Below are positions 1 to 64,000 of a DNA stretch of 64,000 bases, piece after piece; position 1 is the first letter of the stretch; every line of letters starts with the position of its first letter. Below the pieces are notes generated by a model that ran no database searches, was not told where the DNA came from, and saw only the letters and a list, made by a program, of their open reading frames with translations. The position numbers and the translations under genes are program-made. Origin of the DNA: Lactarius indigo (lineage: Eukaryota; Basidiomycota; Agaricomycetes; Russulales; Russulaceae). The DNA is taken from the NCBI GenBank assembly GCA_025766275.1, contig JAFKAC010000033.1:372001-436000 (forward strand), read 5' to 3'.

Positions 1-1974
1 CATCGCACTAGTTCCAGGGTGTTTGTGATTCCTGGGTGTCCTGCACTTGGGGTATCGTGGAAAAAGGTGATTACCCCCCTGCTTAAGATCGTTGTTTCCC
101 ACAACAATGAGGGCATCGCCTTTCCACCATAAGCCGTTGTGCTTTTTTAGGTTGTGGGGTCCAACCCATGGAAGTACCACAGATTCTTCCATGTTTTGGG
201 TAATCTGGGTCCATATGTCCATGTCGTGCATGGACGTCTGGGTGACTTTCAGGAATACCTCTTCTGGTAATACCGTGATGTGATCGTTGTCTGTTGTTCC
301 ATCGTCATAATCAGGGCGTCTTGATAAGGAATCCACCTGGGTGTTTTTTGTGCTGGGGATGTGTTTGAGTATGAAATTGTACTCAGAGAGTTCTTGGAAC
401 TCTCGCGCCATGCGTCGACTAATCTTCCTTGGTTCTTTCCAGTACTGAAGGTTGGCGTGGTCCGTGTGAATAGTTATTAGGTGGGGGGAACCAATCAGAT
501 ATGTGTGCCAGGTCCGCAGGGCTTTGACGATGGCCAACAATTCTCTGTCATAGATATTGTAATTGCGTTCTGTTTCTGTCAATGACTTGGAGTAGAACGC
601 AACCGGGTGTATTTTCTGGTCCTCCCCCTTTTGGTTTAATACTGCTCCCAAGGCGTAGCTGGAAGCATCCACTTTGATTTCAAAGGGTTGGTCTAACTTT
701 GGGAATAGAAGTACCGGTTCGGAACTGATTCGTTCCTTGATGGTGTCGAAGGCCCTTTGTCTGGCATCTGTCCATTCCCAAGGTACGTCCTTCTTTGTGA
801 GGTCGTGGAGCGGTCTTGCTATCGTAGAGAATCCTCTTATGAATCGTTGATAGAAATTGCAGAAGCCTAGAAAGGCTCGTACTTCTTTCAGGGACTTCGG
901 TGGTTTCCAGTCTCATATTCCTTGCACCTTCACAGGGTCCATTCGCAACTCGCCGTGTCCAATGATCAGCCCTAGGTATTCCACTTCGTAGACCTTAAAC
1001 ACACATTTTTCTGGCTTGATGTACAAGTCGTGTTCATTACAGAGGTCTAGGACGCGGTGTAACACTTGTCTGTGGTGGGTGTGATTGTCTGTGGTTGCGA
1101 TTAGGATATCATCCATATAAACGATGACTTCTCCTGTTAGCATTAGTTCCTGGAATATAGTGTCCATCATGGTTTGGAAGGTGCTGGGGGAGTTGGTGAG
1201 GCTGAAGAACATGACCCATGGTTCGAATAGTCCCTGATTAGTCTTGAATGCTGCTTTCCACTCGTCACCTGGTTTGATTCGAATGTTATTGTATCCCCAC
1301 CGTATGTCAAGCTTAGAATAGAGCCGCGCTTCTCGGATCCAGTCGATGAGTTCAGGGATCAGGGGCAGCGGGTAATGGTTCTTTACGGTGAGTTCATTGA
1401 GTTGACGATAATCTTGTACTGGGCGTAATTTCCCATCCTTTTTCTTGATGAAGAAGAAAGGGGATGTGTACGGGGATTTCGACGGTTGTATGTATTTTTT
1501 GTCTAGGTGCTCCGTTACGAATTCTGATAACTTCTCGGTTTCAGGGACTGTAAGTGGATACACTTTACAATCCATAGTTTCGGGGGCGTTTGGAACGAGA
1601 TCAATAGCGTGGTCCCAGGTTCGTGATGGAGGGAATCGTTGGGAGGCTTCCTCACTGAACACCTTGCGGTGTCTTCTATATTCCTTAGGGACCATTTCTT
1701 CGAAAGTCTTCTGGGGCCTTTTGGCAGCTTCTTGTTGTGTCAATTCCAACACCGTCGTCGTTTTTCGCAGTCGGATGTGCAGGGTTGCTTCTTTTTCCAG
1801 TTGTTCCCAAGCCAACTCATCAAGTTGATACGTCTCCAATGCCTTAATGGTAGCTTCCATAGGCATGGCTTCGTCTGACAAGTTAAGGCTGGTGACTACC
1901 ACTGGTTGGAACTCCTCATCCAAAGTGGCGTCTTGCCAATGGAATTTTGGTTCGAAGGCCGTAAACCAGGGGTA
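1..1974 (-). pseudogene. pol: Element A pol fragment: protease end, RT, RNase H, integrase start
   Basis: Read on the minus strand, this begins inside the protease C-terminus (GYPWFTAFEPKF) where B interrupts it. It continues through the RT (KKDGKLRPVQDYR, LDIRWGYNN, catalytic YMDD near 1110), the RNase H (KVDASSYALGA, TDHANLQYW) and the linker to the integrase zinc finger. The frame is open from 1974 to 916, then meets TGA (913-915) where sister copies have Arg in GxxDW. RNase H then reads on in the same frame. Near position 80 a run of six C has one base more than the frame needs when compared with element F, so the integrase is frameshifted before the window edge. Confidence 0.88.
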
Positions 1975-1979
1975 TCCAA

Positions 1980-2481
1980 TGTTACGCTCCACCGGCGTTA
2001 GTCCGACTTGGACTGCAAGTCAGGCGTAATCGACTTAGCGAAGGTGAGTGAATGGGGACCACGTGTCAACCCAACACGAGCTGAACAAGGGCACACTGGC
2101 ACACGCTGCAGCTAAAGATGATAGAGTACTATCCTTTGGTGGATAGAAGCGGAGGCACACTTAGTCTGAAGGCTAAGGCAGACAAGAGACGAGTCAAGTG
2201 GTGGATTGAAGAAGACCAAGATGGAGACTCTTGGTCTTCCGAGTCAACTACTTATACAGATACGCGCGGGCTTTAAAGCGCCGCTGGAACAGTAAGTAAC
2301 CAGTAGCGTAACTAGCTCGAACCCTAGTACAGCTATCCTAGGAATGAGTCATACATGAGTCACAATCACATGCGAACTACTATGCTGACTGATACGAAGT
2401 AAGAGTCCATGACTAATGCTAATACCAGACCGTAGTCATAACCAGCCGTGAGTCACTTTGTAATAAGTCCGTACCGTAACA
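1980..2481 (-). repeat. 3' LTR of element B
   Basis: Starts TGTTACG and ends GTAACA in plus orientation. It matches 24227-24728 apart from a few CpG transitions. It is preceded by target duplication TCCAA at 1975-1979. The purine-rich priming tract for plus-strand DNA lies just inside, on the minus strand at about 2482-2497. Confidence 0.95.
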
Positions 2482-2510
2482 TCACCCCCTTTTCAGGAGT
2501 GAGGCCCACC

Positions 2511-2627
2511 TCACAAGTCAATGGTGTCCCTGCTAACCTGTCTTACAGCCTTGATCTCGTCTTCGATTCTTGGTAGGGCGTTAGCGCGCTCCAACCTGTA
2601 GATGGAGTCCATCTTGCGGTGGTGGAC
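2511..2627 (-). pseudogene. pol: C-terminal codons of element B pol, cut off by C
   Basis: The minus frame reads KMDSIYRLERANALPRIEDE and stops at TGA 2511-2513. It matches the last 40 residues of the D and E Pol tails, which have a closely similar DxIYRLERATALERIADE stretch. The frame joins exactly to the pol frame on the far side of element C once one copy of TGGAC is removed. Confidence 0.85.
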
Positions 2628-2906
2628 TGTCACGGTTCCAGCGGACCGTTCGTGACCTGCGAGTTCCGGGCTCAAGACAAGAGCAAGGGAGATGTCGAGA
2701 CTTGATCAACGATCAAGTACAAGTCGGGGGTATCGTGGCTCAAGCCAAAGGCTATCGCACAAGAGAGGGAGTCAGACGATGGTTCAGTGGGCAAGACAAG
2801 GCAAGGCTAAGATTCAAAGGACTAAGAGTAGACAAGTTATCTACTTGGCTACTCAACTACTCTTATACTCATACAATACTGGGGTTTACTTGGCTGTTTT
2901 CTATGA
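2628..2906 (-). repeat. 3' LTR of element C, first part
   Basis: Starts TGTCACGG and matches 17173-17451 with few differences (for example a CpG change at the CGCAC(A/G)AGAG site). It is interrupted by D and resumes at 10788. The last five bases, TATGA (2902-2906), are the D target site. Short ORFs here are LTR sequence, not genes. Confidence 0.93.
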
Positions 2907-3437
2907 TGTTACGTTTCGGACTTGTACGGCGATATTCGACTGAGGACCCTTACTGTACCGGTTGCAACTACGGCGGTAAGGTAGATTAGTTGCGGACTTA
3001 CGATAGGCGATTACGAGTACGATAGGAGATTGCGCGCTGATTGCTGACTGAGGACTGTGCCACTAATACTAGTAGTAGTAGTATTAGGATTCGAGCTACT
3101 TACGCGATACGTTGGACGCTACTATACTGTGACTCATAGCAGCGCTTGAAAGCCTGCTAGACTTGTATTTAAACCGTCTTGTGAAGACCAAGATACGCCA
3201 TCTTGGTCTTCTTGAATCGTCACTTTCTTGTTCCACTCTCGTCTTCATTCTTAACTCTAAAACCTCATTCTAATATCTGCCCTTATCGCAAGTCAGCAAA
3301 GAGTCTTGTCGGTGTACCTCCGAGTATTCACTAAAGGCAAGAGCACGGGCTTCCACGCCGTCGTGTCGTTCTACGTTTGCTAAGTTGTTACCGCTTCCAT
3401 CGAGCTCAAGTCGAGCTGACGTCGTGACGGCGTTACA
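2907..3437 (+). repeat. 5' LTR of element D
   Basis: 531 bp, TGTTACG to CGTTACA. TATA box TATTTAAA lies at 3166-3173 and the predicted transcript start, ATCTTGGTCTT, at 3200-3210. The reverse complement of that 11-mer lies 6 bp upstream, making a palindrome over the start. U3 carries a second palindrome with 8-bp arms CTAATACT/AGTATTAG near 3063-3087. Confidence 0.96.
3166..3210 (+). promoter_or_regulatory. Predicted core promoter and mRNA 5' end of element D
   Basis: TATTTAAA at 3166 is followed 34 nt later by ATCTTGGTCTT (3200-3210). This 11-mer is the exact complement of the primer-binding site at 3440-3450, which fixes the likely start of R. The same 33-34 nt spacing is seen in A, B, C, E, G, H, J and K. 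Confidence 0.75.
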
Positions 3438-3439
3438 TT

Positions 3440-3450
3440 AAGACCAAGAT
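3440..3450 (+). promoter_or_regulatory. Self-priming primer-binding site of element D
   Basis: AAGACCAAGAT lies two bases inside the 5' LTR. It is not an obvious tRNA 3'-end complement but pairs perfectly over 11 nt with the predicted mRNA 5' end in the LTR. This is the arrangement known for Tf1 of fission yeast. Confidence 0.8.
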
Positions 3451-3456
3451 ATCATC

Positions 3457-5508
3457 GTGGCCGTAACAACAAGAGATCAGTGGACGAACTTCCGTCCTTA
3501 TTCGCTCCCAAGAAGAGGAGAACGCAACGTCCCCACGCGCTTTTTACGAGCTGCTGGTTGGAGGGAAAGAGAAGAAGAAACCGGATATTTTGTGGAATTC
3601 AACGGACCTACTAGGTTCCGACCAGTTGAGTTCAACTTCGACCATTTGTGCTGGACGGAGGTTACGTGGAACCCCATAGAATCCCAGTGGGACGTTATAC
3701 GACCAGCAGGACCCAGATATCAGTGTGATATCGACGCCAGAGAACTCAACAGCCGAGCAGATTGGGGGCCCATCGACGGACAAGTACGAGAACACTCCAC
3801 CGGAGAAATAGTTTCAGAAGAAGGAGAAGGGCAAAGCCAAGACGAAAACGAAAGTGAAGGACGAGAACCGAACCAAACAGAAACTAGCGGGGGAGCAATA
3901 CAAGACTTCCTCATCGAACGAGCTGAGTCTGCACACATCACAGAGCCCGAACCGATTCACATCCGATCACCAGCTATCATGGCGACAATAACACGAGCCA
4001 TGGAAGAAGTCGCAATAGAAGAAGCACGCGTAGTGCGAGAAGAAGCACGAGAAATCCTCATGCCCATTAACCCAGAAACTGGCGTACGAATGACCGCAGA
4101 CGACGCAGCAATCTTTCGAGCAATAGGGTCAGACCGAGGAGACCCCCCGTCTGGACGACAACCCGCACTAGACCTCCCACCTGGAATAGGAGGACCGGGA
4201 GGAGACCCGCCACCGCCACCGGGAGGGGGCATCCCGTTCGACTTACGAAGAACCGAACCGCCAAGAATGCCACCCATGGGACCACCAGGAGGTGGAGGAG
4301 GTGGTGGAGGAGGAGGTGGAGGTGCCGGAGGGCATCATGGAGAAAAACTAACCGGCGAGCCACCTTCCATTTTCGACGGGGACAGACTCAAAGTAGACCA
4401 ATTTCTAACACAGTGGCACGTCTACTGGGGCATGAATCTCGACGCCCCCATCATGCGCAACGATTACAGGAGATGCCTCCTGTTTTTATCTTACATCAAA
4501 GGCGGAGCAGTCAGCGAATGGGTCCTATCCTTCCTGAACTGGCTCAATAGACAAATACAACGAGGGATTAGTCCCTATACTCGTGATCTATGGGAAGCCG
4601 TAGCAGATGGATTCAGCCAGAGGTTCGAAAACACACTAGAAAGAGAACAAGCCCAAGCCATACTACGAAAGGGCTTCCGGATGGTGGGAGAGGACATCGA
4701 CAAGTACGTCAATGATTTCGAGCAGCTCGCACGGAAGGCTCATTACCGCCTCAACGAACCACAAACCATCGACCTCTTCACGTCGGGTCTACCCAAGGAA
4801 CTATTCAAAAACGCGTTCCAGTTCGACGACCCCATCACGTTCGACGACTGGAAGAGGGCAGTTCTTAAGCGACAAAAGAACTATATACACCTCAAGGCAC
4901 GACTCAATGAGCACAAGAACACGACAACACAGCCGAAGAAACAGAGCGGTAACGCTGGGTGGACACTTCCGCAAAACTTACCACAAACAAACCCATGGGC
5001 AATGGATACTTCGGCCGATCGAGCCAAGGTAAGGCTTGCGGGGTCTGAAGAAATAGACTTCAACAAGCTGCCACATCGTGACTGGACCGCACCGCCATTC
5101 CCGCCAAGAGGAGGACCGGGTGCACGAGGACGAGGCAGGGGCGGATCTCGGAGGGACCTAAGGAACGTCCTCTGTTATAACTGTCACGCCCCTGGCCACC
5201 TCTCACGAAATTGTCCCTATCCACGCACGCAGCCCCAATGGCAGGCCGCCACGACCAGCAGCCGCATGACCGAAACCACGGAGTACCCTCCGGGACCCGT
5301 CTCGCAGTACGCGCCGTCGCAATACGCGCCGTCATTACCCGGGTACATGTCGCCCGCAAGCGCGACACCCGCACCTCAAATCAATGCGGCCAAGACGGCA
5401 GGAGAACAAGCCAAGGAATGGCTCACACAGGTGGCCAACAGTACGGATGAGGTGAAAGACCTCATACTTCAAGATCTATGGGGAAAAGAGGGTTTTCGGG
5501 ACGCCTGA
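3457..5508 (+). CDS. gag: Gag polyprotein of element D (GTG start proposed)
   Basis: 683 codons forming the virus-like particle and binding RNA. The order is: a conserved N-terminal region (RDQW..FRPYS, FNFDHLCWTEVTWNP), an acidic stretch, a Pro/Gly hinge with a long Gly run (about residues 275-295), a retrotransposon Gag capsid region (about 300-490), and a CCHC zinc knuckle CYNCHAPGHLSRNC (about 573-586). There is no ATG near the start; the first in-frame ATG is codon 175. An in-frame TAA at 3439-3441 closes the frame upstream. GTG at 3457 has A at -3 and G at +4, and is conserved across families, so I use it as the start. The last 31 nt overlap pol in another frame. Confidence 0.9.
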   Translation: MAVTTRDQWTNFRPYSLPRRGERNVPTRFLRAAGWREREEETGYFVEFNGPTRFRPVEFNFDHLCWTEVTWNPIESQWDVIRPAGPRYQCDIDARELNSRADWGPIDGQVREHSTGEIVSEEGEGQSQDENESEGREPNQTETSGGAIQDFLIERAESAHITEPEPIHIRSPAIMATITRAMEEVAIEEARVVREEAREILMPINPETGVRMTADDAAIFRAIGSDRGDPPSGRQPALDLPPGIGGPGGDPPPPPGGGIPFDLRRTEPPRMPPMGPPGGGGGGGGGGGGAGGHHGEKLTGEPPSIFDGDRLKVDQFLTQWHVYWGMNLDAPIMRNDYRRCLLFLSYIKGGAVSEWVLSFLNWLNRQIQRGISPYTRDLWEAVADGFSQRFENTLEREQAQAILRKGFRMVGEDIDKYVNDFEQLARKAHYRLNEPQTIDLFTSGLPKELFKNAFQFDDPITFDDWKRAVLKRQKNYIHLKARLNEHKNTTTQPKKQSGNAGWTLPQNLPQTNPWAMDTSADRAKVRLAGSEEIDFNKLPHRDWTAPPFPPRGGPGARGRGRGGSRRDLRNVLCYNCHAPGHLSRNCPYPRTQPQWQAATTSSRMTETTEYPPGPVSQYAPSQYAPSLPGYMSPASATPAPQINAAKTAGEQAKEWLTQVANSTDEVKDLILQDLWGKEGFRDA

Positions 5509-8500
5509 ACCCATCAGTCTGGGTGAGGGCTCTTCAATGTAATTCTGTAATTGTGACAACGCGCTATCGATCTATGCGAATTCCAGTAACTGTCCGTACG
5601 AATTACCAAACGACTGAAACCAACGCGCTCATCGACTCCGGCGCAACCGACAACTTTATCCGCCCAAGCCTAGCAAAACGGGCCGGAGTGCAAACACAAC
5701 CACTAGACATCCCTCGCAAGATATGGAATATAGACAACACGGAGAACAAAGCTGGGTTAATCACTCATTATGTTAACCTAGAAGTGAAAACACGGGGACA
5801 GATAAAACAAATGACCTTCCTAGTCACCGATCTAGGAAGCGAAGACATGGTGCTGGGATACCCCTGGTTGAGTGCGTTCGAACCGACAATCAACTGGGCC
5901 ACGGCCACCCTACACCCCGATATGCAACCAGTGACACTAGCAACCACTGAAGCGTTGCTATCGTCAATAACCACTCGAGCCCTCATTGTGGCCGAGAAAC
6001 AGGACATCGTACGTGAATTAGAAGAAGAAATGTCCATCCGAGCCACCACCTCGACGGAATTGGCTATACAAGCTAAACAGCACCAGACGGCAGCAGTGCT
6101 TCCTCCCGAATACGCGATGTTCGCCAAACTTTTCAACGAGCAGGCCTCACACCGCTTCCCCCCGGCACGGCCCTGGGATCATGCCATCGACTTCAAACCG
6201 TCCGCGCCGGCCGCCATCGACTGCAAGATTTATCCGATGACTCAAAAGGAGGAGAGTGAACTTAAAGAGTTCCTCGACGAGAAGCTAAAGCAGGGATATT
6301 TACGCCCTTCCATCTCCCCGTACGCCTCCTCTTTTTTCTTCATCAAAAAGAAGGATGGAAAACTACGACCCGTACAGGACTACCGAGTTATCAACTCCCA
6401 CACCATTCGCAACCAATACCCGCTCCCGCTTATACAGGACCTTATTCTCGACCTCAGCAACGCCCACATCTATACGAAGCTCGATATCCGATGGGGCTAC
6501 AATAACATACGCATCCGCGACGGCGATCAAGAAAAGGCAGCGTTCAAAACCAAATTTGGCCTTTTTGAACCCACTGTCATGTTCTTCGGACTCACCAACT
6601 CCCCCGCCACCTTCCAGGCCATGATGAACCACATCTATCGTGACACGATAGCAAAGCATGAACGCTTGGGCACTACTATACGTGTTTATATGGATGACAT
6701 CGGTATCGCCACTCACTTTGATCATGATCTAGTGGCCCATGTCAACGCCGTCCGCGATGTGTTACGTGTCGCGGAAGAGCACGACCTTTACTTCAAACTC
6801 GAAAAGTGCCTGTTTCATCAACCGCGGATGGATTACCTGGGGGTAATCCTTGAGAGGGGGGTGACCCGAATGGACCCCGTAAAAGTTCAGGGCATCAAGG
6901 ATTGGCCAACACCAACGAAAGTCAAGGACGTCCGCTCCTTCCTCGGCTTCTGTAACTTTTACAGACTTTTCATCCGCGGTTTCGCAACTCACGCCAAGCC
7001 GCTCACTAAACTAACACGAAAAGACGAAGAGTGGCGGTGGACTGAAGAAGAAGAAAAGGCGTTCAACACTCTAAAACGCCTCGTAACGGAAGAACCGGTG
7101 CTAGCACACCCCGTTCTTCAAGATCCATTCGAGTTAGAGGTGGACGCCTCGGGCTACGCGGTGGGAGCCGTACTACTGCAAAAGAAATCTGACGGCAAGC
7201 GACACCCCATAGGTTACTACTCGGCGACGCTTTCCGAAGCCGAAAGAAATTACGACATCTACGACCTAGAACTACTCGCAATAGTTAAGGCCTTACGAAA
7301 CTGGCGACCACTTCTTGCTGGCGCCCCTCACAAAATCAAGATCTACTCGGATCACCTAAACTTGCAGTACTGGAAATCACCGCAAAAGATTAGCAGACGA
7401 GTTGCTAGGGAAGTACTTGAGCTTTCCGAATATGATTTTGAAATTCATCACATCAAGGGAAAGAACAACGGGCGAGCAGATGCATTGTCAAGACGACCGG
7501 ATTACGACCAAGGAATCGAAGACAACAGCGAAGTAGTGGTCCTACCCCCCGAAGTCTTTGTGCGAACCCTCAATACCGCACGCACCTTCGTCGCCAATCC
7601 AAACCTCCTACAACCACGCCACCAGCAAGATGAGAAAGTGATCAAAGTATGGGCTGATCCCTACCACCTCAAAAAGATACAGGGGGAGTGGTACAAAGAT
7701 GGCCGGTTCGTAATCACAGGACCGGCATCCACTCAGCGCGTACTAATACACGACCATCACGACACGCCGATACACGGCCATCCGGGGATTGCGAAAACCC
7801 AACGCATCCTGGAGAGGCACTACTGGTGGCCGCGACTTCGCCGGGATGTATACGAATACGTACAAGGTTGCGCAGAGTGTCAGAGAAACAAAGTTAACAC
7901 AAGACCCATACGAGCCGCACTACACCCCATCACGCCAATACTAGAAGCCATGCCGTTCCAAACGGTAGCGGTAGACTTCATCACTAAACTTCCTGTCTCC
8001 AAGGGGTACGACAGCATACTAACTGTCACGGACCACGACTGTAGCAAGGCATCCATCTTTATTCCGTGTAAAGAAGAAATTACCGCAGAAGAAACGGCGA
8101 CCCTGTACGTCGCCCAGGTGTTCAAACGTTTCGGGTTGCCACGCAAGATAATAAGCGACCGCGACCCCCGCTTTACATCCAAATTCACCAGAGAAGTATG
8201 CCGCATCTTGGGAATTCAGCAGAACATATCCACTGCGTATCACCTGCGTACTGACGGACAGTCCGAGCGCACCAACCAATGGCTGGAGCAGTACTTGCGC
8301 TTTTGGGTAAATGAACAACAAGATGACTGGGAGGCTTATCTACCAATCGCTGAATTCGCGCACAACAACTGGCCACATGAACACACCAAGGAATCGCCGT
8401 TTCAACTTCTAATGGGATACAATCCGCTAGCTGATTGGACGGATAAGCCCTCTCCAATTCCCCTTGTAACCGCACGACTGACACAGCTGAAAGAAGCTAG

Positions 8501-10220
8501 AGAAGACGCCCAACGCCTCATGAAGAAGGCACAAGAATCATGGGTGCGCAACAAAGATACGCCCAAATTCAAAGTCAACGACCTCGTGTGGCTTGAAGGC
8601 AAGCATCTTCGCACCAATCAGCCAACGGCAAAATTAGCGGCGCGACGCCACGGACCGTTCCGGGTGATACAGGTGATGTCCCCCTATAACTATCGATTGG
8701 AACTTCCCACGCAGTGGAGCATCCACTCAGTGTTTCACATCGATCTTCTCACCCCATACAAACAAACCCCCTTACACGGGGAGAACTTCACACGACCGCC
8801 ACCGGAATTAATCGATGGAGAAGAGGAGTACGAAGTCGAGGCCATTCTAGACGCCCGGCACTTCGGCAGGGGGAAACGCCTTCAATATCTGATCAAATGG
8901 AAGGGGTACCCAGACTCGGAGAACCAGTGGGTCAACAAGGACGACGTCTTTGCGCCCGAAGCCCTTCGCCTATATCAGGAAAAACAGACGCGCGGGAGGA
9001 TGATTAAAACGGGGAGCGTAACGACGAAGGAAAGTATTCCCCTCTTCCTTCGCTCAACTACTACCACTCTTATGCCTACTTCCCCATTGCGACATGTCAC
9101 ACAAGCGCAACTCCTCGACTCCCTCGCAGACGACGCCCGCGCCCTCCTCGCGGAGGACGACGACACCGAAGTTCCCAATACTCAGCTCACGCCATGGACA
9201 CCTCTTGCACCAACAGAGGGGCCCATCACCGCGCAAGAATGGATCAACGTCGTCACCAGGTTCCCCGATCCAACAACCACACCCGACGACGACCGAGCCG
9301 TCGTCCACGTCTTCCGAAACGACAGCGGTGAGCGTGAACCCATCGCCGCTATCCCCCCAAGCGACGACCTCATCGGCGTTCGCGGAGTTTTCCCGAGCAA
9401 CGACCAGCGTTCAAGCGCTGATGGAGTACGAGTTGGAGGGGTGGAGGAGGGTAGCGGCAGCGTGGCAGAAGGAGCAGCTGGACTCGGCAGCGGCCCGACT
9501 GAGGGAGATGCGCGAGCGACGGCAGCGATGGCGGCAGCTGAGGCTGGCCATGACGACGAAGATTATTACCCGGCGAGACACCCCTTCCTTCGAACGAAAC
9601 GCGACCCTGATAATCCCCTCATCACGCCCTGGCTCGTCTACACCGACGGGTCCCCCATGTATCGAGGACGTGTGCGCGTGCCTGGTGCCGCCGATCACCG
9701 TCCGTTCACCGCCGCCGAAGACCCCGCGCATGTCATTGCGCCTGAAGGGTTCCGGGCGAACAGACGACCCCATTACATTCAGTACCCCATCACCGGACCC
9801 GACGGAGTAGAGAGGAACGCATCGCACGTTCAGATCATCGGAGGGGCGGACCCCCTCATATTGGGAGTTATACCGGGCTCGCCGCATGTTTATGGTAAGC
9901 CCTTCTACGCCGAACCCCACGTTTCCGCCGCGCTCCGCCCCACGTACCCGCACGAGGACCTCGTGGTCTTCGAGGCCGACAAGATCACCGATCGCGCACT
10001 CAATCGTATCAACGATGAGTCGCTCACTGCGGAAGTCACGCGCTTCCGCGCGGCCAGCTACGAGCTGGACCGACTCCGTGCCAGGGTGAGTCAGCTACGC
10101 GCGATGATCGAGTGCGCCCAAGACGACAGGCGCGACGCCATCTACCGTCTGGAGCGCGCGACGGCCTTGGAGCGCATCGCCGACGAACAGCGCGATTGGC
10201 CGGCTCGCGACTTTCGGTGA
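5478..10220 (+). CDS. pol: Pol polyprotein of element D: protease, RT, RNase H, integrase, chromodomain, tail
   Basis: 1,580 residues, uninterrupted. Aspartic protease DSGAT is near residue 53. RT has KKDGKLRPVQDYR and catalytic YMDD near 404. RNase H DASGYA is near 556. The integrase HHCC finger (HGHPG..CAECQ) is near 760-805, with D,D,E in VDFITKLP (~832), SDRDPRF (~894) and SERTNQ (~930). The chromodomain EYEVEAIL..YLIKWKGY is near 1116-1160. A ~400-residue tail follows that is conserved in B, E, G and J and ends in a likely coiled coil (LDRLRARVSQLRAM). It is made by frameshift from gag, or from its own ATG at 5478. The widely conserved YHPRTDGQ reads YHLRTDGQ, a CCG to CTG change that may weaken the integrase. 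Confidence 0.95.
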   Translation: MGKRGFSGRLNPSVWVRALQCNSVIVTTRYRSMRIPVTVRTNYQTTETNALIDSGATDNFIRPSLAKRAGVQTQPLDIPRKIWNIDNTENKAGLITHYVNLEVKTRGQIKQMTFLVTDLGSEDMVLGYPWLSAFEPTINWATATLHPDMQPVTLATTEALLSSITTRALIVAEKQDIVRELEEEMSIRATTSTELAIQAKQHQTAAVLPPEYAMFAKLFNEQASHRFPPARPWDHAIDFKPSAPAAIDCKIYPMTQKEESELKEFLDEKLKQGYLRPSISPYASSFFFIKKKDGKLRPVQDYRVINSHTIRNQYPLPLIQDLILDLSNAHIYTKLDIRWGYNNIRIRDGDQEKAAFKTKFGLFEPTVMFFGLTNSPATFQAMMNHIYRDTIAKHERLGTTIRVYMDDIGIATHFDHDLVAHVNAVRDVLRVAEEHDLYFKLEKCLFHQPRMDYLGVILERGVTRMDPVKVQGIKDWPTPTKVKDVRSFLGFCNFYRLFIRGFATHAKPLTKLTRKDEEWRWTEEEEKAFNTLKRLVTEEPVLAHPVLQDPFELEVDASGYAVGAVLLQKKSDGKRHPIGYYSATLSEAERNYDIYDLELLAIVKALRNWRPLLAGAPHKIKIYSDHLNLQYWKSPQKISRRVAREVLELSEYDFEIHHIKGKNNGRADALSRRPDYDQGIEDNSEVVVLPPEVFVRTLNTARTFVANPNLLQPRHQQDEKVIKVWADPYHLKKIQGEWYKDGRFVITGPASTQRVLIHDHHDTPIHGHPGIAKTQRILERHYWWPRLRRDVYEYVQGCAECQRNKVNTRPIRAALHPITPILEAMPFQTVAVDFITKLPVSKGYDSILTVTDHDCSKASIFIPCKEEITAEETATLYVAQVFKRFGLPRKIISDRDPRFTSKFTREVCRILGIQQNISTAYHLRTDGQSERTNQWLEQYLRFWVNEQQDDWEAYLPIAEFAHNNWPHEHTKESPFQLLMGYNPLADWTDKPSPIPLVTARLTQLKEAREDAQRLMKKAQESWVRNKDTPKFKVNDLVWLEGKHLRTNQPTAKLAARRHGPFRVIQVMSPYNYRLELPTQWSIHSVFHIDLLTPYKQTPLHGENFTRPPPELIDGEEEYEVEAILDARHFGRGKRLQYLIKWKGYPDSENQWVNKDDVFAPEALRLYQEKQTRGRMIKTGSVTTKESIPLFLRSTTTTLMPTSPLRHVTQAQLLDSLADDARALLAEDDDTEVPNTQLTPWTPLAPTEGPITAQEWINVVTRFPDPTTTPDDDRAVVHVFRNDSGEREPIAAIPPSDDLIGVRGVFPSNDQRSSADGVRVGGVEEGSGSVAEGAAGLGSGPTEGDARATAAMAAAEAGHDDEDYYPARHPFLRTKRDPDNPLITPWLVYTDGSPMYRGRVRVPGAADHRPFTAAEDPAHVIAPEGFRANRRPHYIQYPITGPDGVERNASHVQIIGGADPLILGVIPGSPHVYGKPFYAEPHVSAALRPTYPHEDLVVFEADKITDRALNRINDESLTAEVTRFRAASYELDRLRARVSQLRAMIECAQDDRRDAIYRLERATALERIADEQRDWPARDFR
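5481..5496 (+). promoter_or_regulatory. Putative -1 ribosomal frameshift site, gag to pol (element D)
   Basis: In the gag frame the overlap contains two X XXY YYZ heptamers: G GGA AAA at 5481-5487 and G GGT TTT at 5490-5496. Pol is in the -1 frame. Only GGGTTTT is kept in B, E, G and J, so it is the better candidate. A and H have GGATTTT at the same place. Confidence 0.65.
9094..9810 (+). CDS. Overprinted +1-frame ORF inside the 3' end of pol (element D)
   Basis: 238 codons from ATG 9094 in the +1 frame of pol. No known family recognised. A Ser/Thr/Pro-rich N-terminal half precedes a predicted helical core (ELEGWRRVAAAWQKEQL and onward, about residues 110-160). The C-terminus has LRLKGSGRTDDPITF. 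The same ORF occurs in B (17817-18629), E, G and J with the same start region and core. Over 41 codons of the core I count 15 identities between D and B in this frame, against about 9 in 40 in the pol frame. How it would be translated is unknown. It could still be a by-product of pol coding. Confidence 0.5.
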   Translation: MSHKRNSSTPSQTTPAPSSRRTTTPKFPILSSRHGHLLHQQRGPSPRKNGSTSSPGSPIQQPHPTTTEPSSTSSETTAVSVNPSPLSPQATTSSAFAEFSRATTSVQALMEYELEGWRRVAAAWQKEQLDSAAARLREMRERRQRWRQLRLAMTTKIITRRDTPSFERNATLIIPSSRPGSSTPTGPPCIEDVCACLVPPITVRSPPPKTPRMSLRLKGSGRTDDPITFSTPSPDPTE

Positions 10221-10238
10221 GTCTGGGGCCTCACGCTT

Positions 10239-10251
10239 AGAAAGGGGGTGA
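10239..10251 (+). other. Polypurine tract of element D
   Basis: A purine-rich run ending AAAGGGGGTGA sits directly against the 3' LTR, the usual primer for plus-strand DNA synthesis. Similar tracts precede the 3' LTRs of B, E, G, H, J and C. Confidence 0.8.
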
Positions 10252-10782
10252 TGTTACGTTTCGGACTTGTACGGCGATATTCGACTGAGGACCCTTACTG
10301 TACCGGTTGCAACTACGGCGGTAAGGTAGATTAGTTGCGGACTTACGATAGGCGATTACGAGTACGATAGGAGATTGCGCGCTGATTGCTGACTGAGGAC
10401 TGTGCCACTAATACTAGTAGTAGTAGTATTAGGATTCGAGCTACTTACGCGATACGTTGGACGCTACTATACTGTGACTCATAGCAGCGCTTGAAAGCCT
10501 GCTAGACTTGTATTTAAACCGTCTTGTGAAGACCAAGATACGCCATCTTGGTCTTCTTGAATCGTCACTTTCTTGTTCCACTCTCGTCTTCATTCTTAAC
10601 TCTAAAACCTCATTCTAATATCTGCCCTTATCGCAAGTCAGCAAAGAGTCTTGTCGGTGTACCTCCGAGTATTCACTAAAGGCAAGAGCACGGGCTTCCA
10701 CGCCGTCGTGTCGTTCTACGTTTGCTAAGTTGTTACCGCTTCCATCGAGCTCAAGTCGAGCTGACGTCGTGACGGCGTTACA
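10252..10782 (+). repeat. 3' LTR of element D
   Basis: 531 bp. I see no mismatch to the 5' LTR at 2907-3437. It is followed by target duplication TATGA at 10783-10787. Confidence 0.96.
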
Positions 10783-10787
10783 TATGA

Positions 10788-10902
10788 CACATACATGGTA
10801 GCACCATAAGGCGTGCTACTTCTGAAACTTTGAGTCAGTCTTTCGCAATACTTGTTCGCTGGCGTTTGTGACGCGTGACCGTGATGTCACATGATCGTGA
10901 CA
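10788..10902 (-). repeat. 3' LTR of element C, second part
   Basis: Continues the C LTR after D and ends GATCGTGACA. It corresponds to 17452-17566, with one CpG change and a small rearranged palindrome at the terminus. The minus-strand purine tract AGAAGGGGGACTA lies just inside at 10903-10916. Confidence 0.9.
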
Positions 10903-10938
10903 TAGTCCCCCTTCTAGGTTTATTCGTCCACGAATGAG

Positions 10939-11580
10939 CTAGGGGCTTCGATCGGCAGCCTCCCAGTCAACATCGTAGGGGTATTCGTAGTCATCCACGG
11001 GCTGATCGTCAATGGTGATGCGGCGTCGACGGCGCCGAGGGTGTGCAACGGGTTGGAGGGCTCGTTCAGGGGAGTCGTGTACCCATGCGTGTGTCCGTGC
11101 TGTCAGCGCGTTACTTGGTATCGAGGATGTGAGACATGCGGTCCCATAGTGAGGGTGTCGAGATGGGACGACGCAATGTTGTCGTTGGGGGCACCTAGTG
11201 TGAGGTTGTTGACAGAAAGCCTTGGTGTGTCCGACACCGTGGCAGTAGTGACAACGGCGGGCGTCCGTTTGTCGCAAAGATTGGTTTGCGCTCTCTCGTG
11301 GTACAACAAGAGACGCGTCGTGATTTGGGTCGGGGTTCGTTACGGTCAGTCGTTGCAGTGTTGTCTCGGTTTCGGGTTCACGACCGGGAGTCGAACAGTG
11401 TTGGTTTTGCGCGTGGTGTCGGCGATGAATACTCTTGTTGTTATCACGCAAGGAACGGCCTCGCGAGACCTGTAACGGGGAACGAGTGATCGTGCCGATG
11501 TTCAGCAGCTCTCTCCAGCATAGGGCTTCGACCCTGGGGAGCTGCCATCGTTGTGCTAGGCGAAGGATTAGCGTCCATTC
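10939..11580 (-). pseudogene. C-terminal part of element C polyprotein: BTB tail and CCHC zinc knuckle
   Basis: Open frame after the second TGA. The first 27 codons (EWTLILRLAQRW onward) look like the helical extension that follows the BTB domain in mushroom BTB proteins. Further on, CHYCHGVGHTKAFC is a canonical C-x2-C-x4-H-x4-C knuckle, the RNA-binding finger normally found at the end of Gag. A basic run RRRRRR and an acidic end follow. No ATG starts this part, so it would be made only as part of the longer frame. Confidence 0.7.
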
Positions 11581-12312
11581 TCACGTAGTCGCTTCATAAA
11601 TGGAGTAGTCTGGGTTATAGAAGACCCATAGGAGCAATTCAAGCTCCTCGGTCGTTACTTCGTCGAGTGCGACGTAGTACGGTTCTGCGGTGGCGTCGTT
11701 TTCACCTGAAACTGGCCCGTCGTTACTGAGATCAATGGGTGTTTCTGCTGTAGCCCCCATGACCTTCCAAAGTCGGCGGAAATATGGTGATTTGCGCGTG
11801 AAGAAGTAACTGTGAACGCGAAACATGCAGTCGTTCGTCGTAAATACTGCATCTGCGCCTGTTATGTCGTAGAGGCGGTGTCGGCAGGGGGCGTCCGTCC
11901 CTGAATTAGTATGAGGTGGTTCCCCCTTCTGGTCGGCACCTGTGTTTTCCTGGATGCGGGCACTGGTCGAGGTACCATGGTCAGGAATGACGATGGGTTG
12001 ACCTAGTCCCTCGGGTTCCGCAGTGTCAAGGGATGACGATGGTGTCGGCTCTGGGTGAATGTGTCGACCTTCTTCGATAGGGAGAGGAGTGGGGGCTGTG
12101 CGTTTGTCGTCTGACTCGAATGTCCACTGGACAGGGAGTTGGTCGGCCGTGATGGCTGTGGTCAGTGGGGAGTTCTCGTCCATCGTTGGGTAATTCATGG
12201 CGGTGGGATCGATGTTCGACAGTACTCGCTTCTTATGTTGTGCGAGTCGCGCTGGTATTTGGTCGTTGTCTAGGGGTTTTACCCTATCATGCATGGTGGA
12301 GCATTTCTTTTG
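11581..12312 (-). pseudogene. BTB/POZ-domain part of element C polyprotein
   Basis: 237 codons from ATG 12294, in frame with the Pol-like part six codons upstream. The N-terminal 135 residues are disordered and polar. Residues ~140-237 match the BTB fold pattern common in agaricomycete proteins: FRVHSYFFTRKSPYFRRLW, then ALDEVTTEELELLLWVFYNP. BTB domains dimerise and often recruit cullin-3. It looks like a captured host gene fragment, since autonomous elements here carry a chromodomain at this place. Confidence 0.72.
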
Positions 12313-15300
12313 TCATATCGGAGGTAGCGGTGTTGTCTTCTTGATTGGTGTCTCTTGGCTTCTGATAGTATCGATTGTACGATCGGGGATGAGCAATTTC
12401 TCATAGAACACGTTATGGGCCTTCCCCAGTTTCGGTGAACGTGTCTTATCTGAAATATGAGATGGTTTACATGGTTGTGGCGTGAGTTCGCCGTGTGTTG
12501 TTTGATGATTTCTGATCGACCCTTTTCTAATCGCTGTAATCGATGAGAGATTTCTGTGGAGTGTGTTCCATATGGTGAGATGTTTGTCGCTTGTTTGCGA
12601 GATGATAGGTATCTGCCGATGTGTCGAGGGTATGGACCCCGTGAGTGTCTCGTATGGGTACCGTGTTGTCTCCTTAGACGGTTGTGTGTCGTGGGCGGAT
12701 AGTGTTACTAGTAACTGTGTTGTACATTCGCTATACCATCGCGGGTTGGCACGAGTATCAAGATATTGCACTCGTCGTTGGCTCAGACTTTTTGGTCGAT
12801 CGTTGGTGTACGAGCAGTATTTTGAATGGGTGTTTGGTGGAGTGTAGGGGGCGCGTGTGAGTATGGTGATAATGCGTAGGCCTCGCTCGGATGGTGTCTT
12901 GCTTGGTAGTCCGCAGTGTGGTGGCATGCGGTCGCTGGACAGGTTAGTCATCCTTTCGATGTCACCGTTTTCTTTTGTCAGTATGATGACTCTGATTTTG
13001 GAACGTCTTTGATTGGTGGTGGTAACGAAATTGAGAGACTTGGAGGTCTTGGCGTCGGAGTCCTGGATAAATGTGTTGAAACGGGATGTACTTCGTCGCG
13101 GATTGATAGACGACAAGGGTGCGCGGGGTAATTTTGGGAGATTTTTGTTTTCGTGTGGGTGCTTCATGGTGATTGAGTCGTGAAGCGACTGAATTACTCC
13201 CCTCCTCAGAAGGGGATCGTCCGTGATCACAAGATGGTCGTTGCAGAACCAAGGGTTGGCAGCGCCATGTGTCGGGGGATGGGGAGAACGAACGTCGGTC
13301 ATGACGGTCAGAACGGTTATGAGGAGGTGCAACAAGGGCAGAACGACAACAGGGAAAATGTCAGTGTCGGGCGAAGTAAGGGCAGGGTGACGAGGAAGGG
13401 TAGCGGTATGAGGGTGTGTGTTACGGATGTGCCAATGTCGAAGGTCGTAGTTCGTCAGGATGAGGCGGGCGACCTGGTGGCGCTGGAGATTCACGAGGAT
13501 GAAGACCGGGTATCTTGCGTCGACGAGCAGACGTCGCCAGCGTACAAGAACATGTATCGGCGCGAAGAGTTCGCGATCGTGTGCGTAGTGGTTACGATCG
13601 ATGGGGGAGGGTAGCGGCGGAAAGCAGTCGACGATCGGCGTTTCTTCTCGACCGTTGAATTGTGTAAGGGTGGCGTCCGTATCGCACCACAAGGCATCGG
13701 TTTGTCGACGTATGGGGCACGAGTAGGCAATGTTGAGAAGGATGCCGAGTGTCGTAGCGTGCTTCGTTGTGTATAAAAGAGAGTTGGTCATTTGCGTAAG
13801 AGGTTGGACAGGTTCGGTGTGTCGCGAAGTTAATAGTTTTTGGCGTCCGAGAGTCTCCAGGGTACAGCAACTTTGTTGGATGGCAGAGAGTGTTCGTGAT
13901 CGATGTTGTCGACTGAAGTGGTCCAATTTGTTTGTATCAAGACACGGAGCAGTTTGTGGCGCGCGTAGCTGAGAATGATCAAAATTGACATATTGTCCAA
14001 AGAAGTGAACAGTTCTGTCGAGTAAGTTTGAGGTACGGGATGGGAGACGTGATTCGTTATTCGTTTGGAGGTTCACCAGAGAATCGATCAACCAAGAGGG
14101 TACGATCGTTGGTTCAGCTAGTTCTTTACTCGTAATCTGGCGTTGTTTCCTATCCTGACCCCAGGTGGTAGCATACATTTGACGTATGTCGGACGCGGTA
14201 AGGCGCGTCTTGTCAGTCAGCTGATCTAGGACGTCTGGAATTAGTAGGATTGTACATGCATTCCATAACGTCAATTGTTTTAGCGGTTGGTATCTTAGTT
14301 GTCGTTTTTCGTCTTTCACTCCTAAACAGAAGAGGGGTGACTGAGGTTTACAACAACATTCCTTCACGAGGTCTTCCGTCATAGAACCGTCTAAGCATTC
14401 GAACTCGTTTAGTGAGCATATTTTGTTCGATGTGATCGTTGGTTTATCGGGTGCTGATGCGATCACATGATCGTCGTTTCGTTGTGGTGGGAATCTCCGT
14501 TCGGTTCCTTCCGGTGGGGTCGTCGTCAGGTCCGCGTAACGCTTTCTTAACGACTTTCTTCTTGTCCCCTGCGCGATGGTGTCGACCCTGGTACTTTGTT
14601 GCAACGTGATGTGTCGTTCTACCTCCGGTATTTCTTTGTCGGTTCGGCTGATTACCAGGTGAGTTCCTCTTATAGCCTTAATGTATAGAGGTGTAGTATA
14701 GGGGGGTAATTCCCATTGGGTTGTTTCTCGATACGCAAGAACTATGTCGTCTCGTTGGTTCGATGCTTCACTTGCACTGGTGATGGGGCGAGGTTCGCAG
14801 AATTCTAGTTCGAGGTTCAATCTCCCCTTCCTACTGTGATTGGTGACTCTGTCCGAGGTTCCCGAGTCGCTTATTGCAACCGCGTCGTCTCGATGTTCTT
14901 CTCCGTGTGTCGTGATCACTTTAGACGACGTAGTTTCGTGATTTTTGATGCGTCCGTCCGGGGTTTCGTTTCTCTTTTCGCTTTGGTTGTCGGGGTTGTT
15001 CATCGTCTCCGGCGCGAGTTCAGCAACTTTGTCGTGGTGTTCTTTCACGGGCATATGAATTGTAAGTGGTTTTACTGTCGTACCCTCATCGCTTCCGGCG
15101 TTCTCATTCTTTCGTTCGTTTTCCAGTCTTTTTGCGAGTCGTGATACCACTTTTCGTCGCGTACTGATGTCCGTGCCTCGGAGTTCAGTCGCGATTTGTT
15201 TCAGTGTGAGCTCGTCGACGTTCAGTATTTGCGCGATTATTTTCCGCCTAGCGGCGACGTCCATTCTTCGAATCTCGATCGCGATTCGTTCCGTCGATAA

Positions 15301-16848
15301 TTGTTCGTATGCTGATGTCTTTCGTGTCACGAGTTTTCTTGGTAGGAACGTGGTGACTTCTTTGGCTGTCTCTGGCTTGCACCGGTTGTTTCGCGGGGAT
15401 CGCGACACTGTTTTCAATGGGGGCTTGCTTTCGAATTTCTCGAAACGTGGTTCGTTCCGATTCATTCTTATTACCTTGGCGGGCGTAGTGACTCGGTCAT
15501 CTAGTGCGTCTCCTCGTGCGTTTCTGTCGCACGGGCTTCGGCTTACCTGGTTGGTACGTGTGTCATCCAGTGCGTCTCCGCGTGTAACGGTCTTACACGG
15601 GCTTCGACTTAGCTGGTTCGCGTACGCCATCCGGTGCGTCTCCTCGTGTAGTGGTTCCACACGGGCTTCGACTTGACTAACGCGCGCGTACCGTTTCGGA
15701 GCTCGTTCCTCTATGTTTAGAGGGCAATTCTTCGACGTGTCTTCCAAGTTATCGATGTTCGTTTTCCGGGTATTCGGTGTGTCCTCGGTATTCATGTACA
15801 ACAAATACTCCTTTGTTGTGGCCTTTGCATTTCCGATGACTATCTCTATTGACTCATGGTCGTGGGAGTCTTCGACTCTCGCTTCGTTACCCGTCGCTGG
15901 GGTTTCTGATCGAAGTTCCCGTTGTACTTCTGCCTGATAAGTAATCGGTTTCGTTTCGAAGTTCATGGGTTGGGGGTGACTACGTGTCATCGATTCCCCT
16001 GTGTCGATGATGTACGTCGTGTTGCGTTCGTAGGTGCGTGATTCCATTTCGGTTCTGTCGTGTCCTTGCTGATGGCAGTCAGTATGGTCCCTGAATAATG
16101 TTCTTGTCGGTCTGTTTTCTTTGAGCCGTCGAGCCTCGTTCGGGAGTCGAACGACCTCCTCTATGCCGTGGTCTGTTTTGCTGTCAGGTCCTGGGGTTCC
16201 GTATCGTACTTCCGTGCGAGAAGCGCTTGGTCGTGGATTGGAGTTCGCATACGGGAGATGATTCTTCGTTATCGATGAGGCGTTTATCGATCTCTGTGTG
16301 TCCGTACGTTGCTCTTTTTCGTTGCTGTCGTGTTTCTCTATGCGCTGACATCCGCCTATTCGGTTGTCGTGATTCCTCAGGGGTGTTTTTTTTGTTGGTT
16401 CTCTCTCGTGGCACAGGGTTCTGTGCTCTGTCGTTCGCGTCCCTTCGCAGTTACCGTGCGATTCTGTATCCGTGTGCTCAAGTCGTCTGGCGTGGGGCTC
16501 GTTTGCTTCGACTCTTGTGTTGTTGAGTCGTTTCGTGCTCGTCTCATGAGCCGTCTGTGTCCTGCTGATCTGTTCCGTAGATCGTTCGTTTGCGCCATAC
16601 TTTGCGCGGTTCGGGAATGTCGAGTTGTCTCCCTCGTTAATGAAGGATGGCGGTTCCGGTTTATCAGTTGTACACTCTACGTCGTGTCCGTCCACTGGTT
16701 CAATATACGCGAGTTGTCTCAAGCTATCCATTGTGTGGCCTGGTCCTGAGTGTTGCATGTCCGCGCGGGGAACGTCATGCGTACAAATCGTGGTTTCGTG
16801 GGGACGCGTTTCGCCTCGTCCAGCAGCAACAGTTTCGGTTCTAAGCAT
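12313..16848 (-). CDS. Diverged, catalytically dead Pol-like protein of element C
   Basis: 1,511 codons from a true ATG. The first ~250 residues are polar with no known domain. Residues 275-350 and 656-735 each look protease-like (IIDTGES; SDSGTSD then DIVLAY). From ~784 the order of a gypsy Pol can be followed: RFPPQRNDDHVI (RFPPSRxWDHAI in sisters), SPLFCLGVKDEK (RT fingers), TASDIRQM (first RT Asp kept), then FFGQYVNF where YMDD should be. RNase H-like text is at 1050-1135 (DTDAT and DRELFA kept, third Asp lost). Integrase-like text follows (HLVITDDPLLRRGVI; TTRYPYETLTG) without the DDE residues, and ends at HNVFYEKLLIP. The reading frame stayed open while the active sites were lost. Confidence 0.75.
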   Translation of the reverse strand: MLRTETVAAGRGETRPHETTICTHDVPRADMQHSGPGHTMDSLRQLAYIEPVDGHDVECTTDKPEPPSFINEGDNSTFPNRAKYGANERSTEQISRTQTAHETSTKRLNNTRVEANEPHARRLEHTDTESHGNCEGTRTTEHRTLCHEREPTKKTPLRNHDNRIGGCQRIEKHDSNEKEQRTDTQRSINASSITKNHLPYANSNPRPSASRTEVRYGTPGPDSKTDHGIEEVVRLPNEARRLKENRPTRTLFRDHTDCHQQGHDRTEMESRTYERNTTYIIDTGESMTRSHPQPMNFETKPITYQAEVQRELRSETPATGNEARVEDSHDHESIEIVIGNAKATTKEYLLYMNTEDTPNTRKTNIDNLEDTSKNCPLNIEERAPKRYARVSQVEARVEPLHEETHRMAYANQLSRSPCKTVTRGDALDDTRTNQVSRSPCDRNARGDALDDRVTTPAKVIRMNRNEPRFEKFESKPPLKTVSRSPRNNRCKPETAKEVTTFLPRKLVTRKTSAYEQLSTERIAIEIRRMDVAARRKIIAQILNVDELTLKQIATELRGTDISTRRKVVSRLAKRLENERKNENAGSDEGTTVKPLTIHMPVKEHHDKVAELAPETMNNPDNQSEKRNETPDGRIKNHETTSSKVITTHGEEHRDDAVAISDSGTSDRVTNHSRKGRLNLELEFCEPRPITSASEASNQRDDIVLAYRETTQWELPPYTTPLYIKAIRGTHLVISRTDKEIPEVERHITLQQSTRVDTIAQGTRRKSLRKRYADLTTTPPEGTERRFPPQRNDDHVIASAPDKPTITSNKICSLNEFECLDGSMTEDLVKECCCKPQSPLFCLGVKDEKRQLRYQPLKQLTLWNACTILLIPDVLDQLTDKTRLTASDIRQMYATTWGQDRKQRQITSKELAEPTIVPSWLIDSLVNLQTNNESRLPSRTSNLLDRTVHFFGQYVNFDHSQLRAPQTAPCLDTNKLDHFSRQHRSRTLSAIQQSCCTLETLGRQKLLTSRHTEPVQPLTQMTNSLLYTTKHATTLGILLNIAYSCPIRRQTDALWCDTDATLTQFNGREETPIVDCFPPLPSPIDRNHYAHDRELFAPIHVLVRWRRLLVDARYPVFILVNLQRHQVARLILTNYDLRHWHIRNTHPHTATLPRHPALTSPDTDIFPVVVLPLLHLLITVLTVMTDVRSPHPPTHGAANPWFCNDHLVITDDPLLRRGVIQSLHDSITMKHPHENKNLPKLPRAPLSSINPRRSTSRFNTFIQDSDAKTSKSLNFVTTTNQRRSKIRVIILTKENGDIERMTNLSSDRMPPHCGLPSKTPSERGLRIITILTRAPYTPPNTHSKYCSYTNDRPKSLSQRRVQYLDTRANPRWYSECTTQLLVTLSAHDTQPSKETTRYPYETLTGSIPSTHRQIPIISQTSDKHLTIWNTLHRNLSSITAIRKGSIRNHQTTHGELTPQPCKPSHISDKTRSPKLGKAHNVFYEKLLIPDRTIDTIRSQETPIKKTTPLPPI

Positions 16849-17161
16849 CGTGATTCGGTTTCGTGGGGACGTGTTACGCCTCGTCCAGTGGTAGCAGGGT
16901 TCCGGGTTTCGTTGGTGACTCGCAGTCTCGATCGTACTGAGTGTCGGTGTGCTACGCGTCCGCTCGGGACTGTTACGCGCACGGTTCTGGTTTCAGGGAA
17001 CGCCTTTCGCCTCGTTCTGCGGCAACCGGGGTTCGCGCGTGCAGGGAGAATCTATCGTCCTTCCCTACAGCAACTTCGAGGTTCAGGCTACTGGGGAGAT
17101 CGATTGTCTCGTCCGGTAGTTCGTGAGAACGACTTGCGCCTCGTTCGTGGCAGGGTAAGAG
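16849..17161 (-). repeat. Leader of element C with diverged direct repeats
   Basis: Untranslated leader between the primer site and ATG 16848. A unit of about 38 bp with core CGCCTCGT (plus strand) recurs at about 16794-16830, 16859-16897, 16991-17027 and 17119-17153. The copy at 16794 lies in the first codons of the ORF. The repeats may be a packaging or dimerisation signal, but nothing here proves it. Confidence 0.55.
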
Positions 17162-17171
17162 GTCTACTCTT
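17162..17171 (-). promoter_or_regulatory. Self-priming primer-binding site of element C
   Basis: Minus-strand AAGAGTAGAC lies one base inside the 5' LTR. It pairs over 10 nt with GTCTACTCTT at the predicted mRNA start (17369-17378, minus), which is 34 nt downstream of TATAAGAG (17405-17412, minus). The sequence differs from the primer sites of the autonomous elements, yet both halves changed together. Confidence 0.75.
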
Positions 17172-17172
17172 A

Positions 17173-17566
17173 TGTCACGGTTCCAGCGGACCGTTCGTGA
17201 CCTGCGAGTTCCGGGCTCAAGACAAGAGCAAGGGAGATGTCGAGACTTGATCAACGATCAAGTACAAGTCGGGGGTATCGTGGCTCAAGCCAAAGGCTAT
17301 CGCACGAGAGAGGGAGTCAGACGATGGTTCAGTGGGCAAGACAAGGCAAGGCTAAGATTCAAAGGACTAAGAGTAGACAAGTTATCTACTTGGCTACTCA
17401 ACTACTCTTATACTCATACAATACTGGGGTTTACTTGGCTGTTTTCTATGACACATACATGGTAGCACCATAAGGCGTGCTACTTCTGAAACTTTGAGTC
17501 AGTCTTTTGCAATACTTGTTCGCTGGCGTTTGTGACGCGTGACCGTGATGTCACGATCACGTGACA
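17173..17566 (-). repeat. 5' LTR of element C
   Basis: 394 bp, TGTCACGG to CACGTGACA, followed by target duplication TGGAC (17567-17571). The TATA box and predicted start are on the minus strand at 17412 and 17378. It is near-identical to the 3' copy, so the insertion is young although its protein is very diverged. Confidence 0.93.
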
Positions 17567-17571
17567 TGGAC

Positions 17572-20500
17572 GACCCCCTTCTCTTCTTGGAGACGCCGGA
17601 TACGCCCTTCCAGCTGGTCTTCGGCAAACGCGAACTGCCTATAGCAACGCACCTCCTCTGTAAGTGTAATGTCGCCAATGCGCTGGAGCATGGTGTCGGC
17701 GGGATGACGATCTCTGAGTAGAAAGAGATCTTCATGCGCAATGAAGGCGCGGTTGTCGTGTGGGAGGTGTGGCGTGGCGTATAGGGGTTTCCCATAGATG
17801 TATGGGGATCCCGGGACTAATCCGAGAACGAAGGGGTCGCCGGCCTTGATAATTTGTATGTGCGAGGCCTGTACTGTAAGTCCGTTGGGGAGACGGACCG
17901 GGAACGGAACGTAATCGGGTCGTCCATTGACCCGGAACCCCTCAGGGATGATGATGCTGAGGGCGCTGTCGTCTGCTCCGAGTGGCGTACAACGAGCAGC
18001 GTGGGGCGCTGTGATGTATCCCCTGTGCATAGGCGCTCCGTCTGTGTCGACGAGATAGGGAGTAGCCTCTGCGGCTCCAGGGTGCTGTTCATAGTCAAGG
18101 AACGGGTGTCGTGAGGGGTAGTAATCGTCATAGAGGTTGTCATGCGTAGCTTGGTCCAATACTCCTTCCGCTCCTTCGCCATCTTGCGCCGCGAGGCGGC
18201 GATATGCAATTGCTCGGCCTGCCACTTCCGCACTGTCTCCTTCCACTCCCGCTCGTAGTTCTTCACCACGTCGGGCCCCTTCAGAGATCGTGAGAGCCGC
18301 TTGAAGTTGGAAGAGCTCATCTTCCGTGATGGTGTGGGTTGTGGCTCCGGTATCGGGGTTGACGATGTTGTACAGTGGCTGAGGTGTTGGTTGAATTGAT
18401 GCTGGGTCGTCGGAGACCACTCCCGTCGTGGGCATAGGAAATCGTCGCAGTGCCTCGGACAGGTCTGCGCTGGCTTGTCGTTGTAGCGTTTGCTCTTCTG
18501 CGGGTCGTTCGTTGCGAGACTGCTGTGCAGCTTGTTGATGAGCTCTTCGCTGTTCAGTGGTGGCGGGAACGATAATGTTAGGGGAGACGATGGGGGCGAT
18601 GATGGTTTCGAGGAGGTCAAGGTGGTCATTGCGAGGGATAGAGGACATGAGAGGAGATGGTGACTTATCGCGTTGAATGGCGACCCTTATATGCACTTCT
18701 TGTTCGGGGTTGGAAGTTTTAAACTTCCGAATGGCTTCGTCAGCGAAGACGTCATCCTTATCGACCCACTGGTTGTCCGAGTCGGGATAACCCTTCCATT
18801 TGACAAGGTATTGCAGCCGACGTCTTCTGCTGAATCGCTGAGAGTCCAGAATCTTCTCGACTTCGTATTCTTCTTCATTACCGACCAAATCCAGTGGGGG
18901 GCGTGGATAGTTTGGTCCGTGCGTGGGTGTTTCGCGATAAGGTGTGAGAAGATCTATGTGGAAGACGTCGTGGATGCTCCACTGCGTGGGAAGTTCAAGG
19001 CGATAGTTGACAGGGGACATCACCTGGGTGATCTTAAATGGTCCATGTCGTTTGGCAGCTAGTTTCGCAGTTGGCTGATGGGTACGCAAGTGGCGTCCTT
19101 CTAGCCATACGAGGTCGCCTTCTTTGAATTTGGGCGTGTCCTTGTGCTTGACCCATGACTTTTGCGCCCTGATCATACAAGAAAAGGCACGCTGTCACGC
19201 TTGCTTGAACTGGTCTAGTCTTAGTGACACTTGTGGGATAGGAGAAGGCCTATCGGTCCAATCAGCACGAGGGTTGAACCCTGATAAGAGAAAGAAGGGG
19301 GACTCCCGCGTGGTTTCGTTAGGCCAATTATTATGCGTGAATTCAGCCATGGGTAGATAACGGACCCAATCGTCCTGTCGTTTGTTCACCCAGAAACGGA
19401 GATATTGTTCTAACCATTGGTTTGTTCGTTCCGATTGGCCGTCAGTCCTAGGATGGTAGGCGGTAGAGATATTTTGGCTGATGCCAAGGATTTTGCATAT
19501 CTCCCGCATGAACTTGGATGCGAAGCGAGGGTCTCGATCACTGATAACGCGCGAAGGGAGTCCGAATCGTGGGAATACATGGGAGACGTACAGGGCTGCC
19601 GTTCCTTCGGCCGTTATCTCTTTGTTACAAGGGATAAAGACCACCGCTTTGGTACAGTCGTGATCTGTTACGGTGAGAATAGAATCATACCCCTGAGAGA
19701 TAGGGAGTTTGGTGATGAAATCCACTGCAATAGTCTCAAACGGCAGGGCTTCTGGTTTGGGGTAGATGGGTTGTAGAGGCGCTCTGATGGGGCGAAGGTT
19801 GGCTTTGTGCCGTTGACATTCCGCACAGCCTTTGACATAGTCTTGAACATCATTCTTCATTTGTGGCCACCAGTAGTGTCGTTCGGTAAGTTGAAGGGTG
19901 CGTTTAATTCCGGGGTGACCATAGACAGGAGAGTCGTGGTGAGCGGCAATGATGGTGCGCTTGTCGTGGGTGCCACCGGTAACCACTCGGCGTCCGTCTT
20001 TATACCATGTCCCTTCGATGTCTTTTAGTTTGTGAGCGTCAACCCAGGGTTTCAACTTAGCTATATCCTGTTCGTAGATTGGGTGTTCCGGGGTCATCTC
20101 CACTGGTAGGATTTCTGGTCTCCAATGTGGGTGCCGTGGTTCTTCCAATGTGGTAGCGCGTGCAAAGACGCTTTTTGGCAACACCGTCACCCCTTCATTG
20201 TCGTTCTCCCCCTGGTCGTAATCTGGTCTTCGTGATAGTGCGTCAGCGCGTCCGTTGGAGGTGCCCTTGATGTGGTGAATCTCAAAATTGTATTCGGAGA
20301 GCTTGAGTACTTCCCTGGCCACACGCCTGCTAATCTTTTGTGGCGATTTCCAGTATTGTAGGTTGAGATGGTCGGAAAATACTTTGATCTTGTGGGGTGA
20401 GCCCGCTAAGAGGGGTCTCCAATGGCGGAAGGCTTTGACAATTGCTAGGAGTTCAAGATCGTATATGTCATAATTTCTCTTGGCTTCACTGAGGGTGGAT

Positions 20501-22272
20501 GAGTAGTAGCCGATGGGGTGTTGTTTGCCGTCTGCCTTTCGTTGAAGAAGCACTGCACCTGTGGTGAAGCCGGAAGCGTCAACTTCTAGTTCAAATTGCT
20601 GTGTGAGATCCGGATGCGCTAGGACAGGTTCGCTGGTGACGAGGGTTTTAAGGTCCTGGAACGCCTTTTCTTCCTCACTTCCCCAGTGCCATTCGGTGTC
20701 TTTGCGCGTGAGTTTGTTAAGTGGTCGTGCTTTGGATGCAAATCCTCGTATAAAAGGGTGGTAAAAGTTGCAGAATCCAAGGAAGGAGCAAACGTCCTTA
20801 ACTTTGGTTGGCGTTGGCCAGTCTTTGATGCCCGAAATTTTAACGGGGTCCATGCGCGTCACCCCCTTTTCAAGGATTACCCCCAGGTAATCCATACGTG
20901 GGGAGTGGAAGAGGCATTTCTCGAGTTTGTAGTACAGGTCGTGTTCCGCGGATACGCGGAGAACGTCTTTGACTGCTTCGATGTGGTCTGGTAAAGAGTG
21001 GTTAAGTCCTGTAGCGATGCCGATGTCGTCCATGTAAACTCGGATGGTTGTTCCACGTTTTTCATGTTTTGCAATGATGTCCCTGAAGATGAAGTTCATC
21101 ATAGTCTGGAACATTGCCGGGGAGTTGGTTAAGCCGAAAAACATCACCGTTGGTTCAAATAATCCATATCGCGTTTTGAATGCCGCTTTTTCCTCATCTC
21201 CCTCTTTGATGCGTACGTTGTTATACCCCCATCTGACGTCGAGCTTGGTGTAGATGTGGGCGTTGCTGAGGTCGGTAATAAGATCGGAAATGAGAGGGAG
21301 TGGGTATTGATTGCGGATGGTGACGGCGTTGATTTTTCGGTAGTCCTGGACAGGTCGTAACTTACCATCCTTCTTTTTGATGAAGAAGAAGGATGATGCG
21401 TAGGGGGATTTGGAGGGACGTATGTACCCCTTTTTCAGCTGTTCGTCAATCCATTCGCGCAGCTTCTTGTCCTCTTCTTGAGTCATGGGGTATATTTTGC
21501 AATCGATGGCGTCAGCTGTCCCTGGTTTGAATTCGATGGCGTGATCCCAGGGCCTGCTGGGTGGAAACTTGTCCGATGCTTCTTCACTGAAGAGACGTTC
21601 AAATTCGCGGTATTCGGGGGGTAACTCAGCTTTGGTAATATATTGTTGCGTGGCGATAGCGAGGTCGGTGGCGGTGGCTCTAATTTGGCACCCTTCTTCG
21701 AATTGTTGCCGTTGTTCATCTGTAATAACACAAGAGTGCACAACTTCATAGTCGTCGTTCTGGGCAGTGGTTGCTGCAATCGTTGTTGTTTTGAGATAGG
21801 GATTGGTTGAGCGAATGATAATGGGGAGCATGTCCTCGTGGATGGCGGCTTGCGACCATTTAATGTGTGGGTCATAGATGGCGAGCCAGGGATATCCTAA
21901 CACAATGTCTTCGTTGCCAATATCTGTAATCAGGAAGCGTATTTCCTTATGGATTCCTTTAGTTTGGACATCAACATCGGTATAGTGAGTGATACGCCCC
22001 GACTTATTTTCAGTATTGTCAATGTTCCATATTTTCTTCAGGACGTCGAGTAGTTTTGTCCCAAGTCCCATCCTTTTTGTGAAGGAGGGTCTCATGAAGC
22101 AGTGAGTTGCTCCTGAGTCTACTAGTGCGCGTATGTCGGCCATTGCGTAACTGGTGCGAATCGATACTGGAACTCTCATAGAACAGTAGCGAGTCATGAT
22201 TACACTGTTACAATTAACCGCCCTCACCCAGGCCGATGGGTTCAGGCGTCCTGAAAACCCTCCTTCTTCCAT
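17572..22272 (-). pseudogene. pol: Pol of element B (one TGA; last codons separated by C)
   Basis: From ATG 22272: protease DSGAT, RT with KKDGKLRPVQDYR and YMDD, RNase H DASGF, integrase finger (HPGIK..CAECQ) and core (VDFITKLP, SDRDPRF, SERTNQ). TGA at 19195-19197 then breaks it, where D reads EAREDAQR; this fits CGA to TGA. The same frame resumes with AQKSWVKHKDTPKF, then chromodomain EYEVEKIL..YLVKWKGY and the conserved tail (DDYYPSRHPFL, PEGFRVNGRP, GSPYIYGKPLY). C interrupts it near 17571 and the last codons lie at 2511-2627. It overlaps gag by 31 nt in the -1 frame. Confidence 0.93.
17817..18629 (-). CDS. Overprinted +1-frame ORF inside pol of element B
   Basis: 270 codons, uninterrupted, in the +1 frame of pol, as in D. 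It has a Ser/Pro-rich first half and a helical core EWKETVRKWQAEQLHIAASR that aligns without gaps to the D core, with all three Trp of the aligned 41 codons kept. Near the end SLRGSGSMDDPITF matches LRLKGSGRTDDPITF of D. Function unknown. Confidence 0.5.
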   Translation of the reverse strand: MTTLTSSKPSSPPSSPLTLSFPPPLNSEELINKLHSSLATNDPQKSKRYNDKPAQTCPRHCDDFLCPRREWSPTTQHQFNQHLSHCTTSSTPIPEPQPTPSRKMSSSNFKRLSRSLKGPDVVKNYEREWKETVRKWQAEQLHIAASRRKMAKERKEYWTKLRMTTSMTITTPHDTRSLTMNSTLEPQRLLPISSTQTERLCTGDTSQRPTLLVVRHSEQTTAPSASSSLRGSGSMDDPITFRSRSVSPTDLQYRPRTYKLSRPATPSFSD

Positions 22273-24206
22273 AATTGCTGGAGAATGATGTCTTTTACGT
22301 CGTCCGATTCTCCTGCTACTCCGTTAAGCCAATCGCTGGCATGCTGTTGAGGGGGTACATCTTGGACCGCCCTGGTAGCAACTTCGGGTTCCTGTTGATG
22401 GTAGTTGGTGTCGACATACCGACTAGCAGATGCGTGAGGTTGATAGCCTCCTCCCGGCTGTCTGCAATCTCGTGCCATGTGTCCATCCTTTCCACAATTG
22501 TAGCAAGTGACTGGCCTTTGGTTATTACGTCCTCCTCCTTTCTGTAGAAATCCTCCTCTTGGTCGGTATGGGGGACGAGGAGCGAGTATGTCTTCAGCTC
22601 CTGCGAGTCGCCCTCGAATTCGGTCTGCGGAGGTGTCCATTGCGTTTGGATCTCGTGGTAGGTTCCTTGGTTGCCAGGAGCTCCTCGGTGGTCCCTGCCA
22701 TTGTCGCTGTTGTCGCTGCCTTCCTTGTCTTTGTCCTGGGGGAACCCCTTTGTTTAGCACTGCTTTGAGATGAAGGTATTGTTGTTGCCGAGTCGTGGCT
22801 GCTTCTTTCCATTCACGATAGTTGCGAGGGTTGTCAAGGGTATAGACCTTTTCATATAGGTCTTTTGGTAGTCCGCTCGCGAATAGGTCAAGCGTTTGCG
22901 GATCATCGAGCCTGTATTGAGCGCGGCATACTAGCTGTTCGAATTGGGTGCAGTACTCATCTAGATTGCCCCCAACCATTTTGACTCCTTTCTTGAGCTC
23001 GTATTGAGCTTGTTCTTGTTCCATTGTATTGCGGAAGCGCTGCATGAAGCTGCGCGTAACTTCGTTCCATAGCCCTTCGCTGGTTCGGGGTATGCCGGAT
23101 TGTATCTGGCCGTTAAGCCAGGTAAGCATTGCCAACACCCATTCGCTGACGTTGATGCCCTTGATATAGGATAGGAAAAGTAGAGCACGTCGGTATGGTG
23201 TGGCCATTATGCCTTCGTCTGCGTTCATGCCCCAGTAGACGTGCCATTGAGTGAGGAACGCCTCGACTTTGGCACGTTCTCCGTCAAATACTGTGGGTGC
23301 TTCGCCAGCCAATTTATTGCTTGGAGGAGGAACAATGGGACCTGCACCTGGTAATCCTCCTCCTCCCGGTGGTCCTCCACCTGGTGGTCCTCCCGGGAAC
23401 CCCCCAGGAAATCCCCCGAATCCGGGTCCTCTTGATGGGGGTCCTCCTCCTCCTGGCAGGTCGCCAGGGGGTCCTCCTCCCCCGCTGGGAGGGTCGGCTA
23501 CGTCAGGGCCGATTGCGCGATGGATTGCTACATCGTCTTCCGTCATTCGATGACCAGTGTATGGGTTGATGGGAGCCAAATTAGCTCTGGATTCTTCCGC
23601 GATGCGTCTCTGTTCTTCTAGGACTATCTGGTCTCTTGCTTCAGTGCTGAGTATTAGCTCCTCCTGCATGACTGTGGCAGTAGCCATGGCGACTGCTGGA
23701 CTGCAGATGTGAATTACTTCTGGTTCGGGTTGGTGAATAGTGAGGGACTCAGTTCGTTGTATGATATGGTCGCCGATGGCTCCCAGACTGGCTTCTTCAG
23801 CCGGCGTTGTTCCTCTGCTTGGTGATTGACTTTCGGAGGCTTCTTCCCCGCTGATTCCTTCGTCTGTATGTTCTTGTGCTTGTCCGTCAATAGGACCGTA
23901 ATCTGCGCAGCTGTTAAGCTCTCGCGCGTTGATGTCGCAATTGTAGTTTCTTCCTGCTGGTCGTACAATGTCCCAACGATGATCTATGGGGTTCCAAGTA
24001 ACCTCAGTCCAACAGAGGTGTTCGAAATTGAACTCAATGGGTCGGAAACGGTTAGGACTGTTAAACTCTACGAAATACCCGGTGTCTTCTTCTCGTTCTC
24101 TCCACTGGGCTGCCCCCAGGAATCTTGTTGGTACGTTGCGATCTCCTCGTCGTTCAATATGATAGGGACGGAAGGACGCCCACTGGTCTCTGGTCGAGTA
24201 CGCCAC
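22242..24206 (-). CDS. gag: Gag polyprotein of element B (GTG start proposed)
   Basis: About 654 codons from GTG at 24206 (context ATC GTG G), with an open frame extending upstream to 24239 but no ATG. The conserved N-terminal region (RDQWASFRPYH, FNFEHLCWTEVTWNP) is followed by a Gly/Pro hinge, a capsid region (EAPTVFDGERAKVEAFLTQW) and zinc knuckle CYNCGKDGHMARDC. The C-terminus (ILQQLWKKEGFQDA) overlaps pol. GGGTTTT lies at 22254-22260 on the minus strand. Confidence 0.9.
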   Translation of the reverse strand: MAYSTRDQWASFRPYHIERRGDRNVPTRFLGAAQWREREEDTGYFVEFNSPNRFRPIEFNFEHLCWTEVTWNPIDHRWDIVRPAGRNYNCDINARELNSCADYGPIDGQAQEHTDEGISGEEASESQSPSRGTTPAEEASLGAIGDHIIQRTESLTIHQPEPEVIHICSPAVAMATATVMQEELILSTEARDQIVLEEQRRIAEESRANLAPINPYTGHRMTEDDVAIHRAIGPDVADPPSGGGGPPGDLPGGGGPPSRGPGFGGFPGGFPGGPPGGGPPGGGGLPGAGPIVPPPSNKLAGEAPTVFDGERAKVEAFLTQWHVYWGMNADEGIMATPYRRALLFLSYIKGINVSEWVLAMLTWLNGQIQSGIPRTSEGLWNEVTRSFMQRFRNTMEQEQAQYELKKGVKMVGGNLDEYCTQFEQLVCRAQYRLDDPQTLDLFASGLPKDLYEKVYTLDNPRNYREWKEAATTRQQQYLHLKAVLNKGVPPGQRQGRQRQQRQWQGPPRSSWQPRNLPRDPNAMDTSADRIRGRLAGAEDILAPRPPYRPRGGFLQKGGGRNNQRPVTCYNCGKDGHMARDCRQPGGGYQPHASASRYVDTNYHQQEPEVATRAVQDVPPQQHASDWLNGVAGESDDVKDIILQQLWKKEGFQDA

Positions 24207-24213
24207 GATGAGG

Positions 24214-24224
24214 ATCTTGGTCTT
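24214..24224 (-). promoter_or_regulatory. Self-priming primer-binding site of element B
   Basis: Minus-strand AAGACCAAGAT, two bases inside the LTR. It is complementary over 11 nt to the predicted mRNA start at 24459-24469 (minus), 34 nt from TATAAGTA (24496-24503, minus). Confidence 0.8.
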
Positions 24225-24226
24225 AA

Positions 24227-24728
24227 TGTTACGCTCCACTGGCGTTAGTCCAACTTGGACTGCAAGTCAGGCGTAATCGACTTAGCGAAGGTGAGTGAAT
24301 GGGGACCACGTGTCAACCCAACACGAGCTGAACAAGGGCACACTGGCACACGCTGCAGCTAAAGATGATAGAGTACTATCCTTTGGTGGATAGAAGCGGA
24401 GGCACACTTAGTCTGAAGGCTAAGGCAGACAAGAGACGAGTCAAGTGGTGGATTGAAGAAGACCAAGATGGAGACTCTTGGTCTTCCGAGTCAACTACTT
24501 ATACAGATACGCGCGGGCTTTAAAGCGCCGCTGGAACAGTAAGTAACCAGTAGCGTAACTAGCTCGAACCCTAGTACAGCTATCCTAGGAATGAGTCATA
24601 CATGAGTCACAATCACATGCGAACTACTATGCTGACTGATACGAAGTAAGAGTCCATGACTAATGCTAATACCAGACCGTAGTCATAACCGGCCGTGAGT
24701 CACTTTGTAATAAGTCCGTACCGTAACA
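24227..24728 (-). repeat. 5' LTR of element B
   Basis: 502 bp, partner of 1980-2481, followed by target duplication TCCAA (24729-24733). The promoter is on the minus strand, with a palindrome of 10-bp arms around the predicted start. Confidence 0.95.
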
Positions 24729-24733
24729 TCCAA

Positions 24734-25090
24734 GGATGACTTCATCATTCCCTAGGTCAGTGATAAGGAATCAGAGGTTCTGGGTTTTTCCTCCGGTTTT
24801 AACGGTCAGATCAGTGAAGGAGGTGATTTCTCCTCCTTGGTTGTGGGTTCCATCCACATTCCATATTTTGATGGGTCTTTCCGTGGCTAACCAGGCAATC
24901 TTCAATTGCTTCAAAAGGTTCGCGCTTATGAAATTGTTGGTTGCTCCAGAGTCGATAAGGACATTTCGTTCGGCCGTCGCATATGCAGATTTGAAAAGTA
25001 CTGGAATTCACATAGATTGAAACCTGCTATTGTACACGCTAAGTTTTAATGCTCTAGCCCAGGCCACTGGGTTCAAGCGTTCAGAAAATC
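24734..25090 (-). pseudogene. pol: Start of element A pol: protease, right of B
   Basis: The minus frame reads FSERLNPVAWARALKLSVY, then a TGA where F has an Arg codon (MRIPV), then the protease core IDSGATNNFISANLL and IKIWNVDGTHNQGGEITSF, up to LITDLGNDEVILG where B interrupts. Removing B and one TCCAA joins it to GYPWFTAFEPKF at 1974. Confidence 0.88.
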
Positions 25091-26726
25091 CTTTTTCTGC
25101 CCGAATAGTTTGTCCACCATGAGTTTGCGGACTTCAGGGCTTTGAGTGAAGAGGGCAGCAACCTGTGCTTTGGCTTGTTCTTCGTTGGAAAGGGGTCGTG
25201 AGGCCATCATAGAAATTGTGGCCGTTGTTGGAATGGCGGTGGTATCTGCGGCTTTGGCCGCTACTGTTGGTTTTTGCAGGCAAAAACGGGAGATGTGGCC
25301 CTGGCCCTGGCATCAGAAGCACCTTCCTTCCTTTTGAAGCTGTTTCTTCTCATCATCTGTCATTGCGGTGTGGGCTCGGGTTCGGCTGACATCCATTGCA
25401 TTTGGGTCCCTGTTTCTGTTTAGGGTGGACAACCACTGGTCGCGAGAGGCTCCTCCCCTCCTGTCGTTCTTCCCTTTGGTGAGTTTATCTTTGAGGAGGA
25501 GGTATTCGGCTTGTTGGAGAGTGACTGCTGCTTTCCAATCATCCCACATTATTGGGTGATGAAATTTGATCGCGTTGACCACAAGGGCGTTTGGTAGACC
25601 CTTTTGGAATATTTCCAGGGTTGTGGCTTCGTCTTTGTTGTACCCCGCCTTGTTTGCCAAGTTGGAGAATTTGGTGATATACGTGTCGATGTCTTCTTTT
25701 TCCATTCGGAGAGTTTGGATGGCGTGCCATGCTTTTTGCTGCTGAGTGGTGTTGGTGTAGGCTTGAATAAAGTGTGTTTCAATAGTGTTCCAAAGGTTTT
25801 CGGCATTTATGGCCACCCCACCTGCTAATTGGTCTACAAGCCATTGAATTTGTTCTTCTACCCAGTCGTCCACAAGTGGTCCCCGTATATAGGAGAGCAA
25901 AGTCATCGCTCGGGAGTAAGGGAGAGTGAGCTGTTGGATGTTTGGGTTCATTCCTCTGTAGAGAGAGAAGGCGTTGAGGAATGCGCGACTGGTTTCGCGA
26001 TCTCTGGCAAATTCTGGGGGGGGGGTTTCCTCCGAGCCATCCAGTTGGGGCTCCTCCAATGGCTGCGCCTCCAGCGCCTGTTCTGCCTCCAGGCGTGCCG
26101 CCTCCACCTCCAGGCGCACCGCCTCCACCTCCAGGCGCACCACCTCCATGATGGCCTCCTGCGCTTCCCACAGGGCCTCCTCCGCCTGTCAGCAGACTTC
26201 CTCCCAAAGAATGTCCTCCACTACCTGAAGGATTCGCTGACGAGGTTCCTGCAGGTTGAGAGCTTCCTGAGGACTGGGCAGTGGTGAGGGTGGTGGAGAG
26301 TTGGGTGGCAGACATATTGGCATATGATGCAAAATCAACCGGTCATTGGATAGTGGGGGTGTGAGTGGGGTTATTTTCTGATTCGGAATCTGGTTCCGAC
26401 GTGGGTTCTTTGACGTCTGAGTTGGTGTTGATGGCTTGGAGGTGGCCTTTCCCTGGTCCAAGTCCGAGGTGTGCAGGGACTGGCTTATACGAGTACCAGG
26501 AGTGCTTTGAGTTGGAGTAGGCGACGTAGGCCCAGATATGCTGATCTTCGATATATTCGATTGGTTCGTAGGAGAGCTTGTCGGGGTCGTAGATGTAGTA
26601 TCCTTTGTCATGTGGGGTATTTCACCAGAGAGCAGTTCCTTTGATAGAGGGTCAGAGATCGTCATTTGGGTGTCATTCCAGGTATTCCCGAACAAACTGA
26701 GTTTGGCTTCTGCTGGTGAGAGCCAC
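25073..26726 (-). pseudogene. gag: Gag of element A, broken by TGA codons and a homopolymer frameshift
   Basis: Starts at GTG 26726 (ACC GTG G). Two TGA codons occur within the first 30 codons. Aromatic-rich N-terminal text (YYIYDPDKLSYEP, IWAYVAYSN) is followed by a Gly/Pro repeat (APGGGGG units near 26080-26150) and a run of ten G at 26016-26025 where the frame shifts. The capsid region follows (LNAFSLYRGMN, FIQAYTNTTQQQKAW). In the zinc knuckle, the CF_C position has TGA (near 25313). The gag-pol overlap has GGATTTT at 25084-25090 (minus). Confidence 0.85.
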
Positions 26727-26741
26727 GGTGTGCAGCTGGGG

Positions 26742-26752
26742 AGACTAGACTT
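26742..26752 (-). promoter_or_regulatory. Self-priming primer-binding site of element A
   Basis: Minus-strand AAGTCTAGTCT pairs over 11 nt with AGACTAGACTT at the predicted mRNA start (26990-27000, minus), 33 nt from TATTTAAC (27026-27033, minus). This is a distinct sequence from that of B, D, E, G and J. Confidence 0.8.
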
Positions 26753-26754
26753 AA

Positions 26755-27337
26755 TGTTACGCCACTACAGGGGCGTGTAGTACGACCTGTACCAAGTCAG
26801 TTAAGTCACGGTAGTGCAAGCTCTAAGGCTTGGCTTCAGTAGAAGGATGCACAAGGATCACAAGGACAATGGTCACTTGGATCGTAGAGGGAGGCTAAGA
26901 TGCGAAGGTCTAGCAGAGGCTCGGGGAGTTCTTGAGACAGGGGAAGGCACGAAGGCGTCCATCTTAGACAAGTGTAGTATTTACACAAGAAGTCTAGTCT
27001 ACCATACAAGCTAGATATGACTAGGGTTAAATAGGGAGTATGTTGTATGGCTACTACAAACAGATGGCGCCATCGCCTGGTCAAGGAATAAAGGGATAGA
27101 CATAGTGGGAACAAGGCATGGATATCACAGATGAAGATGAATCACACGGGATCGCACGTGAACAGGAACAAGTTGGAAACTAGCACATGTCGAACTTTAT
27201 CAGAAGGAAACATTGATAAGTAGGGCACGTGATAGGAACTGGGTAATCGTAAAGTCCGCATACTTGTACAGGGCTCGTATAGTATGGGGAAGGGGGTAGC
27301 AGTATGGGAAAAGACAAGTCCAAGGAAAATTGTAACA
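26755..27337 (-). repeat. 5' LTR of element A
   Basis: 583 bp from TGTTACGCC to TTGTAACA. Gag lies to its left on the minus strand and chromodomain text of element F begins immediately to its right. The partner LTR is outside the window, so the target duplication cannot be checked. Confidence 0.85.
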
Positions 27338-28164
27338 CGCCCCCTGCCTTGTGCCTGGGCATCTTTGATTCGCTCCACTTTGTACTCCTCTTCTCCATTG
27401 ATAAGGTCAGGTGGAGGTCAGGTGAAATTTGTTCCGTGCATCTCCGTCTCCTTATATGGCATGAGAAGGTTAGCGTGGAATACTGGGTGGATCTTCCATG
27501 TTGCAGGAAGTTCTAATTTGTAAGAGATGTCTGATAGAACTTTCGTTATCTTGAAGGGTCCATATCTTTTTGGGGCAAGTTTACTTGTGGGGTAGAAGGT
27601 GTGAAGATTTGTCCCTTCTAACCATACGTAGTCTCCCTGTTGATAAGGTGTGAACCCTGTCTTGCCTCATTGCACCATGAGATGCTGCACGTGTTTGATA
27701 CTGTCCTGGGCATGTTGTCTAAGGATTAGCAGTTCTTCTAGTTGTTGATCCACTGCAGGGCAAGTCAAGGGTTTGGGGGTCCATGTCATACGAGGTTCCC
27801 ACCCCATAAGGAGTGCAAATGGAGAGTGTTTGATTGTGGCATTTGCCCATGAGTTGTGCGCAAATTGTGCCATGGGTAAAACTTTGGCCCAATTGTCTTG
27901 TCTTACGTTGCACCAGTGTTGTAAGTACTATTCCAACCATTGGTTGGTTCATTCTGATTGTCCATTGGTTTGAGGATGGTACACCAATGATATGTTTTGT
28001 TGTATTCCCAGGGTTTTGCATAATTGTCTCATGAATGTAGATGCAAATCTGGGGTCTCAATTGGATATGATCTTTTGGGGTAGGCCATAATGGGGGTATA
28101 CATGTTGAAGGTAGAGTTTGGCCACTCCTTCTGACATTATAGTTTCGTTGCATGGGATGAATAT
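27338..28164 (-). pseudogene. pol: Element F integrase C-terminus and chromodomain start
   Basis: The minus strand carries text of the integrase core (HVYPHYGLPQKIISN, then TGA where sister elements have SDRDPRF) and MAQFAHNSWANATIKHSPFA. It also carries the integrase tail that ends in IHPVFHANLL-like text, and the start of a chromodomain (EEYKVERIKDAQAQG) which A cut. Several stops. Confidence 0.85.
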
Positions 28165-28902
28165 TGTCACACCTCTGCGGGGGTGCACGTCGTTCTGTAA
28201 CAGATCCTGCCTGAGGCAAAGGACTCTGAGTTGGATTCCCACTGAGTGGAAGGACTCCTAAGGTCTTCTGTAACAGCTCCTACACTGAGGTAACTGAGTC
28301 TGTGACAATCCCCCTATGCTGAGGTGGGAAGGTCCTTCTGTAACAGCCACTTGTGCTAAGGTGACTGAGTCGGTAACAATGGACAAGCTCAGAGGCCTAA
28401 GTCCAAAGGTCACGTGTCACTGGGCTGACCAGTAAGACAGGAAATTGGTAAGAGTGAAGTCAAGGGGAAGCCTGCACAGAGGCTGAGAGGGGAATGACAC
28501 AAAGGGGATAAGGGTCAAGGGTCAGGGGTTCTGGGTTAAGGACTTGAGTGCCTCAGTTCCTTCAGTGCTCAAGGAGGCAGTGGAGATACAATGCAGATAG
28601 TTGATTAAGCCAAAGCTAAGGAGCTAGGGCGCACTACAGGGTTCCTTATATAGTACAGGATTGTGCCTGAGTGCATAATGCTACTGGTTGCTATAGATAG
28701 AGTGGTGTGCTGGCGAGATGATATCAACAACGTGTGAGATGGTGTTATGCCAGCAAGGCAACAAGAAGGTGGATAAGAATAGCACAGAAGGTGCCAGAAC
28801 GATCAGATAAGGGGGAACATAGGTCTTTAGAAGGTAACTGCCAAGAAAGGGAATGGATCAGATAGGGACTGGAAAGGAAAGGTGACAGGGGAGTTCATGA
28901 CA
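28165..28902 (-). repeat. Solo LTR M (element H-like family) in F integrase
   Basis: 738 bp, TGTCACACC to TTCATGACA, flanked by AATAT (28160-28164 and 28903-28907). The ends resemble the H LTR. On the minus strand TATATAAG near 28650 is followed about 34 nt later by AGCTTTGGCTT, close to the H start AGCTTCGGCTT. Three diverged repeats of a TTCTGTAACAG unit occur near 28190-28380. No internal region remains, as expected after LTR-LTR recombination. Confidence 0.9.
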
Positions 28903-28907
28903 AATAT

Positions 28908-30076
28908 GGCTGCTTTCGAACAATTGTAATTGGTAATGGTGAGAATTGAATTGAATCTGTTTGATGTGGGAAGCTTGACTATGAAGTCCATGGCTACCAC
29001 TTTGAAAGGTTTGGCTGATGGGTTGGTTGTGATGGGGAATAGATGTGGTTTTTGTCGGTGCGAGTTAATTTTATTGCTTTGGCATGTGGCACATCCCTTG
29101 ACATAGGCTTCTACATCTTTTCGCATGTTGGGCCACCAGAAATCGCATCTTACTAGTTCCAAGGTATTTGTGATTCCTGGGTGTCTGGTGCTTGGAGTAT
29201 TGTGGAAAAAGGTGATTACCCCCCACTTAAGATCGTTGTTTCCCACAACAACAAGGGCGTTGCCTTTCCACCATAGTCCATCATGCTTCTTTAGGCTGTG
29301 GGGTTCGATCCATGGAAGAAGTACTGCTTTGTCTATATTTTGCACAATTTGGGTCCATATATCCATATCATGCATGGATGTTTGGGTAATTTTGAGGAAC
29401 ACGTCTTCTGGTAGGACTGTGACATGGTTGTTATCCATGGTACTGTCGTCGTAGTTGGAGCATCTGGATAATGAGTCAGCCTGTGTGTTCTTTGTGCCTG
29501 GGATATGTTTAAGTACAAAATTGTATTCTGAGAGTTCTTGAAATTCTCAGGCCACTCTTTGGCTTATCTTTCTTGGTTCCTTCCAGTACTGGAGGTTGGC
29601 GTGATCAGTGTGTATGGTTGTAATGTGGGGGGACCCTATGAAGTATGTGTGCCATGTTTGTAGGGCCTTGACAATTGCAAGTAACTTGCAGTTGTAAATA
29701 TCGTAATTGTGTTCCACCTCTGTTAGAGATTCAGAGTAGAACACGATGGGATGGAGTTTCTGATCTTCCCCCTTTTGGTTCAGTATGGCTCCTAGAGCAT
29801 AGCTGGAAGCATCTACTTTGATTTCAAAGGGTTGATCCAATTGGGGAAAGAGGAGTACAGGTTCACTACTGATACAGTCCTTGATAGCGTCAAACGGTTC
29901 TTGTCTTGCTTTCGTCCATTCCCATGGCATATCCTTCTTTGTGAGGTTGTGTAATGGCCTTGCAATGGTTGAGAACACTTTTATAAAGTGTCTGTAGAAG
30001 TTGCAGAATCCTAGGAAGGTGCGTACTTCTTTGAGTGTTGTTGGTGCCTTCCAGTCACATACTCCTTGGACCTTGA
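28908..30076 (-). pseudogene. pol: Element F RNase H, integrase zinc finger and core start
   Basis: Read minus: thumb region LGFCNFYRHF, RNase H KVDASSYALGA with TDHANLQYW, a stop after KISQRVA, linker, integrase finger FHNTPSTRHPG..CATCQ, then VVAMDFIVKLP and FNSILTITNYNCSKA up to solo LTR M. Arg codons are often replaced (for example NCKLLAI for DRELLAI), in line with CpG decay. Confidence 0.88.
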
Positions 30077-30600
30077 TGTCACAGTTCGACTTGTAACGCT
30101 ATGATGACGACGTATGAACCCTTACTGTACTGGTTGTGACTACAGCAGTAAGGTAGATTAGTCACGGACTTACGGCCTTAGGGCTTTACGATGGTAGTGC
30201 GATAGGTGATAAGCGGTGATACGATACGATGACTCAATCCTAGTATGACTAGTAGTTGTATTAGGGTTTGCTCTGTTTCTGCGATACATTGGATGCTAGA
30301 TTACTGTGACTCATAGCAGCACTTGTAAGCCTGCTCGACTTGTATTTAAGATAGCTGGTGAAGACCAAGACACGCCATCTTGGTCTTCTTGAATTGTCAC
30401 TTGTCTGTCTCTTCTCTTTAATAAGTCTTGCTGTCCCCATCTTCTAGTCCGATTTATTGTCAACAAGTCCACAACTTGTCAGTGTGCCTCCGAGCATTCA
30501 CTAAGACAAGAGCACGGGCCTTCAAGCTGTCGTGTCTATCTGCTAAGTTGTTATCGCCTTCATTGAGCTCAAGTTGAGCTAACATCGTGACGACGTTACA
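30077..30600 (+). repeat. 5' LTR of element G
   Basis: Starts TGTCACAG and ends CGTTACA. TATTTAAG is followed 34 nt later by ATCTTGGTCTT. Related to the D, E and J LTRs. The primer site AAGACCAAGAT follows at 30603-30613. Confidence 0.93.
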
Positions 30601-30619
30601 TTAAGACCAAGATCCCACC

Positions 30620-32416
30620 GTGGCCGTAACAACAAGAGACCAGTGGACGAGCTTCTGTCCTTATTCATTAACCCGAAGGGGAGAACGCAACGTACCAACA
30701 CGTTTTCTAGGAGTGGCCAGTTGGCGAGAGAGACAGGAAGAAACAGGATACTTCGTCGAGTTTAATGGACCTACAAGGTTCTGACCAGTTGAGTTCAATT
30801 TTGATCACTTGTGCTGGACAGAGGTTACGTGGAATCCAATAGACTCTCACTGGGATGTAATATGACCAGCAGGACCGCGATATCACTGTGACATCGACGC
30901 CTGAGAGCTTAACAGCAGGGCAGACTGGGGCCCCATTGACGGCCAATTGCAAGAACACACCACAGGAGAAGCGGTCACAGACGAAACCAAACCCAGTGAA
31001 GGAGAAGAAAACGCCGAAGGACACCAGCCAGATCAGACAGAAAGTAGCAGAGGAGCAATACAAGAACTCCTCATCGAACGAGCTGAGTCTGCCCACATCA
31101 CAGAGCCGGAACCAATTCACATACAATCACCAGCTGTCATGGCCACTCTTACACAAGCTATGGAAGAAGTCGCGCTAGAAGAGTCACGCGCAATACGACA
31201 GGAGGCTAGAGAAATCCTAATGCCCATCCATCCAGAGACCGGTACCAGAATGACCGCCGACGACGCCGCCATATTCAGAGCCATAGGATCGGATCGGGGG
31301 GATCCACCATCAGGAAGAGGACCGGTGCTGGAACTACCCCCTGGAACAGGGGGTCCAGGAGGAGACCCACCACCACCACCCAGAGGAGGAATCCTGTTCG
31401 ACATACGACGAACCGGACCACCCCACTCAGGACCACCAGAAGGGGGGCCACCCAATGGGCCACCTGGAGGAGGAGGCGGTGGAGGAGGCAGTAGAGGAGG
31501 AGGACATAACGAAAAATTAACCAGCAAGCCTCCTTCCATTTTTGATGGAGACAGACTCAAAGTAGATCAGTTCCTGACACAGTGGCATGTTTATTGGGGT
31601 ATGAACCTGGACGCCCCCATCATGCGTAATGACTACCGATGATGCCTCCTGTTCCTCTCCTATATTAAGGGGGGAGTGGTGAGCGAATGGGTCCTGTCGT
31701 TCCTCAACTGGCTCAACAGACAAATACAACGGGGGATAAGCCCCCACACAAGAGAATTATGGGAAGCCGTAGCAGATGGGTTCAGCCAATGATTTGAGAA
31801 CACGTTGGAACGAGAGCAAGCGCAAGCCATACTCTGAAAGGGGTTCAAAATGGCAGGAGAGGATATCGACAAGTACGTGAACGATTTTGAGCAACTCGCA
31901 AGGAAGGCTCACTATCGCCTCAATGAACCCCAAACCATCGATCTCTTTACATCGGGGTTACCTAAGGAACTATTCAAAAACACATTCCAGTTCGACGAGC
32001 CAGTCACATTCGATGACTGGAAGCGAGCTGTCCTCAAAAGACAGAAAAATTATATTCACCTCAAAGCGTGGCTCAACAAGTACAAGAATACACCAACACA
32101 GCCAAAGAAACAGAGCGGGAACGTGGGATGGACCCCCCTGCAGAACTTGCCGCAAACTAATCCATGGGCAATGGATACGTCCGCTGATCGCGTGCGAGTA
32201 TGACTCGCGGGATCAGAAGAAATCAACTATGGAAAACTGCCCTACACGTGGCCACAACCACCATTCCTGCCTTGGGGAGGATCTGGGGCCCGAGGGAGAG
32301 GATGAGGGGGGTCAAGGAGAGATCTAAGGAATGTCCTTTGCTACAACTGTCATGCACCAGGACACCTCTCATGAAATTGTCCACACCCAAGGACACAGGG
32401 AACCTGGCAGCCCAAT
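30620..32416 (+). pseudogene. gag: Gag of element G, first part
   Basis: Proposed start GTG 30620 (ACC GTG G) after an in-frame TAA. Eight in-frame TGA codons, at 30782, 30863, 30902, 31640, 31790, 31835, 32201 and 32372, fall on Arg codons of the sister elements, several of them CGA. The N-terminal region, acidic part, Gly-rich hinge, capsid and CYNCHAPGHLS knuckle are recognisable. H interrupts it just after the knuckle, and the frame resumes at 47368. Confidence 0.9.
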
Positions 32417-32441
32417 TGTCATGCCACTGTCGGGGCGTGCG
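32417..32441 (-). repeat. 3' LTR of element H, first 25 bp
   Basis: TGTCATGCC to GGGCGTGCG. It equals the first 25 bp of 46929-47362 apart from one CpG transition. Its last five bases, GTGCG, are the E target site. It continues at 40312. Confidence 0.9.
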
Positions 32442-32962
32442 TGTAACGTCGTCACGACGTTAGCTCGACTTGAGCGCGAATGACAGTAACAACTTAGCGG
32501 TATGTTGAAGCGTCAACTTGAAGACTCGAAGGTCCAAGTTTCTGTCTTAGTGAATGCGCGGAGGCACACCGACAGATCTCTCAATGCGTTGCTCACGAAC
32601 GGGGTCGGAGGTCGTTGAAGAATGAAGAGGCGAAGAGAAGAGAAAGTGACGATTCAAGAAGACCAAGATGGCGTATCTTGGTCTTTACAAGGCAGGTTAA
32701 ATACAAGTCGAGCAGGCTTTCAAGCGCTGCTATGAGTCATGGTAATGTAGCGTCCAACGTATCGCGTAAGTAACTCGAACCCTAATACTACTACTACTAG
32801 TATTAGTGGCATAGTCCTCAGTCAGCAATCCGCACGCAATCTCCTATCGTACTCGTAATCGCCTATCGTAAGTCCGCAACTAATCTACCTTACCGCCGTA
32901 GTTGCAACCGGTACAGTAAGGGTACTCTTCACGACAGAGTCCGTTCGAGTCGCAACGTGACA
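32442..32962 (-). repeat. 3' LTR of element E
   Basis: TGTAACG to ACGTGACA in plus orientation. Partner of 39786-40306. The purine tract lies just inside, on the minus strand near 32963-32978. Confidence 0.95.
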
Positions 32963-32993
32963 TCACCCTCCCTTTTAGCGTGAGGCCCCAGAC

Positions 32994-35900
32994 TCACCGA
33001 AAGTCTCTGGGCGGCCAGTCCCTCTGTTCGTCGGCGATGCGCTCGAGTGCGGTGGCGCGCTCCAACCTGTAGATGGAGTCTTGGCGATCGCTTTGGGCAC
33101 ACGCGATCATGTCCCGCAGCTGCGCCACTCTCGCCCGAAGTCGTTCCAGCTCGAAGCTGGCCGCGCGGTAGCGCGTGACCTCCGCGGTGAGTGTCTCGTC
33201 GTTGATACGGTTGAGGGCGCGGTCGGTGATTTTGTCCGCGGCGAAGATGACGAGGTCTTCGTGGGGATACGTGGGGCGCCGCGCGGCGCTAACATGAGGC
33301 TCGGCGTAGAGGGGCTTACCATATAAATGGGGGGAGCCCGGTATGACTCCCAGTATGAGGGGGTCCGCCCCACCGATGATCTGGACGTGCGATGCGTCCC
33401 TCTCTACTCCGTCGGGCCCGGTGATGGGGTATGGAATGTGATGGGGTCTTCTATTCGCCCGGAACCCTTCAGGCGCAATGATGTGCGCCGGGTCGTCAGC
33501 GGCGGTGAAAGGACGGTGTTCGGCGGCGCCCGGTACACGCACACGTCCTCGGTACATGGCGGACCCGTCGGAGTTGACGAGCCAGGGTGTGATGCGGGGA
33601 TCAGTAGGGTCGCTTTTCGTTCGAAGGAAGGCGTGGCGTGCCGGGTAGTAATCGTCGTCGTCATGGCCAGCCTCAGCAGCCTCCATCACTGCCGCCGCTC
33701 GCGCATCTCCCTCAGTCGGGCCGCGGCTGAGTCTAGTTGTTCCTTCTGCCACTCCGCCGCTACCCTCCTCCAACCGTCCAACTCGTACTCCAGGAGAGCT
33801 TGAACGCTCGTCGTTGCGCGGGAAAACTCCGCGAACGCCGACAAGGTCGTCGCTTGGGGGAATGGCGGCGATGGGTTCGCGCACCCCTCGTTCGTCACGG
33901 AAGACATGGGCGACGGCGGATTCGTCGTCGGGCTGTTGCGTGGGGTCTGGGAATCGGGCAAGGACGTTTGCCCATTCTTGTGCGGTGATGCGGCCCTCTG
34001 GCTGGCCAACAGGTGTGTACGGGGTGATTTGGGTGTTGGGAACCTCGGTCTCATCGTCTTCAGCGAGGAGGGCCCGAGCGTCTTCTGCAAGGGAGTCGAG
34101 GAGGATCGCTTGGGTGACATGTCGCAGAGGGGAAGTGGGCATGAGAGTGGAGATTGTAGAGCGAAGGAATAGGGGATGACTTTCCTCTGCACGGATCGAA
34201 CCTCTTTTAACTACTGCCCCGTGTGCTTGCGCTTCCTGATAAAGGCGAAGTGCTTCTGGCGCGAAGACGTCATTTTTGTTGACCCATTGATTCTCCAAGT
34301 CTGGGTACCCCTTCCATTTGACGAGATACTGGAGTCGTCGTCCTCTGCCGAAGTGCCGGGAGTCCAGAATGGCCTCGACCTCGTATTCTTCTTCCCCATC
34401 GATCAGTTCGGGCGGTGGTCGTGTGAAATTTTCGCCGTGAAGAGGCGTTTGTTTGTACGGTGTGAGAAGATCGATGTGGAACACTGGGTGGATACTCCAC
34501 TGCGTGGGAAGTTCCAGTCGATAGTTATAGGGGGACATCACCTGTGTCACCCGAAAGGGTCCATGGCGTCGCGCCGCTAATTTCGCTGTGGGCTGATTGG
34601 TGCGGAGGTGTTTGCCTTCTAGCCACACAAGGTCTCCAATCTTGAACTTGGGCGTATCTTTGTTACGAACCCATGCTTCTTGTGCCTTCTTCATGAGTCG
34701 TTGGGCTTCCTCTCTTGCCTCTTTTAGCTGGGTCAGCCGTTTCGTGACCTGAGGAAGGGGAGATGGTTTATCGGTCCAGTCCGCTTGGGGGTTGTACCCC
34801 ATCAGGAGTTGAAATGGTGATTGTTTCGTGTGTTCATGAGGCCAATTGTTGTGCGCGAATTCGGCGATTGGTAGATAAGCGACCCAGTTGTCCTGTCGCT
34901 CGTTTACCCAAAAGCGCAGGTATTGCTCCAGCCATTGGTTGGTACGCTCGGACTGCCCATCAGTGCGCGGGTGGTATGCCGTTGATATGTTCTGCTGAAT
35001 GCCTAGAATGCGGCATACCTCTCTGGTGAACTTCGATGCGAATCGGGGGTCTCGATCACTGATACATTTGCGAGGTAGTCCGAAGCGTTTGAACACATGA
35101 GTGACGTACAGGGCCGCCGTTTCTTCTGCGGTTATTTCCTCCCGACATGGGATGAAGACTGAGGCTTTGCTGCAGTCGTGATCTGTGACCGTCAGTATAC
35201 TGTCGTACTCCCTCGACGGCGGGAGCTTGGTGATGAAGTCTATAGCGACCGTTTGAAAGGGGGTCGCTTCTAGCTCCGGCGTGATAGGGTGTAGCGCGGC
35301 TCGTATGGGCCTTGTGTTGACTTTGTTCCTTTGGCATTCCGCACAGCCTTGTACGTACTCATATACATCTCTTCGCAGCCTGGGCCACCAGTAATGTCGT
35401 TCCAGAATTCGTTGCGTCCTCGCGATGCCCGGATGTCCGTGTATTGGCAGATCGTGGTGATCGTGTATCAGCACCCGGTATGTGGATGCAGGTCCGGTTA
35501 TTACGAACCTGCCGTCCTTGTACCACTCCCCTTCTATCTTCTTGAGGCGATGGGGGTCTACCCACATCTTAATCACCTCCTCATCTTGTTGGTGTCTCGG
35601 TTGCAGTAAGTTTGGGTTTGCCATGAAAGTTCGTGCGGTGTTGAGGGTTCTTACGAAGACTTCGGGGGGTAGGACAACGACTTCACTGTTGTCGCTTGCT
35701 CCTTGATCGTAATCTGGTCGTCTCGAAAGCGCATCCGCTCTGCCGTTGTTCTTTCCCTTAATGTGGTGAATTTCGAAGTCGTATTCTGAGAGTTCGAGCA
35801 CTTCCCTGGCAACTCGTCTGCTGATCTTTTGTGGTGACTTCCAATATTGCAGATTGAGGTGATCCGAATATATTTTGATTTTGTGCGGGGCTCCGGCGAG

Positions 35901-37739
35901 CAGCGGTCTCCAGTTCCGCAGCGCCTTGACTATTGCGAGCAACTCTAAGTCGTAGATGTCGTAATTTCGTTCCGCTTCCGAGAGCGTGGTGGAGTAATAG
36001 CCTATAGGGTGTCGCTTTCCGTCAGATTTCCTTTGCAATAGTACGGCTCCCACCGCGTATCCGGAGGCATCAACCTCTAATTCGAACGGGTCTTGCAGGA
36101 CCGGGTGCGCCAGCACTGGTTCTTCTGTTACTAGGCGTTTGAGGGTGTTGAACGCTTTATCTTCTTCGTCCGTCCACCTCCATTCTTCCTCTTTTCGCGT
36201 CAGTTTGGTGAGTGGTTTTGCGTGATTTGCGAATCCGCGGATGAAGAGTCTGTAAAAGTTGCAAAAGCCGAGGAACGAGCGAACGTCTTTGACTTTTGTT
36301 GGCGTTGGCCAATCTTTAATGCCTTGAACTTTTACGGGGTCCATTCGGGTCACCCCCCTTTCAAGGATTACCCCCAGGTAATCCATCCGCGGCTGATGGA
36401 ATAGACACTTCTCGAGTTTGAAGTAGAGGTCATGCTCCCGTGCAACTTCCAGAACATCGCGTACCGCGTTAATGTGGGCTGCTAAGTCATGGTCAAAATG
36501 AGTGGCGATGCCAATATCGTCCATGTAAACACGTATCGTCGTTCCTAAGCGTTCGTGTTTCGCAATCGTGTCGCGATAAATGTGGTTCATCATTGCCTGG
36601 AAGGTCGTGGGGGAGTTGGTGAGGCCGAAGAACATGACTGTGGGTTCGAAGAGGCCGAATTTGGTTTTGAACGCTGCCTTCTCCTGATCGCCGTCACGAA
36701 TGCGAATATTGTTGTAGCCCCAACGGATATCAAGTTTCGTGTAGATGTGTGCATTGCTGAGGTCTAGGATGAGGTCTTGGATTAACGGCAGCGGGTACTG
36801 GTTTCGTATTGTGTGGGAGTTGATGATACGGTAGTCCTGTACCGGGCGCAGTTTTCCGTCCTTCTTTTTGATAAAAAAGAAGGACGAGGCGTACGGGGAA
36901 ATGGAGGGGCGTAAATACCCCTGCTTCAACTTTTCATCCAGGAACTCTTTCAGTTCACCTTCTTCCTTCTGCGTCATCGGGTATATCTTGCAGTCAATTG
37001 CAGTTGGCGCTGATGGCTTGAAGTCGATGGCATGATCCCATGGTCGCGATGGAGGGAAACGATGCAAGGCCTGCTCGTTGAATAGCCTATGAAATTCAGC
37101 ATATACGGGGGGGAGCACCGCCGCCGTTTGCTGTTGCTTTGCGGATATGGCCAACTCTGTTGACGTGGTGGCACGGACGAATGTTGATTCGTCTTCTAGT
37201 TCTTGGACGATTGCTTCTTTTTCTGCGACGATCAGGGCCCTTGTAGTGGACGTCGTAAGTAATTCTTCGGTAGTGGCCAGAACTACCGGCTGCATGTCTG
37301 GATGCATGGTTGCTGTCGCCCAACTGATTGTGGGCTCGAAGGCGCTCAGCCATGGATACCCCAGTACCATGTCTTCGCTGCCGAGGTCGGTTACCAAGAA
37401 GGTCATCTTCTTGATCTGTCCGCATGTCTTCACCTCGAGGTTAACATAATGAGTGATTAACCCAGCTTTATTTTCCGTATTATCTATGTTCCATATCTTG
37501 CGAGGCGTCTCTAATGGTTGCACGGGAACTCCGGCTCGTGCCGCCATTCCTGGTTTGATGAAATTGTCGGTGGCTCCGGAGTCCACCAATGCGTTTGTTT
37601 CAGTCGTTCGGTAATTCGTATGGACAGTCACTGGAATTCGCATAGATCGGTAGCGTGTCGTCACAATTACAGAATTACATTGTAAGGCCCTCACCCAGAC
37701 TGACGGGTTCAGGCGCTCTGAAAACCCTCCTTTCCCCAC
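32994..37739 (-). CDS. pol: Pol polyprotein of element E
   Basis: 1,581 residues from ATG 37739, uninterrupted. Protease VDSGATDNF; RT KKDGKLRPVQDYR and YMDD; RNase H DASGYA; integrase finger HGHPG..CAECQ and core IDFITKLP, SDRDPRF, YHPRTDGQSERTNQ; chromodomain EYEVEAIL..YLVKWKGY; then the ~400-residue tail ending in a likely coiled coil. It is in the -1 frame relative to gag, with GGGTTTT at 37721-37727 (minus). All expected catalytic residues are in place. Confidence 0.96.
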   Translation of the reverse strand: MGKGGFSERLNPSVWVRALQCNSVIVTTRYRSMRIPVTVHTNYRTTETNALVDSGATDNFIKPGMAARAGVPVQPLETPRKIWNIDNTENKAGLITHYVNLEVKTCGQIKKMTFLVTDLGSEDMVLGYPWLSAFEPTISWATATMHPDMQPVVLATTEELLTTSTTRALIVAEKEAIVQELEDESTFVRATTSTELAISAKQQQTAAVLPPVYAEFHRLFNEQALHRFPPSRPWDHAIDFKPSAPTAIDCKIYPMTQKEEGELKEFLDEKLKQGYLRPSISPYASSFFFIKKKDGKLRPVQDYRIINSHTIRNQYPLPLIQDLILDLSNAHIYTKLDIRWGYNNIRIRDGDQEKAAFKTKFGLFEPTVMFFGLTNSPTTFQAMMNHIYRDTIAKHERLGTTIRVYMDDIGIATHFDHDLAAHINAVRDVLEVAREHDLYFKLEKCLFHQPRMDYLGVILERGVTRMDPVKVQGIKDWPTPTKVKDVRSFLGFCNFYRLFIRGFANHAKPLTKLTRKEEEWRWTDEEDKAFNTLKRLVTEEPVLAHPVLQDPFELEVDASGYAVGAVLLQRKSDGKRHPIGYYSTTLSEAERNYDIYDLELLAIVKALRNWRPLLAGAPHKIKIYSDHLNLQYWKSPQKISRRVAREVLELSEYDFEIHHIKGKNNGRADALSRRPDYDQGASDNSEVVVLPPEVFVRTLNTARTFMANPNLLQPRHQQDEEVIKMWVDPHRLKKIEGEWYKDGRFVITGPASTYRVLIHDHHDLPIHGHPGIARTQRILERHYWWPRLRRDVYEYVQGCAECQRNKVNTRPIRAALHPITPELEATPFQTVAIDFITKLPPSREYDSILTVTDHDCSKASVFIPCREEITAEETAALYVTHVFKRFGLPRKCISDRDPRFASKFTREVCRILGIQQNISTAYHPRTDGQSERTNQWLEQYLRFWVNERQDNWVAYLPIAEFAHNNWPHEHTKQSPFQLLMGYNPQADWTDKPSPLPQVTKRLTQLKEAREEAQRLMKKAQEAWVRNKDTPKFKIGDLVWLEGKHLRTNQPTAKLAARRHGPFRVTQVMSPYNYRLELPTQWSIHPVFHIDLLTPYKQTPLHGENFTRPPPELIDGEEEYEVEAILDSRHFGRGRRLQYLVKWKGYPDLENQWVNKNDVFAPEALRLYQEAQAHGAVVKRGSIRAEESHPLFLRSTISTLMPTSPLRHVTQAILLDSLAEDARALLAEDDETEVPNTQITPYTPVGQPEGRITAQEWANVLARFPDPTQQPDDESAVAHVFRDERGVREPIAAIPPSDDLVGVRGVFPRNDERSSSPGVRVGRLEEGSGGVAEGTTRLSRGPTEGDARAAAVMEAAEAGHDDDDYYPARHAFLRTKSDPTDPRITPWLVNSDGSAMYRGRVRVPGAAEHRPFTAADDPAHIIAPEGFRANRRPHHIPYPITGPDGVERDASHVQIIGGADPLILGVIPGSPHLYGKPLYAEPHVSAARRPTYPHEDLVIFAADKITDRALNRINDETLTAEVTRYRAASFELERLRARVAQLRDMIACAQSDRQDSIYRLERATALERIADEQRDWPPRDFR
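33404..34120 (-). pseudogene. Overprinted +1-frame ORF in element E pol, one TGA
   Basis: Minus strand from an ATG at about 34120 (MSPKRSSST), with core ELDGWRRVAAEWQKEQLDSA, then TGA just below 33686, where D reads QRW; this again fits CGA to TGA. The same frame continues to 33404 with LRLKGSGRIEDPITF. The pol frame is untouched by the change (Ala to Val). Confidence 0.45.
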
Positions 37740-39766
37740 AGGTCTTGAAGTATGAGGTCTTTAACCTCGTCCGTGCTGTTGGCTACCTGCGTAAGCCATT
37801 CCTTCGCCTGTTCCCCCGCCGTTTTCACCGTTTTGATTTGTGGTGCGGGTGTTGCGCTCGGTGCTGGCGTGGCATACCCTGGTAGTGATGGTTCGTATTG
37901 AGAGACGGGCCCCGGGGATCCCGGCCATTGCGATGGCCAGGCGGTCTCCGTCATTCTGCTGCTAGATGGAGGGTTCTGCCATTGTCTCTGCTGTCGGGGG
38001 TATGGGCAGTTTCGTGAGAGGTGTCCTGGTGCGTGGCAATTATAGCAAAGGACGTTCCTTAGGTCTCTCCTGGACCCGCCCCTTCCTCGCCCTCGGGCCC
38101 CTGGGCCACCTCTTGGAGGAAAAGGTGGTGTAGGCCAATCGTGGTTTGGCAGCTTGTTGAAGTCGATATCTTCCGATCCGGCTAGCCGTACTTTGGCACG
38201 ATCGGTGGAAGTGTCCATGGCCCATGGGTTGGGTTGAGGCAAGTTCTGTGGTAATGCCCATCCCGCATTGCCAGTCTGCTTTTTTGGTTGAGTAGTAGTG
38301 TTCTTATACTCATTGAGCCTGGCCTTGAGGTGGATGTAGTTCTTTTGTCGCTTGAGGACGGCTCTCTTCCAGTCGTCGAATGTTGTGGGTTCGTCAAATT
38401 GGAACGCGTTTTTGAACAGCTCCTTGGGCAAACCCGACGTAAACAAGTCGATGGTTTGTGGTTCATTGAGGTGGTAATGAGCTTTCCGCGCTAGCTGTTC
38501 GAAGTCATTGACGTACTTGTCAATGTCCTCCCCCACCATTTTGAAGCCTTTTCGTAGTATGGCTTGCGCTTGCTCTCTTTCTAACGTGTTCTCGAACCGC
38601 TGGCTGAATCCGTCGGCTACGGCGTCCCACAAGCCTCGAGTGTAGGGGCTGATCCCTCGTTGTATTTGCCGATTGAGCCAGTTCAGGAAGGATAGAACCC
38701 ATTCGCTGACTGCCCCTCCTTTGATGTAAGACAGAAATAGGAGGCATCTCCTATAGTCGTTGCGCATGATGGAGGCGTCTAGGTTCATGCCCCAATACAC
38801 ATGCCACTGCGTGAGAAATTGATCGACCTTAAGTCGGTCTCCGTCAAAGATAGAGGGTGGCTCGCCGGTTAGCTTTTCACTAGGGTGCCCTCTATCCCCT
38901 GCTCCTCCACCGCCTCCACCACCGCCCCCTCCTCCTCCACCTCCAGGTGGGGTACGGGGCGGTTCTCTTGGTGGTTCAGTTCTTCGTAGGTCGAATGGAA
39001 CGCCTCCCCCAGGTGGTGGCGGCGGGTCGTCTCCCGGTCCTCCTACGCCCAGGGGTAGCTCCATTGTCGGTCGTCTTTCGGATGGGGGGTCTCCCCTATC
39101 GGAGCCTATTGCTCTGAAGAGTGCGGCGTCATCCGCGGTCATTCGTACTCCCGTTTCTGGGTTAATGGGCATAAGGGTGGTTCTTGCTTCTTCTTGCACT
39201 GCTCGTGCTTCCTCCAACGCGACCTCTTCCATGGCTCGCGTTATCGTGGCCATAATGGCTGGGGATCGGATGTGAATAGGTTCGGGTTCTGTGATGTGTG
39301 CGGACTCAGCTCGTTCTAGTAGGAGATCTTGTATTGCTCCTCCGCTTGTTTCAGTCTGGTTTGGTTCTCGTCCTTCGCTTTCCTCTTCCGATTCTTCTGG
39401 TTCTTCTGACACCACCTCTCCTGTGGAGTGTTCTCGTATTTGTCCGTCAATGGGGCCCCAATCTGTTCTGCTGTTGAGTTCTCGGGCGTCGATGTCGCAC
39501 TGGTATCTAGGTCCTGCTGGTCGTATGACGTCCCACTGAGAATCTATGGGATTCCACGTAACCTCCGTCCAACACAAGTGGTCGAAGTTGAACTCAACTG
39601 GTCGGAACCTACTGGGTCCGTTGAACTCCACAAAGTATCCGGTTTCTTCTTGTCTTTCCCTCCAGCCAGCAGCTTGGAGGAAGCGCGTGGGGACGTTACG
39701 TTCCCCTCTTCTTGGGATTGAATATGGACGGAAGCTCGTCCACTGATCTCTTGTTGTTACAGCCAC
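37709..39766 (-). CDS. gag: Gag polyprotein of element E (GTG start proposed)
   Basis: 685 codons from GTG 39766 (ACC GTG G). TAA lies seven codons upstream in frame and no ATG lies between. Same order as D: N-terminal RDQW..FRPYS region, acidic stretch, Gly-rich hinge, capsid, CYNCHAPGHLSRNC knuckle, C-terminus LWGKEGFQSA overlapping pol. Confidence 0.93.
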   Translation of the reverse strand: MAVTTRDQWTSFRPYSIPRRGERNVPTRFLQAAGWRERQEETGYFVEFNGPSRFRPVEFNFDHLCWTEVTWNPIDSQWDVIRPAGPRYQCDIDARELNSRTDWGPIDGQIREHSTGEVVSEEPEESEEESEGREPNQTETSGGAIQDLLLERAESAHITEPEPIHIRSPAIMATITRAMEEVALEEARAVQEEARTTLMPINPETGVRMTADDAALFRAIGSDRGDPPSERRPTMELPLGVGGPGDDPPPPPGGGVPFDLRRTEPPREPPRTPPGGGGGGGGGGGGGGAGDRGHPSEKLTGEPPSIFDGDRLKVDQFLTQWHVYWGMNLDASIMRNDYRRCLLFLSYIKGGAVSEWVLSFLNWLNRQIQRGISPYTRGLWDAVADGFSQRFENTLEREQAQAILRKGFKMVGEDIDKYVNDFEQLARKAHYHLNEPQTIDLFTSGLPKELFKNAFQFDEPTTFDDWKRAVLKRQKNYIHLKARLNEYKNTTTQPKKQTGNAGWALPQNLPQPNPWAMDTSTDRAKVRLAGSEDIDFNKLPNHDWPTPPFPPRGGPGARGRGRGGSRRDLRNVLCYNCHAPGHLSRNCPYPRQQRQWQNPPSSSRMTETAWPSQWPGSPGPVSQYEPSLPGYATPAPSATPAPQIKTVKTAGEQAKEWLTQVANSTDEVKDLILQDLWGKEGFQSA

Positions 39767-39772
39767 GGTGTG

Positions 39773-39783
39773 ATCTTGGTCTT
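39773..39783 (-). promoter_or_regulatory. Self-priming primer-binding site of element E
   Basis: Minus-strand AAGACCAAGAT, complementary over 11 nt to the predicted mRNA start in the 5' LTR, 34 nt after TATTTAAC on the minus strand. Confidence 0.8.
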
Positions 39784-39785
39784 AA

Positions 39786-40306
39786 TGTAACGTCGTCACG
39801 ACGTTAGCTCGACTTGAGCGCGAATGACAGTAACAACTTAGCGGTATGTTGAAGCGTCAACTTGAAGACTCGAAGGTCCAAGTTTCTGTCTTAGTGAATG
39901 CGCGGAGGCACACCGACAGATCTCTCAATGCGTTGCTCACGAACGGGGTCGGAGGTCGTTGAAGAATGAAGAGGCGAAGAGAAGAGAAAGTGACGATTCA
40001 AGAAGACCAAGATGGCGTATCTTGGTCTTTACAAGGCAGGTTAAATACAAGTCGAGCAGGCTTTCAAGCGCTGCTATGAGTCATGGTAATGTAGCGTCCA
40101 ACGTATCGCGTAAGTAACTCGAACCCTAATACTACTACTACTAGTATTAGTGGCGTAGTCCTCAGTCAGCAATCCGCACGCAATCTCCTATCGTACTCGT
40201 AATCGCCTATTGTAAGTCCGCAACTAATCTACCTTACCGCCGTAGTTGCAACCGGTACAGTAAGGGTACTCTTCACGACAGAGTCCGTTCGAGTCGCAAC
40301 GTGACA
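39786..40306 (-). repeat. 5' LTR of element E
   Basis: 521 bp, partner of 32442-32962, followed by GTGCG. The promoter is on the minus strand, with the hairpin around the predicted start and the CTAATACT/AGTATTAG palindrome in U3. Confidence 0.95.
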
Positions 40307-40311
40307 GTGCG

Positions 40312-40720
40312 TCTGATCTGTAACAGGTCCTGCCTTAGGCAAAGGATACTGAGTCGACCCGCTGCTGAGCAGAACGGCATCTAAGTCTGATGGGTGTTCC
40401 TTGATATAGCTCAAGGCAACAAGGCTTCAGAGAAGAGGGCGATGATAGAGATGAGAAGAATGTGCTGAAGGGAGCTAGACAGTATATTGACGAAGCCGAA
40501 GCTAAGGAAATACAGGATGTACTACAGGGTTTATATAGCTAGTGCCCAGGAGTGCCAGCGAGGCAGTGCAATGCCAGCAAGGTCAATGCCAGCAAAGCAG
40601 ATGCCAGCAAAGCAAAGAAGTGAGGCAAGTGCCAGCAAAGCAGATGCCTGCAAAGCAACGAATCAAAGGGACAAATGGAAGGGAAGAAGAAGAGAGGAAA
40701 AATATGGGGCGTTCATGACA
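40312..40720 (-). repeat. 3' LTR of element H, second part
   Basis: Continues the H LTR after E and ends GTTCATGACA. Contains the TGCCAGCAAAGCA repeat array (about 40553-40662). The minus-strand purine-rich tract (AGAATGGGGGTAA) lies just inside, at 40721-40733. Confidence 0.93.
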
Positions 40721-40731
40721 TTACCCCCATT

Positions 40732-43211
40732 CTAAGGGGTGACTTCCACGTCACCTAGTCGAATGGCATCTGGGTGCATGTCATGGAATGCCTGGATAAG
40801 GTCAGGGGCGTGGACATTGCCGTGGGGTTCCCAAGTGTTGTCTGCGTCAGGGTATCCTTTCCACTTAACAAGGTACTGGAGTTGGTGGCGTCGTCTTCGT
40901 GAGTCGCGAATTTCCTCAACCTCATACTCATCCTCCCCATTGATAAGATCAGGGGCTGGGCGCGAGAAGTTCGGGCCATGCTCGGTAGTTTCATGGTAGG
41001 GGAGTAGAAGGGACGCATGGAAGACATTATGGATCTTCCATGTTGTCGGAAGTGCCAGCTGATAGACAACATGGGAAATGACCTTAGTGATGGGGAATGG
41101 ACCATAGCGTTTGGGTGCCAGTTTAGCGGTGGGGTGCGATGTGGTAAGGTTTTTTGCTTCCAGCCAAACAAGGTCGCCTTCTTTGTAGGGGACAAAGGAA
41201 GCAGGGATTTTGGTAGTCATTTCCTGAGTGGCCTTGATACCCTGCTGTTCCAGCACACGTAAGTCTGAAACTGCAGTGAGACGCTCGTTGACAGATGGGA
41301 CAACTTGGTTGGTTAGATGAGTGCCAGGGGTGCGAGGGGTGTGTCCCATGAGGAGTTCAAATGGGGTGCGGCGTGTGGTGGTGTTTGGCCAGCTGTTGTG
41401 CGCAAACTGGGCAGAGGGGAGCCAGTCTACCCAATCTGTCTGTCGTCCGTTGCAGAAGAAGCGCAGGTATTGTTCCAGCCACTGGTTGGATCGCTCCGAT
41501 TGTCCGTCTGTCTGTGGGTGATAAGCGGTCAAAATGTTTTGTGTGATTCCCAGGGACTTGCATAGCTGCTGGGAGAAGGTGGAGGTGAAGCGGGGGTCCC
41601 TATCGGTGATAACACGAGTTGGTAGTCCAAAGTGGGGGTAGACATGTCGGTGATAAAGCGTGGCCACTCCCGGTCCATCAATCGACTCTTTACAGGGGAT
41701 AAACAATGTTCCCTTGGTACAATCGTGATTGGTGATTGTTAAAATGGAGTTGAACCCATGGGAGAGGGGGAGTTTGGTGATGAAGTCCATTGTTACTGTT
41801 TCAAATGGTCGCGCCACAGGATTGGTGGTGATGGGGAAAGGTGGGGGTCGAGGTCGATGGGAGACAACTTTATTTGCCTGACAGGCAGCGCATCCTTTGA
41901 CATAGGCTATAATGGTGTTTCGCATTCCTGGCCACCAGTAGTCGCGTGTAATAAGGGCGTGTGTATTGGCAATTCCTGGGTGACCGGCACTAGGGGAGTC
42001 GTGATAGAGGGAAATTACCCCCCTCCTAAGACCGGGGTCTTCCACGACCACGAGGCGGCCGTCATGCCACCAGGAATCGTCAGAAAAGGAAAGACCATAA
42101 GTGGCTTTCCAGCGCAGAATCGTGGGGATATGTGACAATTGAAGGGTGCGAACATCCCGCTCAAGGGAGGGGAGCTGAGCAGCGTGGGTGAACAGTTGTG
42201 TGGGGAGGACAGTGACGTCTTGGTTATCAGCGGAACCATCATCATGGTCAGGTTGCCGAGAGAGAGCATCAGCACGGTTAGTGGCCCCTGGTTTGTGGAC
42301 GAGTTTGAGATTGTATTCCCCAAGCAAGGGGATGTAGCGGGCAACGCACCGGTTGATCTTGTGGGGTTGTTTGTAGTACTGGAGGTTCGCGTGATCGGTA
42401 TAGATAGTGACAGGATGTGGGGAGCCGAGGAGGAAGTGTCGCCACTCCTTAAGGGCAGTGATAACTGCAAGGAGTTCACGGTCATGGATATCGTAGTTGC
42501 GCTCTGCCTCATTGAATGTTTTGGAGTGATAGGCGACGGGGCGGAGTTTATGGTTGGCGTCACGCTGATATAGGATGCCACCAGTGGCAAAGGCAGAAGC
42601 GTCAACTTCAACCTCAAAGGGAGCGCTCAGGTCGGGTTGTCAGAGAACTGGAGTGCTGGTGAGGATGGTAACGAGTTTATCAATGGCGGCCGTGCATTCA
42701 GGTGTCCAGATAAAAGGGCAGTCCTTTTTTAGGAGATTAGTAAGTGGGCGAGCAATGTTGGCGAAGCCTGGGATGAAGGGTCGCTGGTATCCAAAGACGC
42801 CTAAGGTACTGCGTACTTGTTTAACTGTTTTAAGGGTGCGAGGCCAGTCTCTGAGTCCAGCAAGTTTTGTAGGGTCAGCTTCGATTTTGTCGCCTTCAAG
42901 GATGAGCCCCAGATACTCCACTCGTCGTGCTTCAAAGGTGCACTTTTCTGGTTTGAGGAAGAGGCTCTCGCGTTCCAGGATGTCAAGTACTTCATGGACA
43001 ATAGCACGGTGGAGGGAGAGATCATCTGGGGTAGCAATAAGAATGTCGTCCATGTAATCGAAGACATAGCGGCGGCTCTCTGCCTTTAACTGGGTACGCA
43101 GGATGGTGTCCATCATGGCTTGGAAGGTCGAGGGTGAATTGGTTAGCCCAAAGAACATAACGCGCGGTTCAAACAGTCCTTCCTCTGTTTTAAAGGCTGC
43201 TTTCCATTTGT
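40732..43211 (-). pseudogene. pol: Pol of element H: RT second half to chromodomain
   Basis: Read minus after solo [24 protein letters not shown] active site DYMDDILIA, thumb, then TGA (42640-42642) where an Arg codon is expected before QPDLSAPFEVEVDAS. RNase H (TDHANLQYY), integrase finger HDSPSAGHPG..CAACQ and core TMDFITKLP, TDRDPRF, SERSNQ follow. Then comes chromodomain EYEVEEIRD..YLVKWKGY and a short tail ending DVEVTP. There is no 400-residue extension, unlike the D group. Confidence 0.92.
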
Positions 43212-43985
43212 TGTCACGGACGCTCTATTTTCGCCTTATTTTTCTGTATTTTTATGGATTTATTCGGTAAAGATATGAGCCTCTAACGCTGTGTCAAACA
43301 TCCAAGTCCTTATCATTAGATATGATAAGATGGTTAGTCACGTGATGCCAACATGTGCACCCACAAGCACGTGACCCTGGGATAGTAACTTCCTTATCGG
43401 ATGTTACCTCTTTAGGTCACCTTCCTCATTAGTATAGTAGTTTCTCATTGGACGATAAGCAGGGAAGATTCTAGATAGTTCTAGACTACGTTGTCATAGG
43501 GTTGTGACTCATAGATAAGGACACGTCATTGTTCTGTCAGCGTTAATGACTGTGCATCAGTCAGCACAATAGATAACGCTATTATTAGATACGATGCGTC
43601 AGCGTCTGACTCATTACTATTACACGCACCTTTAGTAATAAGGTTTAGTAGTAATTTGAACTCAGCCGCAGCAGTGTATATAAACCCTCATGTAGCGTCC
43701 TGAGTGGAACCAACTTGTCCTCTTGGTTCTCCACTCAGGTGCGTATCCCTTTGTACTTCCCTTACTCTTCTCCAATATTAACTTGTCCTCTTGGTTCTCC
43801 ACTCAGCGTGCCACTGCGTGATCACCTGACCTTTGGTCTTGCATAAAGACCTCACGTGTGTCTACCCTCCGCAGTGACTGTACGTTCGGCGCGTGACTTG
43901 TCTCCGCGCTAGGCTTGGGTGTGCTACTAGTTCAGTTCACTTACCTTCTCTTGGTCTAGTTGTCGCGATAAGTCATACCGCTACA
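43212..43985 (+). repeat. Solo LTR L in element H RT
   Basis: 774 bp, TGTCACGG to GCTACA, flanked by TTTGT (43207-43211) and TTCGT (43986-43990), which are one target site with a CpG transition. TATATAAA lies near 43678 on the plus strand. A 27-bp stretch beginning AACTTGTCCTCTTGG occurs twice (about 43710 and 43782). The first copy forms a hairpin with GAGTGGAACCAA upstream. No internal region remains; the family is not otherwise present here. Confidence 0.8.
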
Positions 43986-43990
43986 TTCGT

Positions 43991-45224
43991 CGCCTTCCTT
44001 AATTCGCATGTTATTATATCCCCACCTGATGTCGAATTTGGTGTAGAGGCGGCTGCCTCTGAGGCCCTCTGTGAGGGTTTTAATGAGGGGAAGAGGGTAC
44101 GTGTTGCGAATGGTGTGTTGGTTCAGGCGTCGATAGTCTTGGACTGGCCGTAGTTTTCCATCCTTTTTCTTAATAAAGAAAAAGGGGCTGGCATAGGGGG
44201 AGTGCGATGGGCGGATGTACTGCTTTGCCAAATGTTCATCTAAGAATTTCCACAGTGCCCCACGTTCATCCTTAGTTAGGGGATACACCTTACAGTCAAG
44301 GGTGGCGGGTGCATTCGGGGCGAGCTCGATTGCATGATCCCAGTCACGTGATGGTGGGAAGCGTTGGGATTCCGCTTCGGAAAATACCTTGATGTGGCGG
44401 TGGTATTCGGCGGGGATCGAATATTCAGTTAACTTTGCCTTGTCTTTATTCGCCTCTATAGCCCACTGTTGGGCTATGTTCGCTCCTTGGATCGCCTCCT
44501 CTCCTGGTATTCTGATGTGTAACTCGTCTCCAGCTTCCCAGGGGTCAATGGCGTCTACAAGCGACCGCCATTCGTTAAAAGCGGCCGCCCTTATGACCAG
44601 GTAGGGGGATGGCGTCTGGTGTTGACTCTTTCCTGCTGCAGGGTTCGTTCTCCGCGCCTGATCGTCGATCGGGTTTGTTTCTGGGCTGCAGGGGTCGTCC
44701 TGAACCATGAATGCGTCTCCCCCATCGGGGGCTTCGACTTGGATCGTGGTGGATCGACGCGTTATGGGTACGAGGAGGGTAGAGAGGTGGAGGGGTTCTG
44801 GGGTGAGTATTCCTTGTTTCCAGTCGATTGTTGGTTCAAATTGCTGAAGCCATGGGTACCCTAACAGGATGTCATTGTTCCCTAGGTCGGTAATGTAGAA
44901 ACGCTGAGTCGCGTGTCGATTTCCAAGCTGTACCTTCAATGCGATATATTTGTCGATTCGTCCTGCTCGATTCTTGGTGCCATCGACGTTCCGAATCGTT
45001 CGAGGCGTGGTAAGTCATCGTGTAGGGAGTTTTAGTCGTTGAGCGACTCGGGAATGGATGAAATTTTTGGTTGCGCCACTGTCAACAAGCGCAATTTCGG
45101 CCGTTTTGCAAGTAGATTGGAAAATGACTGATATTTGCAGGCTATTCCGTCGGCATACGTACATGCTGTCTACTTGGAAGGCTCGAACCCAGGCCGTGGG
45201 ATTCGAGCTGGCTAAAAATCCTCA
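43991..45224 (-). pseudogene. pol: Pol of element H: protease and RT first half
   Basis: Minus frame: FLASSNPTAWVRAF, protease VDSGATKNFIHSRVAQRL, TGA near 45013, then NRAGRIDKYIALKVQL, LLGYPWLQQFEPTIDW, RFPPSRDWDHAI, KKDGKLRPVQDYRRLN and FDIRWGYNNMRIKEGDE up to L. It overlaps gag in the -1 frame at GGATTTT (45215-45221, minus). Confidence 0.88.
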
Positions 45225-46894
45225 TCGGTGAAGAGCGCGTTGAGGATGGCTTCTTTCTCGTCATTTTTCATGGCGCGGACCTGGGTGACGAAGCTGTCGC
45301 CGTTCTTCTTGGGTTGGGTCGGTATGGAGGTGCTGGGGGTGGGTGCTACTGGTGCTGAGGTTGGTTCGACTTCGGCGATATGTGCGGAAGTTGTATTTCC
45401 GCGACGGTTGTCGTTCTGTCGGATCGTTGTTGCCCCGCCGCTGGTCTGGCCCGTTGATCGTTTTGGGCAGTCGCGCGATAAGTGGCCTTTGCCAAAGCAG
45501 CAGAAGCAACGGCCTTCTGAGCGGCAACGTTGCATTTCTTCGTCGGTCAGCGCGATACGAGTGCGATCGACGTCCATCGCATCAGGATCGTGGATTGGGG
45601 TTGTGGTCTGCTGACTGGGTTGGTTATTGGTGCGTCGTCCTCCTCCTTGGTTGCTGTTTGAATTGAACAGCTGAGACCACTCTTGTCTAGTTCTTCCGCT
45701 GATCTTTTTGCCTCCATCGTTGAGGCCTACACAAGCGTGAAGCATCGCGTATTTACGTTGTTCTTTTTGTGCCGACTCGACCCACTGAGTGAATGTTTCA
45801 GGGACGTTGTCGCGTTTCAAGATGGCCGATAAGAGGCCATGTGGCAACCCCCCCGAATAGAGATCGACTGTGGCTGCGGCGTCAAGGGTGTATCCTGCCT
45901 TCACGGCGAGGTTCTGGAACGTGGCGGTATATGTGTCGAGGTCTGCTCCTTTCATTTGGAGCGCTTTCAGGAGCTGGTAAGCGTCCTGCTTCTTGGTAAC
46001 GTTGGTGTAAGCTGATTTAAAGCTGGTGACGAAGTCGTTCCACAACGACTCCTCTGTTTTTGGGATAGCGGCCGTCGTCGTTGTACCACTAACTTTTGCT
46101 CGGAGTCCCTCGAGCTGGGTGTCGACCCAATTGTCGACATTGGGTCCTCGGATGAAGGATAGCGCGAGGAACACGCGTTGATAGGGCGATCTGATAACTG
46201 ATGAGTCTTCGTTCATGCCACGATACAGGTCGAATTCTCGAAGGAACTTTTTCGACTTGTCGCGGGAGCCATCGAATATGGCTGGGGCGTTGCCACTGAG
46301 CTTTCCTCCGGAAGAGGCATTAGCTGCGGATCCGGAAGACATCGGAGGTGCTGATGGGGTGATAACGGGTGGTGCAGTGACGGTGAGAAGAGGTGGGAAT
46401 ACAGGTGAGACGGGTGTGGATGCTGTTGCAATCTGATGCCAAAAGTCGGGAGCGTCAACGGGTACGGTTTCGAGTGCTGTGGTAAGTTCGTCTGCTGATG
46501 TTTCGTCAGGTACTTCTGTGATGGGTGAATCTACGCATTCGGGCGCAGTTGGTTCTGGAAGGGATTCAGGGTTATCAAGATGATATCGTTCGGGGTTCTC
46601 GTCGTCTTCTGGGTTCCACCAGCTGAGGCCGACGTTGTTGTTGCGAGGGATGGCGAGGGATGATTTAGTGAAAAATTCGGTACTGCGTTTTTCAAGGACG
46701 TGCCACCAGTGATTTATAAAGTTGAGGTTGTAAATGCGTCCGTTAAGGAGAGCTCGGTAGCCTCCGCGTCTGTCAACGTGCGAGGAGTTCCAATAGGCAC
46801 ACCCAAGTACGTGTGTCGGTAAGTCGTCTTGCCAGCGGCGAAATACTTCAGTCCACTGGTCGTCGGGTAAGAGATCGAGTTCGATGCTAGCCAC
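45212..46894 (-). CDS. gag: Gag polyprotein of element H (GTG start proposed)
   Basis: 560 codons from GTG 46894 (ACC GTG G), no in-frame stop. N-terminal region DDQWTEVFRRWQDDLPTHV, WWHVLEKR and GLSWWNPEDDENPE; a Pro/Ser/Ala linker; capsid KLSGNAPAIFDGSRDKSKKF..LYRGMN; and zinc knuckle CFCCFGKGHLSRDC. The start text MASI is shared with element K (MASI) although the leaders differ, which supports the GTG as the true start. Confidence 0.9.
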   Translation of the reverse strand: MASIELDLLPDDQWTEVFRRWQDDLPTHVLGCAYWNSSHVDRRGGYRALLNGRIYNLNFINHWWHVLEKRSTEFFTKSSLAIPRNNNVGLSWWNPEDDENPERYHLDNPESLPEPTAPECVDSPITEVPDETSADELTTALETVPVDAPDFWHQIATASTPVSPVFPPLLTVTAPPVITPSAPPMSSGSAANASSGGKLSGNAPAIFDGSRDKSKKFLREFDLYRGMNEDSSVIRSPYQRVFLALSFIRGPNVDNWVDTQLEGLRAKVSGTTTTAAIPKTEESLWNDFVTSFKSAYTNVTKKQDAYQLLKALQMKGADLDTYTATFQNLAVKAGYTLDAAATVDLYSGGLPHGLLSAILKRDNVPETFTQWVESAQKEQRKYAMLHACVGLNDGGKKISGRTRQEWSQLFNSNSNQGGGRRTNNQPSQQTTTPIHDPDAMDVDRTRIALTDEEMQRCRSEGRCFCCFGKGHLSRDCPKRSTGQTSGGATTIRQNDNRRGNTTSAHIAEVEPTSAPVAPTPSTSIPTQPKKNGDSFVTQVRAMKNDEKEAILNALFTDEDF

Positions 46895-46916
46895 GGTGGC
46901 TAGTTCTGAGGTCGGT

Positions 46917-46927
46917 AGCTTCGGCTT
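46917..46927 (-). promoter_or_regulatory. Self-priming primer-binding site of element H
   Basis: Minus-strand AAGCCGAAGCT pairs over 11 nt with AGCTTCGGCTT at 47135-47145 (minus), 34 nt after TATATAAA (47172-47179, minus). Confidence 0.8.
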
Positions 46928-46928
46928 A

Positions 46929-47362
46929 TGTCACGCCACTGTCGGGGCGTGCGTCTGATCTGTAACAGGTCCTGCCTTAGGCAAAGGATACTGAGTCGAC
47001 CCGCTGCTGAGCAGAACGGCATCTAAGTCTGATGGGTGTTCCTTGATATAGCTCAAGGCAACAAGGCTTCAGAGAAGAGGGCGATGATAGAGATGAGAAG
47101 AATGTGCTGAAGGGAGCTAGACAGTATATTGACGAAGCCGAAGCTAAGGAAATACAGGATGTACTACAGGGTTTATATAGCTAGTGCCCAGGAGTGCCAG
47201 CGAGGCAGTGCAATGCCAGCAAGGTCAATGCCAGCAAAGCAGATGCCAGCAAAGCAAAGAAGTGAGGCAAGTGCCAGCAAAGCAGATGCCTGCAAAGCAA
47301 CGAATCAAAGGGACAAATGGAAGGGAAGAAGAAGAGAGGAAAAATATGGGGCGTTCATGACA
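46929..47362 (-). repeat. 5' LTR of element H
   Basis: 434 bp, TGTCACGCC to TTCATGACA, followed by CCAAT. U3 carries about six copies of a TGCCAGCAAAGCA-like unit (47193-47302) directly upstream of the minus-strand TATA box. A 3-frame-open stretch here is LTR, not a gene. Confidence 0.94.
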
Positions 47363-47367
47363 CCAAT

Positions 47368-47622
47368 GCCCCATTGAGCAGTCAAATGACAGAGACTACA
47401 GGATACATACAGAGGCCCCTGACAACATACAAACCATCATTGCCTGGGTATGCATCACCAACACCCAGTGCCACACCCATGCCACAGATAAACGCAGCCG
47501 CAACCAAGACAGCAGGAGAGCAAGCTAAGGAATGGCTCACGCAAGTGGCCAACAGCACGGATGAGGTAAAAGACCTCATCCTTCAAGATCTGTGGGGAAG
47601 AGAGGGTTTTTGGGATGCCTGA
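47368..47622 (+). pseudogene. gag: Gag of element G, last part
   Basis: Resumes in frame after H: SSQMTETTGYIQ, PSLPGYASP, GEQAKEWLTQVANSTDEVKD, ending EGFWDA and TGA. GGGTTTT at 47604-47610 marks the overlap with pol. Confidence 0.88.
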
Positions 47623-50600
47623 ACCCATCAGTCTGGGTGAGGGCTTTAAAATGTAATTCTGTAATTGTGACTACGCGCCATCGATCTCTGCGAATTCCAG
47701 TGACGGTTCACACGAATTACAAAACAACTGAAACAAGCACCCTGATTGATTCTGGGGTGACTGACAACTTTATATGGCCAAGCCTGGCAGCATGGGCAGG
47801 AATCCCGACACAGGTACTTGAAGTACCACGCAAAATCTGGAATATTGATAACACGGAAAACAAAGCTGGGTTAATCACTCATTATGTTAACCTAGAGGTG
47901 AAAACGCGTCAGCAGGTGAAAAAGATGACCGTCTTGGTCATGGATCTCGGCAATGAAGACATGGTGCTGGGGTATCCATGGCTCAGTGCGTTTGAACCGA
48001 CAATCAACTGGGCACAAGCCACGATGCACCCAGATATGCACCCAGTAGAGGTCGCCACCGATGAGGCACTACTGAATCGCACCACGACAAGAGTGTTAAT
48101 CGTTGCCGAAAAAGAAGATATCATCAGCGAGCTAGAGGAGGAAACTTTCACCCGCACAACCACTTCTACGGAGCTGGCCATATTGGCAAAACAACAGCAG
48201 CAGGCGGCAACTCTTCCACCTGAGTATGAACAGTTCCACAAGCTCTTCGACGAACAGGCATCGCATTGTTTTCCCCCAGCCAGACCGTGGGACCATGCGA
48301 TTGATTTCAAACCATCAGCGCCGGCCGCAATCAGTTGCAAGATATACCCAATGATGCAGAAGGAAGAAGGCGAGTTGAAGGAATTCCTAGAAGAAAAGTT
48401 AAAGCAAGGGTATCTACGCCTGTCTATTTCCCCATACGCATCCTCTTTCTTTTTCATCAAAAAGAAGGATGGAAAACTACACCCGGTACAGGACTACCGG
48501 GTCATTAACTCACATACGATTCGCAATAAGTATCCACTTCCACTAATTCAGGATCTCATCCTTGACCTCAGTAACGCCCATATTTATATGAAGCTAGACA
48601 TCTGGTGGGGCTATAACAACATACGCATTCACGACGGAGATCAGGAGAAAGTGGCTTTCAAGACCAAATTCGGCCTCTTTGAACCAACCATCATGTTCTT
48701 TGGGCTCACGAACTCTCCTGCTACGTTCCAGGCCATGATGAACCACATTTATCGAGACACTATCGCCATGCACGAAGGGTTGGGAACCACGATACGTGTC
48801 TATATGGATGACATTGGGATCGCCACTCACTTCGAACATGACATAGATGCCCACATCGCCGCAGTATGCGATGTTCTGCGTGTCGCCGCCGAGCACAACC
48901 TGTACTTCAAATTGGAGAAATGTCTCTTTCACCAACCACGAATGGATTACCTGGGGGTAATCCTTGAAAGGGGGGTGACACGTATGGACCCCGTAAAAGT
49001 TCAAGGCATCAAAGACTGGCCTACGCCAACAAAGGTCAAGGACATATGATCGTTCCTAGGCTTTTGCAACTTTTACAGACTCTTCATTTGTGGTTTCGCA
49101 ACACACGCCAAACCCCTCAACAAACTAACGAAGAAGGATACAGAATGGAAGTGGACAGAAGAAGAAGACAAGGCTTTCAACACTCTGAAATGCCTAGTAA
49201 TGGAAGAACCAGTGCTAGCACACCCGGTACTCCAAGACCCATTCGAACTAGAGGTGGATGCATCAGGATACGCGGTGGGAGCCGTACTGCTACAACGAAA
49301 ATCTGATGGAAAGTGACACCCCATAGGCTACTACTCTGCAACACTTTCCGAAGCAGAAAGGAATTACGACATCTACAACCTTGAACTGCTTGCGATAGTG
49401 AAAGCTCTGTGCAACTGGAGACCGCTGTTAGCGGGAGCACCCCACAAAATAAAGATTTTCTCCGATCATCTAAACCTGCAATATTGGAAGGTGCCGCAGA
49501 AAATTAGCCAGTGCATAGCCAGGGAAGTGTTGGAATTGTCAGAGTACGACTTTGAGATTCACCACATCAAAGGAAAGAACAATGGTCAGGCGGATGCCCT
49601 GTCTCAAAGACCTGATTACGACCAAGGAACTGCCAACAATGAACAAATCATAGTGCTACCACCGGAAGTCTTCGTAAAGGCAATCAACACGGCCAGGACC
49701 TTCACAATCAATCCAAACCTCCAACAACCCCGACATCGACAGGATGAGAAAATCATAAAACAGTTGGTAGACCCCCACCAGCTGAAAAAGATCGACGGAG
49801 AATGGTATAAAGATGGCAGGTTTGTGATCATGGGGCCCGCCTCCACACAACGGGTACTGATACATGATCACCATGATCTGCCTATCCACGGACACCTGGG
49901 AATTGCGAGAACACAGAGAATTGTGGAGCGCCGCTACTGGTGGCCACGCCTGCGAAAAGACGTATATGAGTACATACAAGGATGTGCCGAATGCCAACGG
50001 AATAAGGTCAACACACGCCCTATCCGAGCAGCACTGCATCCCATCATGCCCGTCGTGGAAGCCACCCCATTCCAGATGGTGGCAGTAGACTTTATCACAA
50101 AACTACCAACATCAGAGCGATACGACAGCATTCTCATGGTCACCGATCACGACTGCAGCAAAGCCTCCATCTTCATACCATGCAAAGAAGAAATTACGGC
50201 CAAGGAAACAGCCATCCTATACATAAATCATGTCTTCAAATGCTTCGGGCTACTGCGCAAAGTCATCAGTGACCACGACCCAAGATTTACATCAAAGTTT
50301 GTGCGAGAGATATGCCGAATCCTAGGCATCCAACAGAACATGTCAACAGCTTATCACCCACGCACCAACAGACAGTCTGAAAGGACCAATCAGTGGCTGG
50401 AACAGTATCTGCGCTTCTGGGTGAACAAGCGTCAAGATAATTGGGTCACTTATCTGCCAATCGCGGAATTTGCGCACAACAACTGGCCCCATAAACACAT
50501 GAAACAGTCGCCATTTCAGCTTCTGATGGGATACAATCCACATGCTGATTGGACCGATAAGCCATCTCCTGTTCCCCAAGTAACCGCACGGCTGACACAG

Positions 50601-52322
50601 CTGAAAGAGGCAAGGGAAAATGCCCAACACCTCATGAAAAAGGCACAGGAAGCTTGGGTACACAACAAAGATACACCCAAGTTCCATGTCAACGACCTTG
50701 TATGGCTGGAAGGGAAGCACCTGAGGACCAATCAACCAACAGCAAAATTAGTGGCACGACGCCATGGACCTTTCTGGATAGTGCAGGTGATGTCCCCTTA
50801 CAATTATTGATTGGAACTTCCCACACAGTGGAGCATCCACCCAGTGTTTCACATCAATCTACTCATGCCATACAAACACACCCCTTTCCATGGGGAAAAT
50901 TTCACACGACCACCACTGGAACTGATTGATGGAGAAGAAGAATACAAAGTCGAGGCCATTCTAGACACTCGGCACTTTGGAAGAGGCAGGCAACTCCAGT
51001 ATCTCATCAAGTGGAAGGGATATCCCGACTTGGAGAACCAGTGGGTCAACTAGGATGACATCTTCGCACCAGAAGCGCTCCGAGCATATCAGGAAAGACG
51101 GACGCAGGGCTGACAAGTTAAAAGAGAGAACCCAGAGGCTGAGGAAAGTCATCCCCTCTACCTTCGCTCTGTACACACTCATATGCCTACCTCCCCCTTG
51201 CAACATGTCACCCAAGCGATGCTCCTCGACGCCGTTGCCCAAGACGCCCGTGCCCTCCTCGCAGAGGACAACAACACTGAGGTTCCCAACACTCAGCTCA
51301 CCCCATGGACACCTGCTAGGCCACACGAGGGCCCCATCACCGCACAAGAGTGGGCACATGTTATCACCAGATTCCCAGACCCCACGCAACACCCCGACGA
51401 CGACGAACATGCTGTCGTCCATGTCTTCCAAAACAATGCCGGTGAAAGAGAACCCATCACCGCCATCCCTCCAAGCGACAACCTCATCGGTGTTTGTGGA
51501 GTTTTCCTGCGCAACGATGAGCGTTCAAGCTCTCCTGGAGTACAAGTTGGAGGGGTGGAGGAGAGTAGCAGCAGAGTGGCAGAAGGAACAGCTTGACTCA
51601 GCCACAGCCCGACTGAGGGAGATGTGTGAGCGGCAGCAGCGATGGTGGCAGCTGAGGCTGGCCATGACGACGAAGATTATTACCCGGCGAGACATCCCTT
51701 CCTTCAAACGAAAAGCAACGCTGATAATCCCCTTGTCACTCCCTGGCTTGTCTACACCGATGGGTCCCCCATGTATCGAGGACGTGTGCGTGTACCAGGT
51801 GCCGCCAACCACTGTCCATTCACCGCTGCTGACGACCCGGCACACGTTATTGCGCCTGAAGGGTTCCGGGCAAATCGACAACCCCATCACATTCCATACC
51901 CCATCACCGGACCCGACGGAGTAGAGAGGGACGCCTCACACGTGCAGATCATAGGAGGGGCAGACCCCCTGATACTGGGAGTCATCCTGGGTTCCCCGCA
52001 TGTAAACGGTAAGCCCTTCTACGCCGAGCCCCACATATCGGCGGCTCTCTGCCCAACGTACCCGTATGAAGACCTGGTCATTTTCACCGTGGACAAAATT
52101 ACGGACCACGCACTCAACCGCATCAACGACAAATCCCTCACAGCGGAGGTGACACGCTATTGCACAGCGAGCTATGAGCTCAACCGACTCCATGCCAGGG
52201 TGAGTCAGTTGCGTGCGATGATTATCTGCGCACAGGACGACAAGCGGGACTGTGTTTACCACTTGGAGCATGCCACCACGCTGGAGCGTATTGCGGACGA
52301 ACAACGCGACTGGCCAGCATGA
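47592..52322 (+). pseudogene. pol: Pol of element G, broken by TGA and TAG codons
   Basis: One frame throughout. Stops are at 49047-49049 (thumb), about 49315 (RNase H, after RKSDGK), about 50808 (integrase tail), 51051-51053 (TAG), about 51112, 51594-51596 and 52320-52322; most are at Arg codons of D or E. Domain text is clear: DSGVTDNF (Ala to Val), YMDD, DASGYA, CAECQ, VDFITKLP, SDHDPRF (Arg to His), SERTNQ, KWKGY and the tail with GVILGSPHVNGKPFY. Replacements such as Arg to Trp, His, Cys or Gln show CpG decay. Confidence 0.92.
51205..51924 (+). CDS. Overprinted +1-frame ORF of element G, still open
   Basis: From ATG 51205 (MSPKRCSST) to 51924 the +1 frame is uninterrupted (the open frame reaches back to 50977), although the pol frame over the same region carries stops. 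The core reads KLEGWRRVAAEWQKEQLDSA and the tail LRLKGSGQIDNPITF, closely like D. Confidence 0.45.
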   Translation: MSPKRCSSTPLPKTPVPSSQRTTTLRFPTLSSPHGHLLGHTRAPSPHKSGHMLSPDSQTPRNTPTTTNMLSSMSSKTMPVKENPSPPSLQATTSSVFVEFSCATMSVQALLEYKLEGWRRVAAEWQKEQLDSATARLREMCERQQRWWQLRLAMTTKIITRRDIPSFKRKATLIIPLSLPGLSTPMGPPCIEDVCVYQVPPTTVHSPLLTTRHTLLRLKGSGQIDNPITFHTPSPDPTE

Positions 52323-52363
52323 GACTTTCAGTGAGTCGGGGTCTCACACTGAAGAGGGGGTGA

Positions 52364-52887
52364 TGTCACGGTTCAACTTGTAACGCTATGATGACGACGT
52401 ATGAACCCTTACTGTACTGGTTGTGACTACAGCAGTAAGGTAGATTAGTCATGGACTTACAGCCTTAGGGCTTTATGATGGTAGTGCGATAGGTGATAAG
52501 CGGTGATATGATATGATGACTCGATCCTAGTACGACTAGTAGTTGTATTAGGGTTTGCTCTGTTTCTGCGATACATTGGACACTAGATTACTGTGACTCA
52601 TAGCAGCACTTGTAAGCCTGCTCGACTTGTATTTAAGATAGCTGGCGAAGACCAAGACACGCCATCTTGGTCTTCTTGAATTGTCACTTGTCTATCTCTT
52701 CTCTTTAATAAGTCTCGCTGTCCCCATCTTCTAGTCCGATTTATTGTCAACAAGTCCACAACTTGTCAGTGTGCCTCCAAGCATTCACTAAGACAAGAGC
52801 ATGGGCCTTCGAGCTGTCGTGTCTATCTGCTAAGTTGTTATCGCCTTCATCGAGCTCAAGTCAAGCTAACGTCATGATGACATTACA
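52364..52887 (+). repeat. 3' LTR of element G
   Basis: 524 bp, partner of 30077-30600, preceded by a GAGGGGGTGA purine tract (about 52352-52363). Differences from the 5' LTR are mostly TG or CA against CG. Confidence 0.93.
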
Positions 52888-52891
52888 TTGA

Positions 52892-53375
52892 CGGGGTCCA
52901 TGTGTAGTTTGTTGTGCCTGATAATGAGTCCTAGGTATTCCACTTCATAAGCCTCAAATACACATTTCTCTGGTTTGATGTAGAGATCGTGTTCATTGCA
53001 TAGGTCTAATACTTGGTGGAGTACACGTCAATGGTGTTTCAGATTGTCTGGTGTGGCTATTAGGATATCGTCCATGTACACGATGACTTCTCCAGTTAAT
53101 ACCAGTTCTCAAAAAATGGTGTCCATCATTGTTTGGAAGGTACTGGGAGAGTTTGTCAGGCCAAAGAACATTACTCTTGGCTTGAATAGTCCTTGGTTTG
53201 TTTTGAACACCGCTTTCCATTCGTCCCCTTCCTTGATACAGACATTATTATATCCCCACTGTATGTCTAGCTTCAAATAGAGCCGGGCATTTTGAATGCA
53301 ATCAATAAGTTCAGGGATAAGGGGGAGTGGGTAATGGTTCTTTACAGTGATGTCGTTAAGATGTCAATAGTCTTG
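52892..53375 (-). pseudogene. pol: Element F RT central part
   Basis: Minus frame between G and [37 protein letters not shown] text (LDIRWGYNN decayed), [19 protein letters not shown], then a stop, VIVYMDDILIATPDN, KPEKCVFEAYEVEYLG and MDPVKVQG reaching G. At least two stops. Confidence 0.88.
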
Positions 53376-53380
53376 TACTG

Positions 53381-53893
53381 TGTTACGATTCGGACTGGAG
53401 GCTGGTATGACTGAGGACCCTTACTGTACCAGTTGCAACTACGGCAGTAAGGTATATTAGTTGCGGACTTACCTATGATAGTGCGGTGATACGGTGACGC
53501 GATAGGAGATACGGTACTGATAGCTGACTGAGAACGGACGCCACTGATACTAGTACTAGTAGTACTAGGGTTTGAGATGTTTCTGCAATACGTTGGACGC
53601 TTACTTACTGTGACTCATAGCAGTGCTTCAAAGCCTGCTGAATATGTATTTAAACTGTCTTGTGAAGACCAAGATACGCCATCTTGGTCTTCTTGAATCG
53701 TCACTTGTTCTCTCTTTCTTTCTCTCTCTCTCTAAGGACTCCAGCTTCGTTCATGACACAAGACAAGATCTATTAGGTGCACCTCCACGTGTTCACCTCG
53801 GTTAACGCTTGGACCTCCGAGTCTTCAAGCTATTCGCTAAGTTGTTACCGCCTCACCGAGCTCAAGTCGAGCTAACGTCGTGACGACGTTACA
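53381..53893 (+). repeat. 5' LTR of element J
   Basis: TGTTACGATT to CGTTACA. TATTTAAA at 53647-53654 and predicted start ATCTTGGTCTT at 53681-53691, 34 nt later. Primer site AAGACCAAGAT at 53896-53906. A CT-rich stretch lies in R/U5 near 53705-53735. Confidence 0.95.
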
Positions 53894-53911
53894 TTAAGAC
53901 CAAGATCCATC

Positions 53912-55956
53912 ATGGCCATAACAACCCGGGATCAGTGGACGAACTTTTGTCCCTATTCACTCCAACAAAGAGGAGAACGTAACGTTCCCACACACTTTCT
54001 TGGCGCCGCGTCGTGGAGGGAAAGATGAGAAGAAACAGGATATTTTGTGGAGTTCAACGGACCAAGCAGGTTCCGACCAGTTGAGTTCAACTTCGACCAC
54101 TTGTGTTGGGTAGAAGTTACGTGGAACCCCATAGACTCTCAGTGGGACGCAATACGACCAGCGGGACCCAGATATCGGTGCGACATCGACGCCCGAGAGA
54201 TCAATAGCAGAACAGATTGGGGCCCTATTGACGGACAAATACGAGAACACTCAACTGGAGAAGTAGTATCAGAAGGAACTGAAGAAGACGGGCAAAGCCA
54301 AGAAGAAGAAAGCGAAGGACGAGAGCCAAATCAAACAGAGACTAGCGGAGGAGCGATACAAGATCTCCTCATTGAACGAGCTGAGTCCGCACACATCACG
54401 GAACCAGAACCGATTCATATCCGATCACCAGCCATTATGGCAACACTAACGCAAGCCATGGAAGAAGTCGCGATCGAAGAAGCGCGCGCAATACGGGCGG
54501 AAGCAAGAGAAATCCTTATGCCCATCAACCCAGAAACAGGAGTACGAATGACCGCGGACGACGCCGCCATCTTTCGGGCAATAGGATCCGACAGAGGAGA
54601 CCCCCGTCAGGACGACGACCAACACTAGAACTCCCTCCAGGAGTGGGAGGGCCGAGTGGAGACCCGCCACCACCGCCGGGTGGAGGTATCCCGTTCGACA
54701 TACAAAGAACCGAACCACCAAGAGGACCGCCCGCTGGGCCGCCCAGCGGAGGCGGAGGTGGAGGCGGCGGAGACGCCGGAGGAGGGGGACATTATAATGA
54801 GAAGTTAACTGGCGAGCCACCTTCCATTTTTGATGGAGACAGACTCAAAGTAGACCAATTCCTGACGCAGTGGCACGTCTACTGGGGTATGAATCTAGAC
54901 GCCCCTATTATGCACAACGATTACAGAAGATGCCTTCTGTTTCTCTCCTACATCAAGGGCGGAGCAGTCAGCGAATGGGTTTTATCCTTCCTGAACTGGC
55001 TCAACAGACAAATACAACGAGGGATCAGTCCCTACACTTGAGACTTATGGGACGCCGTAGCCGACGGCTTTAGCCAGCGATTTGAGAATACGCTGGAACG
55101 GGAGCAGGCGCAAGCAATATTACGAAAAGGATTCAAAATGACTGGAGAGGACATTGACAAGTACGTTAATGACTTTGAACAGCTCGCACGGAAAGCTCAC
55201 TATCGCCTCAACGAACCACAAACCATCGACCTCTTCACGTCGGGTCTGCCCAAGGAACTGTTCAAAAATGCGTTCCAGTTTGACGATCCGATCACATTCG
55301 ATGACTGGAAAAGGGCGGTACTCAAACGACAAAAGAACTACATCCATCTCAAAGCGAGGCTCAATGAGTACAAGAACACCCCAATGCAGCAGAAGAAACA
55401 AAGCGGTAACACTGGATGGACTCTCCCGCAAAACCTACCCCAGAATAACCCGTGGGCTATGGATACGTCAGCAGATCGAGCCAAGGTAAGGCTCGCAGGG
55501 TCCGAAGACATCGATTTCAACAAGCTACCTCACACCTGGTCCCCGCCTCCATTCCCACCAAGAGGAGGACCAGGAGCTAGAGGGCGCGGTAGAGGAGGAT
55601 CATGACGAGACCTAAGGAACATCCTTTGCTACAACTGTAATGCTCCAGGACACCTCTCACGAAACTGCCCACACCCCTGACAGCAGAGGCAGTGGCAAAA
55701 CGCTCCATCCAGTAGTAGAATGACGGAAACCGCCTGGCCCTCAGGACCAGTATCACAATATGAACCATCGCTACCCAGCTACGCAACGCCATCGGTTAGC
55801 GCAACGCCTATGCCGCAAATCAACGCGGCCGCGACTATCAAGACCGCCAGAGAACAAGCAAAGGAGTGGCTCACCCAGGTGGCCAATAGCACGGATGAGG
55901 TAAAAGACCTCATACTTCAAGATTTGTGGGGAAAAGAGGGTTTTTGGGACGCCTGA
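53912..55956 (+). pseudogene. gag: Gag of element J
   Basis: The only gag here with ATG at the start position (53912). The flanking changes (TCGTGG to TCATGG and CCGTAA to CCATAA) are CpG transitions, so it derives from the common GTG. Broken by TGA near 54026, a lost C in a C-run near 54606 (five C where D has six), and TGA codons near 55040, 55604 and 55679. N-terminal region, capsid, knuckle CYNCNAPGHLSRNC and C-terminus EGFWDA are clear. Confidence 0.9.
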
Positions 55957-58900
55957 ACCCGTCAGTCTGGGTGAGGGCTTTACAATGTAATTCTGTAATC
56001 GTGACAACGCGCTATTGATCTCTGCGAATTCCAGTGACTGTCAAAACGAATTACCAAACGACTGAGACACATGTGTTGGTCGACTCCGGAGCGACCGACA
56101 ATTTTATCCGACCAAGTATGGCAGTACGGGCCGGCATCCCGGTACAGCCTTTAGAAACGCCCCGCAAGATATGGAATATCGATAATACGGAAAACAAAGC
56201 TGGGTTAATCACTCATTACGTTAACCTGGAAGTGAAAACACGAGGACAGATAAAGAAGATGACCTTTCTAGTCACCGACCTCGGCAGCGAAGACATGGTA
56301 CTCGGCTACCCGTGGCTAAGCGCCTTCGAGCCCACCATCAGTTGGGCCACGGCAACAATGCACCCCGATATGCAACCAGTAGTACTGGCTACCACTGAAG
56401 ACCTACTCTCCGCGCCTATAATCCGAGCCCTAATCACGACTGAAAAGGAAGATATTGTACGAGAACTAGAAGAAGAAACGTTCGCTAGGGCCACCACCTC
56501 GACGGAATTGGCAATACAGGCGAAACAGCAGCAAACCGCGGCCACACTTCCAGCAGAGTATGCCATGTTTCACACACTATTCAATGAGCAAGCGTTGCAT
56601 CGCTTTCCCCTGGCTAGACCATGGGACCATGCAATAGACTTCAAACCATCCGTGCCAGCCGCGATAGACTGCAAAGTGTATCCGATGACGCAAAAGGAAG
56701 AGAACGAGCTTAAAGAGTTCCTCAAAGAAAAACTGCAGCAGGGATATTTACGCCCCTCTATTTCCCCGTACGCATCCTCCTTTTTCTTCATCAAAAAGAA
56801 GGATGGAAAGCTGCGACCCGTCCAGGACTACAGGGTCATCAACTCTCACACAATCCGCAATCAGTACCCACTGCCACTCATCCAGGACCTGATCCTCGAC
56901 CTCAGTAACGCCCACATTTACACAAAACTGGACATCCGCTGGGGCTATAACAACATCCGTATCCGCGACAGCGATCAAGAGAAGGCGGCGTTCAAGACAA
57001 AATTTGGCCTCTTTGAACCCACAGTTATGTTCTTCGGACTCACTAACTCTCCCACAACCTTCCAGGCCATGATGAACCACATCTACCGCGATACGATCGC
57101 GAAGCACGAACGCTTGGGCACTATGATACGTGTTTATATGGACGACATTGGGATTGCTACTCACTTCAACCACGATCTAGCAGCCCATATCGCTGCGGTA
57201 CGTGACGTTCTGAGCGTCGCACAGGAGCACAACCTCTACTTCAAACTCGAAAAGTGCCTGTTCCATCAGCCGCGTATGGATTACCTGGGGGTAATCCTTG
57301 AAAGGGGGGTAACCCGAATGGACCCTGTAAAAGTTCAAGGCATCAAAGACTGGCCAACACCAACGAAGGTCAAAGACGTCCGATCTTTTCTTGGCTTCTG
57401 CAACTTTTACAGGCTTTTCATCCGCGGCTTCGCAACCCATGCCAGACCACTCACAAAGCTGACACGTAAGGACGAAGAGTGGCAATGGACAGAAGAGGAA
57501 GACAAGGTGTTCAACACGCTCAAACGCCTCGTAACCGAAGAACCAGTACTGGCACACCCCGTCCTTCAGGACCCATTCGAATTGGAGGTGGATGCCTCGG
57601 GCTACGCGGTGGGAGCCGTACTGTTACAAAAGAAATCTGACGGAAAACGACACCCCATAGGCTACTACTCGGCAACGCTCTTGGAAGCAGAACGAAATTA
57701 CGACATCTACGACCTAGAATTGCTTGCAATAGTCAAGGCCTTAAGACACTGGAGGCCACTGCTGGCGGGAGCCCCACACAAAATCAAAATCTACTCGGAT
57801 CACCTGAACCTGCAATACTGGAAGTTGCCGCAGAAGATTAGCAGGCGAGTCGCAAGGGAAGTACTCGAACTCTCTGAATACGACTTCGAGATTCACCACA
57901 TCAAAGGAAAGAGTAACGGAAGAGCCAACGCGCTATCGAGACAACCAGACTACGATCAAGGAGCAGCAGACAACAGCGAAGTGGTGGTATTACCACCTGA
58001 AGTCTTTGTCCGGACCCTCAACACAGCAAGGACGCTGACCCTCAACCTGAATCTGCTGCAACCGCGACATCAACAAGATGAAGAAGTGATCAAGGTGTGG
58101 GTAGACCCCCACCGACTGAAGAAGATACAAGGAGAATGGTATAAGGACGGCAGGTTCATCATAACGGGACCAGCGTCGACGCATCGTGTGCTAATCCACG
58201 ACCACCACGACTTACCCATACACGGACACCCCGGAATCGCGAGGACGCAACAAATCTTAGAGAGACATTACTGGTGGCCACAACTACAGAAGGACGTTTA
58301 TGAGTATGTCCAGGGATGTGCCGAATGCCAGTGAAACAAAGTCAACACGCGCCCCATTCGTGTGGCTTTACACCCCATCGCACCTATACTCGACGCATTT
58401 CCCTTCCACACCGTGGCGATCGACTTCATCACCAAACTACCAGTATCAGAGGGATACGACAGCATTCTCACCGTCACTGACCACGATTGTAGTAAAGCCT
58501 CGGTGTTCATACCATGCCGAGAGGAAATAACAGCAGAAGAAACCGCAGCGTTGTACGTCAGTCATGTTTTCAAACGATTCGGATTACCGCGTAAAATTAT
58601 CAGCGATCGCGACCCTCGATTTACGTCCAAGTTCACAAGGGAGGCATGTTGGATCCTGGGGGTCCAGCAAAACATATCCACAGCATACCACCCACGCACC
58701 GACAGGCAATCGGAAAGGACCAACCAATGGCTAGAACAATACCTATGCTTTTGGGTAAACGAGTGTCAAGATAACTGGACCACGTATCTACCAATCGCTG
58801 AATTCGCGCACAATAACTGGCCCCATGAACACACGAAGCAGTTGCTGTTTCAGCTTCTGATGGGATATGATCCACGAGCTGATTGGACCGATAAGCCATC

Positions 58901-60665
58901 TCCTATCCTGCAAGTAACGACGCGACTAACACAGCTAAAAGAAGCTAGGAAGGACACTCAACGCCTGATGAAAAAGGCACAAGAGGCGTGGATACATAAC
59001 AAAGATACGCCCAAATTCCGTGTCAATGACCTCGTGTGGCTAGAGGGAAAACACCTCCGAACCAATCAACCCACAGCAAAATTAGCGGCACAACGCCACG
59101 GACCTTTCCGCGTAATACAGGTGATGTCGCCGTACAACTACCGCCTTGAGCTTCCCACACAGTGGACTATTCATCCAGTATTCCACATCGATCTTCTCAC
59201 CCCGTACAAACAAACCACTCTTCACGGTGAGAACTTCACACGACCACCACCAGAGCTTATCGATGGCGAAGAAGAGTATGAGGTCGAGGCTGTTCTCGAC
59301 GCCCGGCATTTTGGCAGAAAGAAGCGCCTTCAATACCTCATCAAATGGAAGGGCTACTCGGACTCGGAGAATCAGTGGGTCGATAAGGATGACGTCTTTG
59401 TGCCGGAAGCAATTCGTCTGTATCAGGAGACGCAAGCACGCGGGCAACAGGTTAAAACGAACAGTGCAAGGGTCCAAGGGAGTTGCCCATCTTTCCTTCG
59501 TACTATCATCTCTCATATGCCTACTTCCCCCCTGCGACATGTCACCCAAGCAGCGCTCCTCAACTCCCTCGCGCAAGACGCCCGTGCCCTCTTGGCTGAG
59601 GACGACAACACTGAAGTACCCAACCCTCAGCTCACACCATACACACCTCTTGCACCAGCAGAGGGGCCTATCACCGCTCAAGAATGGGCCCACATCATCA
59701 CAAGATTCCCAGACCCAGCAACTACCCCCGACGACGACTCCGCCATTGTCCACGTCTTCCGAAACGACAGCGGCAAACGCGAGCCGATTGCCGCTATCCC
59801 CCCAAGTGACGACCTCATTGGCGTTCGCAGAATTTTCCCGCGCAACGACCAGCGTTCAAGCGCTGATGGAGTACGAGCTGGAGGGGTGGAGGAGAGTAGC
59901 AGCGGAGTGGCAGAAGGAACAACTCAACTCCGCAGCGGCCTGACTGAGGGAGATGCGAGAGCGACGGCAGTGATGGAGGCAGCTGAGGCTGGCCATGACA
60001 ACAACAATTACTACCTGGCATGCCACGCCTTCCTTCGAACGAAAAGCGACCCTACTAATCCCCTCATCACGCCTTGGCTTGTCTACACCGATGGGTCCCC
60101 CATGTATCAAGGACGTGTGCGAGTGCCAGGCGCCGCCGATCACCGTCCGTTCACCGCCGCCAACGACCCCGCGCACGTCATTGCGCCTGAAGGGTTCCGG
60201 GTGAACCGATGACCCCATCACATTCCATACCCCATCACCGGACCCGACAGAGTAGAGCGGGACGCGTCCCACGTCCAGATCATCGGGGGGGCAGACCCCC
60301 TCATATTAGGGGTTATACCAGGCTCGCCGCACATGTATGGTAAGCCCTTCTATGCCGAACCCCACGTGTCAGCAGCGCTCCGCCCTACGTACCCCCACAA
60401 GGACCTCGTCGTCTTCGAGGCAGACCGCACCACCGACCGCGCGCTCAACCGTATCAACGACGAGTCGCTCACAGCTGAGGTTACGCGCTTCCACATGGCT
60501 AGCTACAAGCTCGACCGACTCCACGCACGAGTGAGCCAGCTCCGTGCCATGATCGAGTGCACCCAAGACGACCGGCATGACTCGATCTACCGCTTGGAGC
60601 ACGCCACGGCCTTGGAGCGCATCGCCGACAAACAGCGCGACTGGCCAGCAAGGGACTTTCGGTGA
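55926..60665 (+). pseudogene. pol: Pol of element J
   Basis: Single frame with TGA near 56013 (D has CGA), at 58332-58334 (after CAECQ) and 60210-60212 (D has CGA). Protease DSGATDNF, YMDD, RNase H DASGYA, integrase finger and core IDFITKLP, SDRDPRF, SERTNQ, chromodomain EYEVEAVL..YLIKWKGY, and tail to ARDFR. It is the closest relative of D in text. GGGTTTT at 55938-55944 lies in the gag overlap. Confidence 0.93.
59539..59943 (+). pseudogene. Overprinted +1-frame ORF of element J, cut by TGA
   Basis: From ATG 59539 (MSPKQRSST) through core ELEGWRRVAAEWQKEQLNSA to TGA 59941-59943, where D has CGA (RLREM). The pol frame reads through with Pro to Leu. Confidence 0.4.
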
Positions 60666-60696
60666 GTCTGGGGTCTCACGCTAAAAGAGGGGGTGA

Positions 60697-61209
60697 TGTT
60701 ACGATTCGGACTGGAGGCTGGTATGACTGAGGACCCTTACTGTACCAGTTGCAACTACGGCGGTAAGGTATATTAGTTGCGGACTTACCTACAATAGTGC
60801 GGTGATACGGTGACGCGATAGGAGATACAGTACTGATAGCTGACTGAGAACGGACGCCACTGATACTAGTACTAGTAGTACTAGGGTTTGAGATGTTTCT
60901 GCAATACGTTGGACGCTTACTTACTGTGACTCATAGCAGCGCTTCAAAGCCTGCTGAATATGTATTTAAACTGTCTTGTGAAGACCAAGATATGCCATCT
61001 TGGTCTTCTTGAATCGTCACTTGTTCTCTCTTTCTTTCTCTCTCTCTCTAAGGACTCCAGCTTCGTTCGTGACACAAGACAAGATCTATTAGGTGCACCT
61101 CCGCGTGTTCACCTCGGTTAACGCTTGGACCTCCGAGTCTTCAAGCTATTCGCTAAGTTGTTACCGCCTCACCGAGCTCAAGTCGAGCTAACGTCGTGAC
61201 GACGTTACA
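60697..61209 (+). repeat. 3' LTR of element J
   Basis: 513 bp, partner of 53381-53893. It is preceded by purine tract AAAAGAGGGGGTGA and followed by TACTG. Confidence 0.95.
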
Positions 61210-61214
61210 TACTG

Positions 61215-62166
61215 GTTGCAACTTCCCATCCTTCTTTTTGATAAAGAAGAACAGGGATGCGTAAGGTGATTTTGATGGCTGGATGTACTTCTTTTCTAGA
61301 TGTTCAGTAACAAACTCCGAGAGTTTGTTGGTTTCTGGGATCATTAACGGATACACTTTGCAGTCCATGGTTTTGGGGGTGTCAGGGATTAAGTCAATGG
61401 CATGATCCCATGTTCTTGCCAGGGGAAATCGTTGTGATGCCTCTTCACTAAAGACCTTTTGGTGTCTCCAATATTCCTTAGGGACCATTTCTTCAAAGGT
61501 CTTTTGGGGCCTCTTTGCTGCTTCTTGTTGGGCTAGTTCTGAGGCTGTGGTTGTTTTATGCAACCAGATGTGTGGGTCGTCTTCTTGTTCCAACTGTTCC
61601 CAGGCCAGCTCGTTGAGTTGATATGTCTCCAATGCCTTAATGGTGGATTCCATAGGCATGGCTTCGTCCGACAAGTTGAGACTGGTGACTATGACTGGTT
61701 GGAATTCTTCGTCAATAGTAGCGTCCCACCAATGAAATTTTGGTTCGAAGGCTGTGAACCAGGGGTATCCCAGGATAACTTCATCGTTTCCTAGGTTGGT
61801 GATGAGGAACCAGAGATTTTGAACTCTGTCTCCAGTTCGAACTGTTAAATCTGTAAAGGAGGTAATTTCTCCTCCCTGGTTGTGGGTTCCATCTACATTC
61901 CATATTTTGATGGACTGTTGTGTAGGTAACCAGGCAATTTTGAGTTGTTTCAGGAGGTTTGCACTTATAAAGTTATCTGTTGCTCCTGTATCGATTAGGA
62001 CATTTTGTTCGGCTGTTGCATGTGCAGATTTGAAAAGAACTGGAATTCGCATGGATTGGAATCTGCTAGTATACACGCTAAGTTTAAAAGCTCTAGCCCA
62101 GGCCACCGGGTTCAAGCGTTGAGAAAATCCTTTTTTGTCCAAACAGTTTGTCCACCATAAGTTCAC
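61215..62166 (-). pseudogene. pol: Element F pol start: protease and RT fingers
   Basis: Minus frame: KKGFSQRLNPVAWARAFKL, protease IDTGATDNFISANLL, KIWNVDGTHNQGGEITSF, ILGYPWFTAFEPKFHW, EASQRFPLARTWDHAI, KKYIQPSKSPYASLFFF and KKDGKLQPV, cut by J. The protease motif is complete, and several Arg are replaced (for example LQPV for LRPV). Confidence 0.9.
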
Positions 62167-62305
62167 GGACTTCAGGACTTTGGGCGAACAAGGCAGCGAC
62201 TTGCGCCTCCGCTTGTTCTTTGTTTGAGAGGGGTCATGAAGCCATCATGGAAATAGTGGCTGTAGTTGGGGTGGTAGTGGTGGTATCTGTGACTTTAGCA
62301 GTTGT
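62155..62305 (-). pseudogene. gag: Element F gag C-terminus
   Basis: Minus: Thr-rich text, TISMMAS, a TGA where A has CGA, then PLSNKEQAEAQVAALFAQSPEVRELMVDKLFG. The A-run before the pol overlap is one base shorter than in A. K interrupts upstream, so the zinc knuckle and capsid are outside the window or lost. Confidence 0.78.
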
Positions 62306-62885
62306 TGTTATGATCCAACGCTTCAGACCTCAGTCACAGTATGTTTCCACCTTGCTTTTCCCCTTTTGTACTATACCTTGTTACCAAAGGAGCTACTGCT
62401 GCTAGTGGTGCTGTTTCCTTTGATCCAAATATCTCCTTGTTCCGTTTGGTCTCTTTGATATTGTGTGGACTTGTGTTCATGTTGTTTGGAACCTTGTCCT
62501 ATATAAACCTGTACCATAGACCGTAGGAAGCCAGACTTGGCTTTGTTTGCAATCTAGCAACCTTGCCTTCATACTTTGGTGTGACCTCACTCTATTCCCC
62601 TCTTCTTGTGCATCCCCTATCTCAGTCCTTAACCAGGACACTCTGAAGTCTTTGCAGTTGAACTATATCAACGTGTCACACCTGTTATACTCTGTGCACT
62701 AGCAAGATCAAGTGTAGAGAAGTGTTAGACACTTCAGATGAGGAGTCCTACATTACAGAGTAGTGCTGCACCTTGTGCCACACTTTTGCCACTTGTATTT
62801 CATAGCAATAAGACAACAGACGTCTTCGCTTGATACTTGTGTGATTTAGAACCTCCAGAACCCACGCCCCTGCTAGGGCGTAACA
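62306..62885 (+). repeat. 5' LTR of element K
   Basis: 580 bp, TGTTATGA to GGCGTAACA. TATATAAA at 62500-62507 and predicted start AGACTTGGCTT at 62533-62543, 33 nt later. Left flank is GTTGT. Confidence 0.85.
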
Positions 62886-62886
62886 T

Positions 62887-62897
62887 AAGCCAAGTCT
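62887..62897 (+). promoter_or_regulatory. Self-priming primer-binding site of element K
   Basis: AAGCCAAGTCT, one base inside the LTR, complementary over 11 nt to AGACTTGGCTT at the predicted mRNA 5' end. Confidence 0.8.
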
Positions 62898-63092
62898 ACA
62901 ACTTCCAACACACCCAAGACACTACTGCCACACAGCAGAGTGGGCAATGATCCAAGAGGACGCATCAGCCAACAACCAGACACTCCACAGGACCCAGAAT
63001 GACAGCATAGCCAGGCGACAGATCCTCCCTGACACAAGAGGCCGCTTCAGCCATCCCATTACACAAACCAGCATCCAAAACAGACCACAATT

Positions 63093-64000
63093 GTGGCTAG
63101 CATCAGTGTCACCTTTGAATCAGACAACAATTGGACTCCAGTCACAACCAGAACACAAGACGACCTCCCACACCACGTTAAAAGCAGTCAATTAGGAAGG
63201 GGAGCTCACTGGGCCACAACACCAAACAGACCACCTTGTTACAAGTGCCTCATCAAAGGCGAACTCAGACCAGTAGAATTCATCAACAACAACTGGTACA
63301 TCCTTCAATACTTTCAGAACACATACCACACCAGAGCCATAAACATCACACCACAAGGATTTGCTGAAGGACTAGGCTGGTGGAACAAAGAAGACGAACA
63401 GAACCCAGAAACACCTACACAACAATCATCCTCAGCACCAAGAAACACTAGGGGAACATACGGACTACAACAAGACTCCTCAGGAGAAGAACCCAGCTCA
63501 GATGAAGTGGAATCACACTCAGAACCATCTCACTCCTCAGAACACCACTTAGACATCACAGTACCCACACAAGCTTCGTCACAAGCCAGCCCCACTATCC
63601 CTATTTGGATAGAACCATCCCCAGCGGAAGAAGGATTCCCAGCCCCACTACCACCAATCAGATTACCTTCCCCAGTCAAACCACCCCAGATTCCCATCAC
63701 ACCACAACCAACACTCATCATGTCAGCTGTAAATTCCACAGGCACTGGCACAGGTACCGGCTCAAGCACCGGAACAGGGGGAACACCAACAACAAACTCA
63801 GGAGGACTCAAAGGAGTACCTCCTACTCCGTTCACCGGAGATAGAACAGAGAGTGGTCAGTTCAAAAGAGAACTACTGTGATACATCAAGTTAAACAGCA
63901 AAAATGAACTTATCAAAGAACCTTATGCACGAGTACTATTTGCCCTTACAATGTTCAAAGGACCCAGAGTACAACTATGGGTCAACCAAACTGAAGATGA
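63093..64000 (+). pseudogene. gag: Gag of element K (GTG start proposed), partial
   Basis: From GTG 63093 (ATT GTG G): MASISVTFESDNNW, RPVEFINNNWYILQYF and GLGWWNKEDEQNPE, matching the H N-terminal order; then a Pro/Ser linker with Thr-Gly repeats and capsid GVPPTPFTGDRTESGQFKRELL. TGA at 63879-63881 falls where H has text leading to LYRGMN. The frame continues (EPYARVLFALTMFKGP) to the edge. An out-of-frame ATG ORF (62947-63195) overlaps the start. Confidence 0.8.

What the first reader, a model, noticed from the sequence alone, without database searches (positions are those of the whole stretch)
10939..16848. Element C: a ~1,970-codon polyprotein built from a catalytically dead Pol, a BTB domain and a C-terminal zinc knuckle
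Seen: one minus-strand frame from ATG 16848 to TAG 10939 with only two TGA codons. From residue ~784 it follows the order of gypsy Pol (RFPPQRNDDHVI; SPLFCLGVKDEK; TASDIRQM; DTDAT, DRELFA; HLVITDDPLLRRGVI; TTRYPYETLTG; HNVFYEKLL). FFGQYVNF stands where YMDD should be, the RNase H third Asp is gone, and no integrase DDE is visible. The LTRs are nearly identical, so the copy is young, yet the protein is far from every Pol in the window. The lineage therefore kept a long frame open while losing its enzymes. Inference: a non-autonomous element whose protein has a non-enzymatic role such as RNA binding, particle entry or host interaction. I know of no described family with this architecture.
Basis: partly seen in the sequence, partly recalled or inferred. 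Interest (0 to 1): 0.93.

Follow-up and report, generated by a model that had tools for sequence, protein, structure and literature searches.

The report
Retrotransposon carrying open, drifting fossil gene
A family of jumping genes in a fungus-like genome keeps about 1,600 codons of its dead enzyme genes free of stop signals although their protein sequence drifts almost freely, apparently only so that ribosomes can reach a small, well-preserved protein at the far end.

Summary
Element C is a genuine LTR retrotransposon (5-bp TSD, Tf1-type self-priming site, PPT) on the minus strand, inserted in element B and interrupted by element A. The window copy has two in-frame TGAs, but 5 of 19 related loci read at length carry one open frame of 2,004-2,077 codons. 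Its middle is collinear with Ty3/gypsy RT-RNaseH-IN; YMDD, RNase H Asp-3 and integrase's second D and E are gone. Between intact copies (18-31% diverged upstream) codon positions 1, 2 and 3 differ almost equally over ~1,600 codons, so residues are near-neutral; yet about 89 expected stops are absent. Only the C-terminus (BTB, CCHC knuckle, tail) is clearly constrained (corrected omega about 0.2). A second LTR family carries this module as a 465-codon frame. Relatives with ~2,100-codon frames share C's LTR-end/primer 16-mer and are likely helpers (not read). Best reading: a non-autonomous element whose selected product is a BTB-knuckle protein, reached by translating a fossil gag-pol that is kept open but hardly constrained otherwise. 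The BTB-knuckle's role is inferred.

The parts
17173..17566 (-). 5' LTR of element C (TGTCAC...GTGACA); TSD TGGAC at 17567-17571
2628..2906 (-). 3' LTR of C, distal piece (TSD TGGAC at 2623-2627), split from the rest by nested element A (2907-10782, TSD TATGA)
10788..10902 (-). 3' LTR of C, proximal piece
17162..17172 (-). Primer-binding site TAAGAGTAGAC, exact complement of GTCTACTCTTA inside the 5' LTR: Tf1-type self-priming layout
   Evidence: 13 of 13 C copies examined
10903..10915 (-). Polypurine tract AGAAGGGGGACTA next to the 3' LTR
16849..17172 (-). Leader; in this copy no ATG between the putative RNA 5' end (in the LTR) and the ORF's ATG
12316..16848 (-). Fossil gag-pol part of the frame, 1,511 codons before the first in-frame TGA (12313-12315)
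13966..14496 (-). RT-like remnant (RFPPQRNDDHVI to VHFFGQYVNFDHSQL); motif A Asp present here, YMDD absent
   Evidence: relatives
13483..13695 (-). RNase H-like remnant; third Asp lost
12385..13236 (-). Integrase/C-terminal Pol-like remnant; second Asp and Glu of DDE lost
   Evidence: relatives
11497..11877 (-). BTB domain, interrupted in this copy by TGA at 11581-11583
   Evidence: relatives
11212..11253 (-). CCHC zinc knuckle CHYCHGVGHTKAFC
10942..10998 (-). Conserved C-terminal tail VDDYEYPYDVDWEAADRSP, stop TAG 10939-10941

Best explanation
Element C belongs to a non-autonomous, recently active LTR retrotransposon family derived from a single-frame Gag-Pol ancestor. Its enzymes are dead. 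Its selected protein product is the C-terminal BTB-CCHC-knuckle-tail module (about 385 residues). The genomic RNA starts at the self-priming sequence; ribosomes scan an ATG-poor leader to the conserved ATG and must translate about 1,600 codons of fossil gag-pol to reach the module. So stops and frameshifts upstream are purged while residues drift almost freely. Reverse transcription and integration are supplied in trans by relatives with ~2,100-codon frames that share C's LTR end and primer sequence. That an ORF is maintained at all in a trans-mobilised element implies that its product, or its translation, favours its own RNA in cis; I infer that BTB self-association plus knuckle RNA binding help this RNA into particles. 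SHOWN by sequence: LTR/TSD/primer/PPT anatomy, dead Pol homology, near-neutral but open upstream frame, constrained C-terminus, shared primer 16-mer. INFERRED: RNA start, translation through the fossil, helper in trans, cis preference, RNA/particle role.
For: Five of 19 loci read have one frame of 2,004-2,077 codons; a sixth, C179, of 2,043 by table only. Five intact copies: ~2,946 substitutions over ~4,330 upstream sites x 0.03 stop chance = about 89 stops expected, 0 present; a simulated pair gathers 42 +/- 7. Codon-position ratio p3/mean(p1,p2): upstream blocks 1.04-1.23 against simulated neutral 1.02 +/- 0.055; BTB 2.48 (2.00-3.14), knuckle+tail 2.16 (1.67-2.89); functional genes in the window 2.69-7.19. 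Spectrum-corrected omega: upstream 0.71-0.93, BTB 0.18, knuckle+tail 0.20. Repeat without codon alignment: upstream 0.93-1.11 in 18 of 19 copies; BTB 1.97-4.67 in the 15 measurable. Gaps of 3n: 90 of 150 upstream against 6 of 32 in leader/LTR. Copies with LTRs >=99.3% alike: 4 of 5 fully open; with 94.2-98.4%: 0 of 4. Self-priming 11-mer in 13 of 13; first ATG from the putative RNA start is the ORF's in 7 of 13, in frame in 1 more, earlier in 5. Six loci with 465-codon BTB-knuckle frames, one of them (C267) read at its 3' end and showing the same stop-PPT-LTR junction as C. 35 of 46 RT-like hits on contigs C1-C253 have the 16-mer 1,835-1,939 nt upstream.
Against: Upstream omega is below 1 (0.71 in the Gag-like part; ratio there 1.23, CI 1.10-1.38) and replacements are slightly milder than neutral (BLOSUM62 -0.21 against -0.33), so some weak constraint exists. 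60 of 150 upstream gaps are not multiples of three in a nucleotide alignment. The five intact copies were chosen for being intact. Copies are mosaic and related, so comparisons are not independent; one search compares all to one copy. L037 departs (upstream 1.48, knuckle 1.00; only 2-5% diverged). One genome, no transcripts, no proteins. The helpers' catalytic residues were not read; none of the 150 best RT_RNaseH_2 places (of 2,282 candidates) is among the helper places that I looked up. Nothing tests RNA binding, particles or cis preference. The window copy itself is broken.
Confidence: 0.65

Rival explanations
1. The upstream polypeptide matters, but only through bulk properties (length, charge, disorder), for example as a spacer or scaffold fused to the BTB-knuckle; hence drift in sequence but selection for openness and length.
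For: Weak residual constraint, strongest in the Gag-like part (omega 0.71); length stays 4,746-4,941 nt in 7 copies despite many indels; replacements slightly milder than neutral.
Against: RT-like and IN-like parts show no clear excess of third-position change (1.04, CI 0.92-1.18; 1.09, CI 0.99-1.21); the 465-codon family matches the query only from residue 167 on, that is without the end of the fossil part.
Confidence: 0.15
2. The BTB-knuckle acts on the host rather than on the element's RNA, for example as a Cul3-type ubiquitin-ligase adaptor against silencing factors; openness upstream has the same cause as in the main reading.
For: BTB domains are common Cul3 adaptors (recalled); the genome holds very many BTB places in short frames outside these elements, from which it may have been taken (hits of 33-40% identity).
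Against: A trans-acting benefit would be shared by broken copies and so would not easily keep frames open; the CCHC knuckle is typical of nucleic-acid binding (recalled). Neither point is a test.
Confidence: 0.25
3. One reading: the whole long dead-Pol protein is a selected, non-enzymatic protein.
For: Frame open in several copies.
Against: Near-neutral residue evolution upstream against strong constraint in window Pol and Gag controls.
Confidence: 0.05
4. Plain decay: a pseudogene family whose frame is open by composition, youth or chance.
For: Coding strand is T-poor; the window copy and all 4 of the older dated copies are broken.
Against: Other frames hold 60-91 stops; resampled sequence never exceeds 451 open codons; about 89 expected stops absent.
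Confidence: 0.02

Closest known systems
Tf1/sushi-type self-priming Ty3/gypsy LTR retrotransposons (Tj1/Tf1 passages seen in PMC4600332; Tf1's single ORF recalled)
   Same: LTR, TSD, primer site complementary to the RNA's own 5' end, PPT, RT-RNaseH-IN order
   Different: Catalytic motifs lost; C-terminal BTB-knuckle present
Non-autonomous wheat RLC_Angela elements (passages of PMC9744471)
   Same: Similar in size to autonomous partners, co-evolving with them, decayed CDS
   Different: There the CDS is described as having numerous frameshifts and in-frame stops; here the fossil stays open in young copies
TR-GAG (search listing only) and semi-autonomous RLG_Sabrina_SA (passage of PMC9744471)
   Same: Non-autonomous LTR element that still encodes a protein of its own
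   Different: The protein is BTB-knuckle, not Gag or Gag-Pro, and sits behind a near-neutral fossil frame
LARD (definition recalled)
   Same: Long internal region without functional pol
   Different: Internal region is one open frame with a constrained product
Bdelloid rotifer LTR elements with extra ORF3 (passages of PMC5408684)
   Same: Extra 3'-located coding region in LTR elements
   Different: There an addition to conserved ORFs (abstract start); ORF types differ; 'BTB' occurs 0 times in that text

Membership tests
LTR retrotransposon | LTR pair TG...CA with target-site duplication | tested here: met
   TSD TGGAC for C; matching 5-bp repeats also at L031, L043, L044, L046, L048; one mismatch at L049; L041 and L042 not read cleanly
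Ty3/gypsy, self-priming Tf1 type | 11-nt primer site complementary to LTR-encoded RNA 5' end | tested here: met
   Complementarity in 13 of 13 copies; RNA 5' end itself not mapped
Ty3/gypsy | PR-RT-RNaseH-IN order | tested here: met
   Collinear remnant alignment of four copies with window Pols, tblastn of a relative; PR part poorly alignable
Autonomous Ty3/gypsy | Intact catalytic motifs | tested here: not met
   YMDD, RNase H Asp-3, IN second D and E lost in the four copies aligned
Chromovirus | Chromodomain after integrase | tested here: inconclusive
   A few collinear residues only; no Pfam hit
LARD | No coding capacity internally | tested here: not met
   Open frame and constrained C-terminus
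TR-GAG | Encodes an intact Gag | tested here: not met
   No Gag domain in Pfam; Gag-position knuckle eroded or deleted in the seven aligned copies, intact motif only in L033
BTB/POZ proteins | Pfam PF00651 over curated cut-off | tested here: met
   Over cut-off in P0004 and P0007 (2 of 5 proteins given) and at about 30 bits in the 465-codon frames; below cut-off in the interrupted window copy
CCHC zinc knuckle | CX2CX4HX4C | tested here: met
   Window and 12 of 19 loci at the C-terminal site, frames of 120 aa or more searched; metal or RNA binding not testable here

The most novel reading that the evidence does not exclude
Selection for translatability alone: over 1,500 codons of protein-coding sequence are kept free of stops and frameshifts for many element generations while their encoded residues are almost free to drift, because they are only a road to a downstream domain. 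The one needed gene (BTB-knuckle) sits at the 3' end of at least two non-autonomous or unresolved LTR families, as a modular 'cis-licence' protein.
Probability: 0.55. Interest if true: 0.87.

Novelty: new variant of a known kind. Interest (0 to 1): 0.8.

Why it matters
It separates two things that are normally confounded in coding sequence, selection to stay open and selection on residues, in a natural series of copies with a built-in positive control (BTB-knuckle) and negative control (leader, old copies). It warns that a long conserved open frame need not mean a functional long protein, and that dN/dS near 1 need not mean a dead gene. It also makes the question of how non-autonomous LTR elements keep a gene (cis preference) testable, with likely helper elements in the same genome.

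Tried and rejected
Chance frame: rejected. Active Pol: rejected for the copies aligned (no RVT_1 or rve hit). Stops as introns: not examined beyond the open copies, which have none at these places. NG86 windows (0.44-0.88 upstream of column 1950, 0.23-0.38 in the last three blocks) are biased under strong transition excess and were replaced by codon-position and spectrum-corrected measures. BTB in the ~2,100-codon relatives: none of the places that I looked up is among the 150 BTB places scored of 214 candidates, so absence is not proven; a weak knuckle match near the expected C-terminus of five relatives (E 0.06-0.41) is left open. Whether the 465-codon family has its own pol: the one stretch read, C90:48401-49300, chosen on the guess that the primer site at C90:51051 and the BTB frame at C90:41615 belong to one element, shows no RT and no long frame; undecided. 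Plasmid records: no match for 2,001 bases of the frame. Public protein relatives could not be searched (timed out, 76 switched off). Paper searches for BTB in LTR elements and for open but neutral fossil frames listed no title or abstract start describing this (open-licence PMC papers only; listings seen; the one paper that holds all its terms, PMC7550596, was not opened; passages seen in PMC9744471, PMC5408684, PMC4600332). No structure was predicted.
Full report
ANATOMY. The window is contig C219:372001-436000 of an unnamed 90.3-Mb assembly in 291 contigs. I take it for a fungus from its gypsy elements and many BTB genes; this was not tested. Element C runs on the minus strand. Its 5' LTR is 17173-17566 and its 3' LTR 2628-2906 plus 10788-10902, split by element A (2907-10782, TSD TATGA). 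C has the TSD TGGAC and lies within element B, whose LTRs are 1978-2483 and 24225-24730. The 11 bases after the 5' LTR, TAAGAGTAGAC, are the exact complement of GTCTACTCTTA about 180-210 bases before the LTR's end, in 13 of 13 C copies looked at. Elements A and B show the same arrangement with another 11-mer. This is the self-priming layout reported for Tf1 and Tj1 (passages of PMC4600332). A polypurine tract abuts the 3' LTR.

THE FRAME. From ATG 16848 the frame runs 1,511 codons to TGA, 243 more to a second TGA, and 213 more to TAG at 10939. Resampled sequence never gave more than 451 open codons. The genome holds a family of relatives with matching pieces at about 66-91% DNA identity. Of 19 loci read at length, some of them partial, five have the whole frame open: L039, L041, L044, L045 and L048, with 2,004-2,077 codons between stops. 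L043 has one stop. A further locus, C179, is listed at 2,043 codons without stop but was not read. The window copy is thus a slightly broken member of a family with one long frame.

DEAD POL. Pfam sees nothing in the window's 1,511-aa part. With the relative L045 as query, blastp links it to window Pols (E to 4e-12) and tblastn to other elements (30-39% identity, E to 2e-19). Alignment of W, L045, L044 and L039 with the window Pols A, D and B (first piece only) shows the order RT, RNase H, integrase, with a poorly alignable PR part before it. YMDD is missing in all four. The RT motif A Asp is present in W, L045, L039 and L043 and lost or deleted in L044, L041 and L048. RNase H Asp-1 is present in W and L045, lost in L044 and L039; the third Asp is lost in all four. 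The first integrase Asp is present in W, L045 and L044 (the stretch is deleted in L039); the second and the Glu are lost or deleted in all four. A knuckle at the Gag position is intact in L033 (CFQCKRPGHQIREC), has lost metal ligands in L043, L044 and L048, and is absent in W, L045, L041 and L039.

DRIFT WITHOUT STOPS. Among the five intact copies, upstream pairwise differences are 18-31%. The neighbour-joining tree implies about 2,946 substitutions over about 4,330 sites. Given the observed mutation spectrum, 3% of substitutions would create a stop: about 89 expected, none present; a simulated pair collects 42 +/- 7. Residues, by contrast, are nearly free. Codon positions differ almost equally: p3/mean(p1,p2) is 1.23 (Gag-like, CI 1.10-1.38), 1.04 (PR-RT), 1.09 (RH-IN) and 1.16 (linker), against 1.02 +/- 0.055 in the stop-free neutral simulation. 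BTB gives 2.48 (2.00-3.14), the post-BTB linker 1.48 (1.21-1.81), knuckle plus tail 2.16 (1.67-2.89). Window genes serve as positive control: Pol A against D 5.24, Gag A against D 5.33, Pol B against A 2.69. Corrected for the mutation spectrum, omega is 0.71, 0.93, 0.79 and 0.80 upstream, 0.18 in BTB, 0.40 in the post-BTB linker, 0.20 in knuckle plus tail. A repeat that uses no codon alignment (blastn to L045) gives 0.93-1.11 upstream in 18 of 19 copies (L037, only 2-4% diverged, 1.48), 1.97-4.67 for BTB in the 15 copies where it can be computed (L037 has no change at positions 1 and 2; 3 others lack the part), and 1.59-3.12 for the knuckle in 12 of 13 (L037 1.00; 6 others lack it). Columns present in fewer than 4 of 5 or 5 of 7 copies were dropped. 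Gap lengths are multiples of three in 90 of 150 upstream gaps, 13 of 25 in the tail, and 6 of 32 in LTR plus leader.

AGE. LTR pairs could be measured inside 9 of 19 loci, in L039 and L042 over part of the LTR only. Where they are at least 99.3% identical (L039, L041, L043, L044, L048), four of five frames are fully open; where they are 94.2-98.4% (L031, L042, L046, L049), none of four is. The window copy's pair is 98.2% alike (388 of 395) and its frame has two stops. This fits frames that are open on arrival and decay afterwards, mostly by TGA in the tables.

START OF TRANSLATION. From the putative RNA 5' end, the first ATG is the ORF's own in W, L038, L039, L043, L044, L045 and L048; in L041 an earlier ATG lies in the same frame; in L031, L042, L046, L047 and L049 earlier ATGs occur. 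Shuffled leaders (last 150 bases of the LTR plus leader) of seven copies hold 2.6-3.9 ATGs on average; six of the seven hold none, L041 one. These leaders are related, so this is supporting, not decisive.

THE MODULE. BTB passes Pfam's cut-off in two of five proteins given. The stretch from about 44 residues before BTB to the tail matches, at 50-52%, six loci with a separate open frame of 465 codons and some partial ones; their BTB scores about 30 bits. At one of them, C267, the stop of that frame is followed at once by a similar short spacer, a polypurine tract, the TGTCACGATC LTR start and GTCTACTCTTAGTCC, as in C. So a second LTR family carries the module in a frame of its own; its interior was not read except for an uninformative 900 bases at C90 that may not belong to it.

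HELPERS. The 16-mer TRACATAAGAGTAGAC (LTR end plus primer site) occurs 138 times, the pattern read backwards never. I took 61 RT-like hits from the capped table; on contigs C1-C253, which the listing covers, 35 of 46 have the 16-mer 1,835-1,939 bases upstream on the same strand, including 7 of 9 with frames of at least 1,900 codons. Most of these long frames show no stop in the match; C109 shows one TGA. They are the likely source of enzymes, but their catalytic residues were not read, and that they mobilise C is inferred.

WHY THIS MECHANISM. Constraint at the end and openness before it are what is expected if one long translation is the only way to the end. A product kept intact in a trans-mobilised element argues for action in cis. 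RNA binding by the knuckle and self-association by BTB would fit, but neither was tested. Weak residual upstream constraint leaves room for a bulk role of the fossil part.

LIMITS. One genome; no expression data; intact copies were selected for the stop-deficit test, though one search uses all loci read at length; relatedness and mosaic exchange make comparisons dependent; public protein databases were unavailable; the assembly seems to hold two haplotypes (mirrored BTB clusters on C218 and C259), so copy numbers are not independent counts, although the five intact copies, 18-31% apart, are unlikely to be alleles.

Noticed in passing
window 2907-10782: Element A is a very young self-priming gypsy element with long Gag and Pol frames (LTRs 100% identical over 535 nt) inserted in C's 3' LTR.
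   Followed up: partly
window 1978-24730: Three-deep nesting: A in C in B; B's LTRs are 99.4% identical over 506 nt.
   Followed up: partly
window 40732-46930 (-): Another broken gypsy element whose RNase H-integrase part is the best in-window match to the C family's fossil Pol.
   Followed up: partly
G000 C218:290-410 kb and C259:1.87-2.16 Mb: Dense, mirrored clusters of BTB places, suggesting a large BTB expansion and two haplotypes in the assembly.
   Followed up: no
G000 C225:316409, C245:84289, C46:393678, C239:364165, C236:404247: Weak knuckle matches (E 0.06-0.41) 4.2-4.4 kb downstream of the RT-like start of five relatives, two of them inside listed frames of over 1,500 codons: the helper may carry a C-terminal knuckle too.
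   Followed up: partly
L032:1828-2406: Frame with two CCHC-like knuckles in tandem near a C copy.
   Followed up: no
G000 C90:51051, C238:62098, C269:54421 and others: Copies of the primer 16-mer or leader with only a 73-codon similar frame behind them, possibly another non-autonomous family.
   Followed up: partly
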